DNA from: Streptomyces sp. Q6
GTDB lineage: Bacteria > Actinomycetota > Actinomycetes > Streptomycetales > Streptomycetaceae
Direction: 5' to 3'
DNA length: 64,000 nt
Assembly: GCF_036967205.1 (NCBI RefSeq)
Contig: NZ_CP146022.1
Span: 558,001 to 622,000, forward strand
Below the pieces are notes generated by a model. It was not told the origin of the DNA and did no database searches. It was given only the letters and a program-made list of their open reading frames with translations. Both the position numbers and the translations under genes were made by a program. Of this stretch, positions 1 through 64,000 are shown piece after piece. Each line of letters begins with the position of its first letter. Positions within the stretch are counted from its first letter, which is position 1.

Positions 1-378
1 CAGGGCCCACTGCGCGGAGGTCACGAGGACGAGCCGGGACAGGCGCCGCGGATGGCGGGCCGCGTAGAGCGCGGCGAGATTGCAGCCCGCCGAGTGGGCG
101 AGGACGTCCATGCGCTCCAGGCCGAGGTGGACGCGGAGCGCCTCCACGTCGTCGACCTGCCGGTCGCATCGGTACGTCGACTCGTCGACCGGGATCGCGG
201 ACGTCCCCGTCCCCCGCAGGTCGAGGAGGTGCAGGGTGCGGTGGGCGGTGAGGCCACCCAGATCGCCGAGGTACTCCGAGGCCCGCATCGGACCGCCCGG
301 CACACAGATCAGGGGCGGTCCCGAGCCCCGTACATGACAGGCCAGTTCGGTGCCGTCCGGCGCGCTGAACGTGAACAT
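1..378 (-). CDS. Alpha/beta hydrolase, 3' end cut by window edge
   Basis: Reading leftward from an ATG at 378, an open frame of 126 codons runs off the window without a stop, so only the N-terminal part is present. It begins MFTFSAPDGTELACHVRG and carries an oxyanion-hole region (PGGP, near residue 29), then LLDLRGTGTS and a nucleophile elbow AHSAGC near residue 95. This is the order seen in proline iminopeptidase-like and other alpha/beta hydrolases. The catalytic Asp and His would lie beyond the window. The gene is divergent from the phenylacetate-CoA ligase gene. The substrate cannot be told from this fragment. Confidence 0.75.
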   Translation of the reverse strand, partial: MFTFSAPDGTELACHVRGSGPPLICVPGGPMRASEYLGDLGGLTAHRTLHLLDLRGTGTSAIPVDESTYRCDRQVDDVEALRVHLGLERMDVLAHSAGCNLAALYAARHPRRLSRLVLVTSAQWAL

Positions 379-500
379 GGCGTGATCTTCACAGCCGTAC
401 GGCGGCGTCGCAACGCGTTTCCCCCGCTCCCGCCCAACACGTCGCGCCTCATGTCTTGACGTCACGGGGCCCGCCTTGAATTACTGACGACAGCAGATCA

Positions 501-514
501 ACCGAATGATCGGT
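501..514. promoter_or_regulatory. Palindromic operator-like site before paaK
   Basis: ACCGA and TCGGT arms flank a 4-nt spacer, 14 nt upstream of the likely ATG of the phenylacetate-CoA ligase gene and next to its ribosome binding site. The size and ACCGA/TCGGT symmetry fit a TetR-type operator. The position inside the leader would block initiation or early transcription. No regulator gene lies beside it, so the cognate protein is unknown. Confidence 0.45.
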
Positions 515-528
515 CGGGAGTGCAGTCG

Positions 529-1827
529 ATGACGGATGTGAAGGACTGGCAGGACGCGGGCGAGCGCCTCGGAGCGGCCGAGCTGCGAGAGCTCCAGCTG
601 GAGCGGCTGCGTGCGACCCTGCACCGCGTGTACGAGCGGGTGCCGCACTACCGCGCGGCGTTCGACAAGGCGGGCGTGCGCCCGGACGACTGCGCGAGCC
701 TCGCCGACCTCGCCCGTTTCCCGTTCACGACGAAGGCGGACCTGCGGGAGAACTACCCGTTCGGGATGTTCGCCGTGGAGAAGTCCGAGGTGCGCCGGCT
801 GCACGCCTCCAGCGGCACGACGGGCCTGCCCACCGTCGTCGGGTACACGGAGGCCGACCTGTCGATGTGGTCCGACATGGTGGCCCGCGCGATCCGCGCG
901 GCGGGCGGCCGGCCCGGCCACACGATCCATGTGGCGTACGGCTACGGCCTGTTCACGGGCGGGCTCGGCGCGCACTACGGCGCGGAGCGGCTCGGCTGTA
1001 CGGTCGTCCCCGCGTCCGGCGGGATGACCGCGCGCCAGGTCCGGCTCATCGTCGACCTCCGGCCCGAGATCATCATGGTGACGCCGTCGTACATGCTGAC
1101 CCTCCTCGACGAGTTCGAGCGCCAGAACATCGACCCGCGGACGACGTCGCTGAAGGTGGGCATCTTCGGCGCGGAGCCGTGGACGCAGGAGATGCGGCGG
1201 GAGATCGAGGAGCGGGCGGGCATCGACGCCGTCGACATCTACGGCCTGTCGGAGGTCGTCGGCCCCGGCGTCGCGCAGGAGTGCGTGGAGACGAAGGACG
1301 GGCTGCACATCTGGGAGGACCACTTCTACCCGGAGGTCGTCGACCCGGTCACGGGCGAGGTCCTGCCGGACGGCGAGCACGGGGAGCTGGTGTTCACCTC
1401 GCTCACCAAGGAGGCGATGCCCGTGATCCGTTACCGCACACGGGACTTGACGCGACTCCTGCCGGGGACGGCGCGCCCCGCGTTCCGCCGCATGGAGAAG
1501 GTCACCGGGCGCAGCGACGACATGGTGATCCTGCGCGGGGTGAACCTCTTCCCCACGCAGGTCGAGGAGATCGTCCTGCGCACCCCCGGCGTCGCCCCGC
1601 ACTTCCAGCTCCGCCTCACCCGCGAGGGCCGCATGGACGCCCTGACGATCCGCGCGGAGGCCCGCCCGGACGCCACCCCCACGGACCGGGACGCGGCGGC
1701 CCGCGCGATCGCGGCCGGAATGAAGGACGGGGTCGGGGTGACGGTGGACGTGGAGGTCGTGGACCCGGAGACGCTGGAGCGGTCGGTGGGCAAGATCAAG
1801 CGAATCGTGGACCTGCGGGGCAAGTAG
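529..1827 (+). CDS. paaK: Phenylacetate-CoA ligase
   Basis: Adenylate-forming enzyme of about 432 residues, the usual PaaK length, expected to activate phenylacetate or a related aryl acid to its CoA thioester in the cytoplasm. It shows the ATP-binding loop HASSGTTGLPT near residue 87, the PaaK signature YGLSEVVGPGVAQEC near 240, VIRYRTRDL in the hinge region, and RSDDMVILRGVNLFPTQVEE near 325, which holds the C-terminal domain motif. I prefer ATG 529, which has GGGAG eight bases upstream, over the in-frame GTG at 520. None of the other paa catabolon genes is in the window, so this may be a stand-alone ligase. It ends convergent with the next acyl-CoA synthetase. Confidence 0.87.
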   Translation: MTDVKDWQDAGERLGAAELRELQLERLRATLHRVYERVPHYRAAFDKAGVRPDDCASLADLARFPFTTKADLRENYPFGMFAVEKSEVRRLHASSGTTGLPTVVGYTEADLSMWSDMVARAIRAAGGRPGHTIHVAYGYGLFTGGLGAHYGAERLGCTVVPASGGMTARQVRLIVDLRPEIIMVTPSYMLTLLDEFERQNIDPRTTSLKVGIFGAEPWTQEMRREIEERAGIDAVDIYGLSEVVGPGVAQECVETKDGLHIWEDHFYPEVVDPVTGEVLPDGEHGELVFTSLTKEAMPVIRYRTRDLTRLLPGTARPAFRRMEKVTGRSDDMVILRGVNLFPTQVEEIVLRTPGVAPHFQLRLTREGRMDALTIRAEARPDATPTDRDAAARAIAAGMKDGVGVTVDVEVVDPETLERSVGKIKRIVDLRGK

Positions 1828-1857
1828 GGCGGCCGGCTCAGGCAGGGGGCGCGTCGC

Positions 1858-3369
1858 TCATGCGGTGAATCGGTCACGGAGTTCGCGTTTGAGGATCTTT
1901 CCGCTTGCGTTGCGCGGGAGTTCGTTCACGAACACGATGCGTTTGGGGGCCTTGAAGTGGGCCAGTCGGTCGCGGACGTGGGCGAGGAGTTCGGGCTCGG
2001 TCACCTCGTCGGCCCGGACGACGAACGCCGTGACCGCCTCGATCCAGCGTTCGTCCGGGAGCCCGACCACCGCCGTCTCGGCGACCGCCGGGTGCGTGTA
2101 GAGGGCGTCCTCGACCTGGCGTGAGGCGACCAGTACGCCGCCGGAGTTGATGACGTCCTTCACCCGGTCGACGACGGTGAAGTAGCCCTCGGCGTCCCGG
2201 ACCGCGAGGTCTCCGGACCGGAACCAGCCGTCGCGGAAGGCCTGTCGGGTCTCCTCGGGCTTGTCCCAGTAACCGTCGCACAGTTGAGGTGAGCGGTAGA
2301 CGACTTCGCCGGGGGTGCCGTCGGGTACGTCCTTGCCGTCCTCGTCGACGACCTTCGCCTCGACGAAGAGGACGGGGCGCCCGCAGGAGTCCATGCGGCC
2401 CTCGTGTTCGTCGGGCCCGAGGACGGTGGCGAGGGGGCCGATCTCGCTCTGTCCGAAGCAGTTGTAGAAGGCGAGCGCGGGCAGCCGTGCGCGCAGCCGT
2501 TCCAGGACCGGCACCGGCATGATCGACGCGCCGTAGTACGCCTTGCGCAGCCCGCTGAGGTCGCGCGTGGCGAAGTCCGGGTGCTGGGAGAGGCCGATCC
2601 ACACGGTCGGCGGCGCGAAGAGGCTGTCCGCCTCGCCCGCCTCCACGAGGTCGAGGACGCGGGTGGCGTCGGGCGCGTCCAGGATCGTGTTCGTGGCGCC
2701 GACCGCGAGGTAGGGCAGCAGGAAGACGTGCATCTGCGCCGAGTGGTAGAGCGGCAGCGCGTGGACCGGGCGGTCCGTCTCCTTCAGATCGAGGGCGTGG
2801 ATCGCGCTGACGTACTCGTGGACGAGGGCGCGGTGGGGCATGCGCGCCCCTTTCGGCAGGGCCGTGGTGCCCGAGGTGTAGAGCAGCTGCACCAGGTCGT
2901 CGGAGGCCGGTTCGGCGTCGTCGTACGGGACGGCCGTCGCCAGGCGTGCGAGCAGGGAGTCGTCCGCGTCGCGCAGCGCCAGCGTGCGCGCGCCCTCGGG
3001 CAGGCGGCCCGCGAGGTCCGGGTCGGCGAGCACGAGCGCGCTGCCGGACTGCTCCACGAGGTACGCGAGGTCGTCACCGGTCAGGTTCTGGTTGATGGGG
3101 ACGTGCACGAGCCCCGCGCGGGAGCAGCCGAGGAAGCCGATCAGGTACGCGTCGGAGTTGTGCCCGTAGGCCCCGACCCGGTCGCCGGGCGCGAGCCCCA
3201 GGGCGCGCAGGGCACCGGCCGCGCGCGAGACGGCGTCGTCGAGTTCCTCGTACGTCCATGAGCGCGCCCCGTAGCGGACGGCGACGCGTGCCGGGGTGCG
3301 GCGGGCGCTGCGCCGAAGCATCCCGTCGACGGTGCTGCCTGCCGCTCCTGCTGCCTGTGACGTCGTCAT
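1858..3369 (-). CDS. Acyl-CoA synthetase (AMP-forming)
   Basis: A 503-residue ANL-superfamily ligase that makes acyl-CoA from a carboxylic acid, ATP and CoA. Landmarks are the P-loop YTSGTTALPKG near residue 164, the A5 region FYNCFGQSEIGP, the A7/A8 block FRSGDLAVRDAEGYFTVVDR followed by KDVINSGG, and the catalytic lysine in NASGKILK about ten residues from the end. The upstream in-frame extension is out of character, so I use ATG 3369, which has AGGA nine bases upstream. Substrate class (fatty, aryl or steroid side chain) cannot be fixed by eye. Its neighbours are also acyl- or aryl-activating enzymes. It is divergent from the secreted acylase. Confidence 0.85.
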   Translation of the reverse strand: MTTSQAAGAAGSTVDGMLRRSARRTPARVAVRYGARSWTYEELDDAVSRAAGALRALGLAPGDRVGAYGHNSDAYLIGFLGCSRAGLVHVPINQNLTGDDLAYLVEQSGSALVLADPDLAGRLPEGARTLALRDADDSLLARLATAVPYDDAEPASDDLVQLLYTSGTTALPKGARMPHRALVHEYVSAIHALDLKETDRPVHALPLYHSAQMHVFLLPYLAVGATNTILDAPDATRVLDLVEAGEADSLFAPPTVWIGLSQHPDFATRDLSGLRKAYYGASIMPVPVLERLRARLPALAFYNCFGQSEIGPLATVLGPDEHEGRMDSCGRPVLFVEAKVVDEDGKDVPDGTPGEVVYRSPQLCDGYWDKPEETRQAFRDGWFRSGDLAVRDAEGYFTVVDRVKDVINSGGVLVASRQVEDALYTHPAVAETAVVGLPDERWIEAVTAFVVRADEVTEPELLAHVRDRLAHFKAPKRIVFVNELPRNASGKILKRELRDRFTA

Positions 3370-3487
3370 GGCGTGATCCTGTGCGGTGGCGGACGCCAGG
3401 TCAAGACGTGTGCCGTCGACCCCTCGGCAGCCGACATACCGCTTGGTACGCTCAACCGCCCCTGTTCGCACAGCAGTTGGGAGAACG

Positions 3488-5911
3488 ATGCGCACCCGCC
3501 CGAGACAATGGCGCCTCGCGGCCGTCGGGATCGCCCTGTCGGCCACGCTGACCAGCACCGCGTCGCTGCCGTCGGCGGCAGCCGACGGGTCGCGGAGCCC
3601 GCACGGCGGCGGCCTGTCCGCCACCATCCGCTACACCGAGTACGGCATTCCGCACATCGTGGCCAAGGACTACGCGAACCTCGGCTTCGGCACCGGGTGG
3701 GCGCAGGCGGCCGACCAGGTGTGCACGCTCGCCGACGGGTTCGTGACCGTACGGGGTGAGCGGTCGCGCTGGTTCGGGGCGGACGGCGCGCCCGACGGGT
3801 CGCTGTCGTCGGCCACCAAGAACCTCTCCAGCGACCTGTACTTCGGGGGCGTGCGCGAGAGCCGCACGGTCGAGAAGCTGCTCGCCACGCCCGCTCCGGC
3901 CGGGCCGAGCCGGGACGTCAGGGACGCGATGCGCGGCTGGGCCGCCGGATACAACGCGTGGCTCGAGCAGAACCCGATCACCGACCCGGCGTGCAAGGGC
4001 GCCGGCTGGGTGAAGCCCGTGACGACACTGGACGTGGCGGCGCGCGGCTTCGCCATCTCCGTGCTCGGCGGACAAGGACGCGGCATCGACGGGATCACGG
4101 CCGCGCAGCCCCCGACCGCGACGGCAGCCGACAGCGCCGCCCCGAAGGCTCCTTCGAAGGGCGAACTGGCCGCTGCCGCACGCGAGTTGTTCTCGCAGGA
4201 CGACTCGGACATGGGGTCGAACGCGGTGGCGTTCAGCGGGGCGACGACCGCGAACGGGCGGGGCCTGCTGCTGGGCAACCCGCACTATCCGTGGCAGGGC
4301 GGTCGCCGTTTCTGGCAGTCGCAGCAGACGATCCCCGGTGAACTGAACGTCATGGGCGGGTCGTTGCTCGGCACCACCGGCGTCTCCATCGGCCACAACG
4401 CGCACGTCGCATGGAGCCACACGGTGGCCACGGGCGTCACCCTCAACCTGCACCAGCTCACCCTCGACCCGTCGGATCCGACGGTGTACGTGGTGGACGG
4501 CGCGCGGGAGAAGATGACGAAGCGGACGGTGACCGTGCCCGTGAAGGGCGGCGCCGACGTGACGCGCACGCAGTGGTGGACGCGGTACGGGCCGGTCGTC
4601 ACCTCGCTCGGGGCGCAGCTCCCGCTCCCCTGGTCGGCGACGACGGCGTACGCGCTGAACGATCCGAACGCGGTCAACCTGCGCGCCTCCGACACGGCGC
4701 TCGGCTTCAGCAAGGCGCGGTCGACGGACGACGTCCTCCGCGCGCTGCGCCGTTCGCAGGGCATTCCGTGGGTCAACACGATCGCGGCGGACTCCGCGGG
4801 ACATTCGCTGTTCACGCAGTCGCAGGTGCTGCCGCGGATCACCGACGATCTGGCGGCGCGCTGCTCGACGGCGCTCGGCAAGGTCACGTATCCCGCGTCG
4901 GGCGTCGCGATCCTCGACGGATCGCGCGGTGACTGCGCCCTCGGCAAGGACAAGGACGCGGTGCAGCCGGGCATCTTCGGCCCGTCGCGGATGCCGGTGC
5001 TCAAGGACGCCCCGTACGCGGAGAACTCCAACGACAGCGCCTGGCTGGCCAACGCCGACCGGCCGCTCACCGGGTACGAGCGGGTCTTCGGGACGATCGG
5101 CACCCCGCGCTCGATGCGGACGCGCGGCGCGGTCGAGGACGTCGCGGGTATGGCCGGCAAGGGCTCCCTGACCGTGGCCGATCTCCAGAAGCAGCAGTTC
5201 GCCGACCGGGCTCCGGCCGGGGACCTGGCGGCGGCGGACGCGGCGAAGGCGTGCGCGGCGCTGCCCGGCGGCACGGCGAAGGCCGGTGACGGCACGACGG
5301 TCGACGTCTCCGGTGCCTGTGCGGCGCTCGCCGCCTGGGACCGCCGGATGGACACCGACAGCCGGGGCGCGCTGCTCTTCGACCGGTTCTGGCGCCGGCT
5401 GACGGCCACGGTGGCACCGGCGTCGCTGTGGAAGGTCCCCTTCGACGCGGCCGACCCCGTCCGCACCCCGAACACGCTCAACACCGCCGGCCCCGGGTTC
5501 GCGACGGCGCTCGCCGACGCGGTGGCCGAACTGCGCGGCGCGCGGATCCCGTTGGACGCGAAGCTGGGCGAGCACCAGTTCGTCGTGCGCGGCGGTGAAC
5601 GCATCCCGGTGCACGGCGGCACGGAGTCGCTCGGCGTCTGGAACAAGGTCGAGCCGGTGTGGGACCCCCAGGGCGGCGGCTACACGGAGGTCGCGCACGG
5701 CTCCAGCTACATCCAGGCGGTCGGCTGGGACGGCGGGCGCTGCCCGGTGGCGCGCACGCTCCTGACGTACTCCCAGTCGTCGAATCCGAAGTCGGCGCAC
5801 TACAGCGACCAGACGCGTCTCTTCTCGCAGAAGAAGTGGGTCACGGAGCGGTTCTGCGAGCAGGACATCCTGAAGTCGCCCGCGCTGAAGGTGGTGCGGG
5901 TGCGCGACTGA
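3488..5911 (+). CDS. Secreted penicillin/acyl-homoserine lactone acylase
   Basis: An 807-residue precursor of the Ntn-hydrolase penicillin amidase family, exported and self-cleaved. A Sec-type signal (RTRPRQWRLAAVGIALSATL, then ASLPSAAADG) precedes the alpha chain. The beta chain should begin at Ser244 in DMG/SNAVAFSG, the invariant nucleophile. NPHYPWQG and GHNAHVAWSHT follow, close to the pattern in aculeacin A acylase and the Streptomyces AHL acylase AhlM, which has nearly the same length. Likely substrates are N-acyl amides such as AHLs, echinocandins or penicillin V. Start at ATG 3488 follows GGGAGA. The gene stands alone and ends at a strong hairpin. Confidence 0.87.
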   Translation: MRTRPRQWRLAAVGIALSATLTSTASLPSAAADGSRSPHGGGLSATIRYTEYGIPHIVAKDYANLGFGTGWAQAADQVCTLADGFVTVRGERSRWFGADGAPDGSLSSATKNLSSDLYFGGVRESRTVEKLLATPAPAGPSRDVRDAMRGWAAGYNAWLEQNPITDPACKGAGWVKPVTTLDVAARGFAISVLGGQGRGIDGITAAQPPTATAADSAAPKAPSKGELAAAARELFSQDDSDMGSNAVAFSGATTANGRGLLLGNPHYPWQGGRRFWQSQQTIPGELNVMGGSLLGTTGVSIGHNAHVAWSHTVATGVTLNLHQLTLDPSDPTVYVVDGAREKMTKRTVTVPVKGGADVTRTQWWTRYGPVVTSLGAQLPLPWSATTAYALNDPNAVNLRASDTALGFSKARSTDDVLRALRRSQGIPWVNTIAADSAGHSLFTQSQVLPRITDDLAARCSTALGKVTYPASGVAILDGSRGDCALGKDKDAVQPGIFGPSRMPVLKDAPYAENSNDSAWLANADRPLTGYERVFGTIGTPRSMRTRGAVEDVAGMAGKGSLTVADLQKQQFADRAPAGDLAAADAAKACAALPGGTAKAGDGTTVDVSGACAALAAWDRRMDTDSRGALLFDRFWRRLTATVAPASLWKVPFDAADPVRTPNTLNTAGPGFATALADAVAELRGARIPLDAKLGEHQFVVRGGERIPVHGGTESLGVWNKVEPVWDPQGGGYTEVAHGSSYIQAVGWDGGRCPVARTLLTYSQSSNPKSAHYSDQTRLFSQKKWVTERFCEQDILKSPALKVVRVRD

Positions 5912-5943
5912 CGCGCGCCGCGGGACACAGCCGCCGGAACGTC

Positions 5944-5976
5944 CCCCGGCCGCGGCGCATCACGCCGCGGCCGGGG
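5944..5976. terminator. Bidirectional hairpin terminator
   Basis: A perfect 14-bp GC stem (CCCCGGCCGCGGCG and its complement) with a 5-nt CATCA loop lies between the convergent acylase and acyl-CoA synthetase genes. There is no U-tract on either side, which is common for Streptomyces terminators. Confidence 0.8.
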
Positions 5977-6061
5977 ACGTCGCACGCGCGTCATCCGGCC
6001 GCCGGCGCGCCTCAACCATCCGCTGCTCATGCGGGCGCCGCGCGACGCGCGTCGGTGCCGG

Positions 6062-7612
6062 TCACACGGCCCGGGTGCGCCCCTCCCAGTACGGGTCACG
6101 CAGGCGTCGCTTGTAGAGCTTGCCGTTCGGGTCGCGGGGCATCGTCTCGATGAAGTCGACGCTCTTGGGCCGCTTGTAGCCGGCGAGCCGCGTCGCGCAG
6201 TGATCGAGGATCGCGGCGGCCAGCGCGTCGCCGGCCTCGTACCCCTCGGCGACCTCGACCACGGCCTTGACCTCCTCGCCCCAGTCGTCGTGCGGGATGC
6301 CGAAGGCGGCCGCGTCGGCGGCGGCCGGGTGGGTGAGGAGCGCGGACTCGATCTCGGCGGGGTAGATGTTGACCCCACCCGAGATGATCATGTCGATCTT
6401 GCGGTCGCGCAGGAAGAGATAGCCGTCCTCGTCGATCAGGCCGAGGTCGCCGACGGTGAAGAAGTCGCCGATGCGGTTCTTCTTCGTCTTGCCCTCGTCC
6501 TTGTGGTACGAGAATCCGCCGGTGCTCATCTTCAGGTAGACGGTGCCGAGTTCACCGGCGGGCAGCCGGTTGCCGTCGTCGTCGAACACCGCCAACTCAC
6601 TGATGGGCCACGCCTTTCCGACGGTCCCCGGCTTCTTCAGCCAGTCCTCGGCCGTGGCGAACGCGCCGCCGCCCTCGCTCGCCGCGTAGTACTCCTCGAC
6701 GCACGTCCCCCACCAGTCGATCATCGCCCGCTTGACGTGGTCGGGGCACGGCGCGGCGCCGTGGATGGCATGCCGCATGGACGTCACGTCGTACCGGTCC
6801 TTCACCTCCTGCGGCAGCGCGAGGAGGCGGTGGAACTGGGTCGGCACCATGTGCGTATGGGTGCACCTGTACGTGTCGATGAGGCGCAGCATCTCCTCGG
6901 GCGTCCACTTGTCCATGACGACGAGGGTGTGCCCGATGTGCAGGGACGCGCCCGCGAACTGCAGCACGGCCGTGTGGTAGAGCGGCGAGCAGACGAGGTG
7001 GACGTTGTCGTCGTAGGGCTTGATGCCGAAGATGCCGAGGAAGCCGCCGAGGTAGGACTCCTCGGGCAGTTTGTCGAGCAGCGGCCGACGGATGCCGCGC
7101 GGGCGGCCCGTCGTGCCGGACGTGTAGTTCATGACCCAGCCGAGGGTGCGTTCGGTGGGCGGCGCCTCGCTCTGTCCGTCGAGGAGTTCGGTGTACGGGC
7201 GGAAGGTGTCGACGTCACCGACGGCATAGCGGTGGGTGGCCGGGAGCTTCGCCTCGTCGGCGGCGGCGCGGGCCTGTTCGGCGAACCGCTCGTGCGCGAC
7301 GAGCACCTTGGCGCCGGAGTCGGAGACGATCCAGGCGATCTCGGGGCCGACGAGGTGGTGGTTGACGGGGACGAGGTAGAGCCCGGCCTGCTGGGCGGCG
7401 AGGTAGGCGGTGAGGAACTCGACACCGTTGGGCAGGATGACGGCGAACGCGTCACCGCGCTCCAGGCCCGCCGCGCGCAGTCCGTGGACCATCTGGTTGG
7501 CCGCGGCGTGCAGCCGACCGGCCGTCCAGGGTTCCCCGCCGGGGGCGTACAGGACGATGCGCTCGGGTTCGGCTGCGGCTTGCGCCCAGAAGCCGTTGGG
7601 GGGTGTGCTCAT
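6062..7612 (-). CDS. Acyl-CoA synthetase (AMP-forming), FadD-like
   Basis: A 516-residue ANL ligase. It shows YTSGTTGRPRGIRR near residue 163, SPLYHTA, YYAASEGGG, GDLGLIDEDGYLFLRDR, then DMIISGGVNIYPAEIE, with the catalytic Lys in DPNGKLYKRRLRDPYWEGR at the end. The terminal YWEGR pattern and the segment GGFSYHKDEGKT are typical of actinobacterial FadD-type synthetases for fatty acids or steroid side chains. The start is well supported by AGGAGGAG upstream. It lies downstream of, and in the same direction as, the nitronate monooxygenase gene, but a 586-bp repeat-filled gap separates them. Confidence 0.85.
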   Translation of the reverse strand: MSTPPNGFWAQAAAEPERIVLYAPGGEPWTAGRLHAAANQMVHGLRAAGLERGDAFAVILPNGVEFLTAYLAAQQAGLYLVPVNHHLVGPEIAWIVSDSGAKVLVAHERFAEQARAAADEAKLPATHRYAVGDVDTFRPYTELLDGQSEAPPTERTLGWVMNYTSGTTGRPRGIRRPLLDKLPEESYLGGFLGIFGIKPYDDNVHLVCSPLYHTAVLQFAGASLHIGHTLVVMDKWTPEEMLRLIDTYRCTHTHMVPTQFHRLLALPQEVKDRYDVTSMRHAIHGAAPCPDHVKRAMIDWWGTCVEEYYAASEGGGAFATAEDWLKKPGTVGKAWPISELAVFDDDGNRLPAGELGTVYLKMSTGGFSYHKDEGKTKKNRIGDFFTVGDLGLIDEDGYLFLRDRKIDMIISGGVNIYPAEIESALLTHPAAADAAAFGIPHDDWGEEVKAVVEVAEGYEAGDALAAAILDHCATRLAGYKRPKSVDFIETMPRDPNGKLYKRRLRDPYWEGRTRAV

Positions 7613-7630
7613 GGGGCGGCTCTCCTCCTG

Positions 7631-7945
7631 TGGGTCCGATCCGGTGGAGCGGGGTGGGGCGGAGCGGGGCGGGGTGCGTTCCGGCGCAGTCCGGTGGGGT
7701 GCGATCCGGTGCGGTGCGACCTGGTCCAGTCGTGTGCCGTGTGATTCGGTCCGGTCCGGTGCCGTGCGATCCGGTCCGGTGGGATGTGGTCCGGTGCTGT
7801 GCGAGCCGGTCCGGTCCGGTGGGATGTGGTCCGGTGCCGTGCGAGCCGGTCCGGTCCGGTGGGATGTGGTCCGGTGCGAGCCGGGCTGATCCGGTCCAGT
7901 CCGGTGCCGTGCATTCCTGTCCGGCCTGGTCCTGATCCACTTCGA
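7631..7945. repeat. In-register pentanucleotide array (CCGGT consensus)
   Basis: The gap 7613-8198 has no credible gene and is dominated by a period-5 array. From 7681 to 7920 all 48 consecutive pentamers stay in register. Seventeen are exactly CCGGT, and 42 of 48 end in T; common variants are GCCGT, GCGAG, GGGAT and GTGGT. Register also holds back to about 7631 and decays after 7930 into scattered GATCCGGT and GTCCGGT words up to about 8090. Since 5 is not a multiple of 3, coding cannot maintain it. The array keeps several frames open and creates long spurious ORFs on both strands. Confidence 0.85.
7771..7880. repeat. Higher-order 40-bp tandem repeat inside the pentamer array
   Basis: Eight pentamers form a 40-bp unit, in order CCGGT CCGGT GGGAT GTGGT, then CCGGT GCYGT GCGAG CCGGT. 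Copies start at 7771 and 7811 and differ by one base. A third starts at 7851 and is cut after about 30 bp. This is the most recent-looking duplication in the array. Confidence 0.85.
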
Positions 7946-8198
7946 TCCGGTCGGTCGCGCTCCGATCCGGTGCCGGTCCGGGTCCAGTGCGATCCGGCGC
8001 CCTTCGCGGACCGGTCCTGATCCCGATCCGGCCCTGGCCTCAGCCCCGGGTTCCGGTCTGCATCCGGTCCTCGTCCGGTCTCGTCCAGTCGTCTGCCGTT
8101 TTCTGGTGTCACGTCGCGGGCGCCTCGGTCCGCCTCGGGAGCGCCGCCCGGATTCGCTCCGGATGCGCCCAGCGGCCCAGCGCCCGGCGCCCGGCGCC

Positions 8199-9299
8199 TC
8201 AGCGCCCCGCGATCCGGTTGATCCGGTCGATGGCCTTCTCGAAGCCGCTGGTCAGTTCGTCGAAGACCGCCTGGACGCTGCGTTCCTCGTTCATGCGGCC
8301 CACGATCTGGCCGACCGGAGTGCCGAGCAGCGGCTCGACCTCGTACTTCTGGATCCGGGACACGGCCTCGGCGACGAGCAGCCCCTGGAGCGGCATCGGC
8401 AGCGTGCCGGGTCCCGACGGGTCGTCCCACGCGTCCGTCCACTCCGTGCGCAACTGCCGCGCCGGCTTTCCGGTCAGCGCGCGCGAGCGCACGGTGTCGC
8501 CGGAGCCCGCGGCCAGCAGCTTGCGGGTGAGCGCGGGCGAGTGCATGTCGGCCTCGGTCGTGGTCAGCCACACCGAGCCGAGCCACACGCCCTGTGCGCC
8601 GAGCGTGAGCGCGGCCGCGACCTGCTGACCGCTGCCGATGCCGCCCGCGGCGAGCACCGGCAGTGGGGCGACGGCTTCCACGGCCTCGGGAGTCAGCACC
8701 ATCGAGGCGATGTCTCCGGTGTGGCCGCCGGCCTCGTACCCCTGGGCGACGACGATGTCGATGCCCGCCTCGGCGTGCTTCCGGGCGTGCCGGGCGCTGC
8801 CGGCGAGCGCGGCGACGAGGACGCCCTGGTCGTGGGCGCGGGCGATGACGTCGGCCGGGGGTGAGCCGAGCGCATTGGCGAGGAGTTTGATCGGGTAGTC
8901 GAAGGCGACGTCGAGCTGGTTGCGGGCGACCTGTTCCATCCAGCCGGTGATGCGCCAGCCGGACGCCTCCCCCTCGGCGAGTTCGGGTACGCCGTGCTTG
9001 GCGAGGGTGTCCCGGACGAACTGCCGGTGGCCCTCCGGGATCATCGCCTCGACGTCGGCCTCGCTGACGCCTTCGACCTTCTTGGCGGGCATGACGACGT
9101 CGAGCCCGTAGGGCTGTCCTTCGGTGTGCTCGTGCAGCCAGTCCAGGTCTCGTTTGAGTTCGTCGGGCGCCGTGTAGCGGACCGCGCCGAGCACCCCGAA
9201 GCCTCCGGCCCTGCTGATGGCGGCGGCCACCGCAGGGAACGGCGTGAAGCCGAAGACGGCGTGCTCGATCCCCAGTTTCTTGCTCAGCTCCGTCTGCAT
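8199..9299 (-). CDS. Nitronate monooxygenase (2-nitropropane dioxygenase family)
   Basis: A 366-residue FMN TIM-barrel enzyme that oxidises alkyl nitronates such as propionate 3-nitronate. Features are the N-terminal GFTPFPAVAAAISRAGGFGVLGA, the motif AQGYEAGGHTG near residue 187 with the conserved His, PVLAAGGIGSGQQVAAALTLGA for FMN phosphate binding, and VWLGSVWLTT. Length fits the family. The SD before ATG 9299 is weak. The C-terminal end lies only about 100 bp from the degenerate edge of the repeat region. An alternative is an enoyl-ACP reductase FabK-like protein, which shares the fold, but the AGGHTG pattern favours NMO. Confidence 0.85.
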   Translation of the reverse strand: MQTELSKKLGIEHAVFGFTPFPAVAAAISRAGGFGVLGAVRYTAPDELKRDLDWLHEHTEGQPYGLDVVMPAKKVEGVSEADVEAMIPEGHRQFVRDTLAKHGVPELAEGEASGWRITGWMEQVARNQLDVAFDYPIKLLANALGSPPADVIARAHDQGVLVAALAGSARHARKHAEAGIDIVVAQGYEAGGHTGDIASMVLTPEAVEAVAPLPVLAAGGIGSGQQVAAALTLGAQGVWLGSVWLTTTEADMHSPALTRKLLAAGSGDTVRSRALTGKPARQLRTEWTDAWDDPSGPGTLPMPLQGLLVAEAVSRIQKYEVEPLLGTPVGQIVGRMNEERSVQAVFDELTSGFEKAIDRINRIAGR

Positions 9300-9381
9300 G
9301 GCCGCAGGATGCCGCAGTCGACCGGCCGACGGAAGAGGTTTTCTGATGCAGCGTCAGATTCTTCACCACCCGGCCACCGAC

Positions 9382-9438
9382 ATGACCTCCTGACCCACGA
9401 CCGAAACGACTTCCCGACCCGACACGACCTCCCGACCC
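9382..9438. repeat. Three degenerate 15-bp direct repeats
   Basis: The 344-bp gap 9300-9643 holds three related words close to ACGACYTCCCGACCC at 9382, 9406 and 9424, at spacings of 24 and 18 bp. Apart from these and the promoter region near its right end I see nothing gene-like in the gap. Confidence 0.45.
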
Positions 9439-9566
9439 GCCACCCCTCACGAGTCCCCGGCCGTTCACCCCACACGCACCCCCGGCGCGTCACCCGACAC
9501 GCCCCCTACCGGCCACCCGGCGCGACCTCCGGGCGCGATCTCCGGACGATCACCCGGCACGGACGG

Positions 9567-9631
9567 TTGACACACCCTGCGGCTGACATGAAAGTTTCAC
9601 CCGTTGAGCGAGATCCCGAAAGATACTTTCA
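9567..9631 (+). promoter_or_regulatory. Promoter with two GAAAG/CTTTC palindromes
   Basis: A consensus -35 TTGACA at 9567-9572 precedes two inverted repeats. TGAAAGTTTCA lies at 9589-9599, in -10 position. GAAAG-ATA-CTTTC lies at 9619-9631, immediately before the AGGAGG of the serine hydrolase gene. GAAAn(T)TTC palindromes resemble LacI-family xylan/beta-glucan operators of actinomycetes, so this looks like a repressible carbohydrate-type promoter. The regulator is not identified. Confidence 0.6.
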
Positions 9632-9643
9632 GGAGGCCATTCC

Positions 9644-11431
9644 ATGAGCGCAACGGAAGCAGACAGAACGCGGTCCGGTCTCACCCGGCGTCAACTGGGC
9701 GCCGCCGGTGCCGCGTTGGGCGGCGCGCTCGCCCTCGCCCCGTTTCCGGCGGGCCCCGCCGCGGCCGCCGGACAACCGGCGCGCCCCACCCTGCGCCACG
9801 GCTCCCCCGAGCGGGCGGGCCTGCTGGCCGGCCACCTGCGCCAACTGGTGGCCGATGCCGAGAAGTTCCTCGCCCCTTACCCCGGAGGCCCCAAGCACCC
9901 CTGGTACGCGGGCGCGGTGCTGCTCGCGGGCCGGGGCGGCACGGTGGCGCTGCACCAGCCGATCGGCAAGGCGGTGCGCTACTCCCACTACGACGACACG
10001 ACCGACACGGGCGTCGAGTTCCCGGCGGAGCAGCAGATCGACATGGCCGAGGACACCGTCTTCGACCTGGCCTCGGTGTCGAAGCTGTTCACCTCGATCC
10101 TCGCGGTGCAGGAGATCGAGCGCGGGGCGCTGGAGCTGGAGGCGAAGGTCGCCGCGTACCTGCCCGACTTCGCGGGCGGGGGCAAACAGGACGTGACAAT
10201 CCGTCAACTGCTGACCCATACCTCGGGGTTCCGCTCCTGGATCCCGCTCTACAAGGAGCCGACGCGGGCCGGTCAGATCGCGCTGATCTGGAAGGAGGCG
10301 CTGCTCAATCCGCCCGGCACCAAGTACCTCTACTCGGATCTGAACCTCATCTCGCTCCAGCTCGTCCTGGAGGAGCTCACCGGCAAGACCCTGGACGTAC
10401 TGCTGCGCGAGCGGATCACGCGGCCGCTCGGCATGACCCGTACGCGCTACAACCCGCCGGCCGCGTGGCAGCCGAAGATCGCGGCGACGGAGGACGCCCG
10501 CGCCCCGTGGTCCGGGCTGGACCGGGGGCTCGTGTGGGGCGAGGTGCACGACGAGAACGCGTTCGGGCTCGGCGGCGTCGCGGGCCACGCCGGGGTCTTC
10601 TCATGCGCCTGGGACCTGGCGATTCTCGGCCGGACCCTGCTCAACGGCGGCGTGTACGGCACGGCCCGCATCCTCTCCGAGAAGTCCGTGGAGCTGATGT
10701 TCACGGACTTCAACACGGCGTTCCCCGGCGACGAGCACGGCCTCGGCTTCGAGCTCTACCAGCACTGGTACATGGGCGCGATGGCGACGCCGCGCACCGC
10801 GGGCCACACGGGCTTCACCGGTACGTCGATCGTCCTCGATCCGACGACCGACTCGTTCCTCATCGTGCTGGGCAACTCCGTTCACCCCGTACGCAACTGG
10901 CGATCCGGCTCCGCTCCCCGGGTCGCCACCGCGAACGACATGGCCCGCGCCGTCGCGGTGCGTCCCGCGCACGGCCGCACCGCCTGGTTCTCCGGGATGG
11001 CGAGCGCCACGTCGGCCACGCTGACCCTGCCCGACGTGCGGCTGGCCTCGGCCGACGCGCGTCTGACCTGCGCCCTGTGGTGGGACACGGAGCCGCACTC
11101 CGACTTCCTGCGCCTGGAGGCGTCGACGGACGGCGGCGCGAGCTGGACGCCGCTGCCGTTCACGACGGACCGCGACGACGCGCACCCCTCGGGCGCGGTG
11201 GACGGCTACGGGGGCCGCACCTGGCACCGTCTCGCCGCCGACCTCGGCGCGTTCGCCTCGCCGCACACCAGGGTCCGTTGGCGATACACCACGGATCAGC
11301 TCTATGTCGGGCGCGGCGCCTACGTGGACGGCATCCGGGTCACCGACGGCGACGACGTCGTGTTCGACGAGGCGCGGCCCGCCGACTCGTCCCGCATCGA
11401 GGCGACGGGCTGGACCGCCTCGGCGGACTGA
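9644..11431 (+). CDS. Secreted serine hydrolase (class C beta-lactamase fold) with C-terminal beta domain
   Basis: A 595-residue exported protein. A Tat signal (LTRRQLGAAGAALGGALAL) ends near AAAA at about residue 40. The catalytic domain shows S144-V-S-K147 (SxxK), Y230-S-D as the YxN position, and H388-T-G as the KTG equivalent, which is the layout of esterase/beta-lactamase family proteins. After about residue 440 a separate region (ATLTLPDVRL, WWDTEPHSDFLRLEASTDGG, YVDGIRV) looks like a MAM/jelly-roll beta-sandwich that may bind a surface or glycan. The SD AGGAGG is perfect. Its carbohydrate-style promoter and position beside the polysaccharide locus suggest an esterase acting on polymer substituents; that is inference. 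Confidence 0.8.
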   Translation: MSATEADRTRSGLTRRQLGAAGAALGGALALAPFPAGPAAAAGQPARPTLRHGSPERAGLLAGHLRQLVADAEKFLAPYPGGPKHPWYAGAVLLAGRGGTVALHQPIGKAVRYSHYDDTTDTGVEFPAEQQIDMAEDTVFDLASVSKLFTSILAVQEIERGALELEAKVAAYLPDFAGGGKQDVTIRQLLTHTSGFRSWIPLYKEPTRAGQIALIWKEALLNPPGTKYLYSDLNLISLQLVLEELTGKTLDVLLRERITRPLGMTRTRYNPPAAWQPKIAATEDARAPWSGLDRGLVWGEVHDENAFGLGGVAGHAGVFSCAWDLAILGRTLLNGGVYGTARILSEKSVELMFTDFNTAFPGDEHGLGFELYQHWYMGAMATPRTAGHTGFTGTSIVLDPTTDSFLIVLGNSVHPVRNWRSGSAPRVATANDMARAVAVRPAHGRTAWFSGMASATSATLTLPDVRLASADARLTCALWWDTEPHSDFLRLEASTDGGASWTPLPFTTDRDDAHPSGAVDGYGGRTWHRLAADLGAFASPHTRVRWRYTTDQLYVGRGAYVDGIRVTDGDDVVFDEARPADSSRIEATGWTASAD

Positions 11432-11447
11432 CCCGCCACCACCGCGC

Positions 11448-11478
11448 GGGTGCGCGTCGCCGTCCCCGGCGCGCACCC
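11448..11478. terminator. Hairpin between convergent genes
   Basis: A perfect 9-bp stem (GGGTGCGCG and CGCGCACCC) with a 13-nt loop lies between the serine hydrolase stop and the lacI-type stop. Confidence 0.6.
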
Positions 11479-11505
11479 TCGGCCGCACCGCGCGGGCCCG
11501 CCGGG

Positions 11506-12558
11506 TCAGCGGTCGCGCGGCGCCGGCGCCGTCGACTCGCGCACCACCAGGCGGGGGCGGATCAGCAGGGAGCGGCCCGCGCCGGAGGTCGTCTCGATGC
11601 GGGTGCGGAGTTGCTGGAAGGTCTCGGCGGCCATCTCGGGGAGCGGCTGGCGGACCGTGGTGAGCGGGGGTTCGAAGAGTTCGGCGAGCAGGATGTCGTC
11701 GAAGCCGACCACGGAGACCTCGCGGCCCGCGCTGACGCCGGCGTCCCGGGCGCCGCGGCACACGCCGATCGCGCACATGTCGTTGATGGCGACGAATCCG
11801 GTGGGCGGCCGGGGCGCCGCGAGGAGTTCACGAGCGGCGGCGCGGCCCAGTTCGGCGGACTCCTTGTCACCGAACTCGCTGGTCGCGGCGCCCGGCCAGA
11901 CGACCGCGGAGGCCGGGTCGACGCCCGCCTCCTCCAGCGCGGCACGGAAGCCGCGCAGCCGCTCGCGGCGGTTGACACTGCTGACCGAACCGGAGACGAA
12001 CGCCAGCCTGCGGTGGCCGAGTTCGAGCAGGTGGCGGGTCGCGAGCTCGGCGCCCATCGCGTTGTCGACACTGATACTGGAGAGCGACGCCGGGTCGCCG
12101 GACTGGGCGGCCCGGTCGAAGGCGACCATCTTCAGCCCGCGCTTGAGCAGCGGCGCGACGTGATCGAGGGTGGGCAGCGACGAGCACAGGACGACACCGC
12201 TGACCCCGTCGGCGAGGAGTTCCTCGCCGTACTTGAGCTCGCGGGCCGGGTCGCGCTCGCTGTTGCAGAGCAGCACGTGGTAGCCCTCGGCGAGTGCCAC
12301 GGCCTCCAACTCCCGCGCCAGTGACCCCCAGAAGGGGTTGGCGACGGACGGGACGATCAGACCGATGACCTGGATCCGGCCGGTGCGCAACATCCGGGCC
12401 GCACGGTTGGGCCGGTAGCCGAGTGTCTCTATGACCTGCTCCACGCGGGCGAGGGTGGTGGGCTGCATACGGTCCGTGCGTCCGTTGAGGACATTGGAGA
12501 CCGTGCTCGCCGACACCCCTGCCGCCTGCGCGACTTGATGGATCGTTACCCCGCTCAA
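11506..12558 (-). CDS. LacI-family transcriptional repressor
   Basis: A 350-residue regulator. The N-terminal HTH (TIHQVAQAAGVSASTVSNVLNG) and hinge helix are followed by a periplasmic-binding-protein-like effector domain starting VIGLIVPSVANPFW. The effector domain includes VVLCSS, MVAFDRA, ISVDNAMGAELATRHLLELGH and VVGFDDILLAELFEPPLTTVRQP. The start is a TTG with GGAGGT nine bases upstream. It is divergent from the ABC/lyase operon across a 317-bp region with repeated CCGATTyAC words. It almost certainly represses that operon and itself, released by a sugar derived from the imported polysaccharide. Confidence 0.92.
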   Translation of the reverse strand: MSGVTIHQVAQAAGVSASTVSNVLNGRTDRMQPTTLARVEQVIETLGYRPNRAARMLRTGRIQVIGLIVPSVANPFWGSLARELEAVALAEGYHVLLCNSERDPARELKYGEELLADGVSGVVLCSSLPTLDHVAPLLKRGLKMVAFDRAAQSGDPASLSSISVDNAMGAELATRHLLELGHRRLAFVSGSVSSVNRRERLRGFRAALEEAGVDPASAVVWPGAATSEFGDKESAELGRAAARELLAAPRPPTGFVAINDMCAIGVCRGARDAGVSAGREVSVVGFDDILLAELFEPPLTTVRQPLPEMAAETFQQLRTRIETTSGAGRSLLIRPRLVVRESTAPAPRDR

Positions 12559-12602
12559 CGCCGTGCCACCTCCGGCTCGTCACGTCACTGTACGCAGCAG
12601 TG

Positions 12603-12632
12603 TACCGATTTACTAGACGAGGATCATCGGTT
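12603..12632. promoter_or_regulatory. Putative LacI operator O1
   Basis: TACCGATTTACTAG is followed 8 nt later by ATCGGT. It lies 45-75 bp upstream of the repressor start codon, a position suited to autoregulation. The left half matches the perfect operator at 12810 over GnACCGATTyACTA. Confidence 0.55.
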
Positions 12633-12684
12633 CAGCCCGCTCACTTCCGCGTAACAGCCCGGAAAGATTCTTGTGCTCAGGCGG

Positions 12685-12714
12685 TTGACGCCTCGCGAAG
12701 GCCGTTCCTAGCAT
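12685..12714 (+). promoter_or_regulatory. Sigma70-type promoter of the polysaccharide operon
   Basis: TTGACG at 12685-12690 and TAGCAT at 12709-12714 are separated by 18 bp. Transcription would begin near 12721 and give a leader of about 155 nt before the ABC binding-protein gene. Confidence 0.6.
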
Positions 12715-12720
12715 CACTGC

Positions 12721-12733
12721 ATCGATTTACCAG
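12721..12733. promoter_or_regulatory. Putative LacI operator O2 at the transcription start
   Basis: ATCGATTTACCAG sits at the predicted +1 of the operon promoter and shares CGATTTAC with O1 and O3. Binding here would occlude RNA polymerase. Confidence 0.5.
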
Positions 12734-12809
12734 AGGTCGCTCACTCTCACCGGTCCCCCAAACCGCTGTTCTTCAGCACTGCTTCAGCATCACGACAGGG
12801 CACGTTGCA

Positions 12810-12832
12810 GCACCGATTCACTAAATCGGTGC
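12810..12832. promoter_or_regulatory. Perfect palindromic LacI operator O3
   Basis: Arms GCACCGATT and AATCGGTGC (9 bp, perfect) flank a 5-nt CACTA spacer, 44 nt before the first operon gene. With O1 and O2 it makes three related sites over 230 bp, which suggests looping or cooperative repression. Confidence 0.7.
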
Positions 12833-12875
12833 ACCTCTCGACCATCTTGCTTCCTCGCCTCTTAAGGGGTGTCCC

Positions 12876-14147
12876 ATGGAACTCACGAGACGATCGCTGC
12901 TGGCCGCGCTCGGCGCGGGCACGGCCGCGGCGCTCACCGGCTGCGCCGCAGGATCCGACGCGGGCGGTTCGGCCGACGGACCGGCCAAGGGGGAGATATC
13001 CCTGCTCACCCCGATCTACGAGGGGGCGGACGGCAAGCAGCTCCTGGAGGGGAAGATCCTCCCGGCCTTCCGCAAGAAGTACCCGGACGTGACGGTCAAG
13101 GTCGACTACACGACGTACCAGCAGCTCAACGAGAAGATCACCACCGCCCTCGCCGGCGGCCTCCTGCCCGACGTCCTGATGCTCGGCGTGGGCTGGGTCC
13201 CGCCGTTCGCCGCGAAGAAGGTCCTCGCCGAGCTGCCCGAATCGCTCGCGGCGAAGTACGACTACGAGGACCGCGTCCTCGAACCCTCCCGCTACGACGG
13301 CAAGCTGTACGCCCTGCCCACCGTCATGGCCACCCGCCTCGTCGCCTACCGCAAGGACCACTTCGCGGCCGCCGGCATCAAGAAGCCCCCGGCGTCCCTG
13401 GCCGAACTGCGCGCCATGGCGAAGGAGTTGACCAAGGGCGACCGGATGGGCATGGACCCGTTCTCCATCGATCTGCGCCAGTGCTGGGAGACGTTCCTCT
13501 TCGCCAACGGCGGCTCGCTGTTCAGCGCGGACGGCAAGAAGCCCACGTTCACCGGCCGACGGGGCGTCGAGGCACTCCAGTTCTTCAAGGACCTGACGGC
13601 CGACGGCTCGGCGGACTACGCCCGGAAGACCGAGGCCGACGCGGGCGCCGCGACCAATCTGCAGCTCGGCAAGGCGTCGATGATGATGACCGGCAGCGGC
13701 CTGTGGAAGCAACTGACGGAGCAGAGCCCGGAGTTGATCGAGAAGGACCTGGTCGGCGCGTTCGTGCTGCGCGGCCGCAGGCCCGCGATGCTGACCGGCG
13801 GCACCCTCGTGTGCCAGTCGGCGCGCAGCCGACACGCGGCGGCCGCGCAGGCGTTGGTCGCTCACCTGGCCGCGCCGGACAACGTCCTCGCGGCGGCGAA
13901 GCAGCGGGCGACGGTGCCCGGCATCACGGCCCTGCGCTCGTCCTCGTACGTGAAGGGCAACAAGCTGGTCGACTTCTCCGTGCGGAACCTCGGCAGCGCC
14001 TGTGCCGAGGGCGGCACGCCCGCCTGGATGGAGATCCGCGAGAAGATCAAGCCGACGCTGGAGCCGGCCGTCGTGGGCGGCACGTCGGCGGCGTCCGCCA
14101 TCGCCGAACTGGGTGAGCTGGCCGAGTCGGCCATCTCGCGGCTGTGA
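12876..14147 (+). CDS. ABC sugar transporter, substrate-binding lipoprotein
   Basis: A 423-residue extracytoplasmic solute-binding protein (family 1). MELTRRSLLAALGAGTAAA is a Tat-compatible signal and LTGC a lipobox with lipidated Cys23. Mature landmarks are ISLLTPIYEGADGKQLLEG, KILPAFRKKYPDVTVKVDY, MLGVGWVPPF and the C-terminal PTLEPAVVGGTSAASAIAEL. It would capture oligosaccharides made by the secreted lyases and deliver them to the two permeases downstream. First gene of the operon, with AAGGGGTG upstream. Confidence 0.92.
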   Translation: MELTRRSLLAALGAGTAAALTGCAAGSDAGGSADGPAKGEISLLTPIYEGADGKQLLEGKILPAFRKKYPDVTVKVDYTTYQQLNEKITTALAGGLLPDVLMLGVGWVPPFAAKKVLAELPESLAAKYDYEDRVLEPSRYDGKLYALPTVMATRLVAYRKDHFAAAGIKKPPASLAELRAMAKELTKGDRMGMDPFSIDLRQCWETFLFANGGSLFSADGKKPTFTGRRGVEALQFFKDLTADGSADYARKTEADAGAATNLQLGKASMMMTGSGLWKQLTEQSPELIEKDLVGAFVLRGRRPAMLTGGTLVCQSARSRHAAAAQALVAHLAAPDNVLAAAKQRATVPGITALRSSSYVKGNKLVDFSVRNLGSACAEGGTPAWMEIREKIKPTLEPAVVGGTSAASAIAELGELAESAISRL

Positions 14148-14159
14148 GGGGCGACCGTC

Positions 14160-15119
14160 GTGGGAGCCGTCTCCGTACTCAAGACGCGGCCGCAGGCCGC
14201 GCCCGCTGAACCTCCGCGCCGCACCACCCGGCCCGTGCGCCGCACGGGGCCCGGGGCCCGGCGGCGTCGCGCGGGCATGCTCATGGTCGCGCCCGCGCTG
14301 CTGCACGCCGCGCTGTGGATCGGCCTGCCGGTCGTCGCCGCCGTGTACCTCGCGTTCACGTCGTACGACGTGCTGTCGGCACCGCGCTTCGTGGGCCTGG
14401 ACAACTTCCGGGACATGCTCGACGACGAGGTGTTCCGCAAGTCGATCGTCAACACCGTCGTCTACACGTTCTTCACGGTGCCGTTCGGGATGGCGCTCGG
14501 GCTGCTGCTGGCCCTCGCGCTCAACACCGGGCTGCGGGCGCGCGGGGTGTTCCGGACCGCGATCTTCCTGCCGCAGGTGACGGCGACGGTCGCGATCGCC
14601 CTGGTCTGGCTGTGGATCTACAACCCGCGCAACGGCCTGTTCAACACGTTGCTCGGCCTGTTCGGCATCGAGGGGCCCGCCTGGCTGGCGTCGACGTCGT
14701 GGGCGATGCCGTCGGTGATCCTCGTCGGGATCTGGCAGGGCATCGGCATGAAGATGCTGATCTACCTGGCCGCGTTGCAGACCCTGCCCAAGGACCTGTA
14801 CGAAGCGGCGTCGGTCGACGGGGCGTCTCCGGTCCGCCAGTTCTTCTCGATCACACTGCCCCTGCTCAAGCCCGCCACGTTCTTCGTCCTGATCACCTCG
14901 TTGATCGGCGCGTTCCAGTCCTTCGACCAGATCTACATCCTCACCGACGGCGGCCCGGCGGGCTCGACGACGATGATGACGTACGAGATCTACAAGTCGG
15001 CGTTCCGCGAGTTCCGCGTGGGATACGCCTGTGCCCAGTCGCTGGTGCTGTTCGTGCTCCTCATGGGGTTCACCCTGGTCAACCGCCGTGTCATGGGAGG
15101 CACTCGTGGCCACGACTGA
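14160..15119 (+). CDS. ABC sugar transporter permease (MalF type)
   Basis: A 319-residue inner-membrane permease with about six membrane spans after a basic cytoplasmic N-terminus. The EAA loop for ATPase docking is LYEAASVDGASPVRQFFSIT near residues 217-236. GTG start with GAGGGG upstream, 12 nt after the binding-protein stop. No ATPase gene is in the operon, as usual for Streptomyces importers that share the ATPase MsiK. Confidence 0.92.
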   Translation: MGAVSVLKTRPQAAPAEPPRRTTRPVRRTGPGARRRRAGMLMVAPALLHAALWIGLPVVAAVYLAFTSYDVLSAPRFVGLDNFRDMLDDEVFRKSIVNTVVYTFFTVPFGMALGLLLALALNTGLRARGVFRTAIFLPQVTATVAIALVWLWIYNPRNGLFNTLLGLFGIEGPAWLASTSWAMPSVILVGIWQGIGMKMLIYLAALQTLPKDLYEAASVDGASPVRQFFSITLPLLKPATFFVLITSLIGAFQSFDQIYILTDGGPAGSTTMMTYEIYKSAFREFRVGYACAQSLVLFVLLMGFTLVNRRVMGGTRGHD

Positions 15120-16008
15120 GATCGCGCGGCCGCGCTCCGAGGTCCGGCGGCCGCCGGCTCCGGGCCGGATCGCCCTGTACGTGACGCTGTCCGTGGTGTC
15201 GCTCCTGATGGTGGTGCCGTTCCTCTGGATGATCGTCACCTCGCTGAAGACACCGGCGGAGATCGCGTCCGAGCACGCCGGACTGCTGCCCGCGCACTGG
15301 GACTTCGGGAACTACGCGGACGCCTTCGAGGCGGCGCCGTTCGCGACGTACGCCCGCAACAGCTTCGTCATCGCGCTCAGCCACACCGTCCTCAACGTCG
15401 TCTTCGCGTCGATGGCCGGGTACGCGCTGGCCCGGATCCGTTTCCGCGGCAGCGAGTTCCTCTTCTACTGCTTCGTCGCCGCGCTGATGATCCCGACGTA
15501 CACGAAGGTCCTGCCGGAGTTCCTGATCGTGCGGTTCATGCCCCTGTTCGGCGGCAACGACCTGTTCGGGCAGGGCGGCAGCGGCTGGCTCGACTCGTGG
15601 TGGGCGCTGATCGTGCCGGGCGCCGTGACACCGTTCGCCGTGTTCCTGTTCCGCCAGTTCTACCTGGATCTGCCGGTGGAGCTGGAGGAGGCGGCGCGGC
15701 TCGACGGGCTCGGCGAGTTCCGCATCTACGCCCGCATCATGACGCCGCAGGTCAAGCCGGCCCTCACCACGGTCGCACTGCTGACCTTCGAGTCGTCGTG
15801 GAACAACTTCCTGTGGCCACTGCTCGTGACCCGCACCGACAGCCTGCGTGTCATCCAGGTCGGCCTGTCGGTCTTCAAGACGGAGAACGGCACGCAGTGG
15901 CACTTCCTGATGGCCGGCACGACGCTCGCGACGCTGCCGATGGTGCTCCTGTTCCTCCTCGGCCAGCGCTACTTCGTCCAGGGGTTCGCGCACACCGGCC
16001 TCAAGTGA
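15106..16008 (+). CDS. ABC sugar transporter permease (MalG type)
   Basis: A 300-residue partner permease. The GTG start at 15106 (MATTEIARPRSEVRR) has GGGAGG upstream and overlaps the previous stop by 14 nt, indicating translational coupling. Typical MalG features are PFLWMIVTSLKTPAEI, the EAA loop LEEAARLDGLGEFRIYARIM, and a C-terminal end LGQRYFVQGFAHTGLK. Together with the previous gene it forms the import channel. Confidence 0.92.
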   Translation: MATTEIARPRSEVRRPPAPGRIALYVTLSVVSLLMVVPFLWMIVTSLKTPAEIASEHAGLLPAHWDFGNYADAFEAAPFATYARNSFVIALSHTVLNVVFASMAGYALARIRFRGSEFLFYCFVAALMIPTYTKVLPEFLIVRFMPLFGGNDLFGQGGSGWLDSWWALIVPGAVTPFAVFLFRQFYLDLPVELEEAARLDGLGEFRIYARIMTPQVKPALTTVALLTFESSWNNFLWPLLVTRTDSLRVIQVGLSVFKTENGTQWHFLMAGTTLATLPMVLLFLLGQRYFVQGFAHTGLK

Positions 16009-16044
16009 ACCGACCGACTCCCCATGTTCTACGAAGGGTTCCGC

Positions 16045-16809
16045 ATGTCCAGTGATCTTCAGGGTTCCCGTGCGCTCGTGACGGGCGCGGGCCACGGCAT
16101 CGGCCGGGCCATCGCCGTCGCGCTCGCCGCGGCCGGCTGCGACGTCGCCGTGCACTACCGCAGCTCCGCCGACGAAGCGGCCCGCACGGTCGGCGCGATC
16201 GAACAACTCGGGCGCCGCGCCAAGGCGTTCCACGCCGATGTGACGGTCACGGCGGACGTCGACCGGCTCGTCACGGAGGCCGCCGACTTCCTCGGCGGGC
16301 TCGACGTGCTGGTCTGCAACGCGGGGCATCTGATCGGCCGGGCGACGGTCGCCGAGATGAGCGACGCGCACTTCGACCAGGTGCTCGACGCGAACCTCAC
16401 GTCGACGTTCCGTACGTGCCGTGCCGCGCTCCCCCATCTCACGGCCTCCCCCGCCGGGCGGATCGTCACCATGTCCTCGCTGGCCGCGCACAATGGCGGC
16501 GGCCCCGGTTCGGTGGCGTACGCCGCCGCGAAGGCCGGGGTGCGCGGCTTCACGAAGGCCCTGGCCAAGGAGGTCGCGGGGGCGGGCGTCACGGTGAACG
16601 CGGTCGCGCCCGGCTTCATCCGGGGCACCGCCTTCCACGACACGTTCACGCCGCCGCAGGCGCAGGAGACGATGGCGGCCGGCATCCCGGTGGGCCGCCC
16701 CGGCACGCCCGAGGACGTGGCGGCGTCCGTGGTGCACCTCGCGTCACCCGCGTCGGGGTTCCTCACCGGTACGACGCTGGACATCGACGGTGGCGTATGG
16801 CCCCGGTGA
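16045..16809 (+). CDS. SDR-family oxidoreductase, probable uronate-derived ketosugar reductase
   Basis: A 254-residue classical short-chain dehydrogenase. TGAGHGIGRA binds NAD(P), NAG precedes the active site, Ser is in VTMSSLAA, YAAAK carries the catalytic Tyr/Lys, and IDGGVWPR is at the C-terminus. Start ATG 16045 follows GAAGGG; the in-frame ATG 16024 lacks a ribosome site. In uronate-lyase operons such SDRs reduce the 4-deoxy-5-keto uronate (DEH) to KDG or act like KduD. That role is inferred from the neighbouring lyases, and a general 3-oxoacyl reductase cannot be excluded. Confidence 0.85.
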   Translation: MSSDLQGSRALVTGAGHGIGRAIAVALAAAGCDVAVHYRSSADEAARTVGAIEQLGRRAKAFHADVTVTADVDRLVTEAADFLGGLDVLVCNAGHLIGRATVAEMSDAHFDQVLDANLTSTFRTCRAALPHLTASPAGRIVTMSSLAAHNGGGPGSVAYAAAKAGVRGFTKALAKEVAGAGVTVNAVAPGFIRGTAFHDTFTPPQAQETMAAGIPVGRPGTPEDVAASVVHLASPASGFLTGTTLDIDGGVWPR

Positions 16810-18587
16810 GGCGGATCCCGCGCGAGCGGGGCGGCTGGTGGCACGCCTATGTGTGCCCCGCGCACGGCCTGGAGCTCGACCACGGCGATCCGCTGTCCGG
16901 AGTCTTCCCGGAGGGCGGCGCGCTGTGCGCCCGCGGCTGCCGGGTGGACACACCCGAGGTGCGGGGAGCCTGGACGGTCCTCGCGCACCAGGCGTGGGCG
17001 CGCCACGCCCGTCTGCTGGCGCTGCGCGGCGACACGGCGGGCACGCTCGGGATCCTGAGCGCGTACGCCGATCTGTACCGCGAGCTCGCGGGCGACGGGC
17101 ACGACGGGGCGCAGCCGTGGATGCTGCGTGGCCGGCTCTTCCACCAGGCGCTGACCGACGCGATCTGGGCGGTGAACGTCGCCGACGCCGTGGCGACCCT
17201 CGCGGAGCACGACGCGCCCAGAACGGCCGAACTCCTGCCGCTTCTGGCGGAGTTGGAGCGGGCGGCGCTCGACGCCCGTGACGTCCTGGTGGAACGCGGC
17301 GACCTCGCCTCGAACTACCTGACGTGGCTGACGGCGGCGGGGACCGGAGCGGGGCGGGCGGCCGCGCTGGTGCGCGGCACGCCGTGGGACGGCGCCAAGG
17401 AGTGGCTCGACGGGCCGCACGGCCTGTACGCGCACCTGCGGGCGTGCGTCGGGGACGACGGCTGGCAGTGGGAGGGCAGCACGTACTACCACGGCTTCGT
17501 CCTGCGGGCCGCGCTCCTGGCGCTCCGCGGATCCGATCCGGCCGCCCTGCCCGCCGATGTCGCCGCGCGGCTGACGGGCATGGTCGACGCCCTGGCGGTC
17601 CTCGCGACGGACGGCGGAGTGCTTCCGGCGCTGAACGACGGCCCGTACCGGAGGACTCCGCTGGCGCTGGAGTGGCTCGAACTGGCCGCGCTGGCCCAGC
17701 AGTTCGTGGAGTCGCCGCGCTGGGCGGAGGTCGCCGCGCGGGCCCGTACCGAGGCGGGCGCGGCGGACGACGGTCTGGACCGGGAGCTGTCCGGCTGGTT
17801 CGCCGGGCCGCCGCTGCCGGAGCGCTCCGCACCCGCGCCGGTGTCGGTCTTCGAAGAAGCGGGGTACGCGGTGGTGCGGGCGGCGGGGACGCACGCCGTC
17901 CTCTCCTTCGGCCCGCACGGCGGCTCCCACGGCCACCGCGACAAGCTGGCCCTGTCCCTGTACGGGCGGCTGGCCTGCTGGCAGCCCGACCCCGGCCAGG
18001 TTCCGTACGCGCACGCCGAGTTCCGTGACCATTACGCGTCGACGGCCGCGCATCCGGCGTTCCTGGTGGACGGCGCGGAGCAGGCGGAGTGCGCGGGCCG
18101 GCTGCTCGCGCGGGACGCCCTGTCGGTCACGGCGGAGGCCTCGGCCGCGTACGAGGGTGTGCGCGCGGTGCGCCGGGTGGAGGCGGGCCGCTGCCATCTC
18201 GTCGACGTCCTGACGCTGACCGTCGAGGACGGCCGGGAGCGGCGGCTCGCCGCCCTGCTGCGCCCCGGTGTCGCGCTCGACGTGCAGGTGCAGCCCCGAG
18301 GGCCGGTGCGGACCACGTGGTACGGGGAGAGCGAGGTGCTGCACGGCTGGCACCTGGCCTCGGAGCCGGTGCGGCCCGTGACGCGGCCCGGCCCCGGCCC
18401 GGCCGACGACCCCCACCTCACGCGCGCCTGGGTCGACTTCACCGCACACGGTGAGCGGCTCGTGCTCGTCTCGGTGTACCAGGCGGCGTCGCACGGGCCC
18501 GCGGTGACGGACGTGCGGATCACGGACGAGGGCGTCGTGGTGGAGCTCGCCGACGGGACGCGCGGCGTGCACGGGACGGGGGCCTGA
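16797..18587 (+). CDS. Heparinase II/III-like lyase, copy 1 (cytoplasmic)
   Basis: A 596-residue protein with an alpha/alpha-toroid first half and a beta second half. QWEGSTYYHGF (residues 224-234) corresponds to the EG-x-YY/W-x-x-G element of heparinase II/III, PL15 and PL17 enzymes. HGGSHGHRDKLALSLYG (from about 374) matches the heparinase II/III C-terminal domain H-x-H-x-D element. No signal peptide is visible, so it should cleave imported oligosaccharides inside the cell. The ATG at 16797 overlaps the SDR stop by 13 nt. The N-terminus WWHAYVCPAHG with CARGCR looks like a possible metal-binding insert. The catalytic Tyr/His set is only partly certain. Confidence 0.78.
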   Translation: MAPVRRIPRERGGWWHAYVCPAHGLELDHGDPLSGVFPEGGALCARGCRVDTPEVRGAWTVLAHQAWARHARLLALRGDTAGTLGILSAYADLYRELAGDGHDGAQPWMLRGRLFHQALTDAIWAVNVADAVATLAEHDAPRTAELLPLLAELERAALDARDVLVERGDLASNYLTWLTAAGTGAGRAAALVRGTPWDGAKEWLDGPHGLYAHLRACVGDDGWQWEGSTYYHGFVLRAALLALRGSDPAALPADVAARLTGMVDALAVLATDGGVLPALNDGPYRRTPLALEWLELAALAQQFVESPRWAEVAARARTEAGAADDGLDRELSGWFAGPPLPERSAPAPVSVFEEAGYAVVRAAGTHAVLSFGPHGGSHGHRDKLALSLYGRLACWQPDPGQVPYAHAEFRDHYASTAAHPAFLVDGAEQAECAGRLLARDALSVTAEASAAYEGVRAVRRVEAGRCHLVDVLTLTVEDGRERRLAALLRPGVALDVQVQPRGPVRTTWYGESEVLHGWHLASEPVRPVTRPGPGPADDPHLTRAWVDFTAHGERLVLVSVYQAASHGPAVTDVRITDEGVVVELADGTRGVHGTGA

Positions 18588-18588
18588 G

Positions 18589-20562
18589 ATGCTGCTGTCG
18601 GCGACCCCTCCCGCGGGCGAACGCCCCGTCCAGGAACGGAGGCTGCTCACCGAGGCCGGGCGTCACCGCGCCCTGGTGCCACCGTCGGCGCACCCGAGGG
18701 CGAGCATCACCTGGCTGGGTCCGGCCGCCGCGAACCCGGCGCTCGCGTACCGGGTGACCGGTGACCCCGCGCACCTGGCGGAGGCGGAGCGGTTCATCGC
18801 GGCGGCGGTCCGGTTCCCGCACTGGGGCCGGGCCCACATGCCCGACCACGACCTGGACGCGGGCTGGCTGCTGCACGGCCTCTCCCTCGCCCACCACTGG
18901 CTCGGTGACGCCCTCTCCCCCGACCTGCGGGACCTGCTGCGCTACAAACTCCTCGTCCAGGGGCGGCGGTTGTACGACTTCGCGGTGGCGACGGAGGGCC
19001 GCTGGTGGTCGTCGTCGTACTGGCAGAACCACAATTGGATCTGTTACGCGGGGCTCGCCACCGCCGGGTACGTGCTGGGCCGCGAGGAGTGGACACAGCG
19101 GGCGAAGGACAACCTGGGCCGGGTCCTCGACCTGCTGCCCGCGGACGGCTCGCACGCCGAGGGGGTCGTGTACTGGCGGTACGGGGTGCCGTGGCTGGCC
19201 ATCCACCTCGATCTGCTCCAGGAGTGCGAGGGCCTGGACTGGTGGGGGCGGGGCGGCTTCATGGAGCACACCTTCGACTTCCGGCTGCACCAGTCGGCGC
19301 CCGGGTTCGCGGAGCAGACGGGGCACGGGGACTGCCACGACCGGCGCAGCGGACACAGCACGGCGCTGTACCGCGGGCTCGCCGCGCGCTTCGGGATCGG
19401 TGAGGCACAGTGGCTCGCCGACCTCGTGGACCGTGAACTCCATGACGACGAGGCCGAGTTGAGCGGGGTGCGACCGGGGATCCGGGCCGAGGCGTATCTG
19501 GACCACCTCTGGTACGACCCGTCGGTGCCGGCGGTGCCCCCGTCGGCCACGCACGCGTACTTCCCCGATCTGGGGCTGCTCACGGCCCGGACCGGCTGGG
19601 ACGACACGGCGACGTTCGTGTCGTTCAAGGCGGCGCCCGGCGGCGGTCACCAGGCGTGGGAGGCGTCGGCGAAACTCCGGGCCGAGCTGGGCTGGGAGAC
19701 GCTCAACACCGGGCACCACCACCCGGACGCGGGGTCGTTCGTGCTCGCGTCGCAGGGCGCGTTCCTCGCCGTCGACGAGGGCTACAGCAACCGCAAGCGG
19801 GCCGCGCACCACAATCTGCTGCTCGTCGACGGGACGGGGTTCGCGGGCGAGGACCGCTACCACGTGTACGAGGATCTGCCGTACGAGCACCAGGCACGGA
19901 TGCGGGACGTGCTCGCCGAGGGCGGCTGGGCGCACGGCACCGCCGAGATCGGCGCGATGTACCCGCCGGAGCTGGGCGTGCGGCGTCTGGAGCGGACCCT
20001 GGTGTGCACGCCGTCCGGGCGGCTCGTGCTGCTCGACGAGGGGCGGGCGGACGTGCCGCGCGCGTGGACGTTCCTGTTGCAGACGGACGCGCCGACGCGC
20101 GACGACGGGGACGGCCGGCTGATCGCCGCCGGGGACGCGCGGGCGTGGCTGCGTGTGCTGTCGCCCGGTGACCCCGTGGTCGCGTCGGACGTGGTCGAGG
20201 TGGCCGCCAACCCCACGTCCAGCACACCGGAGTTGAGCATCGGAACCACGCTGCACACCCTGCGGGTGACGACGCCGGAGCGCACGCGCGCCGCCCGTTT
20301 CCTGACCGTGATCGCGCCGGACGCGCCCGGCGCGCGAGAGATCCCCGGAGGCGTGGCCCTCGACGTCGCCGGGGGCACGGAGAGGGTGCTCCTGTCCCCG
20401 GTGGACCGTCGCATCGAGGCGCCCGGTGTCACGGCCGACGCGGCGGCCGTGCTGCTCGCGCCCGGACGCGAGCCGTACGTCGTGGCGGCCCGCCGCCTGG
20501 TGCTCGACGACGGTGCGGTCCGGGAGTGGGCCGAGCCCTTCACCGGGGCGGTGACCCGATGA
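18589..20562 (+). CDS. Heparinase II/III-like lyase, copy 2 (cytoplasmic)
   Basis: A 657-residue paralogue of the previous protein with clearer active-site motifs. They are YWQNHNWI (residues 144-151), SHAEGVVYWRYG (188-199) and NTGHHHPDAGSF (373-384). The last matches the conserved His and metal/substrate element of PL15/PL17-type exolytic lyases. There is no signal peptide, which suggests cytoplasmic oligosaccharide breakdown to unsaturated monosaccharides. It starts one base after the previous stop, so the two lyases are made together. Two divergent copies may handle different linkages of one oligosaccharide. Confidence 0.83.
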   Translation: MLLSATPPAGERPVQERRLLTEAGRHRALVPPSAHPRASITWLGPAAANPALAYRVTGDPAHLAEAERFIAAAVRFPHWGRAHMPDHDLDAGWLLHGLSLAHHWLGDALSPDLRDLLRYKLLVQGRRLYDFAVATEGRWWSSSYWQNHNWICYAGLATAGYVLGREEWTQRAKDNLGRVLDLLPADGSHAEGVVYWRYGVPWLAIHLDLLQECEGLDWWGRGGFMEHTFDFRLHQSAPGFAEQTGHGDCHDRRSGHSTALYRGLAARFGIGEAQWLADLVDRELHDDEAELSGVRPGIRAEAYLDHLWYDPSVPAVPPSATHAYFPDLGLLTARTGWDDTATFVSFKAAPGGGHQAWEASAKLRAELGWETLNTGHHHPDAGSFVLASQGAFLAVDEGYSNRKRAAHHNLLLVDGTGFAGEDRYHVYEDLPYEHQARMRDVLAEGGWAHGTAEIGAMYPPELGVRRLERTLVCTPSGRLVLLDEGRADVPRAWTFLLQTDAPTRDDGDGRLIAAGDARAWLRVLSPGDPVVASDVVEVAANPTSSTPELSIGTTLHTLRVTTPERTRAARFLTVIAPDAPGAREIPGGVALDVAGGTERVLLSPVDRRIEAPGVTADAAAVLLAPGREPYVVAARRLVLDDGAVREWAEPFTGAVTR

Positions 20563-21167
20563 CGGCGGCCCTCACCCTCGGGGCGCGCGGCCGGCTGCTC
20601 GGGGTGCTCGAACGGATCGCCCAACCGGCCGCCGCGGGAGCCGCGTTCACCGTGCTCGCGCTCGGCGTGGTCACCTGGCTGCCCGCGCTGGCCGCCCTCG
20701 CGCACACCCTCCAGCGGTGGCGCTCCGACGGCGACAACCGGTCCTTCACCGGGGTGTTCGCCGCGTTCCCCCGGTACTGGCGCGCGCTGTGGCGGCAGGG
20801 GATCGTCGCCTCCGCCGCTGTCGCCGTGCTGGCCGTCAACTGCCTCTTCCTCAGCGGGCGTTCGAGCCCGTCCGCCTTCGTTCTCCTGTGCGCGCAGGCC
20901 GGTCTCGGTGCGGCACTCCTCGTGCACTGCACGGCCTTCGCGGCGCACGCGGGCCTCGCGCCCGACGAGCCGCCCGCGCGCTGGCACCGGCGGGCGCTGG
21001 CCCTGGCCTTCGCGTCGCCCGCGCGCGGCACCGCCCTGCTGGGCGCGGCCGTCTCCGCCGTCGTGTTCACCCTGCCCGTCCCGCTCGGTCCGCTGCTGTT
21101 CGGTCCGAGCGTGCCCGTCCTGCTCGCCCTGCACTTCGCCGCACCGCAACCAGAGAGGACCTCCTGA
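20559..21167 (+). CDS. DUF624 (YesL-like) membrane protein
   Basis: A 202-residue hydrophobic protein with about four or five membrane spans. VLALGVVTWLPALAALAHTL near residue 33 and the following RWRSDGDNRSFTGVFAAF match the start of DUF624/YesL proteins. YesL lies in the rhamnogalacturonan locus of Bacillus subtilis, and relatives often sit beside sugar ABC importers of family 1. The function is unknown. ATG 20559 overlaps the previous stop as ATGA. Confidence 0.75.
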   Translation: MTAALTLGARGRLLGVLERIAQPAAAGAAFTVLALGVVTWLPALAALAHTLQRWRSDGDNRSFTGVFAAFPRYWRALWRQGIVASAAVAVLAVNCLFLSGRSSPSAFVLLCAQAGLGAALLVHCTAFAAHAGLAPDEPPARWHRRALALAFASPARGTALLGAAVSAVVFTLPVPLGPLLFGPSVPVLLALHFAAPQPERTS

Positions 21168-22252
21168 TGTCCAGACGCATCCTGTTCGGCCTGGCTCTCG
21201 GCGCCTGCGCCGCGCTGGCCCTGCCCGCAGCGCCGGCCTCGGCCGCCTCCGCGTACTACGTCGGCCCGACCGGCAGCGACAGCAACGCCGGCACGTCGTC
21301 CGGCGCGCCGTTCGCCACGATCCAGCACGCGCTCGACGTGGCGCCGGAGGGCTCCACGGTCCACCTCGCCTCGGGCACCTACCTCCAGGACGTGGTGACA
21401 CGCCGCGAGAACGTCACCCTGACCGGCCCCTCCAGCGCCGTCGTCAAGGGAGCGGGCAGCACCCGGATCGTGCAGGTGCAGCACGACGGCACGGTCCTCG
21501 ACGGGTTCACCGTGGACGGTCTGTTCGGCTCGTCGAGCAGCGTGGCCGGATACCGCTCGAAGCTGGTCTACGTGATGAGCACGACCCCCGGCAACGGCGT
21601 CAACGCACTCACGATCACGAACATGCGGCTCAAGAACGCCGCCGACGAATGCCTGCGGCTGCGCTACCTCGTCACCGGCGCCGACGTGTCGGGCAACACC
21701 ATCAGCGACTGCGGTGTCGCCGACTTCAAGTTCGGCGGCGGCGGCAAGAACGGCGAGGGCATCTACCTCGGGACGGCGCCCGAACAGCAAGGGGCCAACG
21801 GCGCGCCCGACGCGGCGGCGGACGTCAGCAGGAACAACCGCATCCACCACAACACGATCGCCACGCGCGGCAACGAATGCGTCGACCTCAAGGAGAACTC
21901 CACCAACAACTACGTGGAGTACAACGACTGTTCGCAGCAGCGCGACCCCAGCTCGGGCGGGCTCGACGCGCGCGGCAGCGGCAACATCCTGCGCTACAAC
22001 ACCGTCCACGACAACGCGGGCGCGGGCGTGCGGCTCGGCGGTGACACCGCCACCGACGGCACGGACACGAGCGTGTACGGCAACACGATCACCGGCAACG
22101 CGAGCGGCGGCGTCAAGGTCATGCGCACCCCGCAGGGCCCGGTGTGCAGCAACACCATGAGCGGGAACACGGGCGGCGACGCGGTCGGCACGTACGGCGC
22201 CGACTACGACCCCACCGCCCCCTGCTCCGCGAGCGCCGGGGCCGCGTCGTGA
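21167..22252 (+). CDS. Secreted right-handed beta-helix protein, putative polysaccharide lyase
   Basis: A 361-residue protein with a Sec signal (SRRILFGLALGACAALALPA, cleavage near ASA-A). The mature start YYVGPTGSDSNAGTSSGAPF and TIQHALDVAPEGSTVHLASG is the DUF1565/PL6-PL9 beta-helix entry. Repeated coil strings follow, such as NNRIHHNTIATRGNECVDLK, NYVEYNDCSQQ, NILRYNTVHDNAGAGVRLGG and VYGNTITGNASGGV. The fold suits pectate, alginate or chondroitinase-B type lyases, but I cannot assign a family. It probably acts outside the cell on the same polymer as the PL8 enzyme. The start overlaps the previous stop by one base. Confidence 0.8.
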   Translation: MSRRILFGLALGACAALALPAAPASAASAYYVGPTGSDSNAGTSSGAPFATIQHALDVAPEGSTVHLASGTYLQDVVTRRENVTLTGPSSAVVKGAGSTRIVQVQHDGTVLDGFTVDGLFGSSSSVAGYRSKLVYVMSTTPGNGVNALTITNMRLKNAADECLRLRYLVTGADVSGNTISDCGVADFKFGGGGKNGEGIYLGTAPEQQGANGAPDAAADVSRNNRIHHNTIATRGNECVDLKENSTNNYVEYNDCSQQRDPSSGGLDARGSGNILRYNTVHDNAGAGVRLGGDTATDGTDTSVYGNTITGNASGGVKVMRTPQGPVCSNTMSGNTGGDAVGTYGADYDPTAPCSASAGAAS

Positions 22253-24636
22253 CCACCACCCGCCGCGCCGTCCTCGCGGGCACCGGCGCCGCGCTCACCG
22301 CGCTCGCCCTGCCGACACAACTGCTCGGTCCCGCGCACGCCGCGGACGGCGACCCCATCGCCGCGCTGCGGGCGCGGTGGCACACGCTGCTCACCGGCGG
22401 CCCCGGCCTCGACACGTCCGAACCGCGGATCGCCGCCGCGATCGCCCGGATCGACCGGGCCGCGGCGAGCGCCCTGACGGGCCTCGACCCGACGCGCGCC
22501 GACGGCCTGTGGCCCGACCTGACGAGCACGTCCGTGTCGAACCACGTCACCACGTCGTTCAAGCGGCTCTCGACCGCCGCCACCGCGTGGGCCGTGCCGG
22601 GCACGACGCGGTACCGCGACCCGGACCTCGCGGAGCTGCTCGCGCGCGGCGTCGACTGGATGCTGGAGCACCGCTACGGGCCCGGCCAGGTCCGCTTCGA
22701 CAACGACTGGGACTGGGAGATCGGCTCCGCCCTGGCCCTGAACGACACGGCCGTCCTGCTGTACGACGCGCTCGGCGCGGACCGGCTGACGCGGATCACC
22801 GACGCCGTACGTCACTACACGCCCGATCCGAACCTGTGGCGGGCGGACCGGCAGATCGCGACCGGCGCCAACCGTGTCTGGATCTGCACGGTCGTCGCGG
22901 TCAACGCGGTGCTGCGGGGCGCGGACGCGGACCTCGCGCGGGTGCGTGACGCCCTGTCGGACGTGGAGGGCGGCGGCGCGAACAGCGTGCTCGCCTTCCA
23001 GGACGAGGGGAGCGGCACGGGTGAGGGCTTCTACTCCGACGGCTCGTTCCTCCAGCACTACAAGCACCCGTACAACGGGGGCTACGGCAAGGAGCTGCTC
23101 GGCAATCTGTCCCGGCTGCTGAACCTGTTCGCCGGCACCGACTGGGAGCTGACCGACCCGGACGTCGCCCATGTACGGCAATGGGTGACGGACGGCTTCG
23201 AGCCGCTCATCGCCCGCGGTGACATGCAGGCGGGGGTCTGCGGCCGGGAGATCGCCCGCTCCAGCAAGCAGGGCCATGTCGCGGCTCAGACGGTGATCGA
23301 GGCGGTCCTGCGGCTCCTGCCCGGTCTGACCGGCGCCGACGCCGACGCCGACCGGTTCGCCGCGCTCGTCAAGCAGTGGATCACCGAGGACACGTACCGT
23401 GCCTTCCTCGACGTGACCGACCTCGCCTCGCTGGTGGCCGCCCAGCGGCTCCTCGCGTCCGGCACGAGACCACGCGGAACTCTCGTGACGCATCGTCAGT
23501 TCCCGCGCATGGACAAGGCGATGCACCATCGGCCCGCCTTCACGCTCGGCATCTGCGCCTACTCGACCCGCATCTACAACTACGAGTCCATCCAGAACGA
23601 GAACCTGCACGGCTGGCACCTCTCCGACGGCATGGTGCTCCTCCACGACGCGGACCTCGGGCACTACAGCGAGGACTACTGGCCGACCGTGGACCCGCTG
23701 CGCCTGGCCGGTACCACGGTCCTCGCCCGGCGTCCCGCCGACGCCGCGGGGCAGCGCACCACGAGCGCCGCGGACTGGGCGGGCGGCGCGGCACTGCCCG
23801 GCACGACGCTCGGCGCCTACGGGCAGGACCTGCGGGCGTTCGGAAGTTCGCTGCGGGCCCTCAAGAGCTGGTTCTGCCTGGACGACGTGATCGTGCACGT
23901 CGGTTCGGGCATCACGGCCGACACGGGACCGATCGAGACGGTCGTCGACAACCGCAAACTCCGTGACGTGGCAGCCGAGTTGACCGTCGACGGGGTGCGC
24001 GCACCCGCGGATGCCGGGTGGTCCGCCGCGTACGACGGCGTGCGCAGTGTGCATCTGGCCGGCACCGGCGGGTATGTCTTCCCGCGCCCGACCGCGCTGC
24101 GCGCCCTGCGCGAGCAGCGCACCGCCCGCTGGCGTGACATCAACATCAAGTACGGCACGGACACACCGGTCACCCGCCCCTATCTGACCCTGTGGCAGGA
24201 CCACGGCACCGCCCCGACCGGGGCGGGCTACTGCTGGCTGCAACTGCCCGGCGCCTCCGCCGACCGCACCCGGCGCCACGCGCTGGCCCCGCCCGTGCGG
24301 CCCGTCGCCGAGTCGACGGCCGTGCACGCGGTGCGGCGCGCGGCGGACGGCCTGCTGGCCGCCAACTTCTGGGCGGCGGGCCGGGCAGCTGAACTGGCCG
24401 CCGACGGGCCCGCGTCGGTCGTGGTCCGCCCGCGCGACGGGCTCGTGGACGTGGCGGTGAGCGATCCGACGCAGCTGCGCGAGCGGATCGTGCTCGACCT
24501 GGAACTGCGCGGCCTGAGCGTGGAGCGGGCCGACAGCGGGGTCGCCGTCTCCCGTACCTCGGCCGGCACCCGGATCACCGTCGACACCGCGGGCCGCCGC
24601 GGCGCGACGCTCGCGCTGACCCTGAGGAGGAGCTGA
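22249..24636 (+). CDS. Secreted polysaccharide lyase family 8 (hyaluronate/chondroitin/xanthan lyase type)
   Basis: A 795-residue exported lyase that cleaves uronic-acid glycans by beta-elimination. The N-terminus TTTRRAVLAGTGAALTALAL is a Tat signal. Active-site elements are N208 in TGANRVW, then H270 and Y279 in DGSFLQHYKHPYNGGYGKEL. The nine-residue His-Tyr spacing equals that of the Arthrobacter chondroitin AC lyase. Arg/His occur in FPRMDKAMHHRPAF (about 418-431). YESIQNENLHGW and EDYWPTVDPLRLAGTTV are PL8 hallmarks of the beta-sandwich half. GTG start overlaps the previous stop as GTGA. Which polymer is attacked cannot be read from sequence. Confidence 0.92.
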   Translation: MTTTRRAVLAGTGAALTALALPTQLLGPAHAADGDPIAALRARWHTLLTGGPGLDTSEPRIAAAIARIDRAAASALTGLDPTRADGLWPDLTSTSVSNHVTTSFKRLSTAATAWAVPGTTRYRDPDLAELLARGVDWMLEHRYGPGQVRFDNDWDWEIGSALALNDTAVLLYDALGADRLTRITDAVRHYTPDPNLWRADRQIATGANRVWICTVVAVNAVLRGADADLARVRDALSDVEGGGANSVLAFQDEGSGTGEGFYSDGSFLQHYKHPYNGGYGKELLGNLSRLLNLFAGTDWELTDPDVAHVRQWVTDGFEPLIARGDMQAGVCGREIARSSKQGHVAAQTVIEAVLRLLPGLTGADADADRFAALVKQWITEDTYRAFLDVTDLASLVAAQRLLASGTRPRGTLVTHRQFPRMDKAMHHRPAFTLGICAYSTRIYNYESIQNENLHGWHLSDGMVLLHDADLGHYSEDYWPTVDPLRLAGTTVLARRPADAAGQRTTSAADWAGGAALPGTTLGAYGQDLRAFGSSLRALKSWFCLDDVIVHVGSGITADTGPIETVVDNRKLRDVAAELTVDGVRAPADAGWSAAYDGVRSVHLAGTGGYVFPRPTALRALREQRTARWRDINIKYGTDTPVTRPYLTLWQDHGTAPTGAGYCWLQLPGASADRTRRHALAPPVRPVAESTAVHAVRRAADGLLAANFWAAGRAAELAADGPASVVVRPRDGLVDVAVSDPTQLRERIVLDLELRGLSVERADSGVAVSRTSAGTRITVDTAGRRGATLALTLRRS

Positions 24637-24638
24637 CC

Positions 24639-25613
24639 GTGCTGTTCGACATGCCGCTCGACCGGCTGCGGGAGTACCGGCCGGAGCCGGAGGAGCCCGC
24701 CGACTTCGACGCGTTCTGGCGCAAGACGCTCGACGACACCGCCCGGCACCCCGTGGACGCCCGCTTCGTGCCGTACGCGACGGGTCTCACGACCGTCGAC
24801 GTGTTCGACGTGACGTTCAACGGCTGGGGCGGGCAGCCCGTGAAGGCGTGGCTGCTGCTGCCGCGCGAGCGCTCCGGTCCGCTGCCCGCGGTCGTGCAGT
24901 ACATCGGCTACAACGGCGGCCGCGGCATCCCGTACTCCTGGCTGACCTGGAGCGCGCTCGGCCACGCCCATCTGGTGATGGACAACCGGGGTCAGGGCGG
25001 CGGCGGCAAGAACACCGCCGACACGCCGGATCTGGCGCCCGAGGGGCACGGCTCGTCGTCGCCCGGGTTCCTCACGCGCGGCATCGAGGACCCGCACCGT
25101 CACTACTACCGGCGGCTGATCACCGACGCCGTGCGGGCCGTGGACGCGGTGCGCGCGCACGACGCGGTCGATCCGGCACGCGTCGCCGTGCTCGGCGGCA
25201 GCCAGGGCGGCGGTCTCGCGCTCGCGGTGGCGGGGCTGCGCGACGACGTGGCGGCGACCGTCGCCGACGTGCCGTTCCTGTGCCACTTCCGGCGGGCCTC
25301 GCAGATCACGGACGCGGGACCGTACGCGGAGATCGCCCGGTTCCTGTCCGGGCACCGCTTCGGCATCGAGCGGGCGATGGAGACGCTGTCGTACGTCGAC
25401 GCGGTCAACTTCGCGGCGCGCGCGACGAGTCCGGCGTGGTTCTCGGTCGGCCTGATGGACAAGGTGTGCCCGTCGTCGACCGTGTTCGCCGCCTACCACC
25501 GCTATGCCGGGCCCGCCGAGATCGAGGTGTTCCCGTACAACGGGCACGAGGGCGGTGCCGAGTACGACCTGCCGCGCAAGATAGCCGCGCTGCGGGGCGT
25601 GTTCGGCACCTGA
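24639..25613 (+). CDS. Carbohydrate esterase family 7 (acetylxylan esterase/cephalosporin C deacetylase)
   Basis: A 324-residue alpha/beta hydrolase with all CE7 signatures: R117-G-Q, G186-G-S188-Q-G, D274 in GLMDKVCP, and H303-E. These give a Ser-Asp-His triad at nearly the same residue numbers as Bacillus acetylxylan esterases. It lacks a signal peptide, so it should remove acetyl groups from imported oligosaccharides. Start GTG 24639 lies 2 nt after the PL8 stop, with GAGGAG upstream. Last gene of the operon. Its presence implies that the target polymer is O-acetylated. Confidence 0.9.
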   Translation: MLFDMPLDRLREYRPEPEEPADFDAFWRKTLDDTARHPVDARFVPYATGLTTVDVFDVTFNGWGGQPVKAWLLLPRERSGPLPAVVQYIGYNGGRGIPYSWLTWSALGHAHLVMDNRGQGGGGKNTADTPDLAPEGHGSSSPGFLTRGIEDPHRHYYRRLITDAVRAVDAVRAHDAVDPARVAVLGGSQGGGLALAVAGLRDDVAATVADVPFLCHFRRASQITDAGPYAEIARFLSGHRFGIERAMETLSYVDAVNFAARATSPAWFSVGLMDKVCPSSTVFAAYHRYAGPAEIEVFPYNGHEGGAEYDLPRKIAALRGVFGT

Positions 25614-25633
25614 GGCGGCCCACGGGGGCGGGG

Positions 25634-27193
25634 TCAGTGGCCGAGCACCGCCATCGCGGCGTTGTGTCCGGGAATGCCGCTGACCCCGCCGCCGCGCACG
25701 GCGCCCGCCCCGCACAGCAGCACGTTCGGGTGCGCCGTCTCCACGCCCCACCGGCCGGTGCCCTCCTGGGCGTACGGGAAGGAGAGCTCCCGGTGGAAGA
25801 TGTTGCCGCCGGGCAGCCGCAGGTCCCGCTCCAGGTCGAGCGGGGTCTTCGCCTCGATGCAGGGGCGCCCGTCGGCGTCCTGGGCCAGGCAGTCCTCGAT
25901 AGGTTCGGCGAGGTGGGTGTTCAGCTGGGCGAGGGTGGCCTTCAGGAGGTCGGCGCGGGCCCGGTCGTGGTCGGCGGTGAACAGCCGCGCCGGGGTGTGC
26001 AGGCCGAAGAGGGTCAGGGTCTGGTAGCCGCGCTCGACGAGATCGGGGGCGAGGATGGTGGGGTCCGTGAGGCTGTGGCAGTAGATCTCGCTGGGCGGCA
26101 CGCTCGGCAGGGTCCCGGCGGCCGCTTCGGCGTACGCGGTCGCCAACTCCCCGTACCCTTCGGCGACATGGAAGGTTGCGGCGAACGCCTCGCGCGGGTC
26201 GACGGAGGTGTCCTTGAGGCGGGGCAGCCGCTCCAGGAGCATGTTGACCTTGAGCTGTGCGCCCTCGGCGGGGGTGGGCGGTACGTCGCCGAGGAGCCGA
26301 GCGAGTTCCTCCGGAGAGGCGTTCACGAGAACGTGCGCGGCAGCGACGGTGCCTTCGCCGGCGTCGCCGCGGTACGAGACCTCCGCGGCGCGGCCGTCGG
26401 TCTCGATCCCGGTCACCTCGTGGCCGGTGATCAGGTGCGCGCCGGCGGCGCGGGCCGCGGCGGCGAGGGCGTCGGTGAGCGCGCCCATGCCGCCGACGGG
26501 CACGTCCCAGTCGCCGGTTCCGTTGCCGATGACGTGGTAGAGGAAGCAGCGGTTCTGGGCGAGCGTCGGGTCGTGGGCGTCGGCGAAGGTACCGATGAGC
26601 GCGTCGGTGAGGACGACGCCGCGCACCAGGTCGTCGGTGAAGCGCTCCTCGATGCCGACGCCGATGGGCTGCTCGAACAGGAGCCGCCACGCCGCGTCGT
26701 CGCCGACGCGTTCGCGCAGCGCGTCGCGCGTCGGCAGCGGTTCGGTGAGCGTGGGGAAGACACGCTCGGCGACCTGGCGCGTCGTCCCGTAGAACCGGTC
26801 CCACGCCGCGTACTCGCGCTCGCCGCCGGTGAGCCGGGCGAAGGCCTCGCGGGTGCGGGCGCGGCCGCCCCCGACGAGCAGTCCGGTGGCCCGTCCGTCG
26901 CGGACGGTGGGGGTGTACGAGGACACGGTGCGGGTGCGGGTCGCGAAGCGCAGCTCCAGGTCCCGCACGATCTTCTTCGGCAGCAGGCTGACCAGGTAGG
27001 AGTACCGGGAGAGGCGGGCGTCCACGCCGGGGAACGGGCGGGTGGAGACGGCGGCCCCGCCGGTCGCGCCGAGGCGTTCGAGCACCGCGACCGTGCGTCC
27101 GGCGCGGGCGAGGTAGGCGGCGGCGACCAGGCCGTTGTGGCCACCGCCGACGATGACGGTGTCGTACCGGTCGAGGTGATCGTGTGCGGGCAT
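25634..27193 (-). CDS. FAD-dependent phytoene desaturase-like oxidoreductase
   Basis: A 519-residue NAD(P)/FAD oxidoreductase of the carotenoid desaturase/retinol saturase type. The dinucleotide motif TVIVGGGHNGLVAAAYLARAG is at residues 12-32. LERLGATGGAA follows, and the C-terminal FAD motif is NVLLCGAGAVRGGGVSGIPG. I start at ATG 27193 because the upstream extension is not protein-like. It stands alone, convergent with the lyase operon and divergent from the DUF1801 gene. Many Streptomyces carry such orphan enzymes of unknown substrate, so no pathway is proposed. Confidence 0.85.
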   Translation of the reverse strand: MPAHDHLDRYDTVIVGGGHNGLVAAAYLARAGRTVAVLERLGATGGAAVSTRPFPGVDARLSRYSYLVSLLPKKIVRDLELRFATRTRTVSSYTPTVRDGRATGLLVGGGRARTREAFARLTGGEREYAAWDRFYGTTRQVAERVFPTLTEPLPTRDALRERVGDDAAWRLLFEQPIGVGIEERFTDDLVRGVVLTDALIGTFADAHDPTLAQNRCFLYHVIGNGTGDWDVPVGGMGALTDALAAAARAAGAHLITGHEVTGIETDGRAAEVSYRGDAGEGTVAAAHVLVNASPEELARLLGDVPPTPAEGAQLKVNMLLERLPRLKDTSVDPREAFAATFHVAEGYGELATAYAEAAAGTLPSVPPSEIYCHSLTDPTILAPDLVERGYQTLTLFGLHTPARLFTADHDRARADLLKATLAQLNTHLAEPIEDCLAQDADGRPCIEAKTPLDLERDLRLPGGNIFHRELSFPYAQEGTGRWGVETAHPNVLLCGAGAVRGGGVSGIPGHNAAMAVLGH

Positions 27194-27342
27194 GGCTCTT
27201 GGTAGCACGGGTGGCGGGGGTGGGCCCAGGGGTCGGGCGGCCCTGAGCGGTATGGGTGGTTCCGGGTGACGTGGCCGATGTGCGCGGCTAGGGTCCCGTT
27301 CCAAGATCCCGCAGCGCAGCGACGACCAGGGGGCGACCCGGC

Positions 27343-27795
27343 ATGAGCGGCAAGGACAGTGGCACGTACGAAGGGTTCTCGGCCGACGAACGGGCCGCGA
27401 TGAAGGAGCACGCCCAGGAGCAGAAGAAGGCGGCGCGGCGCACGTCCAAGGCGGACAAGGAGGCGGAGGCGCTGCGCGACGTGCTGGCGAAGATCGCCGA
27501 GATGCAGGACTCCGACCGGGTCATGGCCGAGCGGGTGCACGCCGTCGTCACGGCCGCGGCTCCGTCGCTCGCTCCGAAGCTCTGGTACGGGATGCCCGCG
27601 TACGCCGCGGACGGCAAGGTCGTCTGCTTCTTCCAGAGCGCGGAGAAGTTCAAGGCGCGCTACGCGACGCTCGGGTTCAGCGATCTGGCACAGCTGGACG
27701 AGGGGACGATGTGGCCGGCGGCGTTCGCGCTGACCGAGGTGACGGCCGATGTGGAGAAGCAGATCGGGGAGCTGGTCAAGCGCGCGGTCGGCTGA
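27343..27795 (+). CDS. DUF1801-family protein
   Basis: A 150-residue soluble protein. The N-terminal 60 residues are charged and helical ([20 protein letters not shown]). The C-terminal part contains [20 protein letters not shown] and KARYATLGF, which is the DUF1801/YdhG-like fold. YdhG relatives have been called iron chaperones, but the role here is unknown. AGGGGG is upstream of ATG 27343. Ends convergent with the TPR protein. Confidence 0.75.
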
Positions 27796-27831
27796 CGCCC
27801 GGACCCTGTCCCTGGGGTCGGGGACCGGCTG

Positions 27832-29031
27832 TCAGCCCCGCCGGCGCAGTGCGGAGACGCGGCGGTACAGCTCGGCCGCTTCCGTACCGCGGCCGAGCTG
27901 TTCGAGGCAGTGCGCCTCGTCGTTCCGGCTCGCGAGGGTGTCGGGGTGGGTCTCGCCCAGGACCCGCTCGCGGGCCGCGGCGACCCCGCGGTACTCGGTG
28001 AGGGCGTCCGGCCAGCGGCCGAGCCAGCCGAGGGCGACGGCGACCTCACGGTGGCTGATCAGGGTGTCGACGTGGTCGGGGCCGAGCATCCGCTCGCGCA
28101 GCGCGCAGACGTCGCGGGCCTCCGCGAGTGCCTCCTCCCAGCGGGCCATGCGGCCGAGGTTGACGCCGAGGCCGTGCCGGGCGCGCAGGGTCTCCGGGTG
28201 CTGGGGGCCGCTGACCCGGGTGCGGTCGTCGATGAGGTCGCGGTAGAGGGTGAGCGCCTCGGCGCTGCGGCCGAGCCGGCCGAGGCTGATGCCCACCTCG
28301 TAGCGGGCGGCGAGAGTGTCGGGGTGGTCGGGGCCGAGCGCCTGCGCACGTGCTCCCGCCACATCGCGGTAGATCCGCAGCGCCTCCTCCCAGCGCCCCA
28401 ACTGGCCCAGCGTGTAACCGACTTCGCAGCGGGTGACCAGCGTGTCGGGGTGCTCGGGGCCGAGGACCCTGGCCCGCGCCTCGGCGACCTCGCCCGCCAT
28501 CCGGTACGAGTCCTCCAGGCGGCCCAGGCGGCTGAGATTGAAGGCGAGATTGTGGCGGCAGCGCAGGGTGTCGGGGTGGTCGGGCCCCATGGCGCGCTCC
28601 CGGGCGGCGAGGACGGCCGTGTACATCTGGTGGGCCTCGAAGTGGCGGCCCACCTTCCCCAGTACGTAGGCGACTTCCTGGCGGGCGCCGAGGGTCTCGG
28701 GGTGCTCGGCGCCGAGGACGCGCTCGCGGCCCTCGACGACGCGCCGGTACTCGCGCAGCGCGTCGGCGGCGCGGCCGGTGCGGCTGAGGGTGAAGGCGAC
28801 CTCGTAGCGGCTGGCGAGGGTGTCGGGGTGGTCGGGGCCGAGCGCGTGCTCCCGTTCGGCGGCGACCGCGCGGTGCACCTCGCCGGCCTCGGCCCAGCGG
28901 CCGAGCCGGCCGAGGCTGAGCCCGGCGTTGTGCCGGGAGACGAGGGTGGCGAGCAGCTCCGGCGCGGGCGTGGGGCGTCGCACGGCGTCCGGGGTGTGAC
29001 GGGAGTGCGCGGACTGGGGCGCGGGACCCAT
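27832..29031 (-). CDS. Tetratricopeptide-repeat protein; C-terminal half of a frameshifted kinase-TPR gene
   Basis: An open frame of about 399 residues from the first convenient ATG (29031), containing at least eight 42-residue TPR units of the kinesin-light-chain/FxSxx type. Each has a variant of LGPDHPDTLxxRxEVA. This frame is -1 relative to the upstream kinase frame and has no good ribosome site of its own. In Streptomyces I know similar kinase and TPR sequences as one continuous protein. The kinase frame continues across this region only as Pro/Ser/Arg-rich out-of-frame sequence. I therefore treat it as the missing half of the kinase gene rather than an independent gene. Confidence 0.7.
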   Translation of the reverse strand: MGPAPQSAHSRHTPDAVRRPTPAPELLATLVSRHNAGLSLGRLGRWAEAGEVHRAVAAEREHALGPDHPDTLASRYEVAFTLSRTGRAADALREYRRVVEGRERVLGAEHPETLGARQEVAYVLGKVGRHFEAHQMYTAVLAARERAMGPDHPDTLRCRHNLAFNLSRLGRLEDSYRMAGEVAEARARVLGPEHPDTLVTRCEVGYTLGQLGRWEEALRIYRDVAGARAQALGPDHPDTLAARYEVGISLGRLGRSAEALTLYRDLIDDRTRVSGPQHPETLRARHGLGVNLGRMARWEEALAEARDVCALRERMLGPDHVDTLISHREVAVALGWLGRWPDALTEYRGVAAARERVLGETHPDTLASRNDEAHCLEQLGRGTEAAELYRRVSALRRRG

Positions 29032-30098
29032 TCCCGGGCCAGGCCCGCGGCGCCGTCGGGCGGGGTGCCGCGCAGGCCCGCGTCGCCGGTGGCCTTGTGC
29101 CCGGTGGTCATGCCGCGCGTCCACGACGGCAGCCGGGGTTCGCCCGGGGCCGACGGTTCGCGGACCACCTGGGTGCCGCTGCGCGGCTCGACCCGCGGGG
29201 CGCGCACGGTGGGCACGTAGGCCGCCCCGCCGGCCCGGCCCGCGGCGAGCCTGCGGCTCAACTCCCGTGCATCGCGCGGCCGTTCCTCGGGTTCCTTGGC
29301 GAGCAGTTCGCGGATGATCAGGTCGACGTACGCGGGCAGGTCGGGGCGCAGGCCGCGGGGCGGCTCGGGCACGGTGTCCCGGTGCCCGACGAGCACGGCC
29401 CAGGCGTCGGCGAGGTCGAACGGCGGTGCGCCGGTGGCGATCTCGTACAGGACGCAGCCGAGCGAGTAGAGGTCGCTGCGCTGGTCGACGTGGGTGCCGC
29501 CGATCTGCTCGGGCGACATGTAGTGCGGGGTGCCCATGGCGATGCCGGTGCCGGTGAGGCGGGAGGTGAAGCCGATGTCGTGGCCGAGGCGGGCGATGCC
29601 GAAGTCGCAGATCTTGGCCGTGCCGTCGGTCAGGCGCACGATGTTCGCGGGCTTCAGGTCCCGGTGCACGATGCCCTGTTCATGGGTGTAGGCGAGGGCC
29701 GAGGCGACCTGCTCGGCCAGGTCGACGATGCCGTCGACGGGCAGCGGGTGGTGCCGGTTGTCCTCCAGGAGCTGGCTGAGGTTACGGCCCTCCAGGAGTT
29801 CCATCACCAGGTAGAGGATGCCTTCGTACTCGCCGAAGTCGTGGACGACGGTGATGCCGCGGTGCTGGAGCGCGGCGGCGACACGGGCCTCTCTGCGGAA
29901 GCGCTCGCGCAGGACGCGGGTGAAGGACTGGTCGCGCTGCGGCCCGAGCGGCTTGAGGCATTTGACGGCGACGTGCCGCCCCAGCGACTCGTCGCGGGCG
30001 CGCCACACCTCGCCCATGCCGCCGCGACCGATCAGATCGAGCAGCCGGTACCGCCCGTGGATCAGCCTGATGTCCCGTGTGTCCCCCGACTCCGGCAT
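28059..30098 (-). CDS. Serine/threonine protein kinase (PknB-type), frame broken before its TPR domain
   Basis: The formal ORF is 679 residues, but only about the first 360 look genuine. The kinase domain shows LIGRGGMGEVWRARD with the ATP loop, VAVKCLK (catalytic Lys), HRDLKPANI, CDFGIARLG (DFG), GTPHYMSPEQ and DLYSLGCVLYE. A linker, LPSWTRGMTTGHKATG to about LAREWVPR, ends near 29020. Beyond that, composition turns to Pro/Ser/Thr/Arg repeats that are the TPR region read in the wrong frame. No transmembrane segment is evident, so the kinase is cytoplasmic. A one-base deletion (or two-base insertion) between about 28985 and 29040 would explain it; a sequencing error is equally possible. Starts 22 nt after the MpaB-family stop. 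Confidence 0.8.
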   Translation of the reverse strand: MPESGDTRDIRLIHGRYRLLDLIGRGGMGEVWRARDESLGRHVAVKCLKPLGPQRDQSFTRVLRERFRREARVAAALQHRGITVVHDFGEYEGILYLVMELLEGRNLSQLLEDNRHHPLPVDGIVDLAEQVASALAYTHEQGIVHRDLKPANIVRLTDGTAKICDFGIARLGHDIGFTSRLTGTGIAMGTPHYMSPEQIGGTHVDQRSDLYSLGCVLYEIATGAPPFDLADAWAVLVGHRDTVPEPPRGLRPDLPAYVDLIIRELLAKEPEERPRDARELSRRLAAGRAGGAAYVPTVRAPRVEPRSGTQVVREPSAPGEPRLPSWTRGMTTGHKATGDAGLRGTPPDGAAGLAREWVPRPSPRTPVTPRTPCDAPRPRRSCSPPSSPGTTPGSASAGSAAGPRPARCTARSPPNGSTRSAPTTPTPSPAATRSPSPSAAPAAPPTRCASTGASSRAASASSAPSTPRPSAPARKSPTYWGRWAATSRPTRCTRPSSPPGSAPWGPTTPTPCAAATISPSISAAWAAWRTRTGWRARSPRRGPGSSAPSTPTRWSPAAKSVTRWASWGAGRRRCGSTAMWREHVRRRSAPTTPTLSPPATRWASASAGSAAAPRRSPSTATSSTTAPGSAAPSTRRPCAPGTASASTSAAWPAGRRHSRRPATSARCASGCSAPTTSTP

Positions 30099-30120
30099 GT
30101 CCCGCTGTCGCCCCCGTCGC

Positions 30121-31008
30121 CTAGCCGCTGCGCCCCTCCGACTCGTCCAGTATGGCTACCCGTCCGCCGACTTTGTACGGGGCCGGGCGGGTGTCGGCAC
30201 CGAGTCTCCGCATCGCCCGGAGGATGTGTTTCGGCGGGAGTTGCCAGCGCACACGGTCGGGAACGGCGCGCAGGGCGGTGCCGGTGGCGCGCAGGCGGCG
30301 GGTGACCACGGCCGGGGCGGGAGCGGGCCTGCCGTACAGGTCGTGGGCGTACGGCGGCAGAGCGGCGTACGCGAGGCCGGCGACGCGCCGCCACACTGCC
30401 GCGCGCGCCGGGACGAGGAGCGGGTGGGCGGGCGGTCGGCGCAGGAAGTCGTCGACCTCGCGGGCCTCGGGCCCCGCGGCGAGTTCGGGCCGTACCGCAG
30501 CGAAGTAGGCCGCCAGTTCGGCCTGGGTGCCGGGGACTTCGGCGGGGTCGAGGCCGACGAGGCGGGCGCTGGTGCGGTGTTCGGCGATGTACCGGTCGGC
30601 CTGCGGTTCGGTGAGCCGGAAGCCGGAGCGGCGGGCGACGTGCAGGTAGGAGTCGATCTCGGCGCAGTGCACCCACAGCAGCAGCTCGGGCTCGTCGACG
30701 CCGTACCGCTCCCCCGTGTCCGGGTCGGTGGCGAAGAGATGGCTGTGGATCTTGCGGACGCGGGCGCCCGCCTTCTCGGCGGCCTCCGTGGTGCCGTACG
30801 TCGTCGTGCCGACGAAGCTCGCGGTGCGCAGCAGGCGGCCCCAGGCGTCGCGCCGGAAGTCGGAGTTCTGTGTGACACCGCGGACGGCGCGCGGGTGCAG
30901 CGCCTGGAGGTACAGGGCGCGTACACCCGCGATCCACATCATGGGGTCGGCGTGCATCTGCCAGGTCACCGAGTCGGGGCCGAAGAGTCCCGGGTCCGCG
31001 TCGCGCAT
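30121..31008 (-). CDS. Oxygenase MpaB-family protein (DUF2236)
   Basis: A 295-residue protein related to latex-clearing protein and fungal MpaB. These are heme-type oxygenases that cleave or hydroxylate isoprenoids. Features are WQMHADPMMWIAGVRALYLQ, LHPRAVRGV, the conserved RLLRTASFVGTTTYG, and LLLWVHCAEIDSYL with a conserved His. The SD AGGAGGT is ideal. It lies between cdsA and the kinase gene in a leftward run. The substrate is unknown. Confidence 0.85.
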   Translation of the reverse strand: MRDADPGLFGPDSVTWQMHADPMMWIAGVRALYLQALHPRAVRGVTQNSDFRRDAWGRLLRTASFVGTTTYGTTEAAEKAGARVRKIHSHLFATDPDTGERYGVDEPELLLWVHCAEIDSYLHVARRSGFRLTEPQADRYIAEHRTSARLVGLDPAEVPGTQAELAAYFAAVRPELAAGPEAREVDDFLRRPPAHPLLVPARAAVWRRVAGLAYAALPPYAHDLYGRPAPAPAVVTRRLRATGTALRAVPDRVRWQLPPKHILRAMRRLGADTRPAPYKVGGRVAILDESEGRSG

Positions 31009-31069
31009 GCGGCACCTCCTGGTCGCGGGGAACGTACTCGTACCGTACGGGCCCCGGCCGGTCCCGGGG

Positions 31070-31873
31070 TCAGCTCAGGACGACCAGGATCGCGAGGGCC
31101 CCGAGCAGCGAGTCGACGCGGTCGAGGAGGCCGCCCGAGCCGGGGAGCCAGCTCCCCGCGTCCTTGACCCGGGCGCCTCGTTTGATCATCGACTCGACGA
31201 GGTCCCCGGCCGGGCCGCCGACCGCCACGGCCAGTGCCGCCGGCCAGCTCGCCGCGGACAGCAGCACGAGGACGCCGACGCCCGCCGCGGCGCCCGCGAC
31301 GGTGCCGCTCCACCGCTTGGCCGGTGACAGCGGCGACAGGCGGGGCCCGCCGAGGCGCCGCCCGGCGAAGTACGCCGTGATGTCGGCGACGGAGACCGCC
31401 ACGAACACGGCGAGGGCGCTCGCCCCGAGCGGTACCAGCGCGGCGAGGACGCTCAGCCAGGCGAGGCCGAGGAGTCCCGCGCCGAGCCGGCGCAGGCCGC
31501 CGTCGGCGTCCCCGGCGGCGAGCGGTACGGCGGCCACGGCGAGCGCTCCGATCACGAGCACCCGCGGTACCTCCGAAGGAGCCAGCCAGGCGGCGAGTAC
31601 GACGCCGGTCACCGCCGCCGCGAGCACCGCCCGGTCGGCGCGGCCGAGTCGCAGCAGCCCGCCGTACTCGACGGCCGCGATCACCCCGGCCGTGACGGCG
31701 AGGGCCGCGGCTCCGGGGCGGCCCAGCCAGAACGCCCCGGTGATCAGGGGCACGCCGACCGCCCAGGCGCACCAGCGGACCGCCAGCTCGCGCCGCCGGG
31801 ACGCGGCGACGGCGACTCCGCTCAGGCCCAGCGCACCACCGAGCCAGGGCGCCAGCGCGGCCACCGTCGTCAT
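31070..31873 (-). CDS. cdsA: Phosphatidate cytidylyltransferase (CdsA-like)
   Basis: A 267-residue membrane protein with about eight hydrophobic segments and the C-terminal CDS signature ESMIKRGARVKDAGSWLPGS followed by GGLLDRVDS. It would form CDP-diacylglycerol from phosphatidate and CTP. Normal Streptomyces CdsA is encoded beside frr in the translation cluster and is usually longer, so this may be a second copy. ATG 31873 overlaps the stop of the GNAT-aminotransferase gene as ATGA, which ties the two functionally. Confidence 0.85.
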   Translation of the reverse strand: MTTVAALAPWLGGALGLSGVAVAASRRRELAVRWCAWAVGVPLITGAFWLGRPGAAALAVTAGVIAAVEYGGLLRLGRADRAVLAAAVTGVVLAAWLAPSEVPRVLVIGALAVAAVPLAAGDADGGLRRLGAGLLGLAWLSVLAALVPLGASALAVFVAVSVADITAYFAGRRLGGPRLSPLSPAKRWSGTVAGAAAGVGVLVLLSAASWPAALAVAVGGPAGDLVESMIKRGARVKDAGSWLPGSGGLLDRVDSLLGALAILVVLS

Positions 31874-33639
31874 CGGGTGGATCCGGTGAGCGCGGCCGGG
31901 CTCGCCACCCGGGGCCACAGGGGCTGGAGTTCGTCGAGGGCGGCCTGGCAGGCGGTGACGATGCGGGCGTTCTCGGCGCTGCCCTTGACCGCGATCCGTA
32001 CCGTGCGCCCCTCGTACCGGGCGGACAGGGGCGACAGGTCGCGCAGGTGGACGTCGTGGCGGCGGCACTCGGCCACGAGTTGCGCGGCGCTCGGGCCGCC
32101 GGCCGGGAGCGTCACGTTGAGGAAGTTCGCGACGCCCTCCTCGACGGTCCAGGTCGCCTCCAACTCCCGCAGATCGGATGCCAGTTGCGCGCGCAGCAGG
32201 TGGGTGTGGCGCCAGCGGTCGGCGTAGTACGCGGGGTCGCGCAGGGCGGCGACGGCGGCCAGCTGGGCGGGGAGGCTGACCGGCCAGGGCGGGGTCCACG
32301 TGCGCAGCCGGGCGGCGGTGACGGGTTCGGCGACCAGGTAGGCGGCGCGCATGCCGGAGAGCGCGTACATCTTGGACAGGGAGCTGCACACGACGACGCG
32401 CGGCGCGGTCGCGGCGAGCCCGGCGAGGGACTCGGCCGGGTCGACGTAGCCGAGGTAGGCCTCGTCGATCCACCAGCGGGTGCGTTCCGGGGCGGCGGCG
32501 ATCACCGCGCACAGGTCGGCGGCGGGCAGATGACGGCCGGTCGGGTTGTTCGGGTTGACCACCACGACGAGGTCGTACCGTCCGGCGGCGACCGTGGCGG
32601 CGAGCCGCTCGGTGTCGATCCGCCAGCCGTCCTCGCGGCGCAGCCGGAACCGGTCCACCCGGCAGCCGATCACCCGCTCGGTGACATGGGCGTACTCGCC
32701 GTATCCGGGGTCCATGAGCAGGACCCGGCTCTCGGGGGTCAGCCACTGGCCGAACGCCCGGAAGATCAGGTCGGAGGAGCCCGCGCCGACGCAGAGCGCC
32801 TCCTGGGGCAGTCCCCGTACGGCGGCGATCTCGGCGACGAGTCCTTCGGCGCCGGTCGGCGGTGAGGTCCTCGCCGCCCAGCCCGGGTCGTCCGTGAGCG
32901 CGGCGCGCACGTCGGGGGCGGGCGGGAACCAGGCGTCGAGGACGTCGGCGGCCACGATCCGGTGGCGGCGCTGGAGGGTGCGGAAGTCGGGTCCGATGGC
33001 GGTGAAGGAGGCGCCGCCGTGCTCGCAGCCGTCCGCGCGGGGCGCGAAGGGCATGTCGAGGCGCCAGTCGACGGCCGCGCGCAGGCGTTCCAGTGTGGCG
33101 CGGTGCCGCTCCATCACGTCGAGGGTCAGCTCGGTGACGTCGCCGGTGAGGACCTCGAAGGTGAGGGCGCCGCTGCGCACGGTGTGGCCGGCCGGGCGCA
33201 GGCCCGCGGCGACGTACATGGCGAGCAGGTCGCTGCGTCCCATCGCCACGACGCGGCGGCCGCCCCGGGAGGCGATCCAGCGCAGGGCCGCGTACATCAG
33301 GAGCGGTGCCGCGGCGGTGGACCGCCAGCGGGGCTCGACGGTGAGGATGCGCACCTCGAACAGGTCGGGGTCGGCGAGCAGCGGCAGGGCGTCGCGGGTG
33401 AGGTACTTGTCGAGCCCGTAGCGTCCCGCCCAGGGCGGGGTCAGGCTGACGAAGCCGACGCGGTGCGTCCCGTGCGCCGCGACGAGATAGACGTTGTCGC
33501 CGTCGAGTCCGTCGCTCAGCCGGCCTGCCGCGTTCGGCGCGTGCTGGCCCAACTCCCGCGCGTACACCCGGTGGCGCAGTTCATGGATCCAGTCCAGATC
33601 CTCCGGGGTGGCGGCGCGCAGGTGCAGGTGTCGGCCCAT
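31870..33639 (-). CDS. GNAT acyltransferase fused to class I/II PLP aminotransferase
   Basis: A 589-residue two-domain enzyme. Residues 1-190 resemble GNAT or exosortase-associated acyltransferases (LRHRVYARELGQHAPN, FEVRILTVEPRWR, LLMYAALRWI, GRSDLLAMYVAAGLRP). Residues about 215-575 are a histidinol-phosphate aminotransferase-like PLP domain. That domain has GAGSSDLIFRAF, VVNPNNPTGRHLP, WWIDEAYLGYVDP and the PLP lysine in SSLSKMYALSGMR. Start ATG 33639 follows AGAGGAA; the upstream extension is rejected. Coupling to cdsA suggests it makes or modifies an amino headgroup or acyl-amino lipid; this is inference. Confidence 0.82.
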   Translation of the reverse strand: MGRHLHLRAATPEDLDWIHELRHRVYARELGQHAPNAAGRLSDGLDGDNVYLVAAHGTHRVGFVSLTPPWAGRYGLDKYLTRDALPLLADPDLFEVRILTVEPRWRSTAAAPLLMYAALRWIASRGGRRVVAMGRSDLLAMYVAAGLRPAGHTVRSGALTFEVLTGDVTELTLDVMERHRATLERLRAAVDWRLDMPFAPRADGCEHGGASFTAIGPDFRTLQRRHRIVAADVLDAWFPPAPDVRAALTDDPGWAARTSPPTGAEGLVAEIAAVRGLPQEALCVGAGSSDLIFRAFGQWLTPESRVLLMDPGYGEYAHVTERVIGCRVDRFRLRREDGWRIDTERLAATVAAGRYDLVVVVNPNNPTGRHLPAADLCAVIAAAPERTRWWIDEAYLGYVDPAESLAGLAATAPRVVVCSSLSKMYALSGMRAAYLVAEPVTAARLRTWTPPWPVSLPAQLAAVAALRDPAYYADRWRHTHLLRAQLASDLRELEATWTVEEGVANFLNVTLPAGGPSAAQLVAECRRHDVHLRDLSPLSARYEGRTVRIAVKGSAENARIVTACQAALDELQPLWPRVASPAALTGSTR

Positions 33640-33732
33640 GAGTGGGTTCCTCTTTCGACTCGGGGCGGGGCGCGTGGGGGGCCGTCCCATCGTCGGGAAC
33701 CGCGGGAGCGCACGTGAGGGTCGACACACACA

Positions 33733-33762
33733 GGGCGCCTGAGTACGCGTACTCAGGCGCCC
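33733..33762. terminator. 30-bp perfect palindrome, probable terminator
   Basis: Fifteen-base arms (GGGCGCCTGAGTACG and complement) meet with no spacer. The site lies 6 bp beyond the stop of the acyl-CoA dehydrogenase gene and about 95 bp before the GNAT-aminotransferase start. Position fits a terminator for the dehydrogenase. The perfect symmetry would also suit a protein-binding site. Confidence 0.65.
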
Positions 33763-33768
33763 GAGGCG

Positions 33769-34947
33769 TCAGCGGCGTACGCGGGGCATGCCGAGGCCGA
33801 TCCAGGAGATGATCTCGCGCTGGATCTCGTTGTTGCCGCCGCCGAAGGTGAAGATGACGGCCGAGCGGTAGCCGCGTTCCAGTTCGCCGTGGAGGACGGT
33901 GCCGGCGCTGCCCTCCTTCAACGCGCCCGCCGCGGCGACGACTTCCATGAGCCAGGCGTACGCGTCGCGGCGGGCCTCGGAGCCGTAGACCTTCACGGCG
34001 GACGCGTCCTGCGGTGTGAGGGTGCCGTCCTGGAGGGCGTTCACCATCTGCCAGTTGAGGAGTTTCATCGCGTCGAGCTTGGTGTGGGTCTGGGCGAGGC
34101 GCTTCCTGACCCAGCCCAGGTCGATGACGCGGCGGCCGTCGGCGAGCTTGGTCTCCATGGCCCAGCGCTGGACGTCGTGCAGGGCGCGGATGGCCATGGT
34201 GCCGTGCGCGGCGAGGGTGACGCGTTCGTGGTTGAGCTGGTTGGTGATCAGGCGCCAGCCCTTGTTCTCGTCGCCGACGCGGCGGGAGACGGGGACGCGG
34301 ATGTCCTCGTAGTAGCTCGCGGTGGTGTCGTGCGAGGCGAGGGTGTTGATGACGGTGCAGGAGTAGCCGGGGTCCGTCGTCGGGACGAGGAGCATGGTGA
34401 TGCCTTTGTGGGGCGGCGCTTCGGGGTCGGTGCGCACGGCGAGCCAGACCCAGTCGGCGGTGTCGCCGTTCGTGGTCCAGATCTTCTGGCCGTTGACGAC
34501 GTACGTGTCCCCGTCGCGCACCGCGCGGGTCTTCAGCGCGGCGAGGTCGGTGCCCGCGTCGGGTTCGCTGTAGCCGATCGCGAAGTCCAGTTCGCCCGAG
34601 AGGATCCGGGGAAGGAAGTGGTCCTTCTGCTCGTCGGTGCCGAACTGCATGATCGTGGGGCCGACGGTGTTCAGCGCCATCAGCGGCAGCGGGACGCCGG
34701 CCTGCGCGGCCTCGTCGAAGAAGATGAACTGCTCCATGGGCGTCAGGCCACGGCCGCCGTACTCCTTCGGCCAGCCCACTCCGAGCCAGCCGTCCGCGCC
34801 GAGGCGACGCACCGTCTCGCGGTAGAAGCGCTTCTGGGCCGCCGGGTCCTCGTAGCGGGCGTACGCGTTCTCGGGCACGAGGTCGGCGAAGTAGGCGCGC
34901 AGCTCGGTGCGCAACTGCTGCTGCTCAGGCGTGTATTCGAGGTGCAC
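33769..34947 (-). CDS. Acyl-CoA dehydrogenase
   Basis: A 392-residue flavoprotein that introduces an alpha-beta double bond in an acyl-CoA and passes electrons to ETF. Seen are GWPKEYGGRGLTPMEQ, FAIGYSEPDAGTDLAALKTR, NGQKIWTTNGDTADWVW (FAD/substrate region), VINTLASHDTTASYY, and the C-terminal FGGGNNEIQREIISWIGLG. Start is GTG 34947 with AGGAGGGG upstream. Its divergence from short-chain families suggests a larger substrate such as a steroid or branched side chain. Single gene ending at the palindrome. Confidence 0.88.
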   Translation of the reverse strand: MHLEYTPEQQQLRTELRAYFADLVPENAYARYEDPAAQKRFYRETVRRLGADGWLGVGWPKEYGGRGLTPMEQFIFFDEAAQAGVPLPLMALNTVGPTIMQFGTDEQKDHFLPRILSGELDFAIGYSEPDAGTDLAALKTRAVRDGDTYVVNGQKIWTTNGDTADWVWLAVRTDPEAPPHKGITMLLVPTTDPGYSCTVINTLASHDTTASYYEDIRVPVSRRVGDENKGWRLITNQLNHERVTLAAHGTMAIRALHDVQRWAMETKLADGRRVIDLGWVRKRLAQTHTKLDAMKLLNWQMVNALQDGTLTPQDASAVKVYGSEARRDAYAWLMEVVAAAGALKEGSAGTVLHGELERGYRSAVIFTFGGGNNEIQREIISWIGLGMPRVRR

Positions 34948-35094
34948 GGCCCCTCCTGGCGGTCAACTGGGCGGCGTCGGCGCGCTCGTGGGAGCGGCCG
35001 GACGGCGCACACAGTAGAACCCGTTCCAGAAATAGGGAATGGCCGCGGACCTTTCCGACTGACGGCCAGTCAGTTCGGTGGCCGTTTCGGGCGG

Positions 35095-35589
35095 TCAGTC
35101 CAGGGACGCCAGGAACGCGGTGCAGGCGCGGGCGCAGGCGCGGCTCTGCTCGGCGCAGGCCGCCGCGTCCGGGACGCGGTCGCAGGCGTGCGCGCACTCC
35201 AGGGCGACGGCGCGGCACCACTCCACCTGGAGGCGCAGCCCGTACTCGTCCTGGTGCGTCTCCTCCGACAGGAGCCGGCAGGTCGCGTCGCAGACCTCGA
35301 CGCACAGCAGCAGGGCGCGCCGCAGTCCGTGGGAGGAGCCGGGCGGCCGGGGGGCCTCGTCGGGCGCGGGGCGGGTGGGGCCGTGCACCGCGGCGGAGAC
35401 GGCGCTCAGCTCGGCGTTGCTCACGAGCAGCGCGCAGCTGCGGGCGCACTCGGTACAGGACTGGGCGCAGGCGAATCGCTCCTCGAGGAAGCGGACGAGG
35501 GCGTCCTTGGAGGGTTCGGTCATCACGCCGTCGTCCGCGCCTCGGGTGTCCTCGGCGGGGAGGTTCGACTGCTTCGCCAGGGAGGTCAC
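35095..35589 (-). CDS. Four-helix-bundle copper-binding protein (DUF326, Csp-like)
   Basis: A 164-residue Cys-rich protein. CAQSCTECARSCALLV, LCVEVCDATCRLL, WCRAVALECAHACDR and CAEQSRACARACTAFL put pairs of cysteines along four helices, the pattern of cytosolic copper storage proteins and DUF326. I choose GTG 35589, which has AAGGAG eight bases upstream. No export signal is apparent. It likely binds Cu(I) through thiolates; ferredoxin-like annotations of this family are misleading. Divergent from a GNAT gene. Confidence 0.8.
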   Translation of the reverse strand: MTSLAKQSNLPAEDTRGADDGVMTEPSKDALVRFLEERFACAQSCTECARSCALLVSNAELSAVSAAVHGPTRPAPDEAPRPPGSSHGLRRALLLCVEVCDATCRLLSEETHQDEYGLRLQVEWCRAVALECAHACDRVPDAAACAEQSRACARACTAFLASLD

Positions 35590-35752
35590 CGGCCCGGCTC
35601 CTTTCCAGGATTGGTGGGACGCGGAGCCGAGTAGCCGTTTCGTGTCGCACCAAACCGGCGATCCCCGAGGATCGATCAATTCCTTTGCGGGGGACGCCCT
35701 GGAGGGTTACGTTCACGGCGCCCCGCACCACCCCTGCCGCCCTGGAGTGCCC

Positions 35753-36664
35753 TTGTCGAACGCACCCGCGTCCGCCGCCCCGTCCGCCCCGCGCCTCACG
35801 CCGCTCACCGATCTGCACGCCCCGGCCGGAACGCGGCGGCTCGTCTGGCTCGCCCAGGACGCGCACGACACCCCCGTCGGCTCGGCGTTCCTGCGCCTCT
35901 TCGACCGGGACGGGCAGCGGCACCTGGCCGAGGTCGACCTGCGGGTGCATCCGGCGCAGCGCCGCTCGGGCGTCGGCTCCCGGCTCCTGGAGGCAGCGGT
36001 CGAGGTCGCCCGCGAGGACGGCCGCCGGTCGGTGCTCGCATCGGCGGACGGCGGCTCGCCCGGTGAACTCTTCCTGGCCGCACGGAAGTTCCGCCGGGTG
36101 CTGCGGATGACGTACGCGCGGCTGCCGCTCGCCGACGCGGACACCGAGGCCCTCACCGCTTCGGCCGGACGGCCGCGGCCGGGGTACCGGCTGACCGAGT
36201 GGACCGGCACGGTGCCCGACGAACTGGCCGAGTCCTTCACGGCGTCGCGTCGCGCGATGGACGACATGCCGATGGACGACGCGGACTACGGGCAGGTCGC
36301 GTGGGACGTGGAGCGGGTACGGGCCGTCGCCGAGGCGGTGGCGAACCGCGGCGACCTGCTGCACACGGTCGCGGCGATCGACGAGAGCGACGGCTCGGTC
36401 GCCGGCTTCACGGAGCTGGTCGTGCCGGGCGGCGGTACGGGCGACGGACAGCACTACGGCACGGGCGTGCTGCCGGAGCACCGCGGCCACGGCCTGGCCC
36501 ACTGGATGAAGGCGCACCAGATCCTGCTCGTCCGCGAGCGGCATCCCGCCCTGACCGGCCTCATGGCGGACACCGCCGACAGCAACGTCCCGATGCGCAC
36601 GGTCAACGACGCGCTGGGCTACGTACCGACGCACCAGTCGTGCGAGTACCAGCTGGACCTGTAG
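35753..36664 (+). CDS. GNAT-family N-acetyltransferase, tandem domains
   Basis: A 303-residue protein with two GNAT halves. The first has EVDLRVHPAQRRSGVGSRLL as the acetyl-CoA loop. The second has HYGTGVLPEHRGHGLAHWMK and ends with NVPMRTVNDALGYVPTHQSC. The start is probably TTG 35753, with CTGGAG just upstream; GTG 35747 is possible. Two-domain GNATs of this layout include mycothiol synthase MshD, but residues specific to MshD are not evident. Substrate unknown. Confidence 0.8.
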   Translation: MSNAPASAAPSAPRLTPLTDLHAPAGTRRLVWLAQDAHDTPVGSAFLRLFDRDGQRHLAEVDLRVHPAQRRSGVGSRLLEAAVEVAREDGRRSVLASADGGSPGELFLAARKFRRVLRMTYARLPLADADTEALTASAGRPRPGYRLTEWTGTVPDELAESFTASRRAMDDMPMDDADYGQVAWDVERVRAVAEAVANRGDLLHTVAAIDESDGSVAGFTELVVPGGGTGDGQHYGTGVLPEHRGHGLAHWMKAHQILLVRERHPALTGLMADTADSNVPMRTVNDALGYVPTHQSCEYQLDL

Positions 36665-36737
36665 CCGACCCGGGCAGGGGCGGGCGGCGGGCGGGTACCG
36701 GCGCCGGACGGAAAGGCTCAGGAAGGAGCACGCCGTC

Positions 36738-37085
36738 ATGGCCGACTCGTCCGCCCTGTCCCCGATCGAACTCGAGGTGCTGTGGGCCGACTTTCACAGC
36801 ACCGTCAACATGACGGCGCAGGAGCCGGCCGCGTGGCTGCGTACGAGAGCGGCGGGCGCGGTCGGCACGTCGCCGCCGGAGAACGCGGGCGGCGCGGCGG
36901 GCCGCCATGTCCTCGCGGTCCTGCGCAGGCGCCGCACCGAACTGACCGCCGACGACGTACGTCTGATGCGCGAGGTCGTCGACCGGGTCGCGGTGCTGAC
37001 CGAGGGGTCGCGCGAGCCCGAGCCGCGGGCCACCGTCACCCGGCACCGGCTGATGTCCCTGGGCCACGACCAGCTCAGGCCCTGA
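36738..37085 (+). CDS. DUF3140-family protein
   Basis: A 115-residue basic, soluble protein beginning SALSPIELEVLWADFHSTVN, with WLRTRAAG and VTRHRLMSLGHD. It fits the DUF3140 family, which has no known function. GGAAGGAG is upstream of ATG 36738. Its 3' end overlaps the stop of the convergent enolase-superfamily gene by 11 bp. Confidence 0.7.
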   Translation: MADSSALSPIELEVLWADFHSTVNMTAQEPAAWLRTRAAGAVGTSPPENAGGAAGRHVLAVLRRRRTELTADDVRLMREVVDRVAVLTEGSREPEPRATVTRHRLMSLGHDQLRP

Positions 37086-38259
37086 AGGTCGGCCGCTGTG
37101 CCACCCGGTACTCCTCCATCTCCTCGCCGCGCAGGACCAGCCCGTGGCCGGGGCCGTTGCGGCCGGGGCGGAGCGTTCCGCCCGTCGGGTCGAGGACTCC
37201 GCCGAAGAGCATCGACTCGACGCGGACGTGGTCGTGGAACCACTCCAGGTGCCGCAGGTTCGGTACGCACGCGGCGACGTCCGCGTGGGCGTGCGGGGCG
37301 TGGTGGGACGAGATCTCCAGGCCGTGGGCCTGGGCCAGGGCCGCCACGCGCAGGAACTCCGTGATGCCGCCGCAGCGGGTGGCGTCCGCCTGGAGGCAGT
37401 CGACGGCGCCCGCGGCGATCATCCGGGCGAAGGAAGGCAGGTCGTAGCCGTACGCCCCCGCCGTCACGTCGCACAGCAGGGCGTCGCGGACCAGGCGCAG
37501 GCCCGTGAGGTCGTCGCAGGAGACGGGCTCCTCGAACCAGCCGACGCCGACGGCGGCGAGGGCCTCGCCGATCCGGACGGCCTGCTTGCGGTTGTAGCCG
37601 CCGTTGGCGTCGACGTACAACTCGGCGCGCGGGCCGATGACTTGACGGGCGTGCCGGACGCGCTGGAGGTCACGTGTCGCGGCCCGGCCCCAGGCCTCTC
37701 CGATCTTGATCTTCACGCGCGGGATGTGCTGCCCGTGCACCCAGCCGCTGAGCTGGGCGGCCAGGTGCGTGTCGTGGTACGTGGTGAAACCGCCGCTGCC
37801 GTAGACGGGGACGCGGTCGCGGTTCGCGCCGAGGAGGCGGACCAGGGGCAGGTCCAGGAGGCGGGCCTTGAGGTCCCACAGGGCGATGTCGACGGCGGAG
37901 ATCGCGCAGGAGACGATCCCCGGGCGGCCCGCGTCGCGGACGGCCCGGCACATGCGGGCGTGGGTGGCGGGGATGTCGAGGACGTCGAACCCCTCGACGA
38001 GCGGCGCGAGTTGGTGGCGTACGACGTCGGCGGCGGCCGGTGGCGCGTAGGTCCAGCCGGTGCCGGTGAGACCGCCGGACCGGACCTCGGCGACGACGGT
38101 CGTGGTGGTGTCCCAGGAGAGGGTGCCGTCGGCCTCGGGGGCGTCGGTGGGCACGGTGTAGGCGCTCACGTCGACGCGTTCGACGGGCAGGCAGGGTCGC
38201 TCGGGCGAGGCGGGCAGCGCGGGTGTGGAGGACGGGGGCGGCGCGGAGTCCGTGGCCAT
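37075..38259 (-). CDS. Enolase-superfamily enzyme (mandelate racemase/muconate lactonizing type)
   Basis: A 394-residue TIM-barrel enzyme. The acid/base and metal set is visible: K-I-K in RVKIKIGEAWG, D in YVDANGGYN, E in WFEEPVSCDD, D in DATRCGGITE, and SSHHAPHAHADV with the general-base His. The KxK plus His-Asp arrangement is that of mandelate racemase-type dehydratases or epimerases for acid sugars. It lies 11 nt after the LLM oxidoreductase, so they form an operon. The exact substrate, possibly an aldonate or uronate, is unknown. Confidence 0.85.
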   Translation of the reverse strand: MATDSAPPPSSTPALPASPERPCLPVERVDVSAYTVPTDAPEADGTLSWDTTTTVVAEVRSGGLTGTGWTYAPPAAADVVRHQLAPLVEGFDVLDIPATHARMCRAVRDAGRPGIVSCAISAVDIALWDLKARLLDLPLVRLLGANRDRVPVYGSGGFTTYHDTHLAAQLSGWVHGQHIPRVKIKIGEAWGRAATRDLQRVRHARQVIGPRAELYVDANGGYNRKQAVRIGEALAAVGVGWFEEPVSCDDLTGLRLVRDALLCDVTAGAYGYDLPSFARMIAAGAVDCLQADATRCGGITEFLRVAALAQAHGLEISSHHAPHAHADVAACVPNLRHLEWFHDHVRVESMLFGGVLDPTGGTLRPGRNGPGHGLVLRGEEMEEYRVAQRPTFRA

Positions 38260-38270
38260 CTCGCGTCATC

Positions 38271-39239
38271 TCACCGGGTGCTGCCGTCCTTGAGCTGCGG
38301 GAGCACCTTCGTACGGTAGAAGTCGAAGAACTCCCGCTGGTCCGGGCCGATCTGGCCGACGTAGGCGCGGTCGAAGCCGGCGTCGGTGAAGGCGCTGAGC
38401 GCGGCGACGTGGTCGTCCGGGTCGGGCCCGCACGGCACCTGGTCGGCCACCATCTTCTCGGTGACGAGCGTCGAGGCCTGCTCGAAGTGGCGCGGGGTGG
38501 GGAGCACCTGACCGAGTTCGCCGGGCAGCAGCTGGTTCGCCCACAGCTCGTGCACGCGGCGCACGGCCGTGTCGCGGTCGCCGCCGTAGCAGACCTTGAC
38601 CCCGCCGCTGACGAGCTTCGCACCGCCGCCGCCCTTGCGGAACTGGGTGACGAGTTCCTCGTCGGGGCCCATGGTGAGGTAGCCGTCGCCGACACGGGCC
38701 GCGAGCGCGGTGGCCTGCGGACCGAAGCCGGAGATGTCGATCGGCACGGGCTCGTCGGGGAGGGTGTAGAGGCGCGCGTTCTCCACGGTGAAGTGCTCTC
38801 CGTGGTGCGTGACCTCCTTGCCCTCCAGGAGACGCCGGATGACGGTGACGGACTCCTCGAGCATCTCCATGCGGACGTGGGCGGCCGGCCAGTGGTCGCC
38901 CAGGATGTGCTCGTTGAGCGCTTCGCCGGTGCCGACGCCGAACCGGAAGCGGCCGTTCAGAAGGACCGCGCTGGTGGCGACGGCCTGGGCGAGGACGGCG
39001 GGGTGGATGCGGACGGTCGGGCAGGTCACGGCCGTCTCGACGGGCAGGGACACCGCTTCGGCGAGGGCGCCGATCACCGACCAGACGAAGGGGCTCTGGC
39101 CCTGGGCGTCGTTCCACGGGTGGTAGTGGTCGGAGATCCACAGGCAGTCGAAGCCCGCCTGCTCCGCCATCCGGGCCTGCTCGACGAGGTCGTGCGGTCC
39201 GAACTCCTCCGACGCCAGGAAGTAGCCGTACTCGGCCAT
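38271..39239 (-). CDS. LLM-class F420-dependent oxidoreductase (TIGR03557-like, Fgd-related)
   Basis: A 322-residue TIM-barrel flavin/F420 enzyme. AEYGYFLASEEFGPHDLVEQ opens the protein and WISDHYHPWNDAQGQSPFVW follows. GRFRFGVGTGEALNEHILGDHWP matches the glucose-6-phosphate dehydrogenase-like F420 subgroup TIGR03557. DGYLTMGPDEELV and YVGQIGPDQREFFDFY come later. Start ATG 39239 has GGAGGGAA upstream; the 58-residue upstream extension is rejected. Operon with the enolase-superfamily gene, which may supply or consume its sugar acid substrate. Confidence 0.85.
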   Translation of the reverse strand: MAEYGYFLASEEFGPHDLVEQARMAEQAGFDCLWISDHYHPWNDAQGQSPFVWSVIGALAEAVSLPVETAVTCPTVRIHPAVLAQAVATSAVLLNGRFRFGVGTGEALNEHILGDHWPAAHVRMEMLEESVTVIRRLLEGKEVTHHGEHFTVENARLYTLPDEPVPIDISGFGPQATALAARVGDGYLTMGPDEELVTQFRKGGGGAKLVSGGVKVCYGGDRDTAVRRVHELWANQLLPGELGQVLPTPRHFEQASTLVTEKMVADQVPCGPDPDDHVAALSAFTDAGFDRAYVGQIGPDQREFFDFYRTKVLPQLKDGSTR

Positions 39240-39444
39240 GGTTCCCTCCAAGGGGTGTGGGCGGGCCCGGGCGGGCCGGGTACCCGCGTGCTGTCCCGGA
39301 AACCCCGTTCCGACGACAGCGGGGCACCGGCCCCCGGCGGTCGGCGCAGGAATCGCGTCACGCTGTCGAAGGGGCCACCGAAAGCCCTGCGAAACGCGCT
39401 TCGAAGGTTTCACGCGCGGGTTTACCGGTACCTGGGCCGGTTAC

Positions 39445-39615
39445 TCACCATCGATACCGGCGCGACCGCGAACCACTCGCGGTCGTGCCGCGCATCAGGA
39501 ACCCGAGCAGCCACACGACCAGCACCGCGAGCGCCACCCGCCCCAGCGGTTTCACCACGGAAGCGGTACCGAAAAGAATCAGTGCGAGCAAAAGAACCGA
39601 CACGACGGCGAGCAC
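39445..39615 (-). CDS. Small hydrophobic membrane protein
   Basis: A 56-residue protein with two membrane spans (LAVVSVLLLALILFGTASVV and LGRVALAVLVVWLLGFLM) and a basic tail RSRRYRW. Start is GTG 39615 with GGGAGGAAA seven bases upstream. Proteins of this size and ending are widespread in Streptomyces as 'hydrophobic protein', often linked to osmotic or envelope stress; function unknown. Divergent from the CDF transporter, 84 bp apart. The stretch 39240-39444 between it and the LLM gene holds no further gene. Confidence 0.75.
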   Translation of the reverse strand: MLAVVSVLLLALILFGTASVVKPLGRVALAVLVVWLLGFLMRGTTASGSRSRRYRW

Positions 39616-39699
39616 GGGAATTTCCTCCCTGAAAAGCACCGCGCACGTCCCAGACCCGAAGAGTTTCCCCCGATTTCCCGCACACAAAGAGAGTCGAAT

Positions 39700-40650
39700 G
39701 TGAGCCCGAAGAAGAAGAACGGAACGGCGGAGGATCACAAGACGCGACTGACCGTTCTGGTCGCCCTCGCCGCGAATCTGGTCATCGCCGTGGCGAAGGC
39801 CGTCGGCGGTCTGATCGCCGGGTCCCCCGCCCTGCTCTCGGAGGCGGCCCACTCGGTCGCCGACAGTCTCAACGAGGTGTTCCTGCTGGCGGCGTTGCGC
39901 CGCAGCCGGCGCCCGGCCGACCGCAAGCATCCGTTCGGCTACGGCAAAGAGCGGTTCTTCTGGTCGCTGCTCGCCGCGGTCGGCATTTTCGTGATGGGCG
40001 GCTGCTTCTCGTTCTTCCAGGCGTTCGAGGCGCTGACGTCGGGCGGCGGCGAGGAGTCACGCACGGGGTACCTGGTCGGCCTCGCGGTGCTCGGGGTGGC
40101 GCTCCTCGCCGAGGGCAGTTCACTGGCGCGGGCCGTGCACCAGGTCCGGGCGCAGCCGGGCGACGGCATCGGCTCGGACCCGGCGCTGCGCACCGTCCTC
40201 GCGGAGGACGGCACGGCGGTGATCGGCGTGCTGGTCGCCGCGGGCGGCATGGTGCTGCACATGGTGACGGGCCGGATCGAGTGGGAGGCGGCGGCGTCCT
40301 TCACCATCGGTGTGCTCCTGGTGTTCATCGCCTACCACCTCGGCAAGGACGCCCGCGCCCAGCTGATCGGCGAGGCCGTCTCCCCCGAACTGCACCGCGG
40401 GATCCGTGAACTCCTCGACTCCCAGCCGGAGATCGACTGCGTGGCGGCGCTGCACACGATGCGGCTCGGCATGGACTCGACGCTCGTCGCCGCCCGTATC
40501 GACCTGGCGCCGGGCATCGACAGCGAGCGTCTGGAGCTGGTGAGCGACCGCATCAAACGGGCCGTCCAGGACACCTGGCCCGAGGCGGACCAGGTGTTCC
40601 TGGACGTGGTGGAGGCGCCGGACCTCGTACGGGGCGAGGTGTCGGGCTAG
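39700..40650 (+). CDS. Cation diffusion facilitator (CDF) transporter
   Basis: A 316-residue membrane protein that exports divalent metals such as Zn2+, Fe2+ or Mn2+ in exchange for protons. TM2 carries SEAAHSVADSLNEVF with the metal-site S/H/D positions, then KHPFGYGKERFFWSLLAA. The C-terminal cytoplasmic domain has LAPGIDSERLELVSDRIKRA. GTG start follows AAAGAGAG. Its TAG stop shares the same CTAG tetranucleotide as the TAG stop of the convergent ThDP enzyme. Confidence 0.88.
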   Translation: MSPKKKNGTAEDHKTRLTVLVALAANLVIAVAKAVGGLIAGSPALLSEAAHSVADSLNEVFLLAALRRSRRPADRKHPFGYGKERFFWSLLAAVGIFVMGGCFSFFQAFEALTSGGGEESRTGYLVGLAVLGVALLAEGSSLARAVHQVRAQPGDGIGSDPALRTVLAEDGTAVIGVLVAAGGMVLHMVTGRIEWEAAASFTIGVLLVFIAYHLGKDARAQLIGEAVSPELHRGIRELLDSQPEIDCVAALHTMRLGMDSTLVAARIDLAPGIDSERLELVSDRIKRAVQDTWPEADQVFLDVVEAPDLVRGEVSG

Positions 40651-42473
40651 CTCTTCCGGGAGCCGCCGTCCCGCCTGTCCTTGGCCGTCTTGCTGCCGGG
40701 GAAGAACTCCTGCATCTTCGCCTTGAACCCCTGCTTGACCATGTCGGTGCTCTGCGGGTCGCCCTTGAGGATCGCCTCGGCCGTGGACTCCATCTGGTCC
40801 CACGTGGCGTGCGGCGGGATCGGCGGGACGGACGGGTCCGTCACGAAGTCGACGACGGCGGGCCCGTCGGCGGCGAGCGCGGCGCGCCAGGCGTCGGCGA
40901 CGTCGCCGGGCTTCTCGACGCGGATACCGGTGAGGCCCAACTGCCGGGCGAACGCGGCGTAGTCGACGTCCGGGAGCTCCTGCGACGGCAGGAAGGACGG
41001 CGAGCCGCCCATGGCCCGCAGCTCCCAGGTGACCTGGTTCAGGTCGCGGTTGTTGAGGATGCCGACGACGAGCCGCGGATCGCTCCAGCGGTGCTGGTAC
41101 TTGGCGGCGGTGATCAGTTCGGCGAGGCCGTTCATCTGCATCGCGCCGTCGCCGACGAGCGCGACGACGGGCCGGTCCGGGTGCGCGTACTTGGCGCCGA
41201 TCGCGTACGGGACACCGCAGCCCATCGTGGCGAGCGTCCCGGACAGCGAGCCGCGCATGGTGCCGCGCATGCTGATGTGCCGGGCGTACCAGTTGGCGGC
41301 GGACCCGGAGTCGGAGGTGAGGATCACGTCGTCGGGCAGCTGCGGATCGAGGGCGCGGACCACGAGCTCGGGGTTGACGGGGTCGGCGCTCAGTTCGGCG
41401 CGCCGGTCCATGACGCGGTGCCAGCGGGCGACGCTCGCGCGGATCTCTTCGTGCCAGTCGCGGCCTTCGTTGCGGCGCAGCAGCGGCAGGAGCCTGCGCA
41501 GGGTGGCGCGGGCGTCGCCGACGAGGTTCACCTCGTACGGGTAGCGCATGCCGATCATGTGCGGGTCGATGTCGATCTGGACGGCGCGCGCCTTGCCGTA
41601 CTCGGGCAGGAACTGCGAGTACGGGAAGCTCGATCCGACGGTCAGCAGGGTGTCGCAGTCCCGCATCAGCTCGTAGGAGGGCCGGGTGCCGAGCAGGCCG
41701 ATCGCGCCGGTCACGTAAGGGAGTTCGTCGGAGAGGACGTCCTTGCCGAGCAGCGCCTTGGCGACGCCCGCGCCGAGCAGTTCGGCGACCTCGCACACCT
41801 CGGCCCTGGCCCCGGCGGCGCCCTGTCCGACGAGTACGGCCACCTTGTCACCGGCGTTGAGGACGTCGGCGGCCCGCTCCAGCGCCTCCTGCGACGGTTC
41901 GGCCGTCCACGCGCTGCGGTCGAGGCTGGAGGGCACCATCTTGAAGGCGTGCGGGGGCGGGGTGTGATCGAGTTCCTGTACGTCGCCGGGGACGATGACG
42001 GCGGTGGGGGCGCGGCGGGCGTAGGCGGTGCGCACGGCGCGGTCGAGGACGTTGGGCAGTTGTTCGGGGACGGTCACGGTCTCCACGAAGTCGGAGGCGA
42101 CGTCCTTGAAGAGGGTGTGCAGGTCGACCTCCTGCTGGTACGAGCCGCCCATGGCGCTGCGCGCGGTCTGCCCGATGATCGCGAGCACCGGGACATGGTC
42201 CAGCTTGGCGTCGTAGAGGCCGTTGAGGAGGTGGATCGCGCCGGGTCCCGAGGTCGCGACACAGACGCCGAGGCGGCCGCTGAACTTGGCGTAGCCGACC
42301 GCTTCGAAGGCGGCCATCTCCTCGTGCCGCGCCTGGACGAACTCGGGGCGGTTGTCGGCCCTGCCCCAGGCGGCGAGCAGGCCGTTAATGCCGTCGCCCG
42401 GATAGCCGAAGACCTGTTCCACTCCCCAGGAGCGCAGCCGGCTCAGGATGTGATCGGCGACCTTGGTGCTCAT
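40647..42473 (-). CDS. Thiamine-diphosphate enzyme, pyruvate oxidase/acetolactate synthase-like
   Basis: A 608-residue three-domain ThDP enzyme. The N-terminal domain has ARHEEMAAFEAVGYAKF with catalytic Glu, then VATSGPGAIHLLNGLYDAK. The ThDP motif is LVGDGAMQMNGLAELI, ending in LNNRDLNQVTWE. Architecture and the opening (VADHILSRLRSWGVEQVFGY) match actinobacterial PoxB-like 'thiamine pyrophosphate-requiring' proteins. The reaction is probably decarboxylation of pyruvate or another 2-oxo acid. Start ATG 42473 has GAAAGG upstream; the 51-residue upstream extension is rejected. Divergent from the VOC gene. Confidence 0.85.
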   Translation of the reverse strand: MSTKVADHILSRLRSWGVEQVFGYPGDGINGLLAAWGRADNRPEFVQARHEEMAAFEAVGYAKFSGRLGVCVATSGPGAIHLLNGLYDAKLDHVPVLAIIGQTARSAMGGSYQQEVDLHTLFKDVASDFVETVTVPEQLPNVLDRAVRTAYARRAPTAVIVPGDVQELDHTPPPHAFKMVPSSLDRSAWTAEPSQEALERAADVLNAGDKVAVLVGQGAAGARAEVCEVAELLGAGVAKALLGKDVLSDELPYVTGAIGLLGTRPSYELMRDCDTLLTVGSSFPYSQFLPEYGKARAVQIDIDPHMIGMRYPYEVNLVGDARATLRRLLPLLRRNEGRDWHEEIRASVARWHRVMDRRAELSADPVNPELVVRALDPQLPDDVILTSDSGSAANWYARHISMRGTMRGSLSGTLATMGCGVPYAIGAKYAHPDRPVVALVGDGAMQMNGLAELITAAKYQHRWSDPRLVVGILNNRDLNQVTWELRAMGGSPSFLPSQELPDVDYAAFARQLGLTGIRVEKPGDVADAWRAALAADGPAVVDFVTDPSVPPIPPHATWDQMESTAEAILKGDPQSTDMVKQGFKAKMQEFFPGSKTAKDRRDGGSRKS

Positions 42474-42624
42474 GCCGGGACCTTTCGTCGCGTCGGATGC
42501 GTCGGGTTCGTGCGGGGCGGGTGACCAGTCAGGAGCCCGGGAAACCGGGTTGGCGGCCCCCGCCCGGGGTACTCGGCGGACGCGGCGGAGGCCGTGGAAC
42601 GACGGCGGGGAAACAGGAGGGGCC

Positions 42625-43026
42625 ATGGGCCTGGTGCAGGCGGGAGTGCTGGTGCTGGACTGCGCGGAGCCGGAGGAACTGGCCGAGTTCTACCGCGCGC
42701 TGCTCGACGGGGAGATCTCGTCGAGCCCCGGCAGCAACCGCATCGACGTCATCGGTGAGCACGGCACCCGGATGGCGTTCCGCCGCGACCTGAACGCCGC
42801 TCCGGCCAGTTGGCCGCGCCCCGACGACTCCCAGCAGGCCCATCTGGACTTCCTGGTGGCGAAGGACGATCTGGACGAGGTGGAGCGTCAGGTCATCGGC
42901 CTGGGCGCGCGCCCGCTGGAGACGCGCGGCGCCCGCGGTCCGAACGAGACGCGCCTGTACTCGGATCCGGCCGGGCACCCGTTCGCGGTGCACTGCGCGA
43001 AGCAGCAGGCGCCGAAGGTCAACTGA
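42625..43026 (+). CDS. VOC-superfamily (glyoxalase-like) protein
   Basis: A 133-residue single-domain VOC protein. VLVLDCAEPEELAEFYRALL gives the first beta-alpha-beta unit, AHLDFLVAKDDLDEVERQVI the second, and RLYSDPAGHPFAVHC the C-terminal motif. ATG 42625 is preceded by AGGAGG. Metal ligands are incomplete by eye, so it could bind a small molecule rather than catalyse. Confidence 0.82.
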   Translation: MGLVQAGVLVLDCAEPEELAEFYRALLDGEISSSPGSNRIDVIGEHGTRMAFRRDLNAAPASWPRPDDSQQAHLDFLVAKDDLDEVERQVIGLGARPLETRGARGPNETRLYSDPAGHPFAVHCAKQQAPKVN

Positions 43027-43178
43027 CCGGGAACGGCCGCCGATCGCCGCCGATCGCCCAGGAGTACGGAACACGACGCGAGAACACCGAGATCGAATCG
43101 ACGTACGTGAGAAAAAGTCGTCTACAAAACTGTCTAGCGGCCGAATCTGATCAGAATCGGCCGAAGCGAGGTCCGATC

Positions 43179-43337
43179 ATGAACACCACGGCGCGCTCAC
43201 CCCACCCCTCGGAGACCAAGCGCGAGGTCAAGGGCCGCATTCGCACCTGCCGCCCGGCGCACCGCGACGGAGCCGAATCCTCCGGTCCTGACACCGAGCG
43301 CGATCCTGATTGGAACGTGGTGCGCGGAGAGGACTGA
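43179..43337 (+). CDS. Small hypothetical protein
   Basis: A 52-residue frame with GCGAGG eight bases upstream of ATG 43179. The product is hydrophilic, with KREVKGRIRTC in the middle and an acidic end DWNVVRGED. Upstream, an AT-richer stretch (GAGAAAAAGTCGTCTACAAAA) could serve as a promoter. I do not recognise it. Confidence 0.4.
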   Translation: MNTTARSPHPSETKREVKGRIRTCRPAHRDGAESSGPDTERDPDWNVVRGED

Positions 43338-43397
43338 GAGCCCCTTCCCCCACCGGCGTTCCGGCATATGCTGTCGGTGCCGACGAGGGGAGGGACG

Positions 43398-43901
43398 ATG
43401 GCGATATCCACCGCCGCACGGCCGAAAATTCTCGTCGTCGACGACCGCGCCGACACGTTGTTCGCGATGGAGAGCGCGCTGGCTCCGCTCGGCTATCCAC
43501 TGGACCGCGCGAGCACCGGTGACGACGCGCTCAAGGCGGTCCTGCGCGGCGGCATCGCGGTCGTCCTGCTGGACGTGATGATGCCGGACGTGAGCGGCTT
43601 CGAGGTGGCCCACTACATGGCGCGCCTCGAACTCACCCAGGACATACCGATCATGATGATCACGGGCGCGGGCCAGGACCCGGCGCTCGCCACCCGCGCC
43701 TTCGAGCTCGGCGTCGCCGACTACGTCGTCAAGCCGGTCGAGCCCTGGGTGATGCGGACGAAGGTCCGCTATCTGTACGAGACGAGCCGGCGCCTGCACA
43801 GCCTGCGCGAGCGCCTTCGCACGTACGAGAGCGGCGCCGACGGGGCACACGCCGCGGCGCCGCCCGAGCTCGGCGACCGCCCGCTCTCGCGCCCCGCCTG
43901 A
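43398..43901 (+). CDS. Stand-alone response regulator receiver protein
   Basis: A 167-residue receiver domain. ILVVDDRADTLFAMESAL has the acidic pocket, VVLLDVMMPDVSGFE the phospho-acceptor Asp, MMITGAG the Thr/Ser position, and DYVVKPVEP the conserved Lys. A short helical tail ends the protein, with no DNA-binding domain. Start ATG 43398 has AGGGGAGGG upstream; ATG 43368 lacks one. No histidine kinase lies nearby. Such orphan receivers often act in hybrid kinase or sigma-switch systems. Confidence 0.85.
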   Translation: MAISTAARPKILVVDDRADTLFAMESALAPLGYPLDRASTGDDALKAVLRGGIAVVLLDVMMPDVSGFEVAHYMARLELTQDIPIMMITGAGQDPALATRAFELGVADYVVKPVEPWVMRTKVRYLYETSRRLHSLRERLRTYESGADGAHAAAPPELGDRPLSRPA

Positions 43902-43965
43902 TCCCCCTCCGCCCGGCCAGGGTGTCCATGGTCACAGCCCGACGGGGCCTTCCCACCCCCATGCG

Positions 43966-43999
43966 GTTGTAGAGTACAACTGCGTAAGAGTTGTATAAG
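43966..43999. promoter_or_regulatory. Interleaved inverted repeats before the YhgE-like gene
   Basis: GTTGTA-GAG-TACAAC at 43966-43980 overlaps ACAACT and AGTTGT arms (43976-43981 and 43989-43994). A TATAAG -10-like element is at 43994-43999. This AT-rich block stands out from the surrounding GC-rich DNA and looks like a TetR/MarR-type operator over the promoter of the gene at 44041. Confidence 0.6.
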
Positions 44000-44040
44000 C
44001 CAACCCATGGCCTCATGGCCGACTCCTGGAGGACCTGCTC

Positions 44041-45075
44041 ATGCCGGGCAACCGCGCGCTGCGCCACGTACTGACCCTGATGCTCACGCCGCTCCTGATG
44101 TGCGTGGGCATGGGCTTCGCGTACCTCGGCGCCTTCGCGGCCCCCGAGCCCCACCACCTGCCGGTCGCGATCGTGGGCACGGGCCCCGAGGCGAAGGTCT
44201 TCGCGCAGACCGTGAAGGACACGGCGGGCGACGCCCTGGACGTCCGCACGCTCGGCGACCGCTCCGCCGCGGTCGACCAGCTCAGGACGCGGGACATCGA
44301 CGGCGCGTACGTGCTCGGCGACAAGGCGCCCGAGCTGATCGTGGCCACCGCCGGTTCGGACACCACCGTCTCCGTCGTCCAGAAGATCTTCACGCCGGTC
44401 GCGGCCCGGCAGGGCGCTCCGCTGACGGTGACGGACGTCGTGCCGACGGTCGACGACGACCCGACGGGCCAGGGTCTGTTCTTCCTGCTCGTGGCCGTCA
44501 GCATCGGCTCGTACGCGTCGGTCGCGGTGATCGGCGGCGCGGGCGCCGTGTTGCGGATGCGGACGCGCGCCGTGCTGGTCGTCGGCGCCTCGGGAGTGGT
44601 CAGCCTGATCGGCGCGGCCTTCGCCGGCCCCGTCTTCCACCTGGTCCACCAGCACCTGTGGGGCCTGTGGGGCATGACCTGGCTGTACTCGGCGGGCATC
44701 CTGGCGATCGGCGTCGGTCTGCACACGTTCCTGAAGAAGTGGACGACGCTCGGCGTCATGGTCCTCTTCGTGATGCTGAACTTCACCAGCTCCGGCGGGA
44801 TCTTCCGCCCCGAGCTCCAGAACGGCTTCTTCGGCGGCCTGCACGCCTTCTGGAACGGCGCGGGCTTCGTCGAGGGCGCCCGCAGCCTCGTCTACTTCGG
44901 CGGCCACGACCTGGCGCGGAACGTCTGGACGCTGGTCGCCTGGCTGGCCGTGGGCGCGCTCGCGCTCACCGTGGCGGGCCTGGCCGAGCGGCGTGCCGCG
45001 CGGGCCGGGTCGCCGTTGCCCGTGGAGACGCCGGAAGAGGCCGAGGAGGAGATCGAGGAGGCCGTCGCCGTCTGA
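44041..45075 (+). CDS. YhgE/Pip- or ABC-2-permease-like membrane protein
   Basis: A 344-residue protein. One N-terminal membrane span (LRHVLTLMLTPLLMCVGMGF) precedes an extracellular domain of about 130 residues (LPVAIVGTGPEAKVFAQTV). Five further hydrophobic segments follow (FFLLVAVSIGSYASVAVIGG onward) and an acidic tail. This is the YhgE/Pip and ABC-2 permease arrangement. No ATPase is adjacent. Expression is probably controlled by the TTGTA/TACAA operator just upstream. Function unknown, possibly drug or lipid export. SD TGGAGG is clear. Confidence 0.7.
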   Translation: MPGNRALRHVLTLMLTPLLMCVGMGFAYLGAFAAPEPHHLPVAIVGTGPEAKVFAQTVKDTAGDALDVRTLGDRSAAVDQLRTRDIDGAYVLGDKAPELIVATAGSDTTVSVVQKIFTPVAARQGAPLTVTDVVPTVDDDPTGQGLFFLLVAVSIGSYASVAVIGGAGAVLRMRTRAVLVVGASGVVSLIGAAFAGPVFHLVHQHLWGLWGMTWLYSAGILAIGVGLHTFLKKWTTLGVMVLFVMLNFTSSGGIFRPELQNGFFGGLHAFWNGAGFVEGARSLVYFGGHDLARNVWTLVAWLAVGALALTVAGLAERRAARAGSPLPVETPEEAEEEIEEAVAV

Positions 45076-45090
45076 CGGCCCGCTCCCCCG

Positions 45091-45138
45091 CCCATGGGTA
45101 TGCCCCCGCGCCGTTCGGTGCGGGGGCACACCCATGGG
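45091..45138. terminator. Long bidirectional hairpin terminator
   Basis: Two stacked perfect stems (CCCATGGGT with its complement, then TGCCCCCGC with its complement) are separated by single-base A/C mismatches, with a 10-nt loop. It sits between the convergent YhgE-like and HdeD genes. Confidence 0.85.
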
Positions 45139-45147
45139 ACGGACGGA

Positions 45148-45789
45148 TCACACGCCGCGCGGCAGGCCCTTCGCGTGGCGGCGCAGCATGAAGGCCTCCA
45201 CGATCTCGACGACGCCCATCGCCACCAGCCAGCAGCCGCCGACGAGGGTGAGGACGGCGACGGACTCGAACGGCGAGACCATCAGGACGACACCGGCGAC
45301 GGCGCTGACGATCCCGAGGAAGATCTGCCAGCCGCGCGCGGGCATCGCCGGGTCGGAGACGGCCGCCGCGGTCTGCGTGATCCCGCGGAACAGCCAGCCG
45401 ATGCCGATCCACAGGGCGAGCAGCAGGATCGACTGGGTGGCGCCGCGGAAGCAGAACAGGCCCAGCATGATCGAGACGGCGCCGCTGATGAACGCCATCA
45501 CGCGCAGCCCGGTGGTCACATGGGTGCCGAACGCCGTGATCAGCTGGAAGACGCCGCTCACCAGCAGGTAGACGCCGAACAGGATGCCGGCCGCCCAGAG
45601 CGAGGCGCCCGGCCAGGCGAGGACGAGCACCCCGAGGATCAGCGCGGCGATCCCCGCGAGCAGCACCGCCTGCCAGGCGGCTTCGGCGAGCCGGCCGAGT
45701 GGCCCTTCGGGGCGCTGCGGCGGCTCCTCCTGACCGGTCCCACCGGTCGGCCGGTGCGGGGTCTGCGGGTCGTACGGTGCGTGGGTCAT
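45148..45789 (-). CDS. HdeD-family membrane protein
   Basis: A 213-residue protein. A Pro/Gly-rich cytoplasmic N-terminus of about 35 residues is followed by six membrane segments in three pairs (VLLAGIAALILGVLVLAWPG, GILFGVYLLVSGVFQLITAF and so on). This is the HdeD/DUF308 layout. HdeD contributes to acid resistance in E. coli; the actinobacterial role is unknown. Start ATG 45789 follows GGGAGAAG. Confidence 0.83.
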   Translation of the reverse strand: MTHAPYDPQTPHRPTGGTGQEEPPQRPEGPLGRLAEAAWQAVLLAGIAALILGVLVLAWPGASLWAAGILFGVYLLVSGVFQLITAFGTHVTTGLRVMAFISGAVSIMLGLFCFRGATQSILLLALWIGIGWLFRGITQTAAAVSDPAMPARGWQIFLGIVSAVAGVVLMVSPFESVAVLTLVGGCWLVAMGVVEIVEAFMLRRHAKGLPRGV

Positions 45790-45880
45790 GTCCGACTTCT
45801 CCCACTGCCTCCGCGCGCCCGCCATCGGACCCGGGCCGAACGAGTGACCCCGAAAGGCGGGAAAGCAGCACAATGAACGC

Positions 45881-46267
45881 ATGACTGCACATCAGCGTCC
45901 CGGCCCCTGCGCGGTGCGCCGGGTCTACGATCCGCCCGCCCCGGCCGACGGCACCCGCCTCCTCGTGGACCGCCTGTGGCCCCGCGGCCTCTCCAAGGAG
46001 CGGGCCGCCGTCGACGAGTGGCTCAAGGACATCGCGCCGTCGAAGGAGTTGCGCACCTGGTACCACGAGGACCGCGAGGGCCGGTACGACGCCTTCGCCG
46101 AGCGGTACCGGGTGGAGCTGGCCGAACCGGTCCGCGCCGACCAGGTCGCCCACGTACGGGAGCTGGCGCGACGGGGTCCGGTGACGCTGGTGACCTCGGT
46201 GAAGGACGTCGAGCACAGCCATGTGCCGGTCCTGGTGCGCCACTTGGCGGCGGCCGACGGCGGCTGA
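45881..46267 (+). CDS. DUF488-family protein
   Basis: A 128-residue protein. VRRVYDPPAPADGTRLLVDR, LWPRGLSKERAAVDEWLKDI and LVTSVKDVEHSHVPVL are the conserved DUF488 blocks. Biochemical role unknown. Divergent from HdeD; ends 6 bp from the convergent XRE regulator. Confidence 0.85.
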   Translation: MTAHQRPGPCAVRRVYDPPAPADGTRLLVDRLWPRGLSKERAAVDEWLKDIAPSKELRTWYHEDREGRYDAFAERYRVELAEPVRADQVAHVRELARRGPVTLVTSVKDVEHSHVPVLVRHLAAADGG

Positions 46268-46273
46268 GCCGGG

Positions 46274-46627
46274 TCAGGCCGCGAGGCAGACCGTGCCGCG
46301 TCCCGCGGTCCGGTTTCCGCCGTGCAGGACGGAGACCGTGCTGCGCACCGGTACGGCCCGCGTCAACTCCCCCTGGGCGAGCGCCAGTACGTCGACGAGG
46401 CCGAGCCCGAGCGCCCCCGCGGCGGCGGCGAGCATCTCCGACGAGGCCTCCTTGCGGCCGCGCTCCACCTCCGAGAGGTAGGGCATGGAGATCCCGGCGA
46501 CGTCGGCGACGTCCTGCAAGGTCCGGCCCTGCGCGCGGCGTTGGCGGCGCAGTACGTCCCCGACGATGTGCCGCCACAGCGGCTCCTGCGCGCCGCGGCG
46601 GGCGGCGGGCCTCTCCTGGTTGCTCAT
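46274..46627 (-). CDS. XRE-family regulator, ClgR/PopR-like, with LAA C-terminus
   Basis: A 117-residue DNA-binding protein. [20 protein letters not shown] followed by [20 protein letters not shown] closely follows the HTH of ClgR and PopR, activators of clpP/protease genes in Streptomyces. It ends in CLAA. Streptomyces ClgR and PopR carry terminal Ala-Ala needed for their degradation by ClpP, so this protein is probably a short-lived, protease-controlled activator. It is not beside a clpP operon here, so its targets are unknown. Confidence 0.8.
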
Positions 46628-46699
46628 CGGCTCAGCGTACGGGCCGGCGCGGCGCCGCGGCCGGGGCTTCGCCCAGGGCGATATCCGGCGCGCCGGCGC

Positions 46700-47275
46700 T
46701 CACTGCGCGTCCCACGCGTGGCGCAGCAGGACGACGCCGTTGCCGAAGGTGCGGGACTCGACGAGGCGCAGGGTGCGGGGCGCGAATTCGGTGACGGGGA
46801 AGGTCTGCTTGCCCGCGCCGACCAGGACCGGGTGGACGTAGATGCGGGACTCGTCGACGAGGTCGTGCTTCAGGAACGTGGCGGCCAGGTCGGCGCCGCC
46901 GAGACAGAGGTCGCCGCCGGGCAGTTCCTTGAGCGCACGGATCGCCTCGGGGGCCACCTCCGGCATCACGGTGGTGTGCCAGGGCGCCGGTCCCGGCTTC
47001 AGCGTCCGGGAGAACACGATCTTCGGCATCTCCCGCCAGATGCCCGCGAACTCGGCCGTCACGGGCGTGCAGGCGGGATCGGCGTCGGCGGTGGGCCAGT
47101 AGTCGGACATCAGCTCGTGGGTGACGCGGCCGTCGAGGAAGCCGCCCATCATCCGGATCTCGTCGTTCATGTGCTGGTGCAGTTCGTCGTCGACGCGGTG
47201 CCACGCGATCTCGCGCGCGGGCCCCTCCATGTAGCCGTCCAGGGACACGGACATCATCAGGACGATCTTCCGCAT
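46700..47275 (-). CDS. Dihydrofolate reductase/RibD-C family protein
   Basis: A 191-residue protein. MRKIVLMMSVSLDGYMEGP is the DHFR-like start. KIVFSRTLKPGPAPWHTTV, GGDLCLGGADLAATFL (NADPH-binding) and DESRIYVHPVLVGAGKQTF follow. These are RibD C-terminal domain features rather than classical folate DHFR. Start ATG 47275 is chosen over upstream ATG 47332 because it begins the fold directly. Substrate unknown. Confidence 0.85.
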   Translation of the reverse strand: MRKIVLMMSVSLDGYMEGPAREIAWHRVDDELHQHMNDEIRMMGGFLDGRVTHELMSDYWPTADADPACTPVTAEFAGIWREMPKIVFSRTLKPGPAPWHTTVMPEVAPEAIRALKELPGGDLCLGGADLAATFLKHDLVDESRIYVHPVLVGAGKQTFPVTEFAPRTLRLVESRTFGNGVVLLRHAWDAQ

Positions 47276-47361
47276 GTCGGCCTCGTCTCTCGTCTCGGCT
47301 GCCGCTCGGGCATCCACAATGCCCGCATGCACAAGACTGCACAGGCCTTCGCGGGGCCGCC

Positions 47362-49089
47362 ATGGAAGTGACTCTGATCGCCGTCGTCGGTGTCGCGAGC
47401 ATCGTGGCGGTCGCCGCGTTCTCGCAGCGCCTGGGCCTGGCCGCGCCCCTGAGCCTGGTCGTGGTGGGCATCGCCCTGAGTTTCGTACCGGGGGTGCCGG
47501 TGGTGGAGGTGGAGCCGGAGTGGGTGCTCGCCGGTGTGCTGCCGCCGCTGCTCTACTCCTCCGCCGTCTCGATGCCCGCGCAGGACTTCCGCCGTGACAT
47601 CAAGGCCATCACGGGTCTCGCGGTACTGCTCGTCGCGGTGTCCACGCTGGGCGCGGGGTGGCTCGTCCATCTGCTGCTGCCGCAGATCGGCTGGCCCGCG
47701 GCGTTCGCGCTGGGGGCCGTGGTCAGCCCGACGGACGCCGTCGCGGCCACGTCGGTCGGCCGCAAACTGGGCCTGCCCTCACGGCTGCTGACGCTCCTGG
47801 AGGGCGAAGGGCTGGTCAACGACGCCTCGGCCCTGGTGCTGCTGCGCTCGGCGGTCGCCGCGATGGCCGGGGCGGTCTCGCTGTGGGGCGTGGCCGGGAA
47901 GTTCCTGTTCTCGGTGGTGGTCGCGGTGGCCGTCGGTCTGGTCGTGGGCCTGGTCAACGTCCACGTGCGGGCGCTGCTCAACGACACCGTCCTCAACACG
48001 GCGATCTCGTTCGTGGTGCCGTTCGTGGCGTACGTGCCGGCCGAGGAGTTCGACGCGTCGGGTGTGCTCGCGGTCGTCGTGTGCGGGGTGGTCACGGGGC
48101 ATCAGAGCCCTCGGCTGCTGCGCGCCCAGGACCGGATCGGTGAAGCCATGAACTGGCGCACGCTCGCCTTCCTCCTGGAGAGCACGATCTTCCTGCTGAT
48201 GGGCCTCGGTCTCAAGACGCTCCTGGACCAGGTGCACGCGCACGAGAACGGGCTCGGCACGGGCCGGGTCCTGCTCTACGGGCTCGCCGTCACCGGCCTC
48301 GTCATCGTCGTCCGCATGGTGTTCGTGGTGCCCCTGGTGGCGATGGTGCGCCGTGACGCGCGGCGGGCCGCCGAGGCGAAGCCGCGCGTCGAGCTCTGGC
48401 AGGAGCGGCTCGCGACCTTCGACCTGGCGGAGCGGTTCGGGCCGCGTAAGAAGCGGCACATCGAACGCCGGGTCAACCGCGCCGGGGGCGACATCGCGTT
48501 CCGGCTCAGCGAGACGCTGGGCTGGCAGGGCGGCGTGGTCCTCGCCTGGTCGGGGATGCGCGGCGCGATCACGGTGGCCGCGGCGCAGACCCTCCCCGAG
48601 GACACCCCGTACCGGGAGCAGCTGATCCTGATCGCGTTCGTCGTGGCGGTGACGACGCTGCTGCTCCAGGGCCTGTCGCTGCCCGCCGTGATCCGTGCGG
48701 TGAAGATCCCGGGCGACGATCCGCAGCGGCTGCGCACGGAGTACGGGGAGCTGATGACGGAGCTGTTCGACGCCGCCGACGAGGATCTCGACGCGGTGAC
48801 GGCGGACGGCTCGGTCGACCCCGCGGTGGTGGACCGGGTGCGCGCGGACAGCATGATCCGCCCGGCGCCGACGGACGCGGAGCGGCCCGCGCCCGATCCG
48901 GCGGACCTCGCCGAGGGACGGGCCGCCTATCTGCGGCTGCGCATCCGGGTACTGACCGCGGAGCGCGAGGCGCTGCTCGCGGCCCGCGCCCGTGGCACGT
49001 ACAGCTCGCGTGCGCTCAGCGGCGTGCAGCACGTCCTCGATCTGGAGGAGGCGCGGTTCCAGCAGTTGGGCGACCGGTTCGAGGAGTGA
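47362..49089 (+). CDS. Na+/H+ antiporter, CPA1 family
   Basis: A 575-residue membrane protein with about 12 spans. The ion-site motif is GAVVSPTDAVAATSVGRKLG and GEGLVNDASALVLLRSAVA, with the paired acidic residues. WSGMRGAITVAAAQTLPEDT near residue 398 is the third CPA1 hallmark. The C-terminal 120 residues are hydrophilic and helical, likely regulatory. Divergent from the DHFR-like gene. Confidence 0.9.
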   Translation: MEVTLIAVVGVASIVAVAAFSQRLGLAAPLSLVVVGIALSFVPGVPVVEVEPEWVLAGVLPPLLYSSAVSMPAQDFRRDIKAITGLAVLLVAVSTLGAGWLVHLLLPQIGWPAAFALGAVVSPTDAVAATSVGRKLGLPSRLLTLLEGEGLVNDASALVLLRSAVAAMAGAVSLWGVAGKFLFSVVVAVAVGLVVGLVNVHVRALLNDTVLNTAISFVVPFVAYVPAEEFDASGVLAVVVCGVVTGHQSPRLLRAQDRIGEAMNWRTLAFLLESTIFLLMGLGLKTLLDQVHAHENGLGTGRVLLYGLAVTGLVIVVRMVFVVPLVAMVRRDARRAAEAKPRVELWQERLATFDLAERFGPRKKRHIERRVNRAGGDIAFRLSETLGWQGGVVLAWSGMRGAITVAAAQTLPEDTPYREQLILIAFVVAVTTLLLQGLSLPAVIRAVKIPGDDPQRLRTEYGELMTELFDAADEDLDAVTADGSVDPAVVDRVRADSMIRPAPTDAERPAPDPADLAEGRAAYLRLRIRVLTAEREALLAARARGTYSSRALSGVQHVLDLEEARFQQLGDRFEE

Positions 49090-49101
49090 GAGCGGCGCCG
49101 G

Positions 49102-49461
49102 TCACGAGGCCCGCGGGCGCTCCCAGTCGCACGGCGGGGACGGGAAGGCGTGCGCGTCGTGTTCCTTCAGGGCGACGCTGACGAGGCTCAGCAGGAGGTG
49201 TACGTCCGTGTCGCACTCCAGGAGCACGGTGATCCAGGACGCGCCCGGCTGCACCCGGATCGCGCTGTTGTGGCGCAGTTGGGGCAGCAGCCGCTGCACC
49301 GCCTCCGACGTGAGGTACAGGTCTGCGCTGTCGTCGGCGTGGAAATGGACGAGTTCGTGGCCCGCCGCGCCGAAGGCGTGCCCAACCGAGCACCGGGGCG
49401 GGCCACTTACCAGGTTCGGCCATGTCCCGAGTTCGGTCATGGCGCGCTGGGCCGCGGTCAT
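49102..49461 (-). CDS. Luciferase-domain protein (DUF5519-like)
   Basis: A 119-residue protein with ELVHFHADDSADLYLTSEAV, LRHNSAIRVQPGASWITVLL and HLLLSLVSVALKEHDA. It corresponds to small actinobacterial luciferase-like DUF5519 proteins, not to bacterial LuxA. I use ATG 49461. Convergent with the antiporter. Function unknown. Confidence 0.7.
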   Translation of the reverse strand: MTAAQRAMTELGTWPNLVSGPPRCSVGHAFGAAGHELVHFHADDSADLYLTSEAVQRLLPQLRHNSAIRVQPGASWITVLLECDTDVHLLLSLVSVALKEHDAHAFPSPPCDWERPRAS

Positions 49462-49532
49462 GCCTCCATCCTCGCGCACGCTTCACCCGGAGGACCACCC
49501 CCGTCAACCGCCGCTTCCCGGCGGAGTGTCCG

Positions 49533-50290
49533 TCACAGGGGTCCCGTGCCGAGCAGTTGTCCTCCGTCGACGACCAGAGTCTCGCCGGTGATCCAGCGGG
49601 CGCCGTCCCCGGCGAGGAAGGCGACGGCCTCGCCGATGTCGCCGGGCTCGCCGATCCGGCCGAGCGGGGTCGCTCCGGCCACCTGTTCCTCGTGCTCCTG
49701 CCAGAGGGCTTCGGCGAGGCGGGTGCGGACGACACCGGGCGCGATGGCGTTCACCCGTACCAGGGGGGCGAGCTCCAGGGCGAGTTGCTTGGTGAGGTGG
49801 ATCAGGGCCGCTTTGGACACGTGGTAGATGCCGACGTCCTTCGCGACGGAGAGGCCGCCGATGGAGGCCGTGTTGACGACCGCGCCGCCGTGCTCGCCCA
49901 TCCATGCCTTGACCGCGAGCGACGTCCACAGGATCGGCGCCCACAGGTTCACGTCCATCGTCTTGGCGAAGCGGGCGTGGTCCTGGTCGACGACGGGGCC
50001 GTACGCGGGGTTCGTCCCGGCGTTGTTGACGAGGATGTCCAGGCGTCCGTACGACGCGACGGTGAAGTCGACGCAGGCGCGGGCGGCGTCCTCGTCGGTG
50101 GCGTGCGCCCCGAACCCGACGACGCCGTCGCCGAGTCGGCGTGCGGCCTCCTTGGCGCGGTCCTCGTCGCGCGAGGTGACGACGACCCGGGCGCCGCGAT
50201 CGCGCAGCGCTCCGGCGGCCGCGAGGCCGATGCCCCGCGACGCGCCGGTGACGATCGCGACCTTGCCCGTCAGCGAGGTGTCCGTGGACG

Positions 50291-50294
<4 letters not shown>
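49533..50294 (-). CDS. SDR-family oxidoreductase (FabG-like)
   Basis: A 253-residue classical [43 protein letters not shown] with the Ser, YHVSK with Tyr/Lys, and [14 protein letters not shown] start overlaps the acyl-CoA dehydrogenase stop as GTGA, so the two enzymes are co-produced. The likely reaction is 3-hydroxyacyl-CoA or related alcohol oxidation in the same degradation route. Confidence 0.88.
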
Positions 50295-51511
<1,217 letters not shown>

Positions 51512-51584
51512 AGGTCCTCCCACGGTGGTGTCGTACGGGTCGGGTCGTGCGGGTTCAGATCGTGCGCCTGCGTGACACGCGCGT

Positions 51585-52238
51585 TCAGGTCGTCCGGGTC
51601 GGGGCGGCGGCCGGTGGCGTCAGGAGCCGGGCCAGTTCCGCCGCGGTGGTCGCGGCGTCGCGGTGGACGACGCCGGCGATGCCGAGCCGGGCGGCGGACG
51701 CGATGTTCTGCTCCAGGTCGTCGACCATGACGGTCACTTCGGGTGCCACGCCCAGGCGTTCGCAGGCGAGGGCGTAGGCGCGGCGCGAGGGTTTGCGTAC
51801 GCCGATCTCGCCGGAGACGGTGACGGCGTCGAAGAGGGCGGGCAGATCGAACCCCGCGTAGCAGTCGTCGCCGAGGGAGTTCGACAGAAGGCCGACACGG
51901 TGGCCGTCCGCCCGGAGCTTCGCCACGAGGGCGACCGTGTCGGGGTCCGGCCGCATGTACGCCTGGAGGCGGCCGAGAAGTCCGGGCCCGTCGGCGGCGA
52001 CGCCGTGCGCCCGCAGCCGGGCCGCGAACCCGTCCTCGAACGCGCGCTGCCCGATGCGGCCCTCCTCGTGCGCCACCAGCAGGGCGCTGCTCTCCGCGTC
52101 CTTGGACAGCAGGCGGAGCAACAGCCCTGGTTCGGCGCCGAGTTCGCGTCCGAGGTCGTCGAAGGCGGTGACCACGCTCGTGGTGAGCACGCCCCCGAAG
52201 TCGAAGAGGACGGCGCTGCGCGCGGCGGTCTCGGTCAT
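51585..52238 (-). CDS. HAD-family hydrolase (subfamily IA)
   Basis: A 217-residue phosphatase-like protein. Motif I is [11 protein letters not shown] (first Asp present, second replaced by Gly as in many epoxide-hydrolase-N-terminal-like HADs), motif II VGLLSNS, motif III Lys in VRKPSRRAY, and motif [11 protein letters not shown]. The absent acid-base Asp resembles the HAD domain of soluble epoxide hydrolase, notable because an epoxide hydrolase gene is divergent from it. Transcribed from a promoter with 22-bp TTGAA/TTCAA operators. Confidence 0.85.
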
Positions 52239-52274
52239 GGCTCGGCCTCCCGGTTGCGGTGCGGCACACCGTAC

Positions 52275-52296
52275 TTGAATCCGGGTTCAGGTTCAA
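52275..52296. promoter_or_regulatory. 22-bp TetR-type operator, copy 1
   Basis: TTGAATCC and GGTTCAA flank a 7-nt centre. Nearly identical to copy 2, with starts 63 bp apart (six helical turns). It lies in the divergent promoter region of the HAD and epoxide hydrolase genes. Confidence 0.7.
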
Positions 52297-52337
52297 TGGA
52301 CGGGAGGGCTGCGCGGGCGGGGGGAGGCCCTGTACGT

Positions 52338-52359
52338 TTGAATCCAACGTCAGGTTCAA
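52338..52359. promoter_or_regulatory. 22-bp TetR-type operator, copy 2
   Basis: Same TTGAATCC/CAGGTTCAA frame as copy 1, 30 bp before the epoxide hydrolase start. Likely bound by the TetR regulator encoded at 53382. Confidence 0.7.
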
Positions 52360-52389
52360 GAAGCTGGATCGACCGGGGAGAGTCCGCCC

Positions 52390-53331
52390 ATGACCGCACA
52401 TCTGCCGATCGCCGCGTGGGAGCAGGTCACGGCGCGGGACGTCGCGACCAACGGGATCACGCTGCGCGTCTTCGAGCACGGCCCCCGGGACACGGACAAG
52501 CCGTTGGTCGTCCTCTGTCACGGCTTCCCCGAGCTGGCGTTCTCCTGGCGGCACCAGATCCTGGCGCTCGCGGCCGCCGGCTACCGGGTCCTGGCCCCCG
52601 ACATGCGCGGTTTCGGCGGGAGTTCACGGCCGGCGGACGTGGACGCGTACGACATGCCGACGATCTGCGGCGATCTCGCCGGGCTGCTCGACGACGTCGG
52701 CGCGGACGACGCGGTGTTCGTGGGGCACGACTGGGGCGCCTCGGTCGTGTGGCACATGGCGTGGCTGCACCCGGAGCGGGTGCGGGCCGTGGCGGGGATG
52801 AGCGTGCCGGTGACACCGCGCTCCCCCGTGCCGCCTCTGTCGACCCTGCGACGGCGCCTCGGCGACGACTTCTACATCGTGTGGTTCCAGGAGCCGGGTG
52901 TCGCCGACCGTGCGCTCGCCCGGAACGTCCGCAGGACGCTGGTGTCGCGCGAGGTGTGGACGGCGCGGTGGGCGGCCCGCGAGGACGAGGAGCTGAAGCC
53001 GCCGCGCTGGCTCGGCGAGGAGGAACTCGCTTACTACGTAGCGGCGTTCGAGGAGACCGGGTTCACCGGCGGCCTCAACTACTACCGGAACCTGGACCGC
53101 ACCTGGGAGCTCACCGAGCACCTCCGGGGGCGGACCATCGACTGCCCGTCGCTGTTCGTCATCGGATCGCGGGACCCGGTCGGCCGGTTCACGCCGACGG
53201 AGAAGCTGGGACAGGTGCTGACCGATCTGCGCGGGCACCTGGTGCTCGACGGGGCGGGCCACTGGATCCAGCAGGAGCGGGCCGAGGAGGTCGACGCCGC
53301 TCTGCTCGATTTCCTCGCGGGGGTCGGCTGA
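52390..53331 (+). CDS. Alpha/beta-hydrolase epoxide hydrolase
   Basis: A 313-residue enzyme. The oxyanion motif HGFPE is near residue 45. The nucleophile is Asp in FVGHDWGASV near 117. The lid region has FYIVWFQEPG, supplying one active-site Tyr, and GGLNYYRNLD the second. The acid is in IGSRDPVG and His in GAGHWIQQE. This full set marks EphA/EphB-type epoxide hydrolases that open epoxides to diols. GGGGAGAG precedes ATG 52390. Followed about 50 bp later by a TetR gene that probably controls it. Confidence 0.9.
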   Translation: MTAHLPIAAWEQVTARDVATNGITLRVFEHGPRDTDKPLVVLCHGFPELAFSWRHQILALAAAGYRVLAPDMRGFGGSSRPADVDAYDMPTICGDLAGLLDDVGADDAVFVGHDWGASVVWHMAWLHPERVRAVAGMSVPVTPRSPVPPLSTLRRRLGDDFYIVWFQEPGVADRALARNVRRTLVSREVWTARWAAREDEELKPPRWLGEEELAYYVAAFEETGFTGGLNYYRNLDRTWELTEHLRGRTIDCPSLFVIGSRDPVGRFTPTEKLGQVLTDLRGHLVLDGAGHWIQQERAEEVDAALLDFLAGVG

Positions 53332-53381
53332 TAACATCCGCAGCCCCGATGGGGTACAAGCACTACGAAGGACGGACCGCG

Positions 53382-54128
53382 TTGGCTGCCCAGGCCCCGG
53401 CCGCTGACGGCGGCCAGAAGCAACCCATCACCCCGCGCAGCGCGCGCGGACACAGGACGCGGGGCGCCCTGGTCGCCGCGGCCCGCGAGGTCTTCGAGCG
53501 CGACGGCTACCTCGACGCGCGGATCACCGACATCTCCAAGGCGGCGCATGTCGCGTCGGGCTCGTTCTACACCTACTTCAACAGCAAGGAAGAGATCTTC
53601 CAGGCGCTGGTCGAGCAGGTGCAGGAGGAGATGCTCCACCCGCATCTGCGCGAACGCACCGGGATCACCGACCCGCTCGAACTGATCGACGCGTCGAACC
53701 GCGAGTACCTGCGCTCGTACAAGAAGAACGCCCGGCTGATGGCGCTGTTCGAGCAGGTCGCGCAGGTCGACGAGCAGTTCAAGAAGCTGCGGATCGAGCG
53801 GGGCAACGCGTTCGCGCGGCGCAACGCCAAGCTGATCAGGTCGCTCCAGGAGAGCGGCAGGGCCGACCCGAGCCTGGACCCGCTCGTGACGGCGCACGCC
53901 CTGTCGGTGATGGTGAGCCGCATGGCGTACCTGGTGTTCGTGCTCGGTCAGCGCATCCCGTTCGAGCGGCTCGTGACGACGCTCAACACGATCTGGGCGA
54001 ACGGGTTGCGGCTCACGGACCCTCCCGCCGCCGACTCCGACGCAGGCTCCGCGTCCACGTCCACGTCCACGTCCGGGTCCGGGTCCGGGTCCGGGTCCGG
54101 GTCCGGGTCCGGGTCCGGCAAGGCCTGA
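53382..54128 (+). CDS. TetR-family regulator with Ser-Gly repeat tail
   Basis: About 248 residues from TTG 53382, which has GAAGGA nine bases upstream; ATG 53349 in frame lacks a ribosome site. The HTH is TDISKAAHVASGSFYTYFNS preceded by RGALVAAAREVFERDGY. The ligand domain includes YLRSYKKNARLMALFEQVAQ. The last 22 or so residues are (Ser-Thr)3(Ser-Gly)8-Lys-Ala, encoded by a hexanucleotide microsatellite. It probably binds the duplicated 22-bp operators upstream of the epoxide hydrolase and HAD genes. Confidence 0.87.
   Translation: MAAQAPAADGGQKQPITPRSARGHRTRGALVAAAREVFERDGYLDARITDISKAAHVASGSFYTYFNSKEEIFQALVEQVQEEMLHPHLRERTGITDPLELIDASNREYLRSYKKNARLMALFEQVAQVDEQFKKLRIERGNAFARRNAKLIRSLQESGRADPSLDPLVTAHALSVMVSRMAYLVFVLGQRIPFERLVTTLNTIWANGLRLTDPPAADSDAGSASTSTSTSGSGSGSGSGSGSGSGKA
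54054..54119 (+). repeat. In-frame hexanucleotide microsatellite
   Basis: Three TCCACG units, then seven TCCGGG units and one TCCGGC, all in the reading frame of the TetR gene. Copy-number change would lengthen or shorten the Ser-Thr/Ser-Gly tail without shifting frame. Confidence 0.9.
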
Positions 54129-54139
54129 GGCGCGGGGCG

Positions 54140-54553
54140 TCAGAAGTGACGGCGGAAGTCGTCGTCGTCCTCGATCGTGTCGCGCAGTTCGAAGAGCACT
54201 TCACCCGAGTCGCCGGAGCCCTCCGCACCGGCGAGCACGGAACGCACGGTGGCGCCCACCCACACCAGGTTGGGCGCCGTGCCCACGACGCGGCACGGCA
54301 CGACGAACCCCTCGGGGAAGCGGACCAGGGACTCGTTGCGGGCGGTCCCGGTGCCGCGGTGGACCACGCGGGACTGGACGACGACGCCCGGCCCCTCGCT
54401 GTACTGCCGCTCCAGGTCGCTCGCCGCGCAGACCGGACAGAGCAGCCGGCGGAACGACGCGGTCCCGCACCAACGGCACCGCTGATAGGCGAATCCCTCT
54501 TCGGCCTGCTTCGGCGCCATGACGCCGAACCCGCTCATGGCCATCTCCGACAT
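54140..54553 (-). CDS. DUF35 OB-fold/zinc-ribbon protein
   Basis: A 137-residue protein. A rubredoxin-like zinc ribbon (CRWCGTASFRRLLCPVC) is followed by an OB-fold. DUF35 proteins usually partner thiolases or acyl-CoA enzymes in lipid and steroid degradation, and no thiolase is adjacent here. Start ATG 54553 has GGGAGG seven bases upstream. Its promoter carries the same operator as etfB, so TetR 54656 probably controls both. Confidence 0.83.
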   Translation of the reverse strand: MSEMAMSGFGVMAPKQAEEGFAYQRCRWCGTASFRRLLCPVCAASDLERQYSEGPGVVVQSRVVHRGTGTARNESLVRFPEGFVVPCRVVGTAPNLVWVGATVRSVLAGAEGSGDSGEVLFELRDTIEDDDDFRRHF

Positions 54554-54616
54554 CCTTCGGCCTCCCGCGCTCGCCCGGTGCGCGTCGGGCTGCGGCCACG
54601 ACGCCTCCGTCAGCGT

Positions 54617-54648
54617 ATGGCACTCAGTGCCGCTCGGTAAAGACACTG
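54617..54648 (-). promoter_or_regulatory. TetR operator before the DUF35 gene
   Basis: On the minus strand CTTTACCGAG is followed by ACTGAGTGCCATACGCTGAC. It contains the perfect palindrome GGCACT-C-AGTGCC at 54619-54631. The same composite word occurs before etfB. Confidence 0.7.
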
Positions 54649-54655
54649 AGTACCC

Positions 54656-55369
54656 TCAGTCGTCGCGCAATGCGGATTCGACCTGCTGGATGACCCGCCA
54701 CATGGGGGCACCCTTCGGCGCGACCATGACGACGACCTCCTCGTTCGGGTCACCGGCGGGCTGCCGCGCCGCCTGTCCCCACACCTGCCGTACGAGGGCG
54801 AGCGCGGCGTCGACGGCCATCTCGGCGTCACCCTCGCCGCCCGAACGCAGCCAGGAACGCAGGCCGTTGTTGTGCGCGGCGACCACGGACGCGGCGACGA
54901 CCTCCGCCCGCAGCGCGCCGTCGGGCTCACTCTCCCAGCGTCGGCGCAGATAGCCGGCGAGGGTGCGTTCGTAGCGCCGCACGACCGACAGCTCGTACGT
55001 CCGCAGCCCCGGCACCTCACGGGTCAACCGGTAGCGCTGAACGGAGAATTCGGGGTTCGAGGCGTACATCCGCAGAACGATCCGCGCCCCGTCGCACACC
55101 ACGTCGACGGCGTCGCGCTCGTCGCTCGCGGCGTCGAGGAACGCGGTCATCTCGGCCAGGCAGCTCTCGTGGTCCGGGAAGACAGCGTCTTCCTTGGAGG
55201 GGAAGTACCGGAAGAACGAGCGCCGTCCGACCCCGGCCCGCGCCACGATGTCGTCCACGGTCGTCCGCTCGAAGCCGCGCTCCAGGTACAGCTGGAACGC
55301 CGCCTCGGCCAGCACCTCCCGCATGGGCGCTTTCTTCCGTGAACCATTGACCTCGCGTGCCTCGCTCAT
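54656..55369 (-). CDS. TetR-family regulator of the etfBA/DUF35 regulon
   Basis: A 237-residue regulator. LAEAAFQLYLERGFERTTVD, IVARAGVGRRSFFRYFPSKE is a strong TetR HTH, and the rest is an all-helical ligand domain. Start ATG 55369 lacks a visible ribosome site and may be leaderless. It lies between the DUF35 gene and etfBA, and an almost identical 30-bp word precedes both. This points to a small acyl-CoA-responsive regulon, as for FadR-type TetR proteins. Ligand inferred only. Confidence 0.85.
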   Translation of the reverse strand: MSEAREVNGSRKKAPMREVLAEAAFQLYLERGFERTTVDDIVARAGVGRRSFFRYFPSKEDAVFPDHESCLAEMTAFLDAASDERDAVDVVCDGARIVLRMYASNPEFSVQRYRLTREVPGLRTYELSVVRRYERTLAGYLRRRWESEPDGALRAEVVAASVVAAHNNGLRSWLRSGGEGDAEMAVDAALALVRQVWGQAARQPAGDPNEEVVVMVAPKGAPMWRVIQQVESALRDD

Positions 55370-55410
55370 GCCGGGAACGTAACACCGCCGCGCCCGTTTT
55401 GGCACTACGT

Positions 55411-55445
55411 ACCTTTACAGAGGGAACTGAGTGCCATACGTTGAC
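55411..55445 (+). promoter_or_regulatory. TetR operator before etfB
   Basis: CTTTACAGAG then ACTGAGTGCCATACGTTGAC, matching the DUF35 promoter site except for a few bases. AGTGCCA at 55430-55436 also pairs with TGGCACT at 55400-55406. Shared by the divergent regulator gene, which gives autoregulation. Confidence 0.7.
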
Positions 55446-55474
55446 CTTCACAGGACTGAGTAAGGAGAGCCGGC

Positions 55475-56263
55475 GTGAGCTTGAGGATCGTTGTCACCGT
55501 GAAGTACGTGCCGGACGCGACGGGGGACCGGCATTTCGCTGATGATCTGACCGTTGACCGGGATGATGTGGACGGTCTGCTGTCGGAGCTGGATGAGTAC
55601 GCGGTGGAGCAGGCGCTGCAGATCGCGGAGAGTTCGGATGACGAGGTGGAGGTCACCGTGTTGACGGTGGGTCCCGAGGACGCGAAGGACGCGCTGCGTA
55701 AGGCGTTGTCGATGGGTGCGGACAAGGCGATCCATGTGGAGGACGACGATCTGCACGGTACGGATGCGATCGGGACGTCGTTGGTGCTGGCGAAGGCGAT
55801 CGAGAAGGCCGGGTTCGATCTGGTGGTCTCGGGGATGGCGTCGACGGACGGTACGGCGGGGATCGTGCCGGCGCTGGTCGCGGAGCGGCTGGGGGTGGCG
55901 CAGGTGACGCTGCTGTCGGAGGTGGCGGTGGCGGACGGTGCGGTGTCGGGGCGCCGGGACGGGGACGCGGCGTCGGAGCGGTTGTCGGCGGCGCTGCCGG
56001 CGGTGGTGTCGGTGACGGACCAGTCCGGTGAGGCGCGTTACCCGTCGTTCAAGGGGATCATGGCGGCGAAGAAGAAGCCGGTCCAGGCGTGGGACCTGTC
56101 CGATCTCGGGATCGAGGCGGGGGAGGTCGGTCTGGAGGGTGCCTGGACGAAGGTCGAGGCGGCCGCGGAGCGTCCGGCGCGCACGGCGGGCACGATCGTC
56201 AAGGACGAGGGTGAGGGCGGTAAGCAGCTCGCCGAGTTCCTCGCGGGCCAGAAGTTCATCTGA
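55475..56263 (+). CDS. etfB: Electron transfer flavoprotein, beta subunit
   Basis: A 262-residue EtfB: IVVTVKYVPDATGDRHFADD at the start, DEYAVEQALQIAE, then TDGTAGIVPALVAERLGVAQ and the signature AARYPSFKGIMAAKKKP-like segment (YPSFKGIMAAKKKPVQAWDL). With EtfA it accepts electrons from acyl-CoA dehydrogenases such as the two in this window and passes them to the quinone pool. GTG start follows AAGGAGAG. Controlled by the operator at 55411. Confidence 0.95.
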   Translation: MSLRIVVTVKYVPDATGDRHFADDLTVDRDDVDGLLSELDEYAVEQALQIAESSDDEVEVTVLTVGPEDAKDALRKALSMGADKAIHVEDDDLHGTDAIGTSLVLAKAIEKAGFDLVVSGMASTDGTAGIVPALVAERLGVAQVTLLSEVAVADGAVSGRRDGDAASERLSAALPAVVSVTDQSGEARYPSFKGIMAAKKKPVQAWDLSDLGIEAGEVGLEGAWTKVEAAAERPARTAGTIVKDEGEGGKQLAEFLAGQKFI

Positions 56264-56323
56264 GTCCCGGTTCCCTCCTCTCGCCCCCCTTTTTCCTTTG
56301 TGATTGCAGGAGATTGAAGTCCC

Positions 56324-57286
56324 ATGGCTGAAGTTCTGGTCTACGTCGACCACGTGGACGGTGCCGTCCGCAAGCCCACTCTGGAGCTGCTGACGCTGGC
56401 TCGCCGGCTCGGTGACCCGGTCGCTGTCGCTCTGGGTGCCGGTGCCGGTGCTACGGCGGGGGTGCTGGCCGAGCACGGTGCGGTCAAGGTCCTCACCGAT
56501 GAGGCGGCCGAGTACGCCGATTACCTTGTGGTGCCGAAGGTGGAGGCGTTGCAGGCGGCGGTCGCCGCGGTGTCTCCGGTGGCGGTGCTGGTGCCCTCGT
56601 CGGCGGAGGGCAAGGAGGTCGCCGCGCGGCTGGCGCTGCGTATCACGTCGGGCATCATCACCGACGCGATCGATGTGGAGGCCGGGGAGAGTGGTCCGGT
56701 CGCCACGCAGTCGGTGTTCGCGGCGTCGTTCACCACCCGCTCCATTGTGACGACGGGTGTTGCGGTCATCACCGTCAAGCCCAACAGTGCCCCGGTCGAG
56801 GCGGCTCCCGCCGCGGGTACCGTGGAGGCGCTGACCGTCACCTTCTCGGCGCAGGCGACGGGTACGAAGGTGACCGGGCGTACGCCGCGTGAGTCGACGG
56901 GGCGTCCGGAGCTGACCGAGGCCGCGATCGTGGTCTCCGGCGGCCGTGGTGTGAACGGTGCGGAGAACTTCGCGGTCATCGAGGCCCTGGCGGACTCGCT
57001 GGGGGCGGCTGTGGGTGCCTCGCGTGCCGCGGTCGACGCGGGCTGGTACCCGCACTCCAACCAGGTCGGTCAGACCGGTAAGAGTGTCTCGCCGCAGTTG
57101 TACATCGCTTCGGGTATCTCGGGGGCGATCCAGCACCGGGCCGGTATGCAGACCTCGAAGACGATCGTCGCGATCAACAAGGACGCCGAGGCCCCGATCT
57201 TCGACCTGGTCGACTACGGCGTCGTCGGCGACCTCTTCGACGTCGTGCCCGCCCTCACCGCCGAGGTCAACACCCGCAAGGGCTGA
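56324..57286 (+). CDS. etfA: Electron transfer flavoprotein, alpha subunit
   Basis: A 320-residue EtfA. The C-terminal FAD domain has [54 protein letters not shown] and [20 protein letters not shown]. It carries the redox-active FAD of the heterodimer. Lies 60 bp after etfB with AGGAG upstream. Ends at a strong hairpin. Confidence 0.95.
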
Positions 57287-57317
57287 GCCACTTCACCGGC
57301 CGCTCCGCACGGCCGAC

Positions 57318-57365
57318 CGCGCCGCCGCGTCCGGGAGCCCTACAGCTCCTGGGCGCGGCGGCGCG
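57318..57365. terminator. Two-tier hairpin terminator after etfA
   Basis: Outer 15-bp stem (CGCGCCGCCGCGTCC with GGGCGCGGCGGCGCG, one G-T pair) encloses an inner GGAGC/GCTCC stem. It covers the end of the convergent surface-protein gene, so it can serve both directions. Confidence 0.75.
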
Positions 57366-57891
57366 CGTAGTATCCGGCCGCTCCCACGGCCCCGGCGACC
57401 AGCAGCGATCCGAGCACGAGCTGTCCCGTGCCGATCCGGCCCAGGGATCCGCCGTCGCCCGCGTGGGTGCCGCGGAGTTCGGTGCGGCCCTCCCCCGTCA
57501 CCTTCAGGGTCTGACGCACCACGGTGCCGTTCTCGCAGCTCACGGAGATCGGGTACGTGCCGGGGCGCGCCCCCGACGGCACCTGGAACTGCCCGACGAG
57601 GTCGCCCTGGTGGGTGCCGGTCCGCAGCGGGAAGTCACCGGCGCCGAGGCCGCTCGCGTCCCCGGTGGCCTCGGTGTCGCCCTCGCAGCCGGTGGTGTTC
57701 GCGGTGACGGTCGTGCCGGGGCGGGCGCTCGCGGGGACGAGTTCCAGGGTTCCCGGGACGGCGCTGTCGACGACGGAGCTGTCCCACTCGGTGTCGTCCC
57801 CCTCCGCCCACGCGGGCGCGGACAGCGGTACGCCGACGCCGAGCAGGGCGGCGGCGAGGGCGGCGGTCGGCAGGGACGCGGTGCGACGCAT
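57340..57891 (-). CDS. Secreted membrane-anchored Ig-like protein, paralogue A
   Basis: A 183-residue surface protein. A Sec signal (RRTASLPTAALAAALLGVGV, cleavage near AWA-E) is followed by a single beta-sandwich of about 100 residues with two Cys (NTTGCEGD and SVSCENG, probably a disulphide). A Gly-rich stalk with RGTHAGDGGSLG comes next, then one membrane span LVLGSLLVAGAVGAAGYYA and the tail RRRAQEL. Similar in plan to the protein at 59917. No LPxTG motif. AAAGGAT is upstream of ATG 57891. Confidence 0.8.
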   Translation of the reverse strand: MRRTASLPTAALAAALLGVGVPLSAPAWAEGDDTEWDSSVVDSAVPGTLELVPASARPGTTVTANTTGCEGDTEATGDASGLGAGDFPLRTGTHQGDLVGQFQVPSGARPGTYPISVSCENGTVVRQTLKVTGEGRTELRGTHAGDGGSLGRIGTGQLVLGSLLVAGAVGAAGYYARRRAQEL

Positions 57892-58087
57892 GCGGATCCT
57901 TTCGGGGCGGGCCGAGGTCCCGGCCGGGCGGCCGGTACCCGGCCGATCCCATCGCGCCCGCCCGCCCCGCGCCCGCCGGGGCGGCGAGTCGGGTGACGGA
58001 CGGGACACGCGCGGGTGACCGCACCCCGCCACCCGCGCGACGCCCGCCCGGCCTGATCCGCCCGTGCGCCCCGGTGGACCCGTGCGT

Positions 58088-58537
58088 CTAGATACGCCCG
58101 TGCGTCCGATGCGACTCGACCAGCTTGACCCGTGCCGACACCAGCCGGTGCGCCATCACCTCGGCCACCCCGTGCAGCAGGGCCACGCCGAGGGCGGGCT
58201 CCAGGTCGCACAGGGCGCGCACCGCCGCGGCGTCGAACTCGTAGGCGCGCACCGGACTGAACGCCTCGGCGCCGAAGTCCCAGGCGTACGGCGTGAAGAG
58301 CCAGGACCAGCCGAGCAGATCGCCCGGCCCCAGCGGGTCGATGGGCAGCCGTTCCCGATCGGAGACGCGCACGTCGAGCGTGACCATGCCGGTCCGGATG
58401 ATCCAGAACCGATCGGCGTGGTCCCCTTCCTCGAAGATCCGGGTGTCCTGAGGGAACGAGACCTCGCGCGCGAGAGCCATCATCCGGTCGCGATAGGCGC
58501 GCGGGAGTCGGTTCAGGAGTCGTGTCTGGGCCGTCAT
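58088..58537 (-). CDS. Cyclic-nucleotide-binding-domain protein without DNA-binding domain
   Basis: A 149-residue Crp-type CNB domain: FPQDTRIFEEGDHADRFWII, GMVTLDVRV and GDLLGWSWLF, then a terminal dimerisation-like helix. The phosphate-binding cassette of true cAMP receptors (FGE-x-AL-x5-RxA) is replaced by LGWSWLFTPYAWDFGAEAF, so cAMP binding is doubtful. No HTH follows. Probably a regulatory or stress protein of unknown ligand. GAGGTGG upstream of ATG 58537. Confidence 0.8.
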   Translation of the reverse strand: MTAQTRLLNRLPRAYRDRMMALAREVSFPQDTRIFEEGDHADRFWIIRTGMVTLDVRVSDRERLPIDPLGPGDLLGWSWLFTPYAWDFGAEAFSPVRAYEFDAAAVRALCDLEPALGVALLHGVAEVMAHRLVSARVKLVESHRTHGRI

Positions 58538-58701
58538 GGCGGACCACCTCCACCGTCGTGTCATCCCAGCGTACGTACGTGACGCCGCGAGCTCCGCCCG
58601 ACGGGTGGTGGCCGAGGCGCCACGGGAGGCCCCGCGAGGGCCCGACGGCCGGATGGCGTAAGCGCGTCGCGGGTGGACGATCATGACCCTACGTTTCCGG
58701 C

Positions 58702-59811
58702 ATGGCGAAATTCATCGGGTTCTCCCCCGGTACGACCGCGGCAATGGTGACGTCAGGACTCTGCGCGACGCTCATGATCGGCGCCGCGGCGCCGGCCGGT
58801 GCCACGGCGCCCGCCCCGGCGCCGCCCGCGCCGCCGTCGGTGTCGGCGCTGTCGTGGGAGGTCATGGACGCCCGCACCGGGACCGTGCTGGGCGCGGCCG
58901 CGCCCCATCGCAGGCTGCCGCCCGCCAGCACGCTGAAGACCCTGTTCGCCGTGACGGTGCTGCCGAAGCTCTCGCGGACCACCGTGCACCGGGCCACGTC
59001 CGCCGACCTCTCGGAGGTCGCCGAGGGCAGCAGCATGGTCGGTGTCGACGAGGGCTCCCGGTACACGGTGGCGGATCTGTGGCGCGGGGTCTTCCTCAGC
59101 TCGGGCAACGACGCGGTGCACACGCTCGCCCGGATGAACGGCGGCCTGTCCCGGACCCTCGCCGAGATGCAGGCGACCGCCGTCCGGATCGGGGCCCGCG
59201 ACACCCAGGTCCGCTCCCCCGACGGTTTCGACACCCCGGGCCAGTACTCGTCCGCCCACGATCTGGCGCTGATCGCGAAGGAGGGCATCAAGAACGCCGA
59301 CTTCCGTCGCTACATGGGCACGAAGTGGGCGCTCTTCCCCGCGTCCGGGGGCCCGAACGCGTACGAGATCCAGAACACGAACCGGCTGCTGGTCGGCTCG
59401 CACGGCGTGGAGCCCTACCCGGGGCTGATCGGCGTCAAGAACGGCTACACGTCGCAGGCGGGCTGCACGCTCGTCTCCGCCGCGACCCGGGGCGGCCGCA
59501 CGCTCCTGGTGACGGTCATGAACCCGCAGGACGAGTCGTTCAACGCCGTCTACGAGGAGAGCCGCGCGCTGCTCGACTGGGGTTTCGAGGCCGCGCCGCT
59601 GCGCGCCCTGCAAGGTTCCGGGCCCCAGCACCCCACCACCGCGCGGACGTCGGCGCCGGCGACAGCGGGTCCCGCCGCCGCTCCGGAGCGGACGGCGGAC
59701 ACGGGCCCCGGTCTCACCCGGCACATCGGTGCGGCGGCCGCGCTCCTCGTCCTGGCGTGTGTTCCCGCCCTCGTACGGCGTCGGCTGCGCAAGCGGCGCA
59801 CGGCCCGGTGA
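58702..59811 (+). CDS. D-alanyl-D-alanine carboxypeptidase-like S11 peptidase
   Basis: A 369-residue exported PBP-type protein. The catalytic triad motifs are PPASTLKTL (SxxK), SSGND (SxN) and GVKNGYTS where family members usually have KTG. A C-terminal segment with Ala/Pro-rich linker, one membrane span (HIGAAAALLVLACVPALV) and basic tail anchors it. Expected role is trimming the terminal D-Ala of peptidoglycan stem peptides. The KNG variant may alter substrate. No clear ribosome site before ATG 58702. It precedes a surface protein and a sortase. Confidence 0.85.
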   Translation: MAKFIGFSPGTTAAMVTSGLCATLMIGAAAPAGATAPAPAPPAPPSVSALSWEVMDARTGTVLGAAAPHRRLPPASTLKTLFAVTVLPKLSRTTVHRATSADLSEVAEGSSMVGVDEGSRYTVADLWRGVFLSSGNDAVHTLARMNGGLSRTLAEMQATAVRIGARDTQVRSPDGFDTPGQYSSAHDLALIAKEGIKNADFRRYMGTKWALFPASGGPNAYEIQNTNRLLVGSHGVEPYPGLIGVKNGYTSQAGCTLVSAATRGGRTLLVTVMNPQDESFNAVYEESRALLDWGFEAAPLRALQGSGPQHPTTARTSAPATAGPAAAPERTADTGPGLTRHIGAAAALLVLACVPALVRRRLRKRRTAR

Positions 59812-59817
59812 CCGGCG

Positions 59818-59867
59818 GGGCCCGTGCACCATTCGGCCCCGTTTGAATGGTCGGTGCATGCGGGCCC
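59818..59867. terminator. Imperfect hairpin after the S11 peptidase gene
   Basis: GGGCCCG ... TGCACC ... ATTC pairs with GAAT ... GGTGCA ... CGGGCCC across a 10-nt loop with two bulges. Placed between the peptidase stop and the next start; terminator or leader structure. Confidence 0.45.
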
Positions 59868-59916
59868 TCTTAGCGTCGCAAGGGCCGCTCCCTACGGCGC
59901 CCTCTGGAGGATCCGC

Positions 59917-60441
59917 ATGCGTTCCATATCCGTGCTCTCGTCGTTCTCGACCGCGCTCGTCTGCGTGACGGCCCTCGGCGTGGCCGCGCCCGCCGCCCTC
60001 GCCGACGACGGCGGCACCCAGCCGAACGTCACCTCGTTCGGCTTCACGGTCTCACCGAGCACCGTGGCGGCCGGGGGCACGGTTACCCTCGGCTCGACGG
60101 AGTGCGACGTGCCGACCGTGCACGTGAGCGCGCCGATCTTCGACCCGGTCGAGCTGAACGAGGGCCACTCCGCGACGGCCCGGATCTATCCGGACGCCAA
60201 GCCCGGCGCCCAGTACAACGTCACGTTCGAGTGCGACGGCGAGAAGGGCACCACGCCCCTCACCATCGCCACCGGCAACACCCCGGTCCCCACGACCGAG
60301 CCCCGCGGCGTCAAGGCCGGGATCGGCGGCGGTGCCGGCGGGACGCATCCGGGACTGGTCGCCGCCGGCGGCGCGCTGATCGCGGGCGCGCTCGGCGCGG
60401 GCTACCTGCGGATGCGCCGGCGTCGCGACGACGCCGCCTGA
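59917..60441 (+). CDS. Secreted membrane-anchored Ig-like protein, paralogue B
   Basis: A 174-residue protein. Signal peptide (SISVLSSFSTALVCVTALGV, ending ALA-DD), a beta-sandwich with Cys in STECDVP and FECDGE, a stalk with PRGVKAGIGGGAGG, a membrane span LVAAGGALIAGALGAGYL and the tail RMRRRRDDAA. Same plan as the protein at 57340; both share RG-x2-AG-x-GG next to the span. TGGAGG precedes ATG 59917. Followed 17 nt later by the sortase gene, which suggests it is the sortase substrate. Confidence 0.8.
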   Translation: MRSISVLSSFSTALVCVTALGVAAPAALADDGGTQPNVTSFGFTVSPSTVAAGGTVTLGSTECDVPTVHVSAPIFDPVELNEGHSATARIYPDAKPGAQYNVTFECDGEKGTTPLTIATGNTPVPTTEPRGVKAGIGGGAGGTHPGLVAAGGALIAGALGAGYLRMRRRRDDAA

Positions 60442-60458
60442 CGGACGGGACCGCACCG

Positions 60459-61094
60459 GTGTCCCCGGCCCCCGCGAAGACCCGCCGCCCCTCCTGGTCG
60501 CTGCTCGCCGTGGTGCTCCTGGCGGGCGTGCTGCTCGTGCACCACGGTGTCTCGCAGGCGGACGGCCCGCCGCAGCCCGAGCCCGGCGCCGCGAAACTCG
60601 GTACGACGACGCCGCCCGCCGACCCGTTGCCCGCCTCGACGCCCGTCCGCGTGCGGATACCGGAGATCCACGTGAACGCGCCGCTGACCCGGGTCGGCCG
60701 CGACAAGGAGGGGTGGCTGGACGCGCCCCCGCCTCGTGACGCGAACCTGGCGGGCTGGTTCACCGGGGCCGTGACGCCCGGCGAGCGCGGCACGGCCGTC
60801 ATCGACGGCCATGTCGACAACGCGGACGGGCCCGCCGTCTTCTACGGTCTCGGCTCCCTCAAGAAGGGCCAGCACATCGAGGTCGACCGCGCCGACCGCA
60901 CCACCGCCGTGTTCGAGATCCACGGCATCGACGTCGTCGACAAGACCGACTTCCCCGACCGCCGGGTCTACGGCAGCACGGGCCTGCCCGAGCTGCGTGT
61001 CATCACCTGCGGCGGCAGCTACGACAAGCGTCGGGGCTACACGGGGAACGTCGTGCTGTACGGGCTGCTCACCTCGGTCCGCGACCGCTCCTGA
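60459..61094 (+). CDS. Class F-type sortase
   Basis: A 211-residue membrane-anchored transpeptidase. One N-terminal span (WSLLAVVLLAGVLLVHHGV) precedes the sortase beta-barrel: RVRIPEIHVNAPLTRVG, AVIDGHVD with catalytic His, VITCGGSYD with catalytic Cys, and an Arg in DKRRGYTGN. Actinobacterial class F features are the short barrel and lack of a C-terminal span. GTG 60459 is the best start. Its presumed partner lies directly upstream. Confidence 0.87.
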   Translation: MSPAPAKTRRPSWSLLAVVLLAGVLLVHHGVSQADGPPQPEPGAAKLGTTTPPADPLPASTPVRVRIPEIHVNAPLTRVGRDKEGWLDAPPPRDANLAGWFTGAVTPGERGTAVIDGHVDNADGPAVFYGLGSLKKGQHIEVDRADRTTAVFEIHGIDVVDKTDFPDRRVYGSTGLPELRVITCGGSYDKRRGYTGNVVLYGLLTSVRDRS

Positions 61095-61129
61095 ACTCGC
61101 CTCACCGGCGCGGACGTCGGCTCTCCCAC

Positions 61130-61489
61130 TCAGTCGTGCGGAGCCTGCCCGGTCACCCGGTGGTCCGCGTGGCTGAGCGCCTCCGTGACCAGGCGGCGCA
61201 GATGGCCGTCGGTGAGCCGGTAGTGCATGTGGCGGCCGTCGCGGCGGGCCTCCACCAGGCCCGCGAGCCGCAGCTTCGCCAGGTGCTGGCTGACCGCCGT
61301 GCGGGAGGCGGCGACGCGTTCGGCCAGGGAGCCGACGTCCGACTCCTCCAGGGCGAGCAGCCACAGCAGATGCAGCCGGGTGGCGTCCGAGAGCAGGGCG
61401 AACACCCGGGTCGCCTCGGCCAGCCGGACGCTGTCCGGTTCCCGCAGATGCGCACCGGCCGCAGATGACAGGGGGTCGCTGTGTGGCAT
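61130..61489 (-). CDS. ArsR/SmtB-family metal sensor, CzrA-like
   Basis: A 119-residue winged-helix repressor. HTH VGSLAERVAASRTAVSQHLA and wing LVEARRDGRHMHYRLTD. The last helix reads DGHLRRLVTEALSHADH, which is D-x-H-x10-H-x2-H, the exact alpha5 metal site of Zn/Co sensors such as CzrA. It therefore should release DNA on binding Zn, Co or Ni. The 34-bp palindrome in the divergent promoter is its likely operator and the MFS gene its target. Confidence 0.9.
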   Translation of the reverse strand: MPHSDPLSSAAGAHLREPDSVRLAEATRVFALLSDATRLHLLWLLALEESDVGSLAERVAASRTAVSQHLAKLRLAGLVEARRDGRHMHYRLTDGHLRRLVTEALSHADHRVTGQAPHD

Positions 61490-61546
61490 GGGCCCAGCCT
61501 AGAGCGGGCGCGTACCACCGGATCCCCGCGCCGCCCCGATCGACAC

Positions 61547-61580
61547 ACTCGTCATGTGCGCAGATGCGCACATGACGAGT
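61547..61580. promoter_or_regulatory. ArsR operator: 34-bp palindrome
   Basis: Perfect 15-bp arms (ACTCGTCATGTGCGC and complement) around AGAT. It contains ATGTGCGCA/TGCGCACAT, resembling SmtB-type 12-2-12 sites. Lies between the divergent ArsR and MFS genes. Confidence 0.85.
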
Positions 61581-61634
61581 ATGGTGATGCCCGCGCCCCG
61601 CCGTCCGTGCTCGGAACCCGGGAGAGACCGTCGC

Positions 61635-62984
61635 ATGCTCACCGCTCTGCGCCACCCCGTCTACCGTCGCCTGTTCGGCGCGCAGGTCGTCGCCCTGGTC
61701 GGCACGGGCCTCGCCACCGTCGCCCTCGGCCTGCTCGCGTACGACCTCGCGGGCCCGTCCGCCGGTGCCGTCCTGGGCACGGCGCTGGCGATCAAGATGA
61801 CGGCGTACGTGCTGATCGCCCCGGCCGTCGGGGCGTTCGCGGACCGGCTGCCGCGCCGGGCCCTGATGGTCGGGGCGGATCTGGTCCGGGCCTGTGTCGC
61901 CGCGGCGCTGCCGTTCGTCGGCCAGGTGTGGCAGGTGTACGTGCTCGTCTTCCTGCTCCAGTCCGCGTCGGCGGTCTTCACGCCGACGTTCCAGGCCCTG
62001 ATCCCCGACGTGCTGCCGGACGAGCGGGACTACACACGGGCCCTGTCCCTGTCACGGCTCGCGTACGACCTGGAGAGCCTGTTCAGCCCGGCGCTCGCCG
62101 CCGCGCTGCTGACCGTGCTCACGTACGACCGGCTGTTCACGGGGACACTGGTCGGCTTCCTCGGGTCGGCCGCGCTCGTGGCGTCGGCCGCACTGCCGAG
62201 GGCCGCGCCCGCGCCACCGCGCGACGCGGGCGGCCACGCGCGGGCGACGGCGGGCACCCGGCTCTTCCTCGCCGTGCCGCAACTGCGGTCGCTGCTCGCG
62301 CTGAACCTGGCCGTGGCGGCGGCGAGCGCGATGGTGACGGTCAACTCCGTCGTGTACGTACGGGACTTCCTCGGCCTGTCCGCCGGAGCGGTGCCGTGGG
62401 CACTCGGCGCCTACGGAGCCGGATCGATGGCGGTGGCGTCGGCGCTGCCGCGCGTCCTGGAGCGGATCGGCGACCGGCCGGTGATGCTGCGCGGGGCACT
62501 GCTCCTCGGGGTCGTCTTCGGCGCGCTCGGGTTCATCACGGCCGCCGACGAAGGGAGTTGGCGGCTGCCCGCGCTCCTTTCCGTCTGGGCCGCCTTCGGG
62601 GCGGCGTGCTCGATGGTGCTCACCCCCGCGGGGCGCCTCGTGCGGCGGTCGGCGCCGGAGCGGGAGCGCACGGCGGCGTTCGCGGCGCAGTTCTCGCTGT
62701 CCCACGCGTGCTGGCTGCTCACCTATCCGCTGGCCGGATGGCTCGGTGCGACGGCCGGGCTGCTGTGGGCGGTGGCCTCTCTGGGCGGCGTGGCGCTGGG
62801 CGCGGCCGTCGCGGCGGTACGCCTGTGGCCCGCGCCCGCCCCGGACGTCGAGGTCGAGGTCGAGCACGAGCACGCCGGGCTCACCGCCGACCATCCCCAT
62901 GTGCGGGACGCGGTGCGCGTGGGCGACGGCTGGCGACACCGCCACGGGCACACACCTGACGCGCTCCACGCGGCACACCCCTGA
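61635..62984 (+). CDS. MFS exporter with His-rich cytoplasmic tail, probable metal efflux
   Basis: A 449-residue transporter with about 12 spans, opening LTALRHPVYRRLFGAQVVAL and the MFS loop ADRLPRRALMVGADLVRA. The C-terminus is charged and His-rich (VEVEHEHAG, then TADHPHV and WRHRHGHT), like metal-binding tails of Zn/Ni/Co exporters. Start ATG 61635 has GGGAGAG upstream; ATG 61554 lies inside the operator and is unlikely. Divergent from the CzrA-like repressor, which supports metal efflux. Confidence 0.85.
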   Translation: MLTALRHPVYRRLFGAQVVALVGTGLATVALGLLAYDLAGPSAGAVLGTALAIKMTAYVLIAPAVGAFADRLPRRALMVGADLVRACVAAALPFVGQVWQVYVLVFLLQSASAVFTPTFQALIPDVLPDERDYTRALSLSRLAYDLESLFSPALAAALLTVLTYDRLFTGTLVGFLGSAALVASAALPRAAPAPPRDAGGHARATAGTRLFLAVPQLRSLLALNLAVAAASAMVTVNSVVYVRDFLGLSAGAVPWALGAYGAGSMAVASALPRVLERIGDRPVMLRGALLLGVVFGALGFITAADEGSWRLPALLSVWAAFGAACSMVLTPAGRLVRRSAPERERTAAFAAQFSLSHACWLLTYPLAGWLGATAGLLWAVASLGGVALGAAVAAVRLWPAPAPDVEVEVEHEHAGLTADHPHVRDAVRVGDGWRHRHGHTPDALHAAHP

Positions 62985-63046
62985 CCCACCGGCGGCCGGG
63001 TCGGTCACCATGGGGGGCGGTCACGGACGACACGGGGGTGCGGCAC

Positions 63047-63322
63047 ATGAGCGAGAACATGGCTGACGGCACGACCGAGACCGAGCGGACGGTCACGATC
63101 CAGGGCACGGTGTTCGCCCTCGACGAGATCGTCGAGGCGCATCTGTCGCGCGGGCTCACCGGCGGTGTCCTCGACCTGCGCACCGCCGACGGCGAGGAGC
63201 ACACCTTCCACCTGTGGATCCGCGACTCGGCCGCCGACCACGCCGCCTACGTGACCCTCACGTACGACTCGGGGTGCTGTACGGAGACGCGGCCGCGCGG
63301 GTGGGGCGGCTCGGGCGGTTGA
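63047..63322 (+). CDS. Hypothetical protein
   Basis: About 91 residues from ATG 63047. The product is acidic, with VTIQGTVFALDEIVEAHLSR, LDLRTADGEEHTFHLWIRD and a Gly-rich end with a Cys pair (SGCCTE). It looks like a small beta-rich domain. Not recognised. Ends 3 bp from the convergent Sel1-repeat gene. Confidence 0.6.
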   Translation: MSENMADGTTETERTVTIQGTVFALDEIVEAHLSRGLTGGVLDLRTADGEEHTFHLWIRDSAADHAAYVTLTYDSGCCTETRPRGWGGSGG

Positions 63323-63325
63323 CGG

Positions 63326-64000
63326 TCAGCCGCCCAGACGGGCGGCGCGGACCCGGGCCTTGTCGTCGCCCCGGTCGGCGGCGCGGCGGAACCAGAGCGC
63401 GGCCTCGCGGGCGCGACCGGTGCGCTCCAGCAGGTCACCGAGGCCGTAGAACGCCGGGTCGACGTCGTTCTCCGCGGCGGTGCGGTACCAGCGCTCCGCC
63501 TCCTGGAGCCGGCCGTCCCGGTCGAGGATCACGGCGAGGTCGTTCATGGCGTGGCCCACGCCGCCGTCCGCGGCACGGTGGAACCAGCGCTCGGCCTCCG
63601 GGAGGCGCCCCGCGTCCTCCATCAGGTGGCCGAGGGGGTGCATCGCCTGTGCGTTGCCCTGCTCGGCGGCCGGGCGCAGCCACCGCTCGGCGTCCTTGGC
63701 CCGGCCCGCCACCCAGGCGATGACACCCGCGCCGAACATGCCCTCCACGTCGCCCTGTTCGGCGGCGCGGGCGAACCAGCGTTCGGCCTCCGCCTCCGAG
63801 GCGCCGCTGCGCAGCATCCAGGACCCCATGGCGACCATCGACGGGACGTACCCGAGCTCCGCGGCCCGTCGGTACCACTCGGCCGCCTCGTCCTCGTCGC
63901 TCATCCGGATGTGGATGACGGCCACGTTGTGCATGGCCATGGCGGAGCCCTGCTCGGCGGCCCGGTAGAACCAGGTCGCGGCCTCCCGCAGGTCGCCCCG
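63326..64000 (-). CDS. Sel1-like repeat protein, 5' end beyond the window
   Basis: An open frame of 224 codons runs off the right edge without reaching a clear start. At least six 36-residue Sel1/TPR-like units are seen (AAEWYRRAAELGYVPSMVAM, AERWFARAAEQGDVEGMFGA and so on). Such alpha-solenoids mediate protein contacts. An internal ATG at 63940 is not the start, because the repeat pattern continues upstream of it (WFYRAAEQGSAMAM). Confidence 0.85.
   Translation of the reverse strand, partial: RGDLREAATWFYRAAEQGSAMAMHNVAVIHIRMSDEDEAAEWYRRAAELGYVPSMVAMGSWMLRSGASEAEAERWFARAAEQGDVEGMFGAGVIAWVAGRAKDAERWLRPAAEQGNAQAMHPLGHLMEDAGRLPEAERWFHRAADGGVGHAMNDLAVILDRDGRLQEAERWYRTAAENDVDPAFYGLGDLLERTGRAREAALWFRRAADRGDDKARVRAARLGG

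Follow-up and report, generated by a model that had tools for sequence, protein, structure and literature searches.

A conserved ten-gene operon of Streptomyces that probably serves alginate utilization

Gene content and conservation of the locus

The window, the 64,000-nucleotide stretch of the Streptomyces sp. Q6 genome that was analyzed (contig NZ_CP146022.1, positions 558,001 to 622,000), contains a row of ten genes on the forward strand and a divergent regulator gene. These genes and three operator-like sites are listed here, numbered from the first base of the window.

11506..12558, minus strand: LacI-family regulator, divergent from the operon (Pfam LacI and Peripla_BP_3)
12600..12613, plus strand: putative LacI operator 1, GTGTACCGATTTAC (own-genome pattern search)
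12717..12730, plus strand: putative LacI operator 2, CTGCATCGATTTAC (own-genome pattern search)
12821..12834, minus strand: putative LacI operator 3, GTGCACCGATTTAG (own-genome pattern search)
12876..14147, plus strand: SBP, ABC importer solute-binding lipoprotein (Pfam SBP_bac_8/SBP_bac_1)
14160..15119, plus strand: ABC importer permease 1 (UgpA/MalF-like, under the cut-offs of those models)
15106..16008, plus strand: ABC importer permease 2 (BPD_transp_1)
16045..16809, plus strand: SDR, proposed DEH reductase (adh_short_C2)
16806..18587, plus strand: Hep1, cytoplasmic heparinase II/III-like protein, proposed oligo-alginate lyase (profile matches to alginate lyases)
18589..20562, plus strand: Hep2, cytoplasmic PL15/dermatan-sulfate-epimerase-like protein, proposed oligo-alginate lyase (profile matches and residues)
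20559..21167, plus strand: DUF624 membrane protein, possible importer accessory (DUF624; MusI_fam E 1.7e-4, under cut-off)
21167..22252, plus strand: secreted right-handed beta-helix protein, proposed PsAly-type poly-M lyase (residue pattern)
22249..24636, plus strand: PL8 lyase, Tat-type secreted, probable Aly16-1 ortholog (three PL8 domains; primer and identity evidence)
24639..25613, plus strand: CE7 acetyl esterase without signal peptide (AXE1 E 6e-106; RGQ, GGSQGG, and GHEGG motifs)

As an earlier note on this DNA had described, all ten genes are present and are joined by overlaps or short gaps (in order, 12, -14, 36, -4, 1, -4, -1, -4, and 2 bases). With gaps of -14 to 36 bases, a single transcript is therefore plausible. 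An alternative start of Hep1, an ATG at 16797, is possible. The family names given in the note held for nine of the genes, the exception being Hep2, which has no Hepar_II_III Pfam match; its only Pfam match, DUF4962, is under the cut-off, and it is heparinase-like through profile matches to PDB structures. Inspection by eye suggests export of three proteins, namely PL8 (with a Tat-like signal), the SBP (Tat/lipobox-like), and the beta-helix protein. Tat export had been claimed for both PL8 and CE7; this stood for PL8 only, since no signal peptide was seen by eye at the CE7 N terminus (VLFDMPLDRLREYRPEPEE), and CE7 is therefore probably cytoplasmic.

The arrangement goes beyond chance, as the same gene order recurs in other streptomycetes, a check that the note had suggested: among 199 genus genomes, it was found in 14 besides that of the window. 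One of these (L025) has no beta-helix gene, and several carry an extra gene ahead of PL8. The operon is intact in 15 of the 199 sampled genomes, with one further remnant. The ten-gene unit is conserved in Actinobacteria, and its core is found in many other Actinobacteria. For the related-locus set, the best 80 of 88 loci were kept. Loci L023 to L036 and L040 to L119 come partly from the same genomes and the two sets were not summed, except that the 47 PL8s used in the primer and boundary comparisons mix both sets and include some copies twice. One of 82 loci (L042) yielded no extracted Hep2.

The LacI gene, absent from the earlier finding, is present in 74 of 82 related loci. Searching the whole genome of the strain with the operator pattern returned four sites at no more than one mismatch (reversed-pattern control, 0), of which three lie upstream of the operon and the only other, with one mismatch, is at genome position 5820474. 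In LacI-SBP intergenic regions, CGATTTAC was found in 49/75 and CGATGCAC in 53/75, the window included. These findings suggest that the operon is LacI controlled, with the three sites as putative operators.

The secreted enzymes

The PL8 protein possesses three Lyase_8 domains and keeps N208, H270, and Y279, mapped via PDB alignment to the Asn/His/Tyr set that we take to be the PL8 catalytic triad. Its nearest solved structure is a xanthan lyase. At the positions of Tyr315 and Arg612, presumably the pyruvate-pocket residues of xanthan lyase, the window PL8 has Ser and Lys, and these changes are kept in its orthologs (32/33 and 33/33, respectively). The alginate lyase Aly16-1 was cloned with a published 19-nt forward primer, and 3 of 47 operon PL8s (L036, L054, and L064; L036 and L054 seem to be one record) match it exactly, just downstream of a signal-peptide-like stretch. 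Across 16 carrier genomes, the forward-primer pattern has one exact site, which lies in such a primer-matching operon PL8, and one site elsewhere with one mismatch. The window PL8 is 71 to 72% identical to the PL8s of this primer clade. Two further candidate identifiers were set aside as weakly discriminating: the reverse primer has 0 or 1 mismatch in 13/47 operon PL8s, including L036, L054, and L064, and the published domain-boundary residues, of which 5/6 agree after a fitted offset, fit 13/47 PL8s equally well.

Linked through the primer clade, the window PL8 is very probably an ortholog of Aly16-1, which it resembles in family, signal peptide, domain layout, and size (PMC11596371). Aly16-1, from Streptomyces sp. 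CB16, is endolytic and cuts poly-M at 15,284 U/mg versus 438 U/mg for poly-G; its substrates also include hyaluronan, chondroitin sulfates, and xanthan (PMC11596371). A fungal PL8 is likewise a poly-M lyase (PMC7911691). The available part of the Aly16-1 paper describes the enzyme only and contains none of the terms "operon," "gene cluster," or "locus" (PMC11596371).

The beta-helix protein was compared with PsAly, a poly-M lyase of beta-helix fold that we take to be a PL31 enzyme. PDB searches returned no sequence match between the two. The residues E181/Y184 and E216/D219/K221 of PsAly from Paenibacillus FPU-7 (PMC6796002) correspond to E197/Y200 and E237/D240/K242, so that counterparts of the catalytic Tyr184 and Lys221 and of the cation ligands Glu181, Glu216, and Asp219 are kept with the same spacing within each of the two groups. 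D267/R269 are perhaps the equivalents of D250/K252; the remaining sites fit in rough spacing only, and PsAly H154 and K252 are both Arg in the beta-helix protein. The five-residue pattern is invariant in 17/17 rows and occurs in 35/35 orthologs longer than 300 aa (the remaining three of the 38 proteins extracted are short) and in 52/200,000 shuffles. A relationship to PL6 was considered and rejected, as the profile comparison was weak (probability 10%), the lysine that we take to be catalytic in PL6 did not align with K242, and the PsAly pattern fitted better. We propose from these residues that the protein may be a PsAly-type poly-M lyase.

The cytoplasmic enzymes

The best profile matches of Hep1 are the alginate lyases 8bdd (presumably PL38), 7bjt (PL17), 9irq, and 4nei (PL17). 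Its predicted model (pLDDT 93) is helical in the N-terminal half and beta in the C-terminal half. Of the Asn-His pair that we assume for PL17, the Asn is kept as N170 and the His is replaced by Y171 in 43/43 rows, giving S-N-Y in place of the H-N-H of 8bdd, 7bjt, and 9irq. The N terminus bears Cys/His, unlike that of the PL17 enzymes 7bjt and 4nei or of 8bdd. Equivalents of PL17 Tyr258 and Tyr450 (PMC8286568) were placed in Hep1 without certainty. Hep1 is proposed as a PL17-like oligo-alginate lyase.

Hep2 matches human dermatan-sulfate epimerase (6hzn, 1e-30), the PL15 oligoalginate lyase 3a0o (3e-23), and PL35 9o3q (4e-15), and no signal peptide was seen by eye. Residues H148, Y195, H376, and Y399 are invariant in 40/40 rows. 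By profile alignment, the first three correspond to the PL15 triad H311/Y365/H531 (numbering of PMC8286568), and the catalytic His/Tyr/His of both 3a0o and 6hzn is thus kept. It is unlikely that Hep2 instead acts inside the cell as a uronate C5-epimerase converting M to G, with Hep1 as the sole oligo-lyase. Its closest solved structure is indeed the human epimerase (110 bits versus 85 for PL15), whose H205, Y261, H450, and Tyr473 are all kept; however, the H/Y/H residues are common to PL15 oligoalginate lyase, and epimerization would be of little gain to a pathway ending in DEH. Hep2 is therefore proposed to be a PL15-like oligo-alginate lyase.

The CE7 protein matches AXE1 and carries the RGQ, GxSQG, and HE motifs, which we take to mark the family. 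CE7 is encoded in 35/35 PL8-type loci versus 0/12 PL7/PL6 loci without PL8. Over 77 rows including the window, with the short-flank loci L045, L062, L067, L068, and L115 left out, the association with PL8 is 35/35 versus 3/42; supported branches give only two independent contrasts, and a sign test was not significant. An SGNH hydrolase gene found in loci of relatives is missing from the window locus.

The SDR is proposed to be a DEH reductase. Its best PDB matches are not DEH reductases; the DEH reductases 4w7i, 3afm, and 4tkl are 6th, 15th, and 20th among the 60 PDB matches listed, and 159 similar SDRs were found. Among the NCBIfam matches listed, only the FabG subfamily cut-off was passed, with KduD far under its own cut-off. 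Neither KdgF nor a KDG kinase is encoded by any of the ten operon genes. The genome encodes two KDPG-type aldolases (PF01081), and a PfkB kinase lies near the core in L065, L119, and L103.

Substrate and proposed pathway

In related loci, the core is accompanied by accepted alginate lyase families, with PL7 within the fetched flanks of 12/82 and PL6 in 4/82. Identity was established for one of each: the L071 PL7 matches polyguluronate lyase 1uai (E 3e-123), and the L069 PL6 matches alginate lyases at 1e-43 versus chondroitinase B at 2e-18. PL6 is additionally found in the PL8-type loci L043 and L074. In the window genome, no PL7 was found, in a search whose positive control was likewise without a match. 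The earlier note's claim that no GH88/GH105 gene is present was borne out: PF07470 has no match in the whole genome or in any of the 16 carrier genomes, compared with 48/199 genus genomes, in a search whose positive control matched in 3/14 known genomes.

These results bear on two other classes of substrate. PL8 is the classic family for hyaluronan, chondroitin, and xanthan, a xanthan lyase is the nearest solved structure, and Aly16-1 itself cuts all three (PMC11596371). We nevertheless reject a glycosaminoglycan or xanthan operon as extremely improbable, because GH88/GH105 is absent from all carriers, the xanthan pocket residues are changed in the window PL8 and its orthologs, and PL6 and PL7 occur in related loci; nor do the ten genes include an amino-sugar gene. 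A different homopolymer of uronic acid, for example acetylated glucuronan, could pass through the same DEH route, and any homo-uronan is compatible with chemistry free of GH88. PL8 enzymes cut at GlcA, and the closest solved relative of Hep2 acts on GlcA. In addition, glucuronan lyases make up one PL7 subfamily (PMC7911691). We judge this substrate improbable all the same, given that the L071 PL7 and L069 PL6 match polyguluronate and alginate lyases and that Aly16-1 prefers poly-M (PMC11596371). The available text on Aly16-1 does not list glucuronan among the substrates; the word occurs once, in the reference list (PMC11596371).

Collectively, it is likely that the locus is a LacI-controlled alginate-utilization operon. 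The pathway logic of the earlier note was upheld in part: the best reading is still that PL8 and the beta-helix protein cut outside the cell, that an ABC importer takes up the products, and that two internal lyases and an SDR act on them, and the substrate, which had been left open, is now read as alginate. PL8, and possibly the PsAly-like beta-helix protein, would cut mannuronate-rich alginate outside the cell to unsaturated oligosaccharides, which the SBP and two permeases would import with an ATPase encoded elsewhere. Streptomyces importers usually share the ATPase MsiK. Inside the cell, CE7 would strip O-acetyl groups, and Hep2 and Hep1 would convert the oligomers to unsaturated monouronate and hence DEH. 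The SDR would reduce DEH to KDG, and the route would be finished by a KDG kinase and a KDPG aldolase whose genes lie outside the operon.

Counted against alginate are the 24/77 loci (>6 kb downstream) without PL8, PL7/PL6, CE7, SGNH, and beta-helix genes, the Asn-Tyr of Hep1, the lack of a PsAly match, the FabG subfamily of the SDR and its best PDB matches other than DEH reductases, the lack of KdgF and KDG kinase in the operon and of PL7 in the genome, the poorly discriminating domain-boundary residues of Aly16-1, and the activity of Aly16-1 on hyaluronan, chondroitin sulfates, and xanthan. Data on polar isolates on alginate plates are also counted here; in the available part of that report, growth on alginate alone was seen for Proteobacteria and Bacteroidetes only, and 5.7% were Actinobacteria (PMC7874173).

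The co-occurrence of PL8 and CE7 (two contrasts, not significant) suggests an O-acetylated bacterial alginate as substrate, an idea that rests on CE7 and on the SGNH hydrolase gene of relatives. We offer only tentatively, as somewhat doubtful, the fuller proposal that the operon is dedicated to O-acetylated alginate of the Pseudomonas/Azotobacter matrix and that the core was converted elsewhere to nonacetylated, guluronate-rich algal alginate by swapping PL8 and CE7 (with SGNH) for PL7/PL6.

Discussion

The earlier note could match the gene combination to no described locus. Full-text literature searches likewise found no description of the complete ten-gene set in Actinobacteria; its parts are more familiar, as PL8 is very probably an ortholog of a characterized alginate lyase and the rest resemble standard oligo-alginate enzymes. 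The enzymes resemble known kinds, and the operon is probably a variant of known alginate systems. As proposed, it would share an endolyase, an importer, PL15/PL17 oligo-lyases, and the DEH to KDG to KDPG route with the reviewed systems (PUL, scattered, and the Sphingomonas A1 pit/ABC system), and ABC uptake is as in Sphingomonas A1 and as suggested for Firmicutes (PMC8286568). Unlike the systems described in the available part of that review, where "Streptomyces" and "Actinobacteria" occur 0 times, it is a single LacI-preceded actinobacterial operon that combines PL8, a beta-helix protein, and an acetyl esterase (PMC8286568).

The operon offers for testing an exchangeable endolyase module and two lyase-like proteins of the cytoplasm that have no curated family name. 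One of these bacterial proteins, Hep2, has human dermatan-sulfate epimerase as its best match among solved structures. If the proposal is true, an operon that is intact in 15 of 199 sampled genus genomes, and whose core occurs in many other Actinobacteria, would gain a function, and there would be a route by which soil bacteria could feed on alginate from the biofilms of other bacteria.

The operon and its putative regulator

The ten genes described in the earlier note as a single operon lie at 12876-25613 of the window (558001-622000 on contig 1 of the 8.95-Mb genome), all run in the same direction, and are joined by short overlaps or gaps of at most 36 bases. Most of the families named there were confirmed with Pfam and NCBIfam; the second heparinase II/III-like protein (Hep2), however, fell under every curated cut-off, and, as a correction to the note, the CE7 acetyl esterase has no signal peptide by eye. 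A divergent LacI gene is added here to the gene list. In the 75 regions between LacI and the binding-protein gene (SBP), the window counted, CGATGCAC occurred in 53 and CGATTTAC in 49. At one mismatch, GTGYAYCGATTTAC had four sites genome-wide, three of them between LacI and the operon; the pattern was partly derived from these very sites, so that their recovery was expected and the scarcity elsewhere is the informative part.

12600: putative LacI operator, between the LacI gene and the operon
12717: putative LacI operator, between the LacI gene and the operon
12821: putative LacI operator, between the LacI gene and the operon

The reversed GTGYAYCGATTTAC gave no site in the whole genome. We take this to mean that LacI represses locally, through putative operators of its own. 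Adjoining the LacI gene, 9644-11431 encodes a PBP4B-like serine hydrolase that looks secreted and carries an InhA-like MAM domain. This gene is retained beside LacI in several relatives and also beside the operon remnant described below, and is therefore probably a mere neighbour.

Conservation of the core

The earlier note had proposed looking for the same gene order in other Streptomyces. Hep2 was matched in 16 of 199 genus-sample genomes: Streptomyces sp. Q6 itself, 14 with identical gene order (except that locus L025 lacks the beta-helix gene), and one with mere fragments, which lie between the same outer neighbours as the intact operon. In this degraded copy, L037 (G057:C1:7278000-7297999), pieces of Hep2, a fragment of PL8 and a match to the beta-helix gene are all that was found. 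A sample of the phylum gave matches in 3 of 396 genomes (Q6 counted). A contig scan of one genome per species, of which the best 80 of 88 places were used, found carriers in Streptomyces, Kribbella, Micromonospora, Nonomuraea, Nocardiopsis, Salinibacterium, Isoptericola, Plantibacter and others, as well as one Chloroflexota and one Clostridia MAG. Across 82 loci (these 80 and two fetched; E 1e-15 plus a coverage filter), LacI was present in 74, the SBP in 76, the permeases in 77 each, the SDR in 78, the first heparinase II/III-like protein (Hep1) in 78 and DUF624 in 56, some misses being due to truncated contigs and DUF624 being short for the threshold. From these counts, the core is LacI-importer-SDR-Hep1-Hep2-DUF624, and the extracellular part is variable.

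The secreted PL8 and the proposed beta-helix lyase

The solved structure nearest to the window PL8 is a xanthan lyase. Residues aligned with the xanthan-lyase pyruvate pocket are changed in the window PL8 and in 32/33 and 33/33 orthologs. Aly16-1 of Streptomyces sp. CB16 is reported as an endolytic PL8 lyase that prefers poly-M and is additionally active on hyaluronan, chondroitin sulfates and xanthan (PMC11596371). An exact match to its published forward primer stands immediately after a signal-peptide-like stretch in 3 of 47 operon PL8s: L064 from Streptomyces sp. McG3, and L036 and L054, apparently one and the same S. anulatus record. When up to one mismatch is allowed, its reverse primer fits 13 of 47, the same three among them. 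A search of all 16 carrier genomes with the forward-primer pattern gave one exact site, in a primer-matching operon PL8, and one further one-mismatch site, elsewhere in another carrier. After a fitted offset, five of six published domain-boundary residues agree, which adds little because 13 of the 47 PL8s agree equally. Given the primer matches and the 71-72% identity of the window PL8 to four PL8s of the primer-matching clade, it is very probably, as judged from sequence, orthologous to an alginate lyase that has been characterised, the link to CB16 running through the published primers. A fungal PL8, PsMan8A, described as an exo-acting poly-M lyase inactive on alginate (PMC7911691), thus provides a precedent for PL8 on mannuronan. 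The Q6 genome has three further PL8 genes (G000:C1:8149842, 7473371 and 4442278) with 30-40% identity to the window PL8; that at 4442278 shares 62% identity with a second PL8 adjoining the core of Actinocatenispora L074.

For the beta-helix protein, the searches made gave no useful sequence match. The beta-helix poly-M endolyase PsAly is described with cation ligands E181, E216 and D219, catalytic Y184 and K221, and K128, H154, R156, D250 and K252 also in its active site (PMC6796002). In the window protein, E197-x2-Y200 and E237-x2-D240-x-K242 show the within-group spacing of PsAly; D267-x-R269, R164-x-R166 and K132 may match the remaining sites, by rough spacing, with Arg in place of H154 and K252. 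None of the ten positions varies (17/17 rows). The E..Y / E..D.K pattern, defined after reading the PsAly paper and with a loose gap, occurred in 35/35 orthologs longer than 300 aa versus 52 of 200000 shuffles. It was absent from all 482 proteins of eight further families encoded at these loci, and likewise from three additional beta-helix proteins. Because of this post hoc definition, the pattern is a strong lead rather than proof that the protein is a PsAly-like lyase. The protein is found in PL8-type and PL7-type loci alike.

Internal enzymes and downstream metabolism

Hep2 gave profile matches to epimerase 6hzn (1e-30), PL15 oligoalginate lyase 3a0o (3e-23) and PL35 chondroitinase 9o3q (4e-15), its nearest solved protein being human dermatan-sulfate epimerase. 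H148, Y195 and H376 align with the PL15 residues named as catalytic, H311, Y365 and H531 (PMC8286568), and, together with Y399, with H205, Y261, H450 and Y473 named for the epimerase (PMC8006597). All four are invariant (40/40 rows). Such residues would fit a lyase or an epimerase and cannot tell them apart; pathway context favours a lyase.

Hep1, confidently modelled (pLDDT 93), matched 8bdd (3e-15), PL17 7bjt (1e-11), 9irq and 4nei, then heparinase III. Compared with the aligned alginate lyases, it keeps Asn170, whereas Tyr171 replaces His (43/43 rows). At its N-terminus (window 16854-16940), Cys17, His20 and Cys45 (43/43 rows) and Cys41 (42/43) look like a small metal site. The SDR passed the NCBIfam FabG subfamily cut-off and failed that for KduD; DEH reductases A1-R' and A1-R stand at places 6, 15 and 20 among the best 60 PDB matches listed.

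GH88, already missing from the operon in the earlier note, was not found in the Q6 genome or in any of the 16 carriers (one being the remnant genome), versus 48 of the 199 genus-sample genomes; being related, these genomes do not count as independent observations. The Q6 genome encodes a KDPG-type aldolase, and a KDG-kinase-like PfkB gene lies near the core in three relatives (by Pfam for one). A PL7 search of the Q6 genome, run without a positive control, gave no match.

Variable endolyases and acetylation

PL8 is present in 35 of the 77 loci whose downstream sequence exceeds 6 kb; another 12 carry PL7 or PL6 without PL8, and the other 30 carry neither. The L071 PL7 matches polyguluronate lyase 1uai (E 3e-123), and the L069 PL6 matches alginate lyases (1e-43) and chondroitinase B (2e-18). 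Eight PL7 genes directly or nearly directly follow the core; in L084, PL7 sits on the opposite strand, some 8 kb downstream, and the Micromonosporaceae loci L065, L114 and L119 have PL7 and a partial PL6 on the far side of LacI. PL6 additionally occurs in two PL8-type loci, L043 (partial, at the locus edge) and L074. On the Hep2 tree, endolyase labels are clustered, yet change several times; it therefore seems that the endolyase module was swapped around a core that remained in place.

Right behind the core, L084 (12690-16655), L085 and L088 encode large secreted-looking proteins, heparinase-like by eye, that may be another endolyase type; in that of L084, Pfam finds fibronectin repeats only. 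F5/8-type-C plus beta-helix proteins occur near the core in L100 (14607-16568) and between Hep1 and Hep2 in L120 (6811-9591). Several PL7-type carriers (L069, L071, L077, L081 and kin) are, going by their names, presumably marine or sponge isolates, which, if true, would suit algal alginate.

CE7 was present in 35/35 PL8 loci, 0/12 PL7/PL6 loci without PL8 and 3/30 loci with neither. In 29/35, 1/12 (other strand, some distance off) and 1/30, respectively, there was also an SGNH hydrolase, which looks exported by eye in the four relatives whose copy was translated; the window and its closest relatives lack this gene. Bacterial alginates are described as often O-acetylated on mannuronate, unlike brown-algal ones (PMC8286568). 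Together with the mannuronate preference of Aly16-1, the occurrence of CE7 and SGNH with PL8 suggests that the natural substrate is bacterial alginate. Against this, the CE7-PL8 link amounts to only two independent contrasts on supported branches, which is not significant, and other acetylated oligosaccharides are substrates of CE7 enzymes as well.

Discussion

The earlier note could match the operon to no described locus, and we found no description among the top-listed matches of searches in the open full-text literature; an earlier one in subscription journals or preprints is possible. A review of how bacteria metabolise alginate, published in 2021, contains neither "Streptomyces" nor "Actinobacteria" (PMC8286568); among polar isolates from alginate plates, growth on alginate alone is reported for Proteobacteria and Bacteroidetes (PMC7874173). 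Streptomyces PL7 alginate lyases are already known (PMC8621082). The locus is real, conserved and explicable, most likely as an actinobacterial alginate operon with PL8 as its endolyase. Its most interesting points are acetylated bacterial alginate as a possible substrate and whether Hep2, with a human epimerase as its best solved match, is a lyase.
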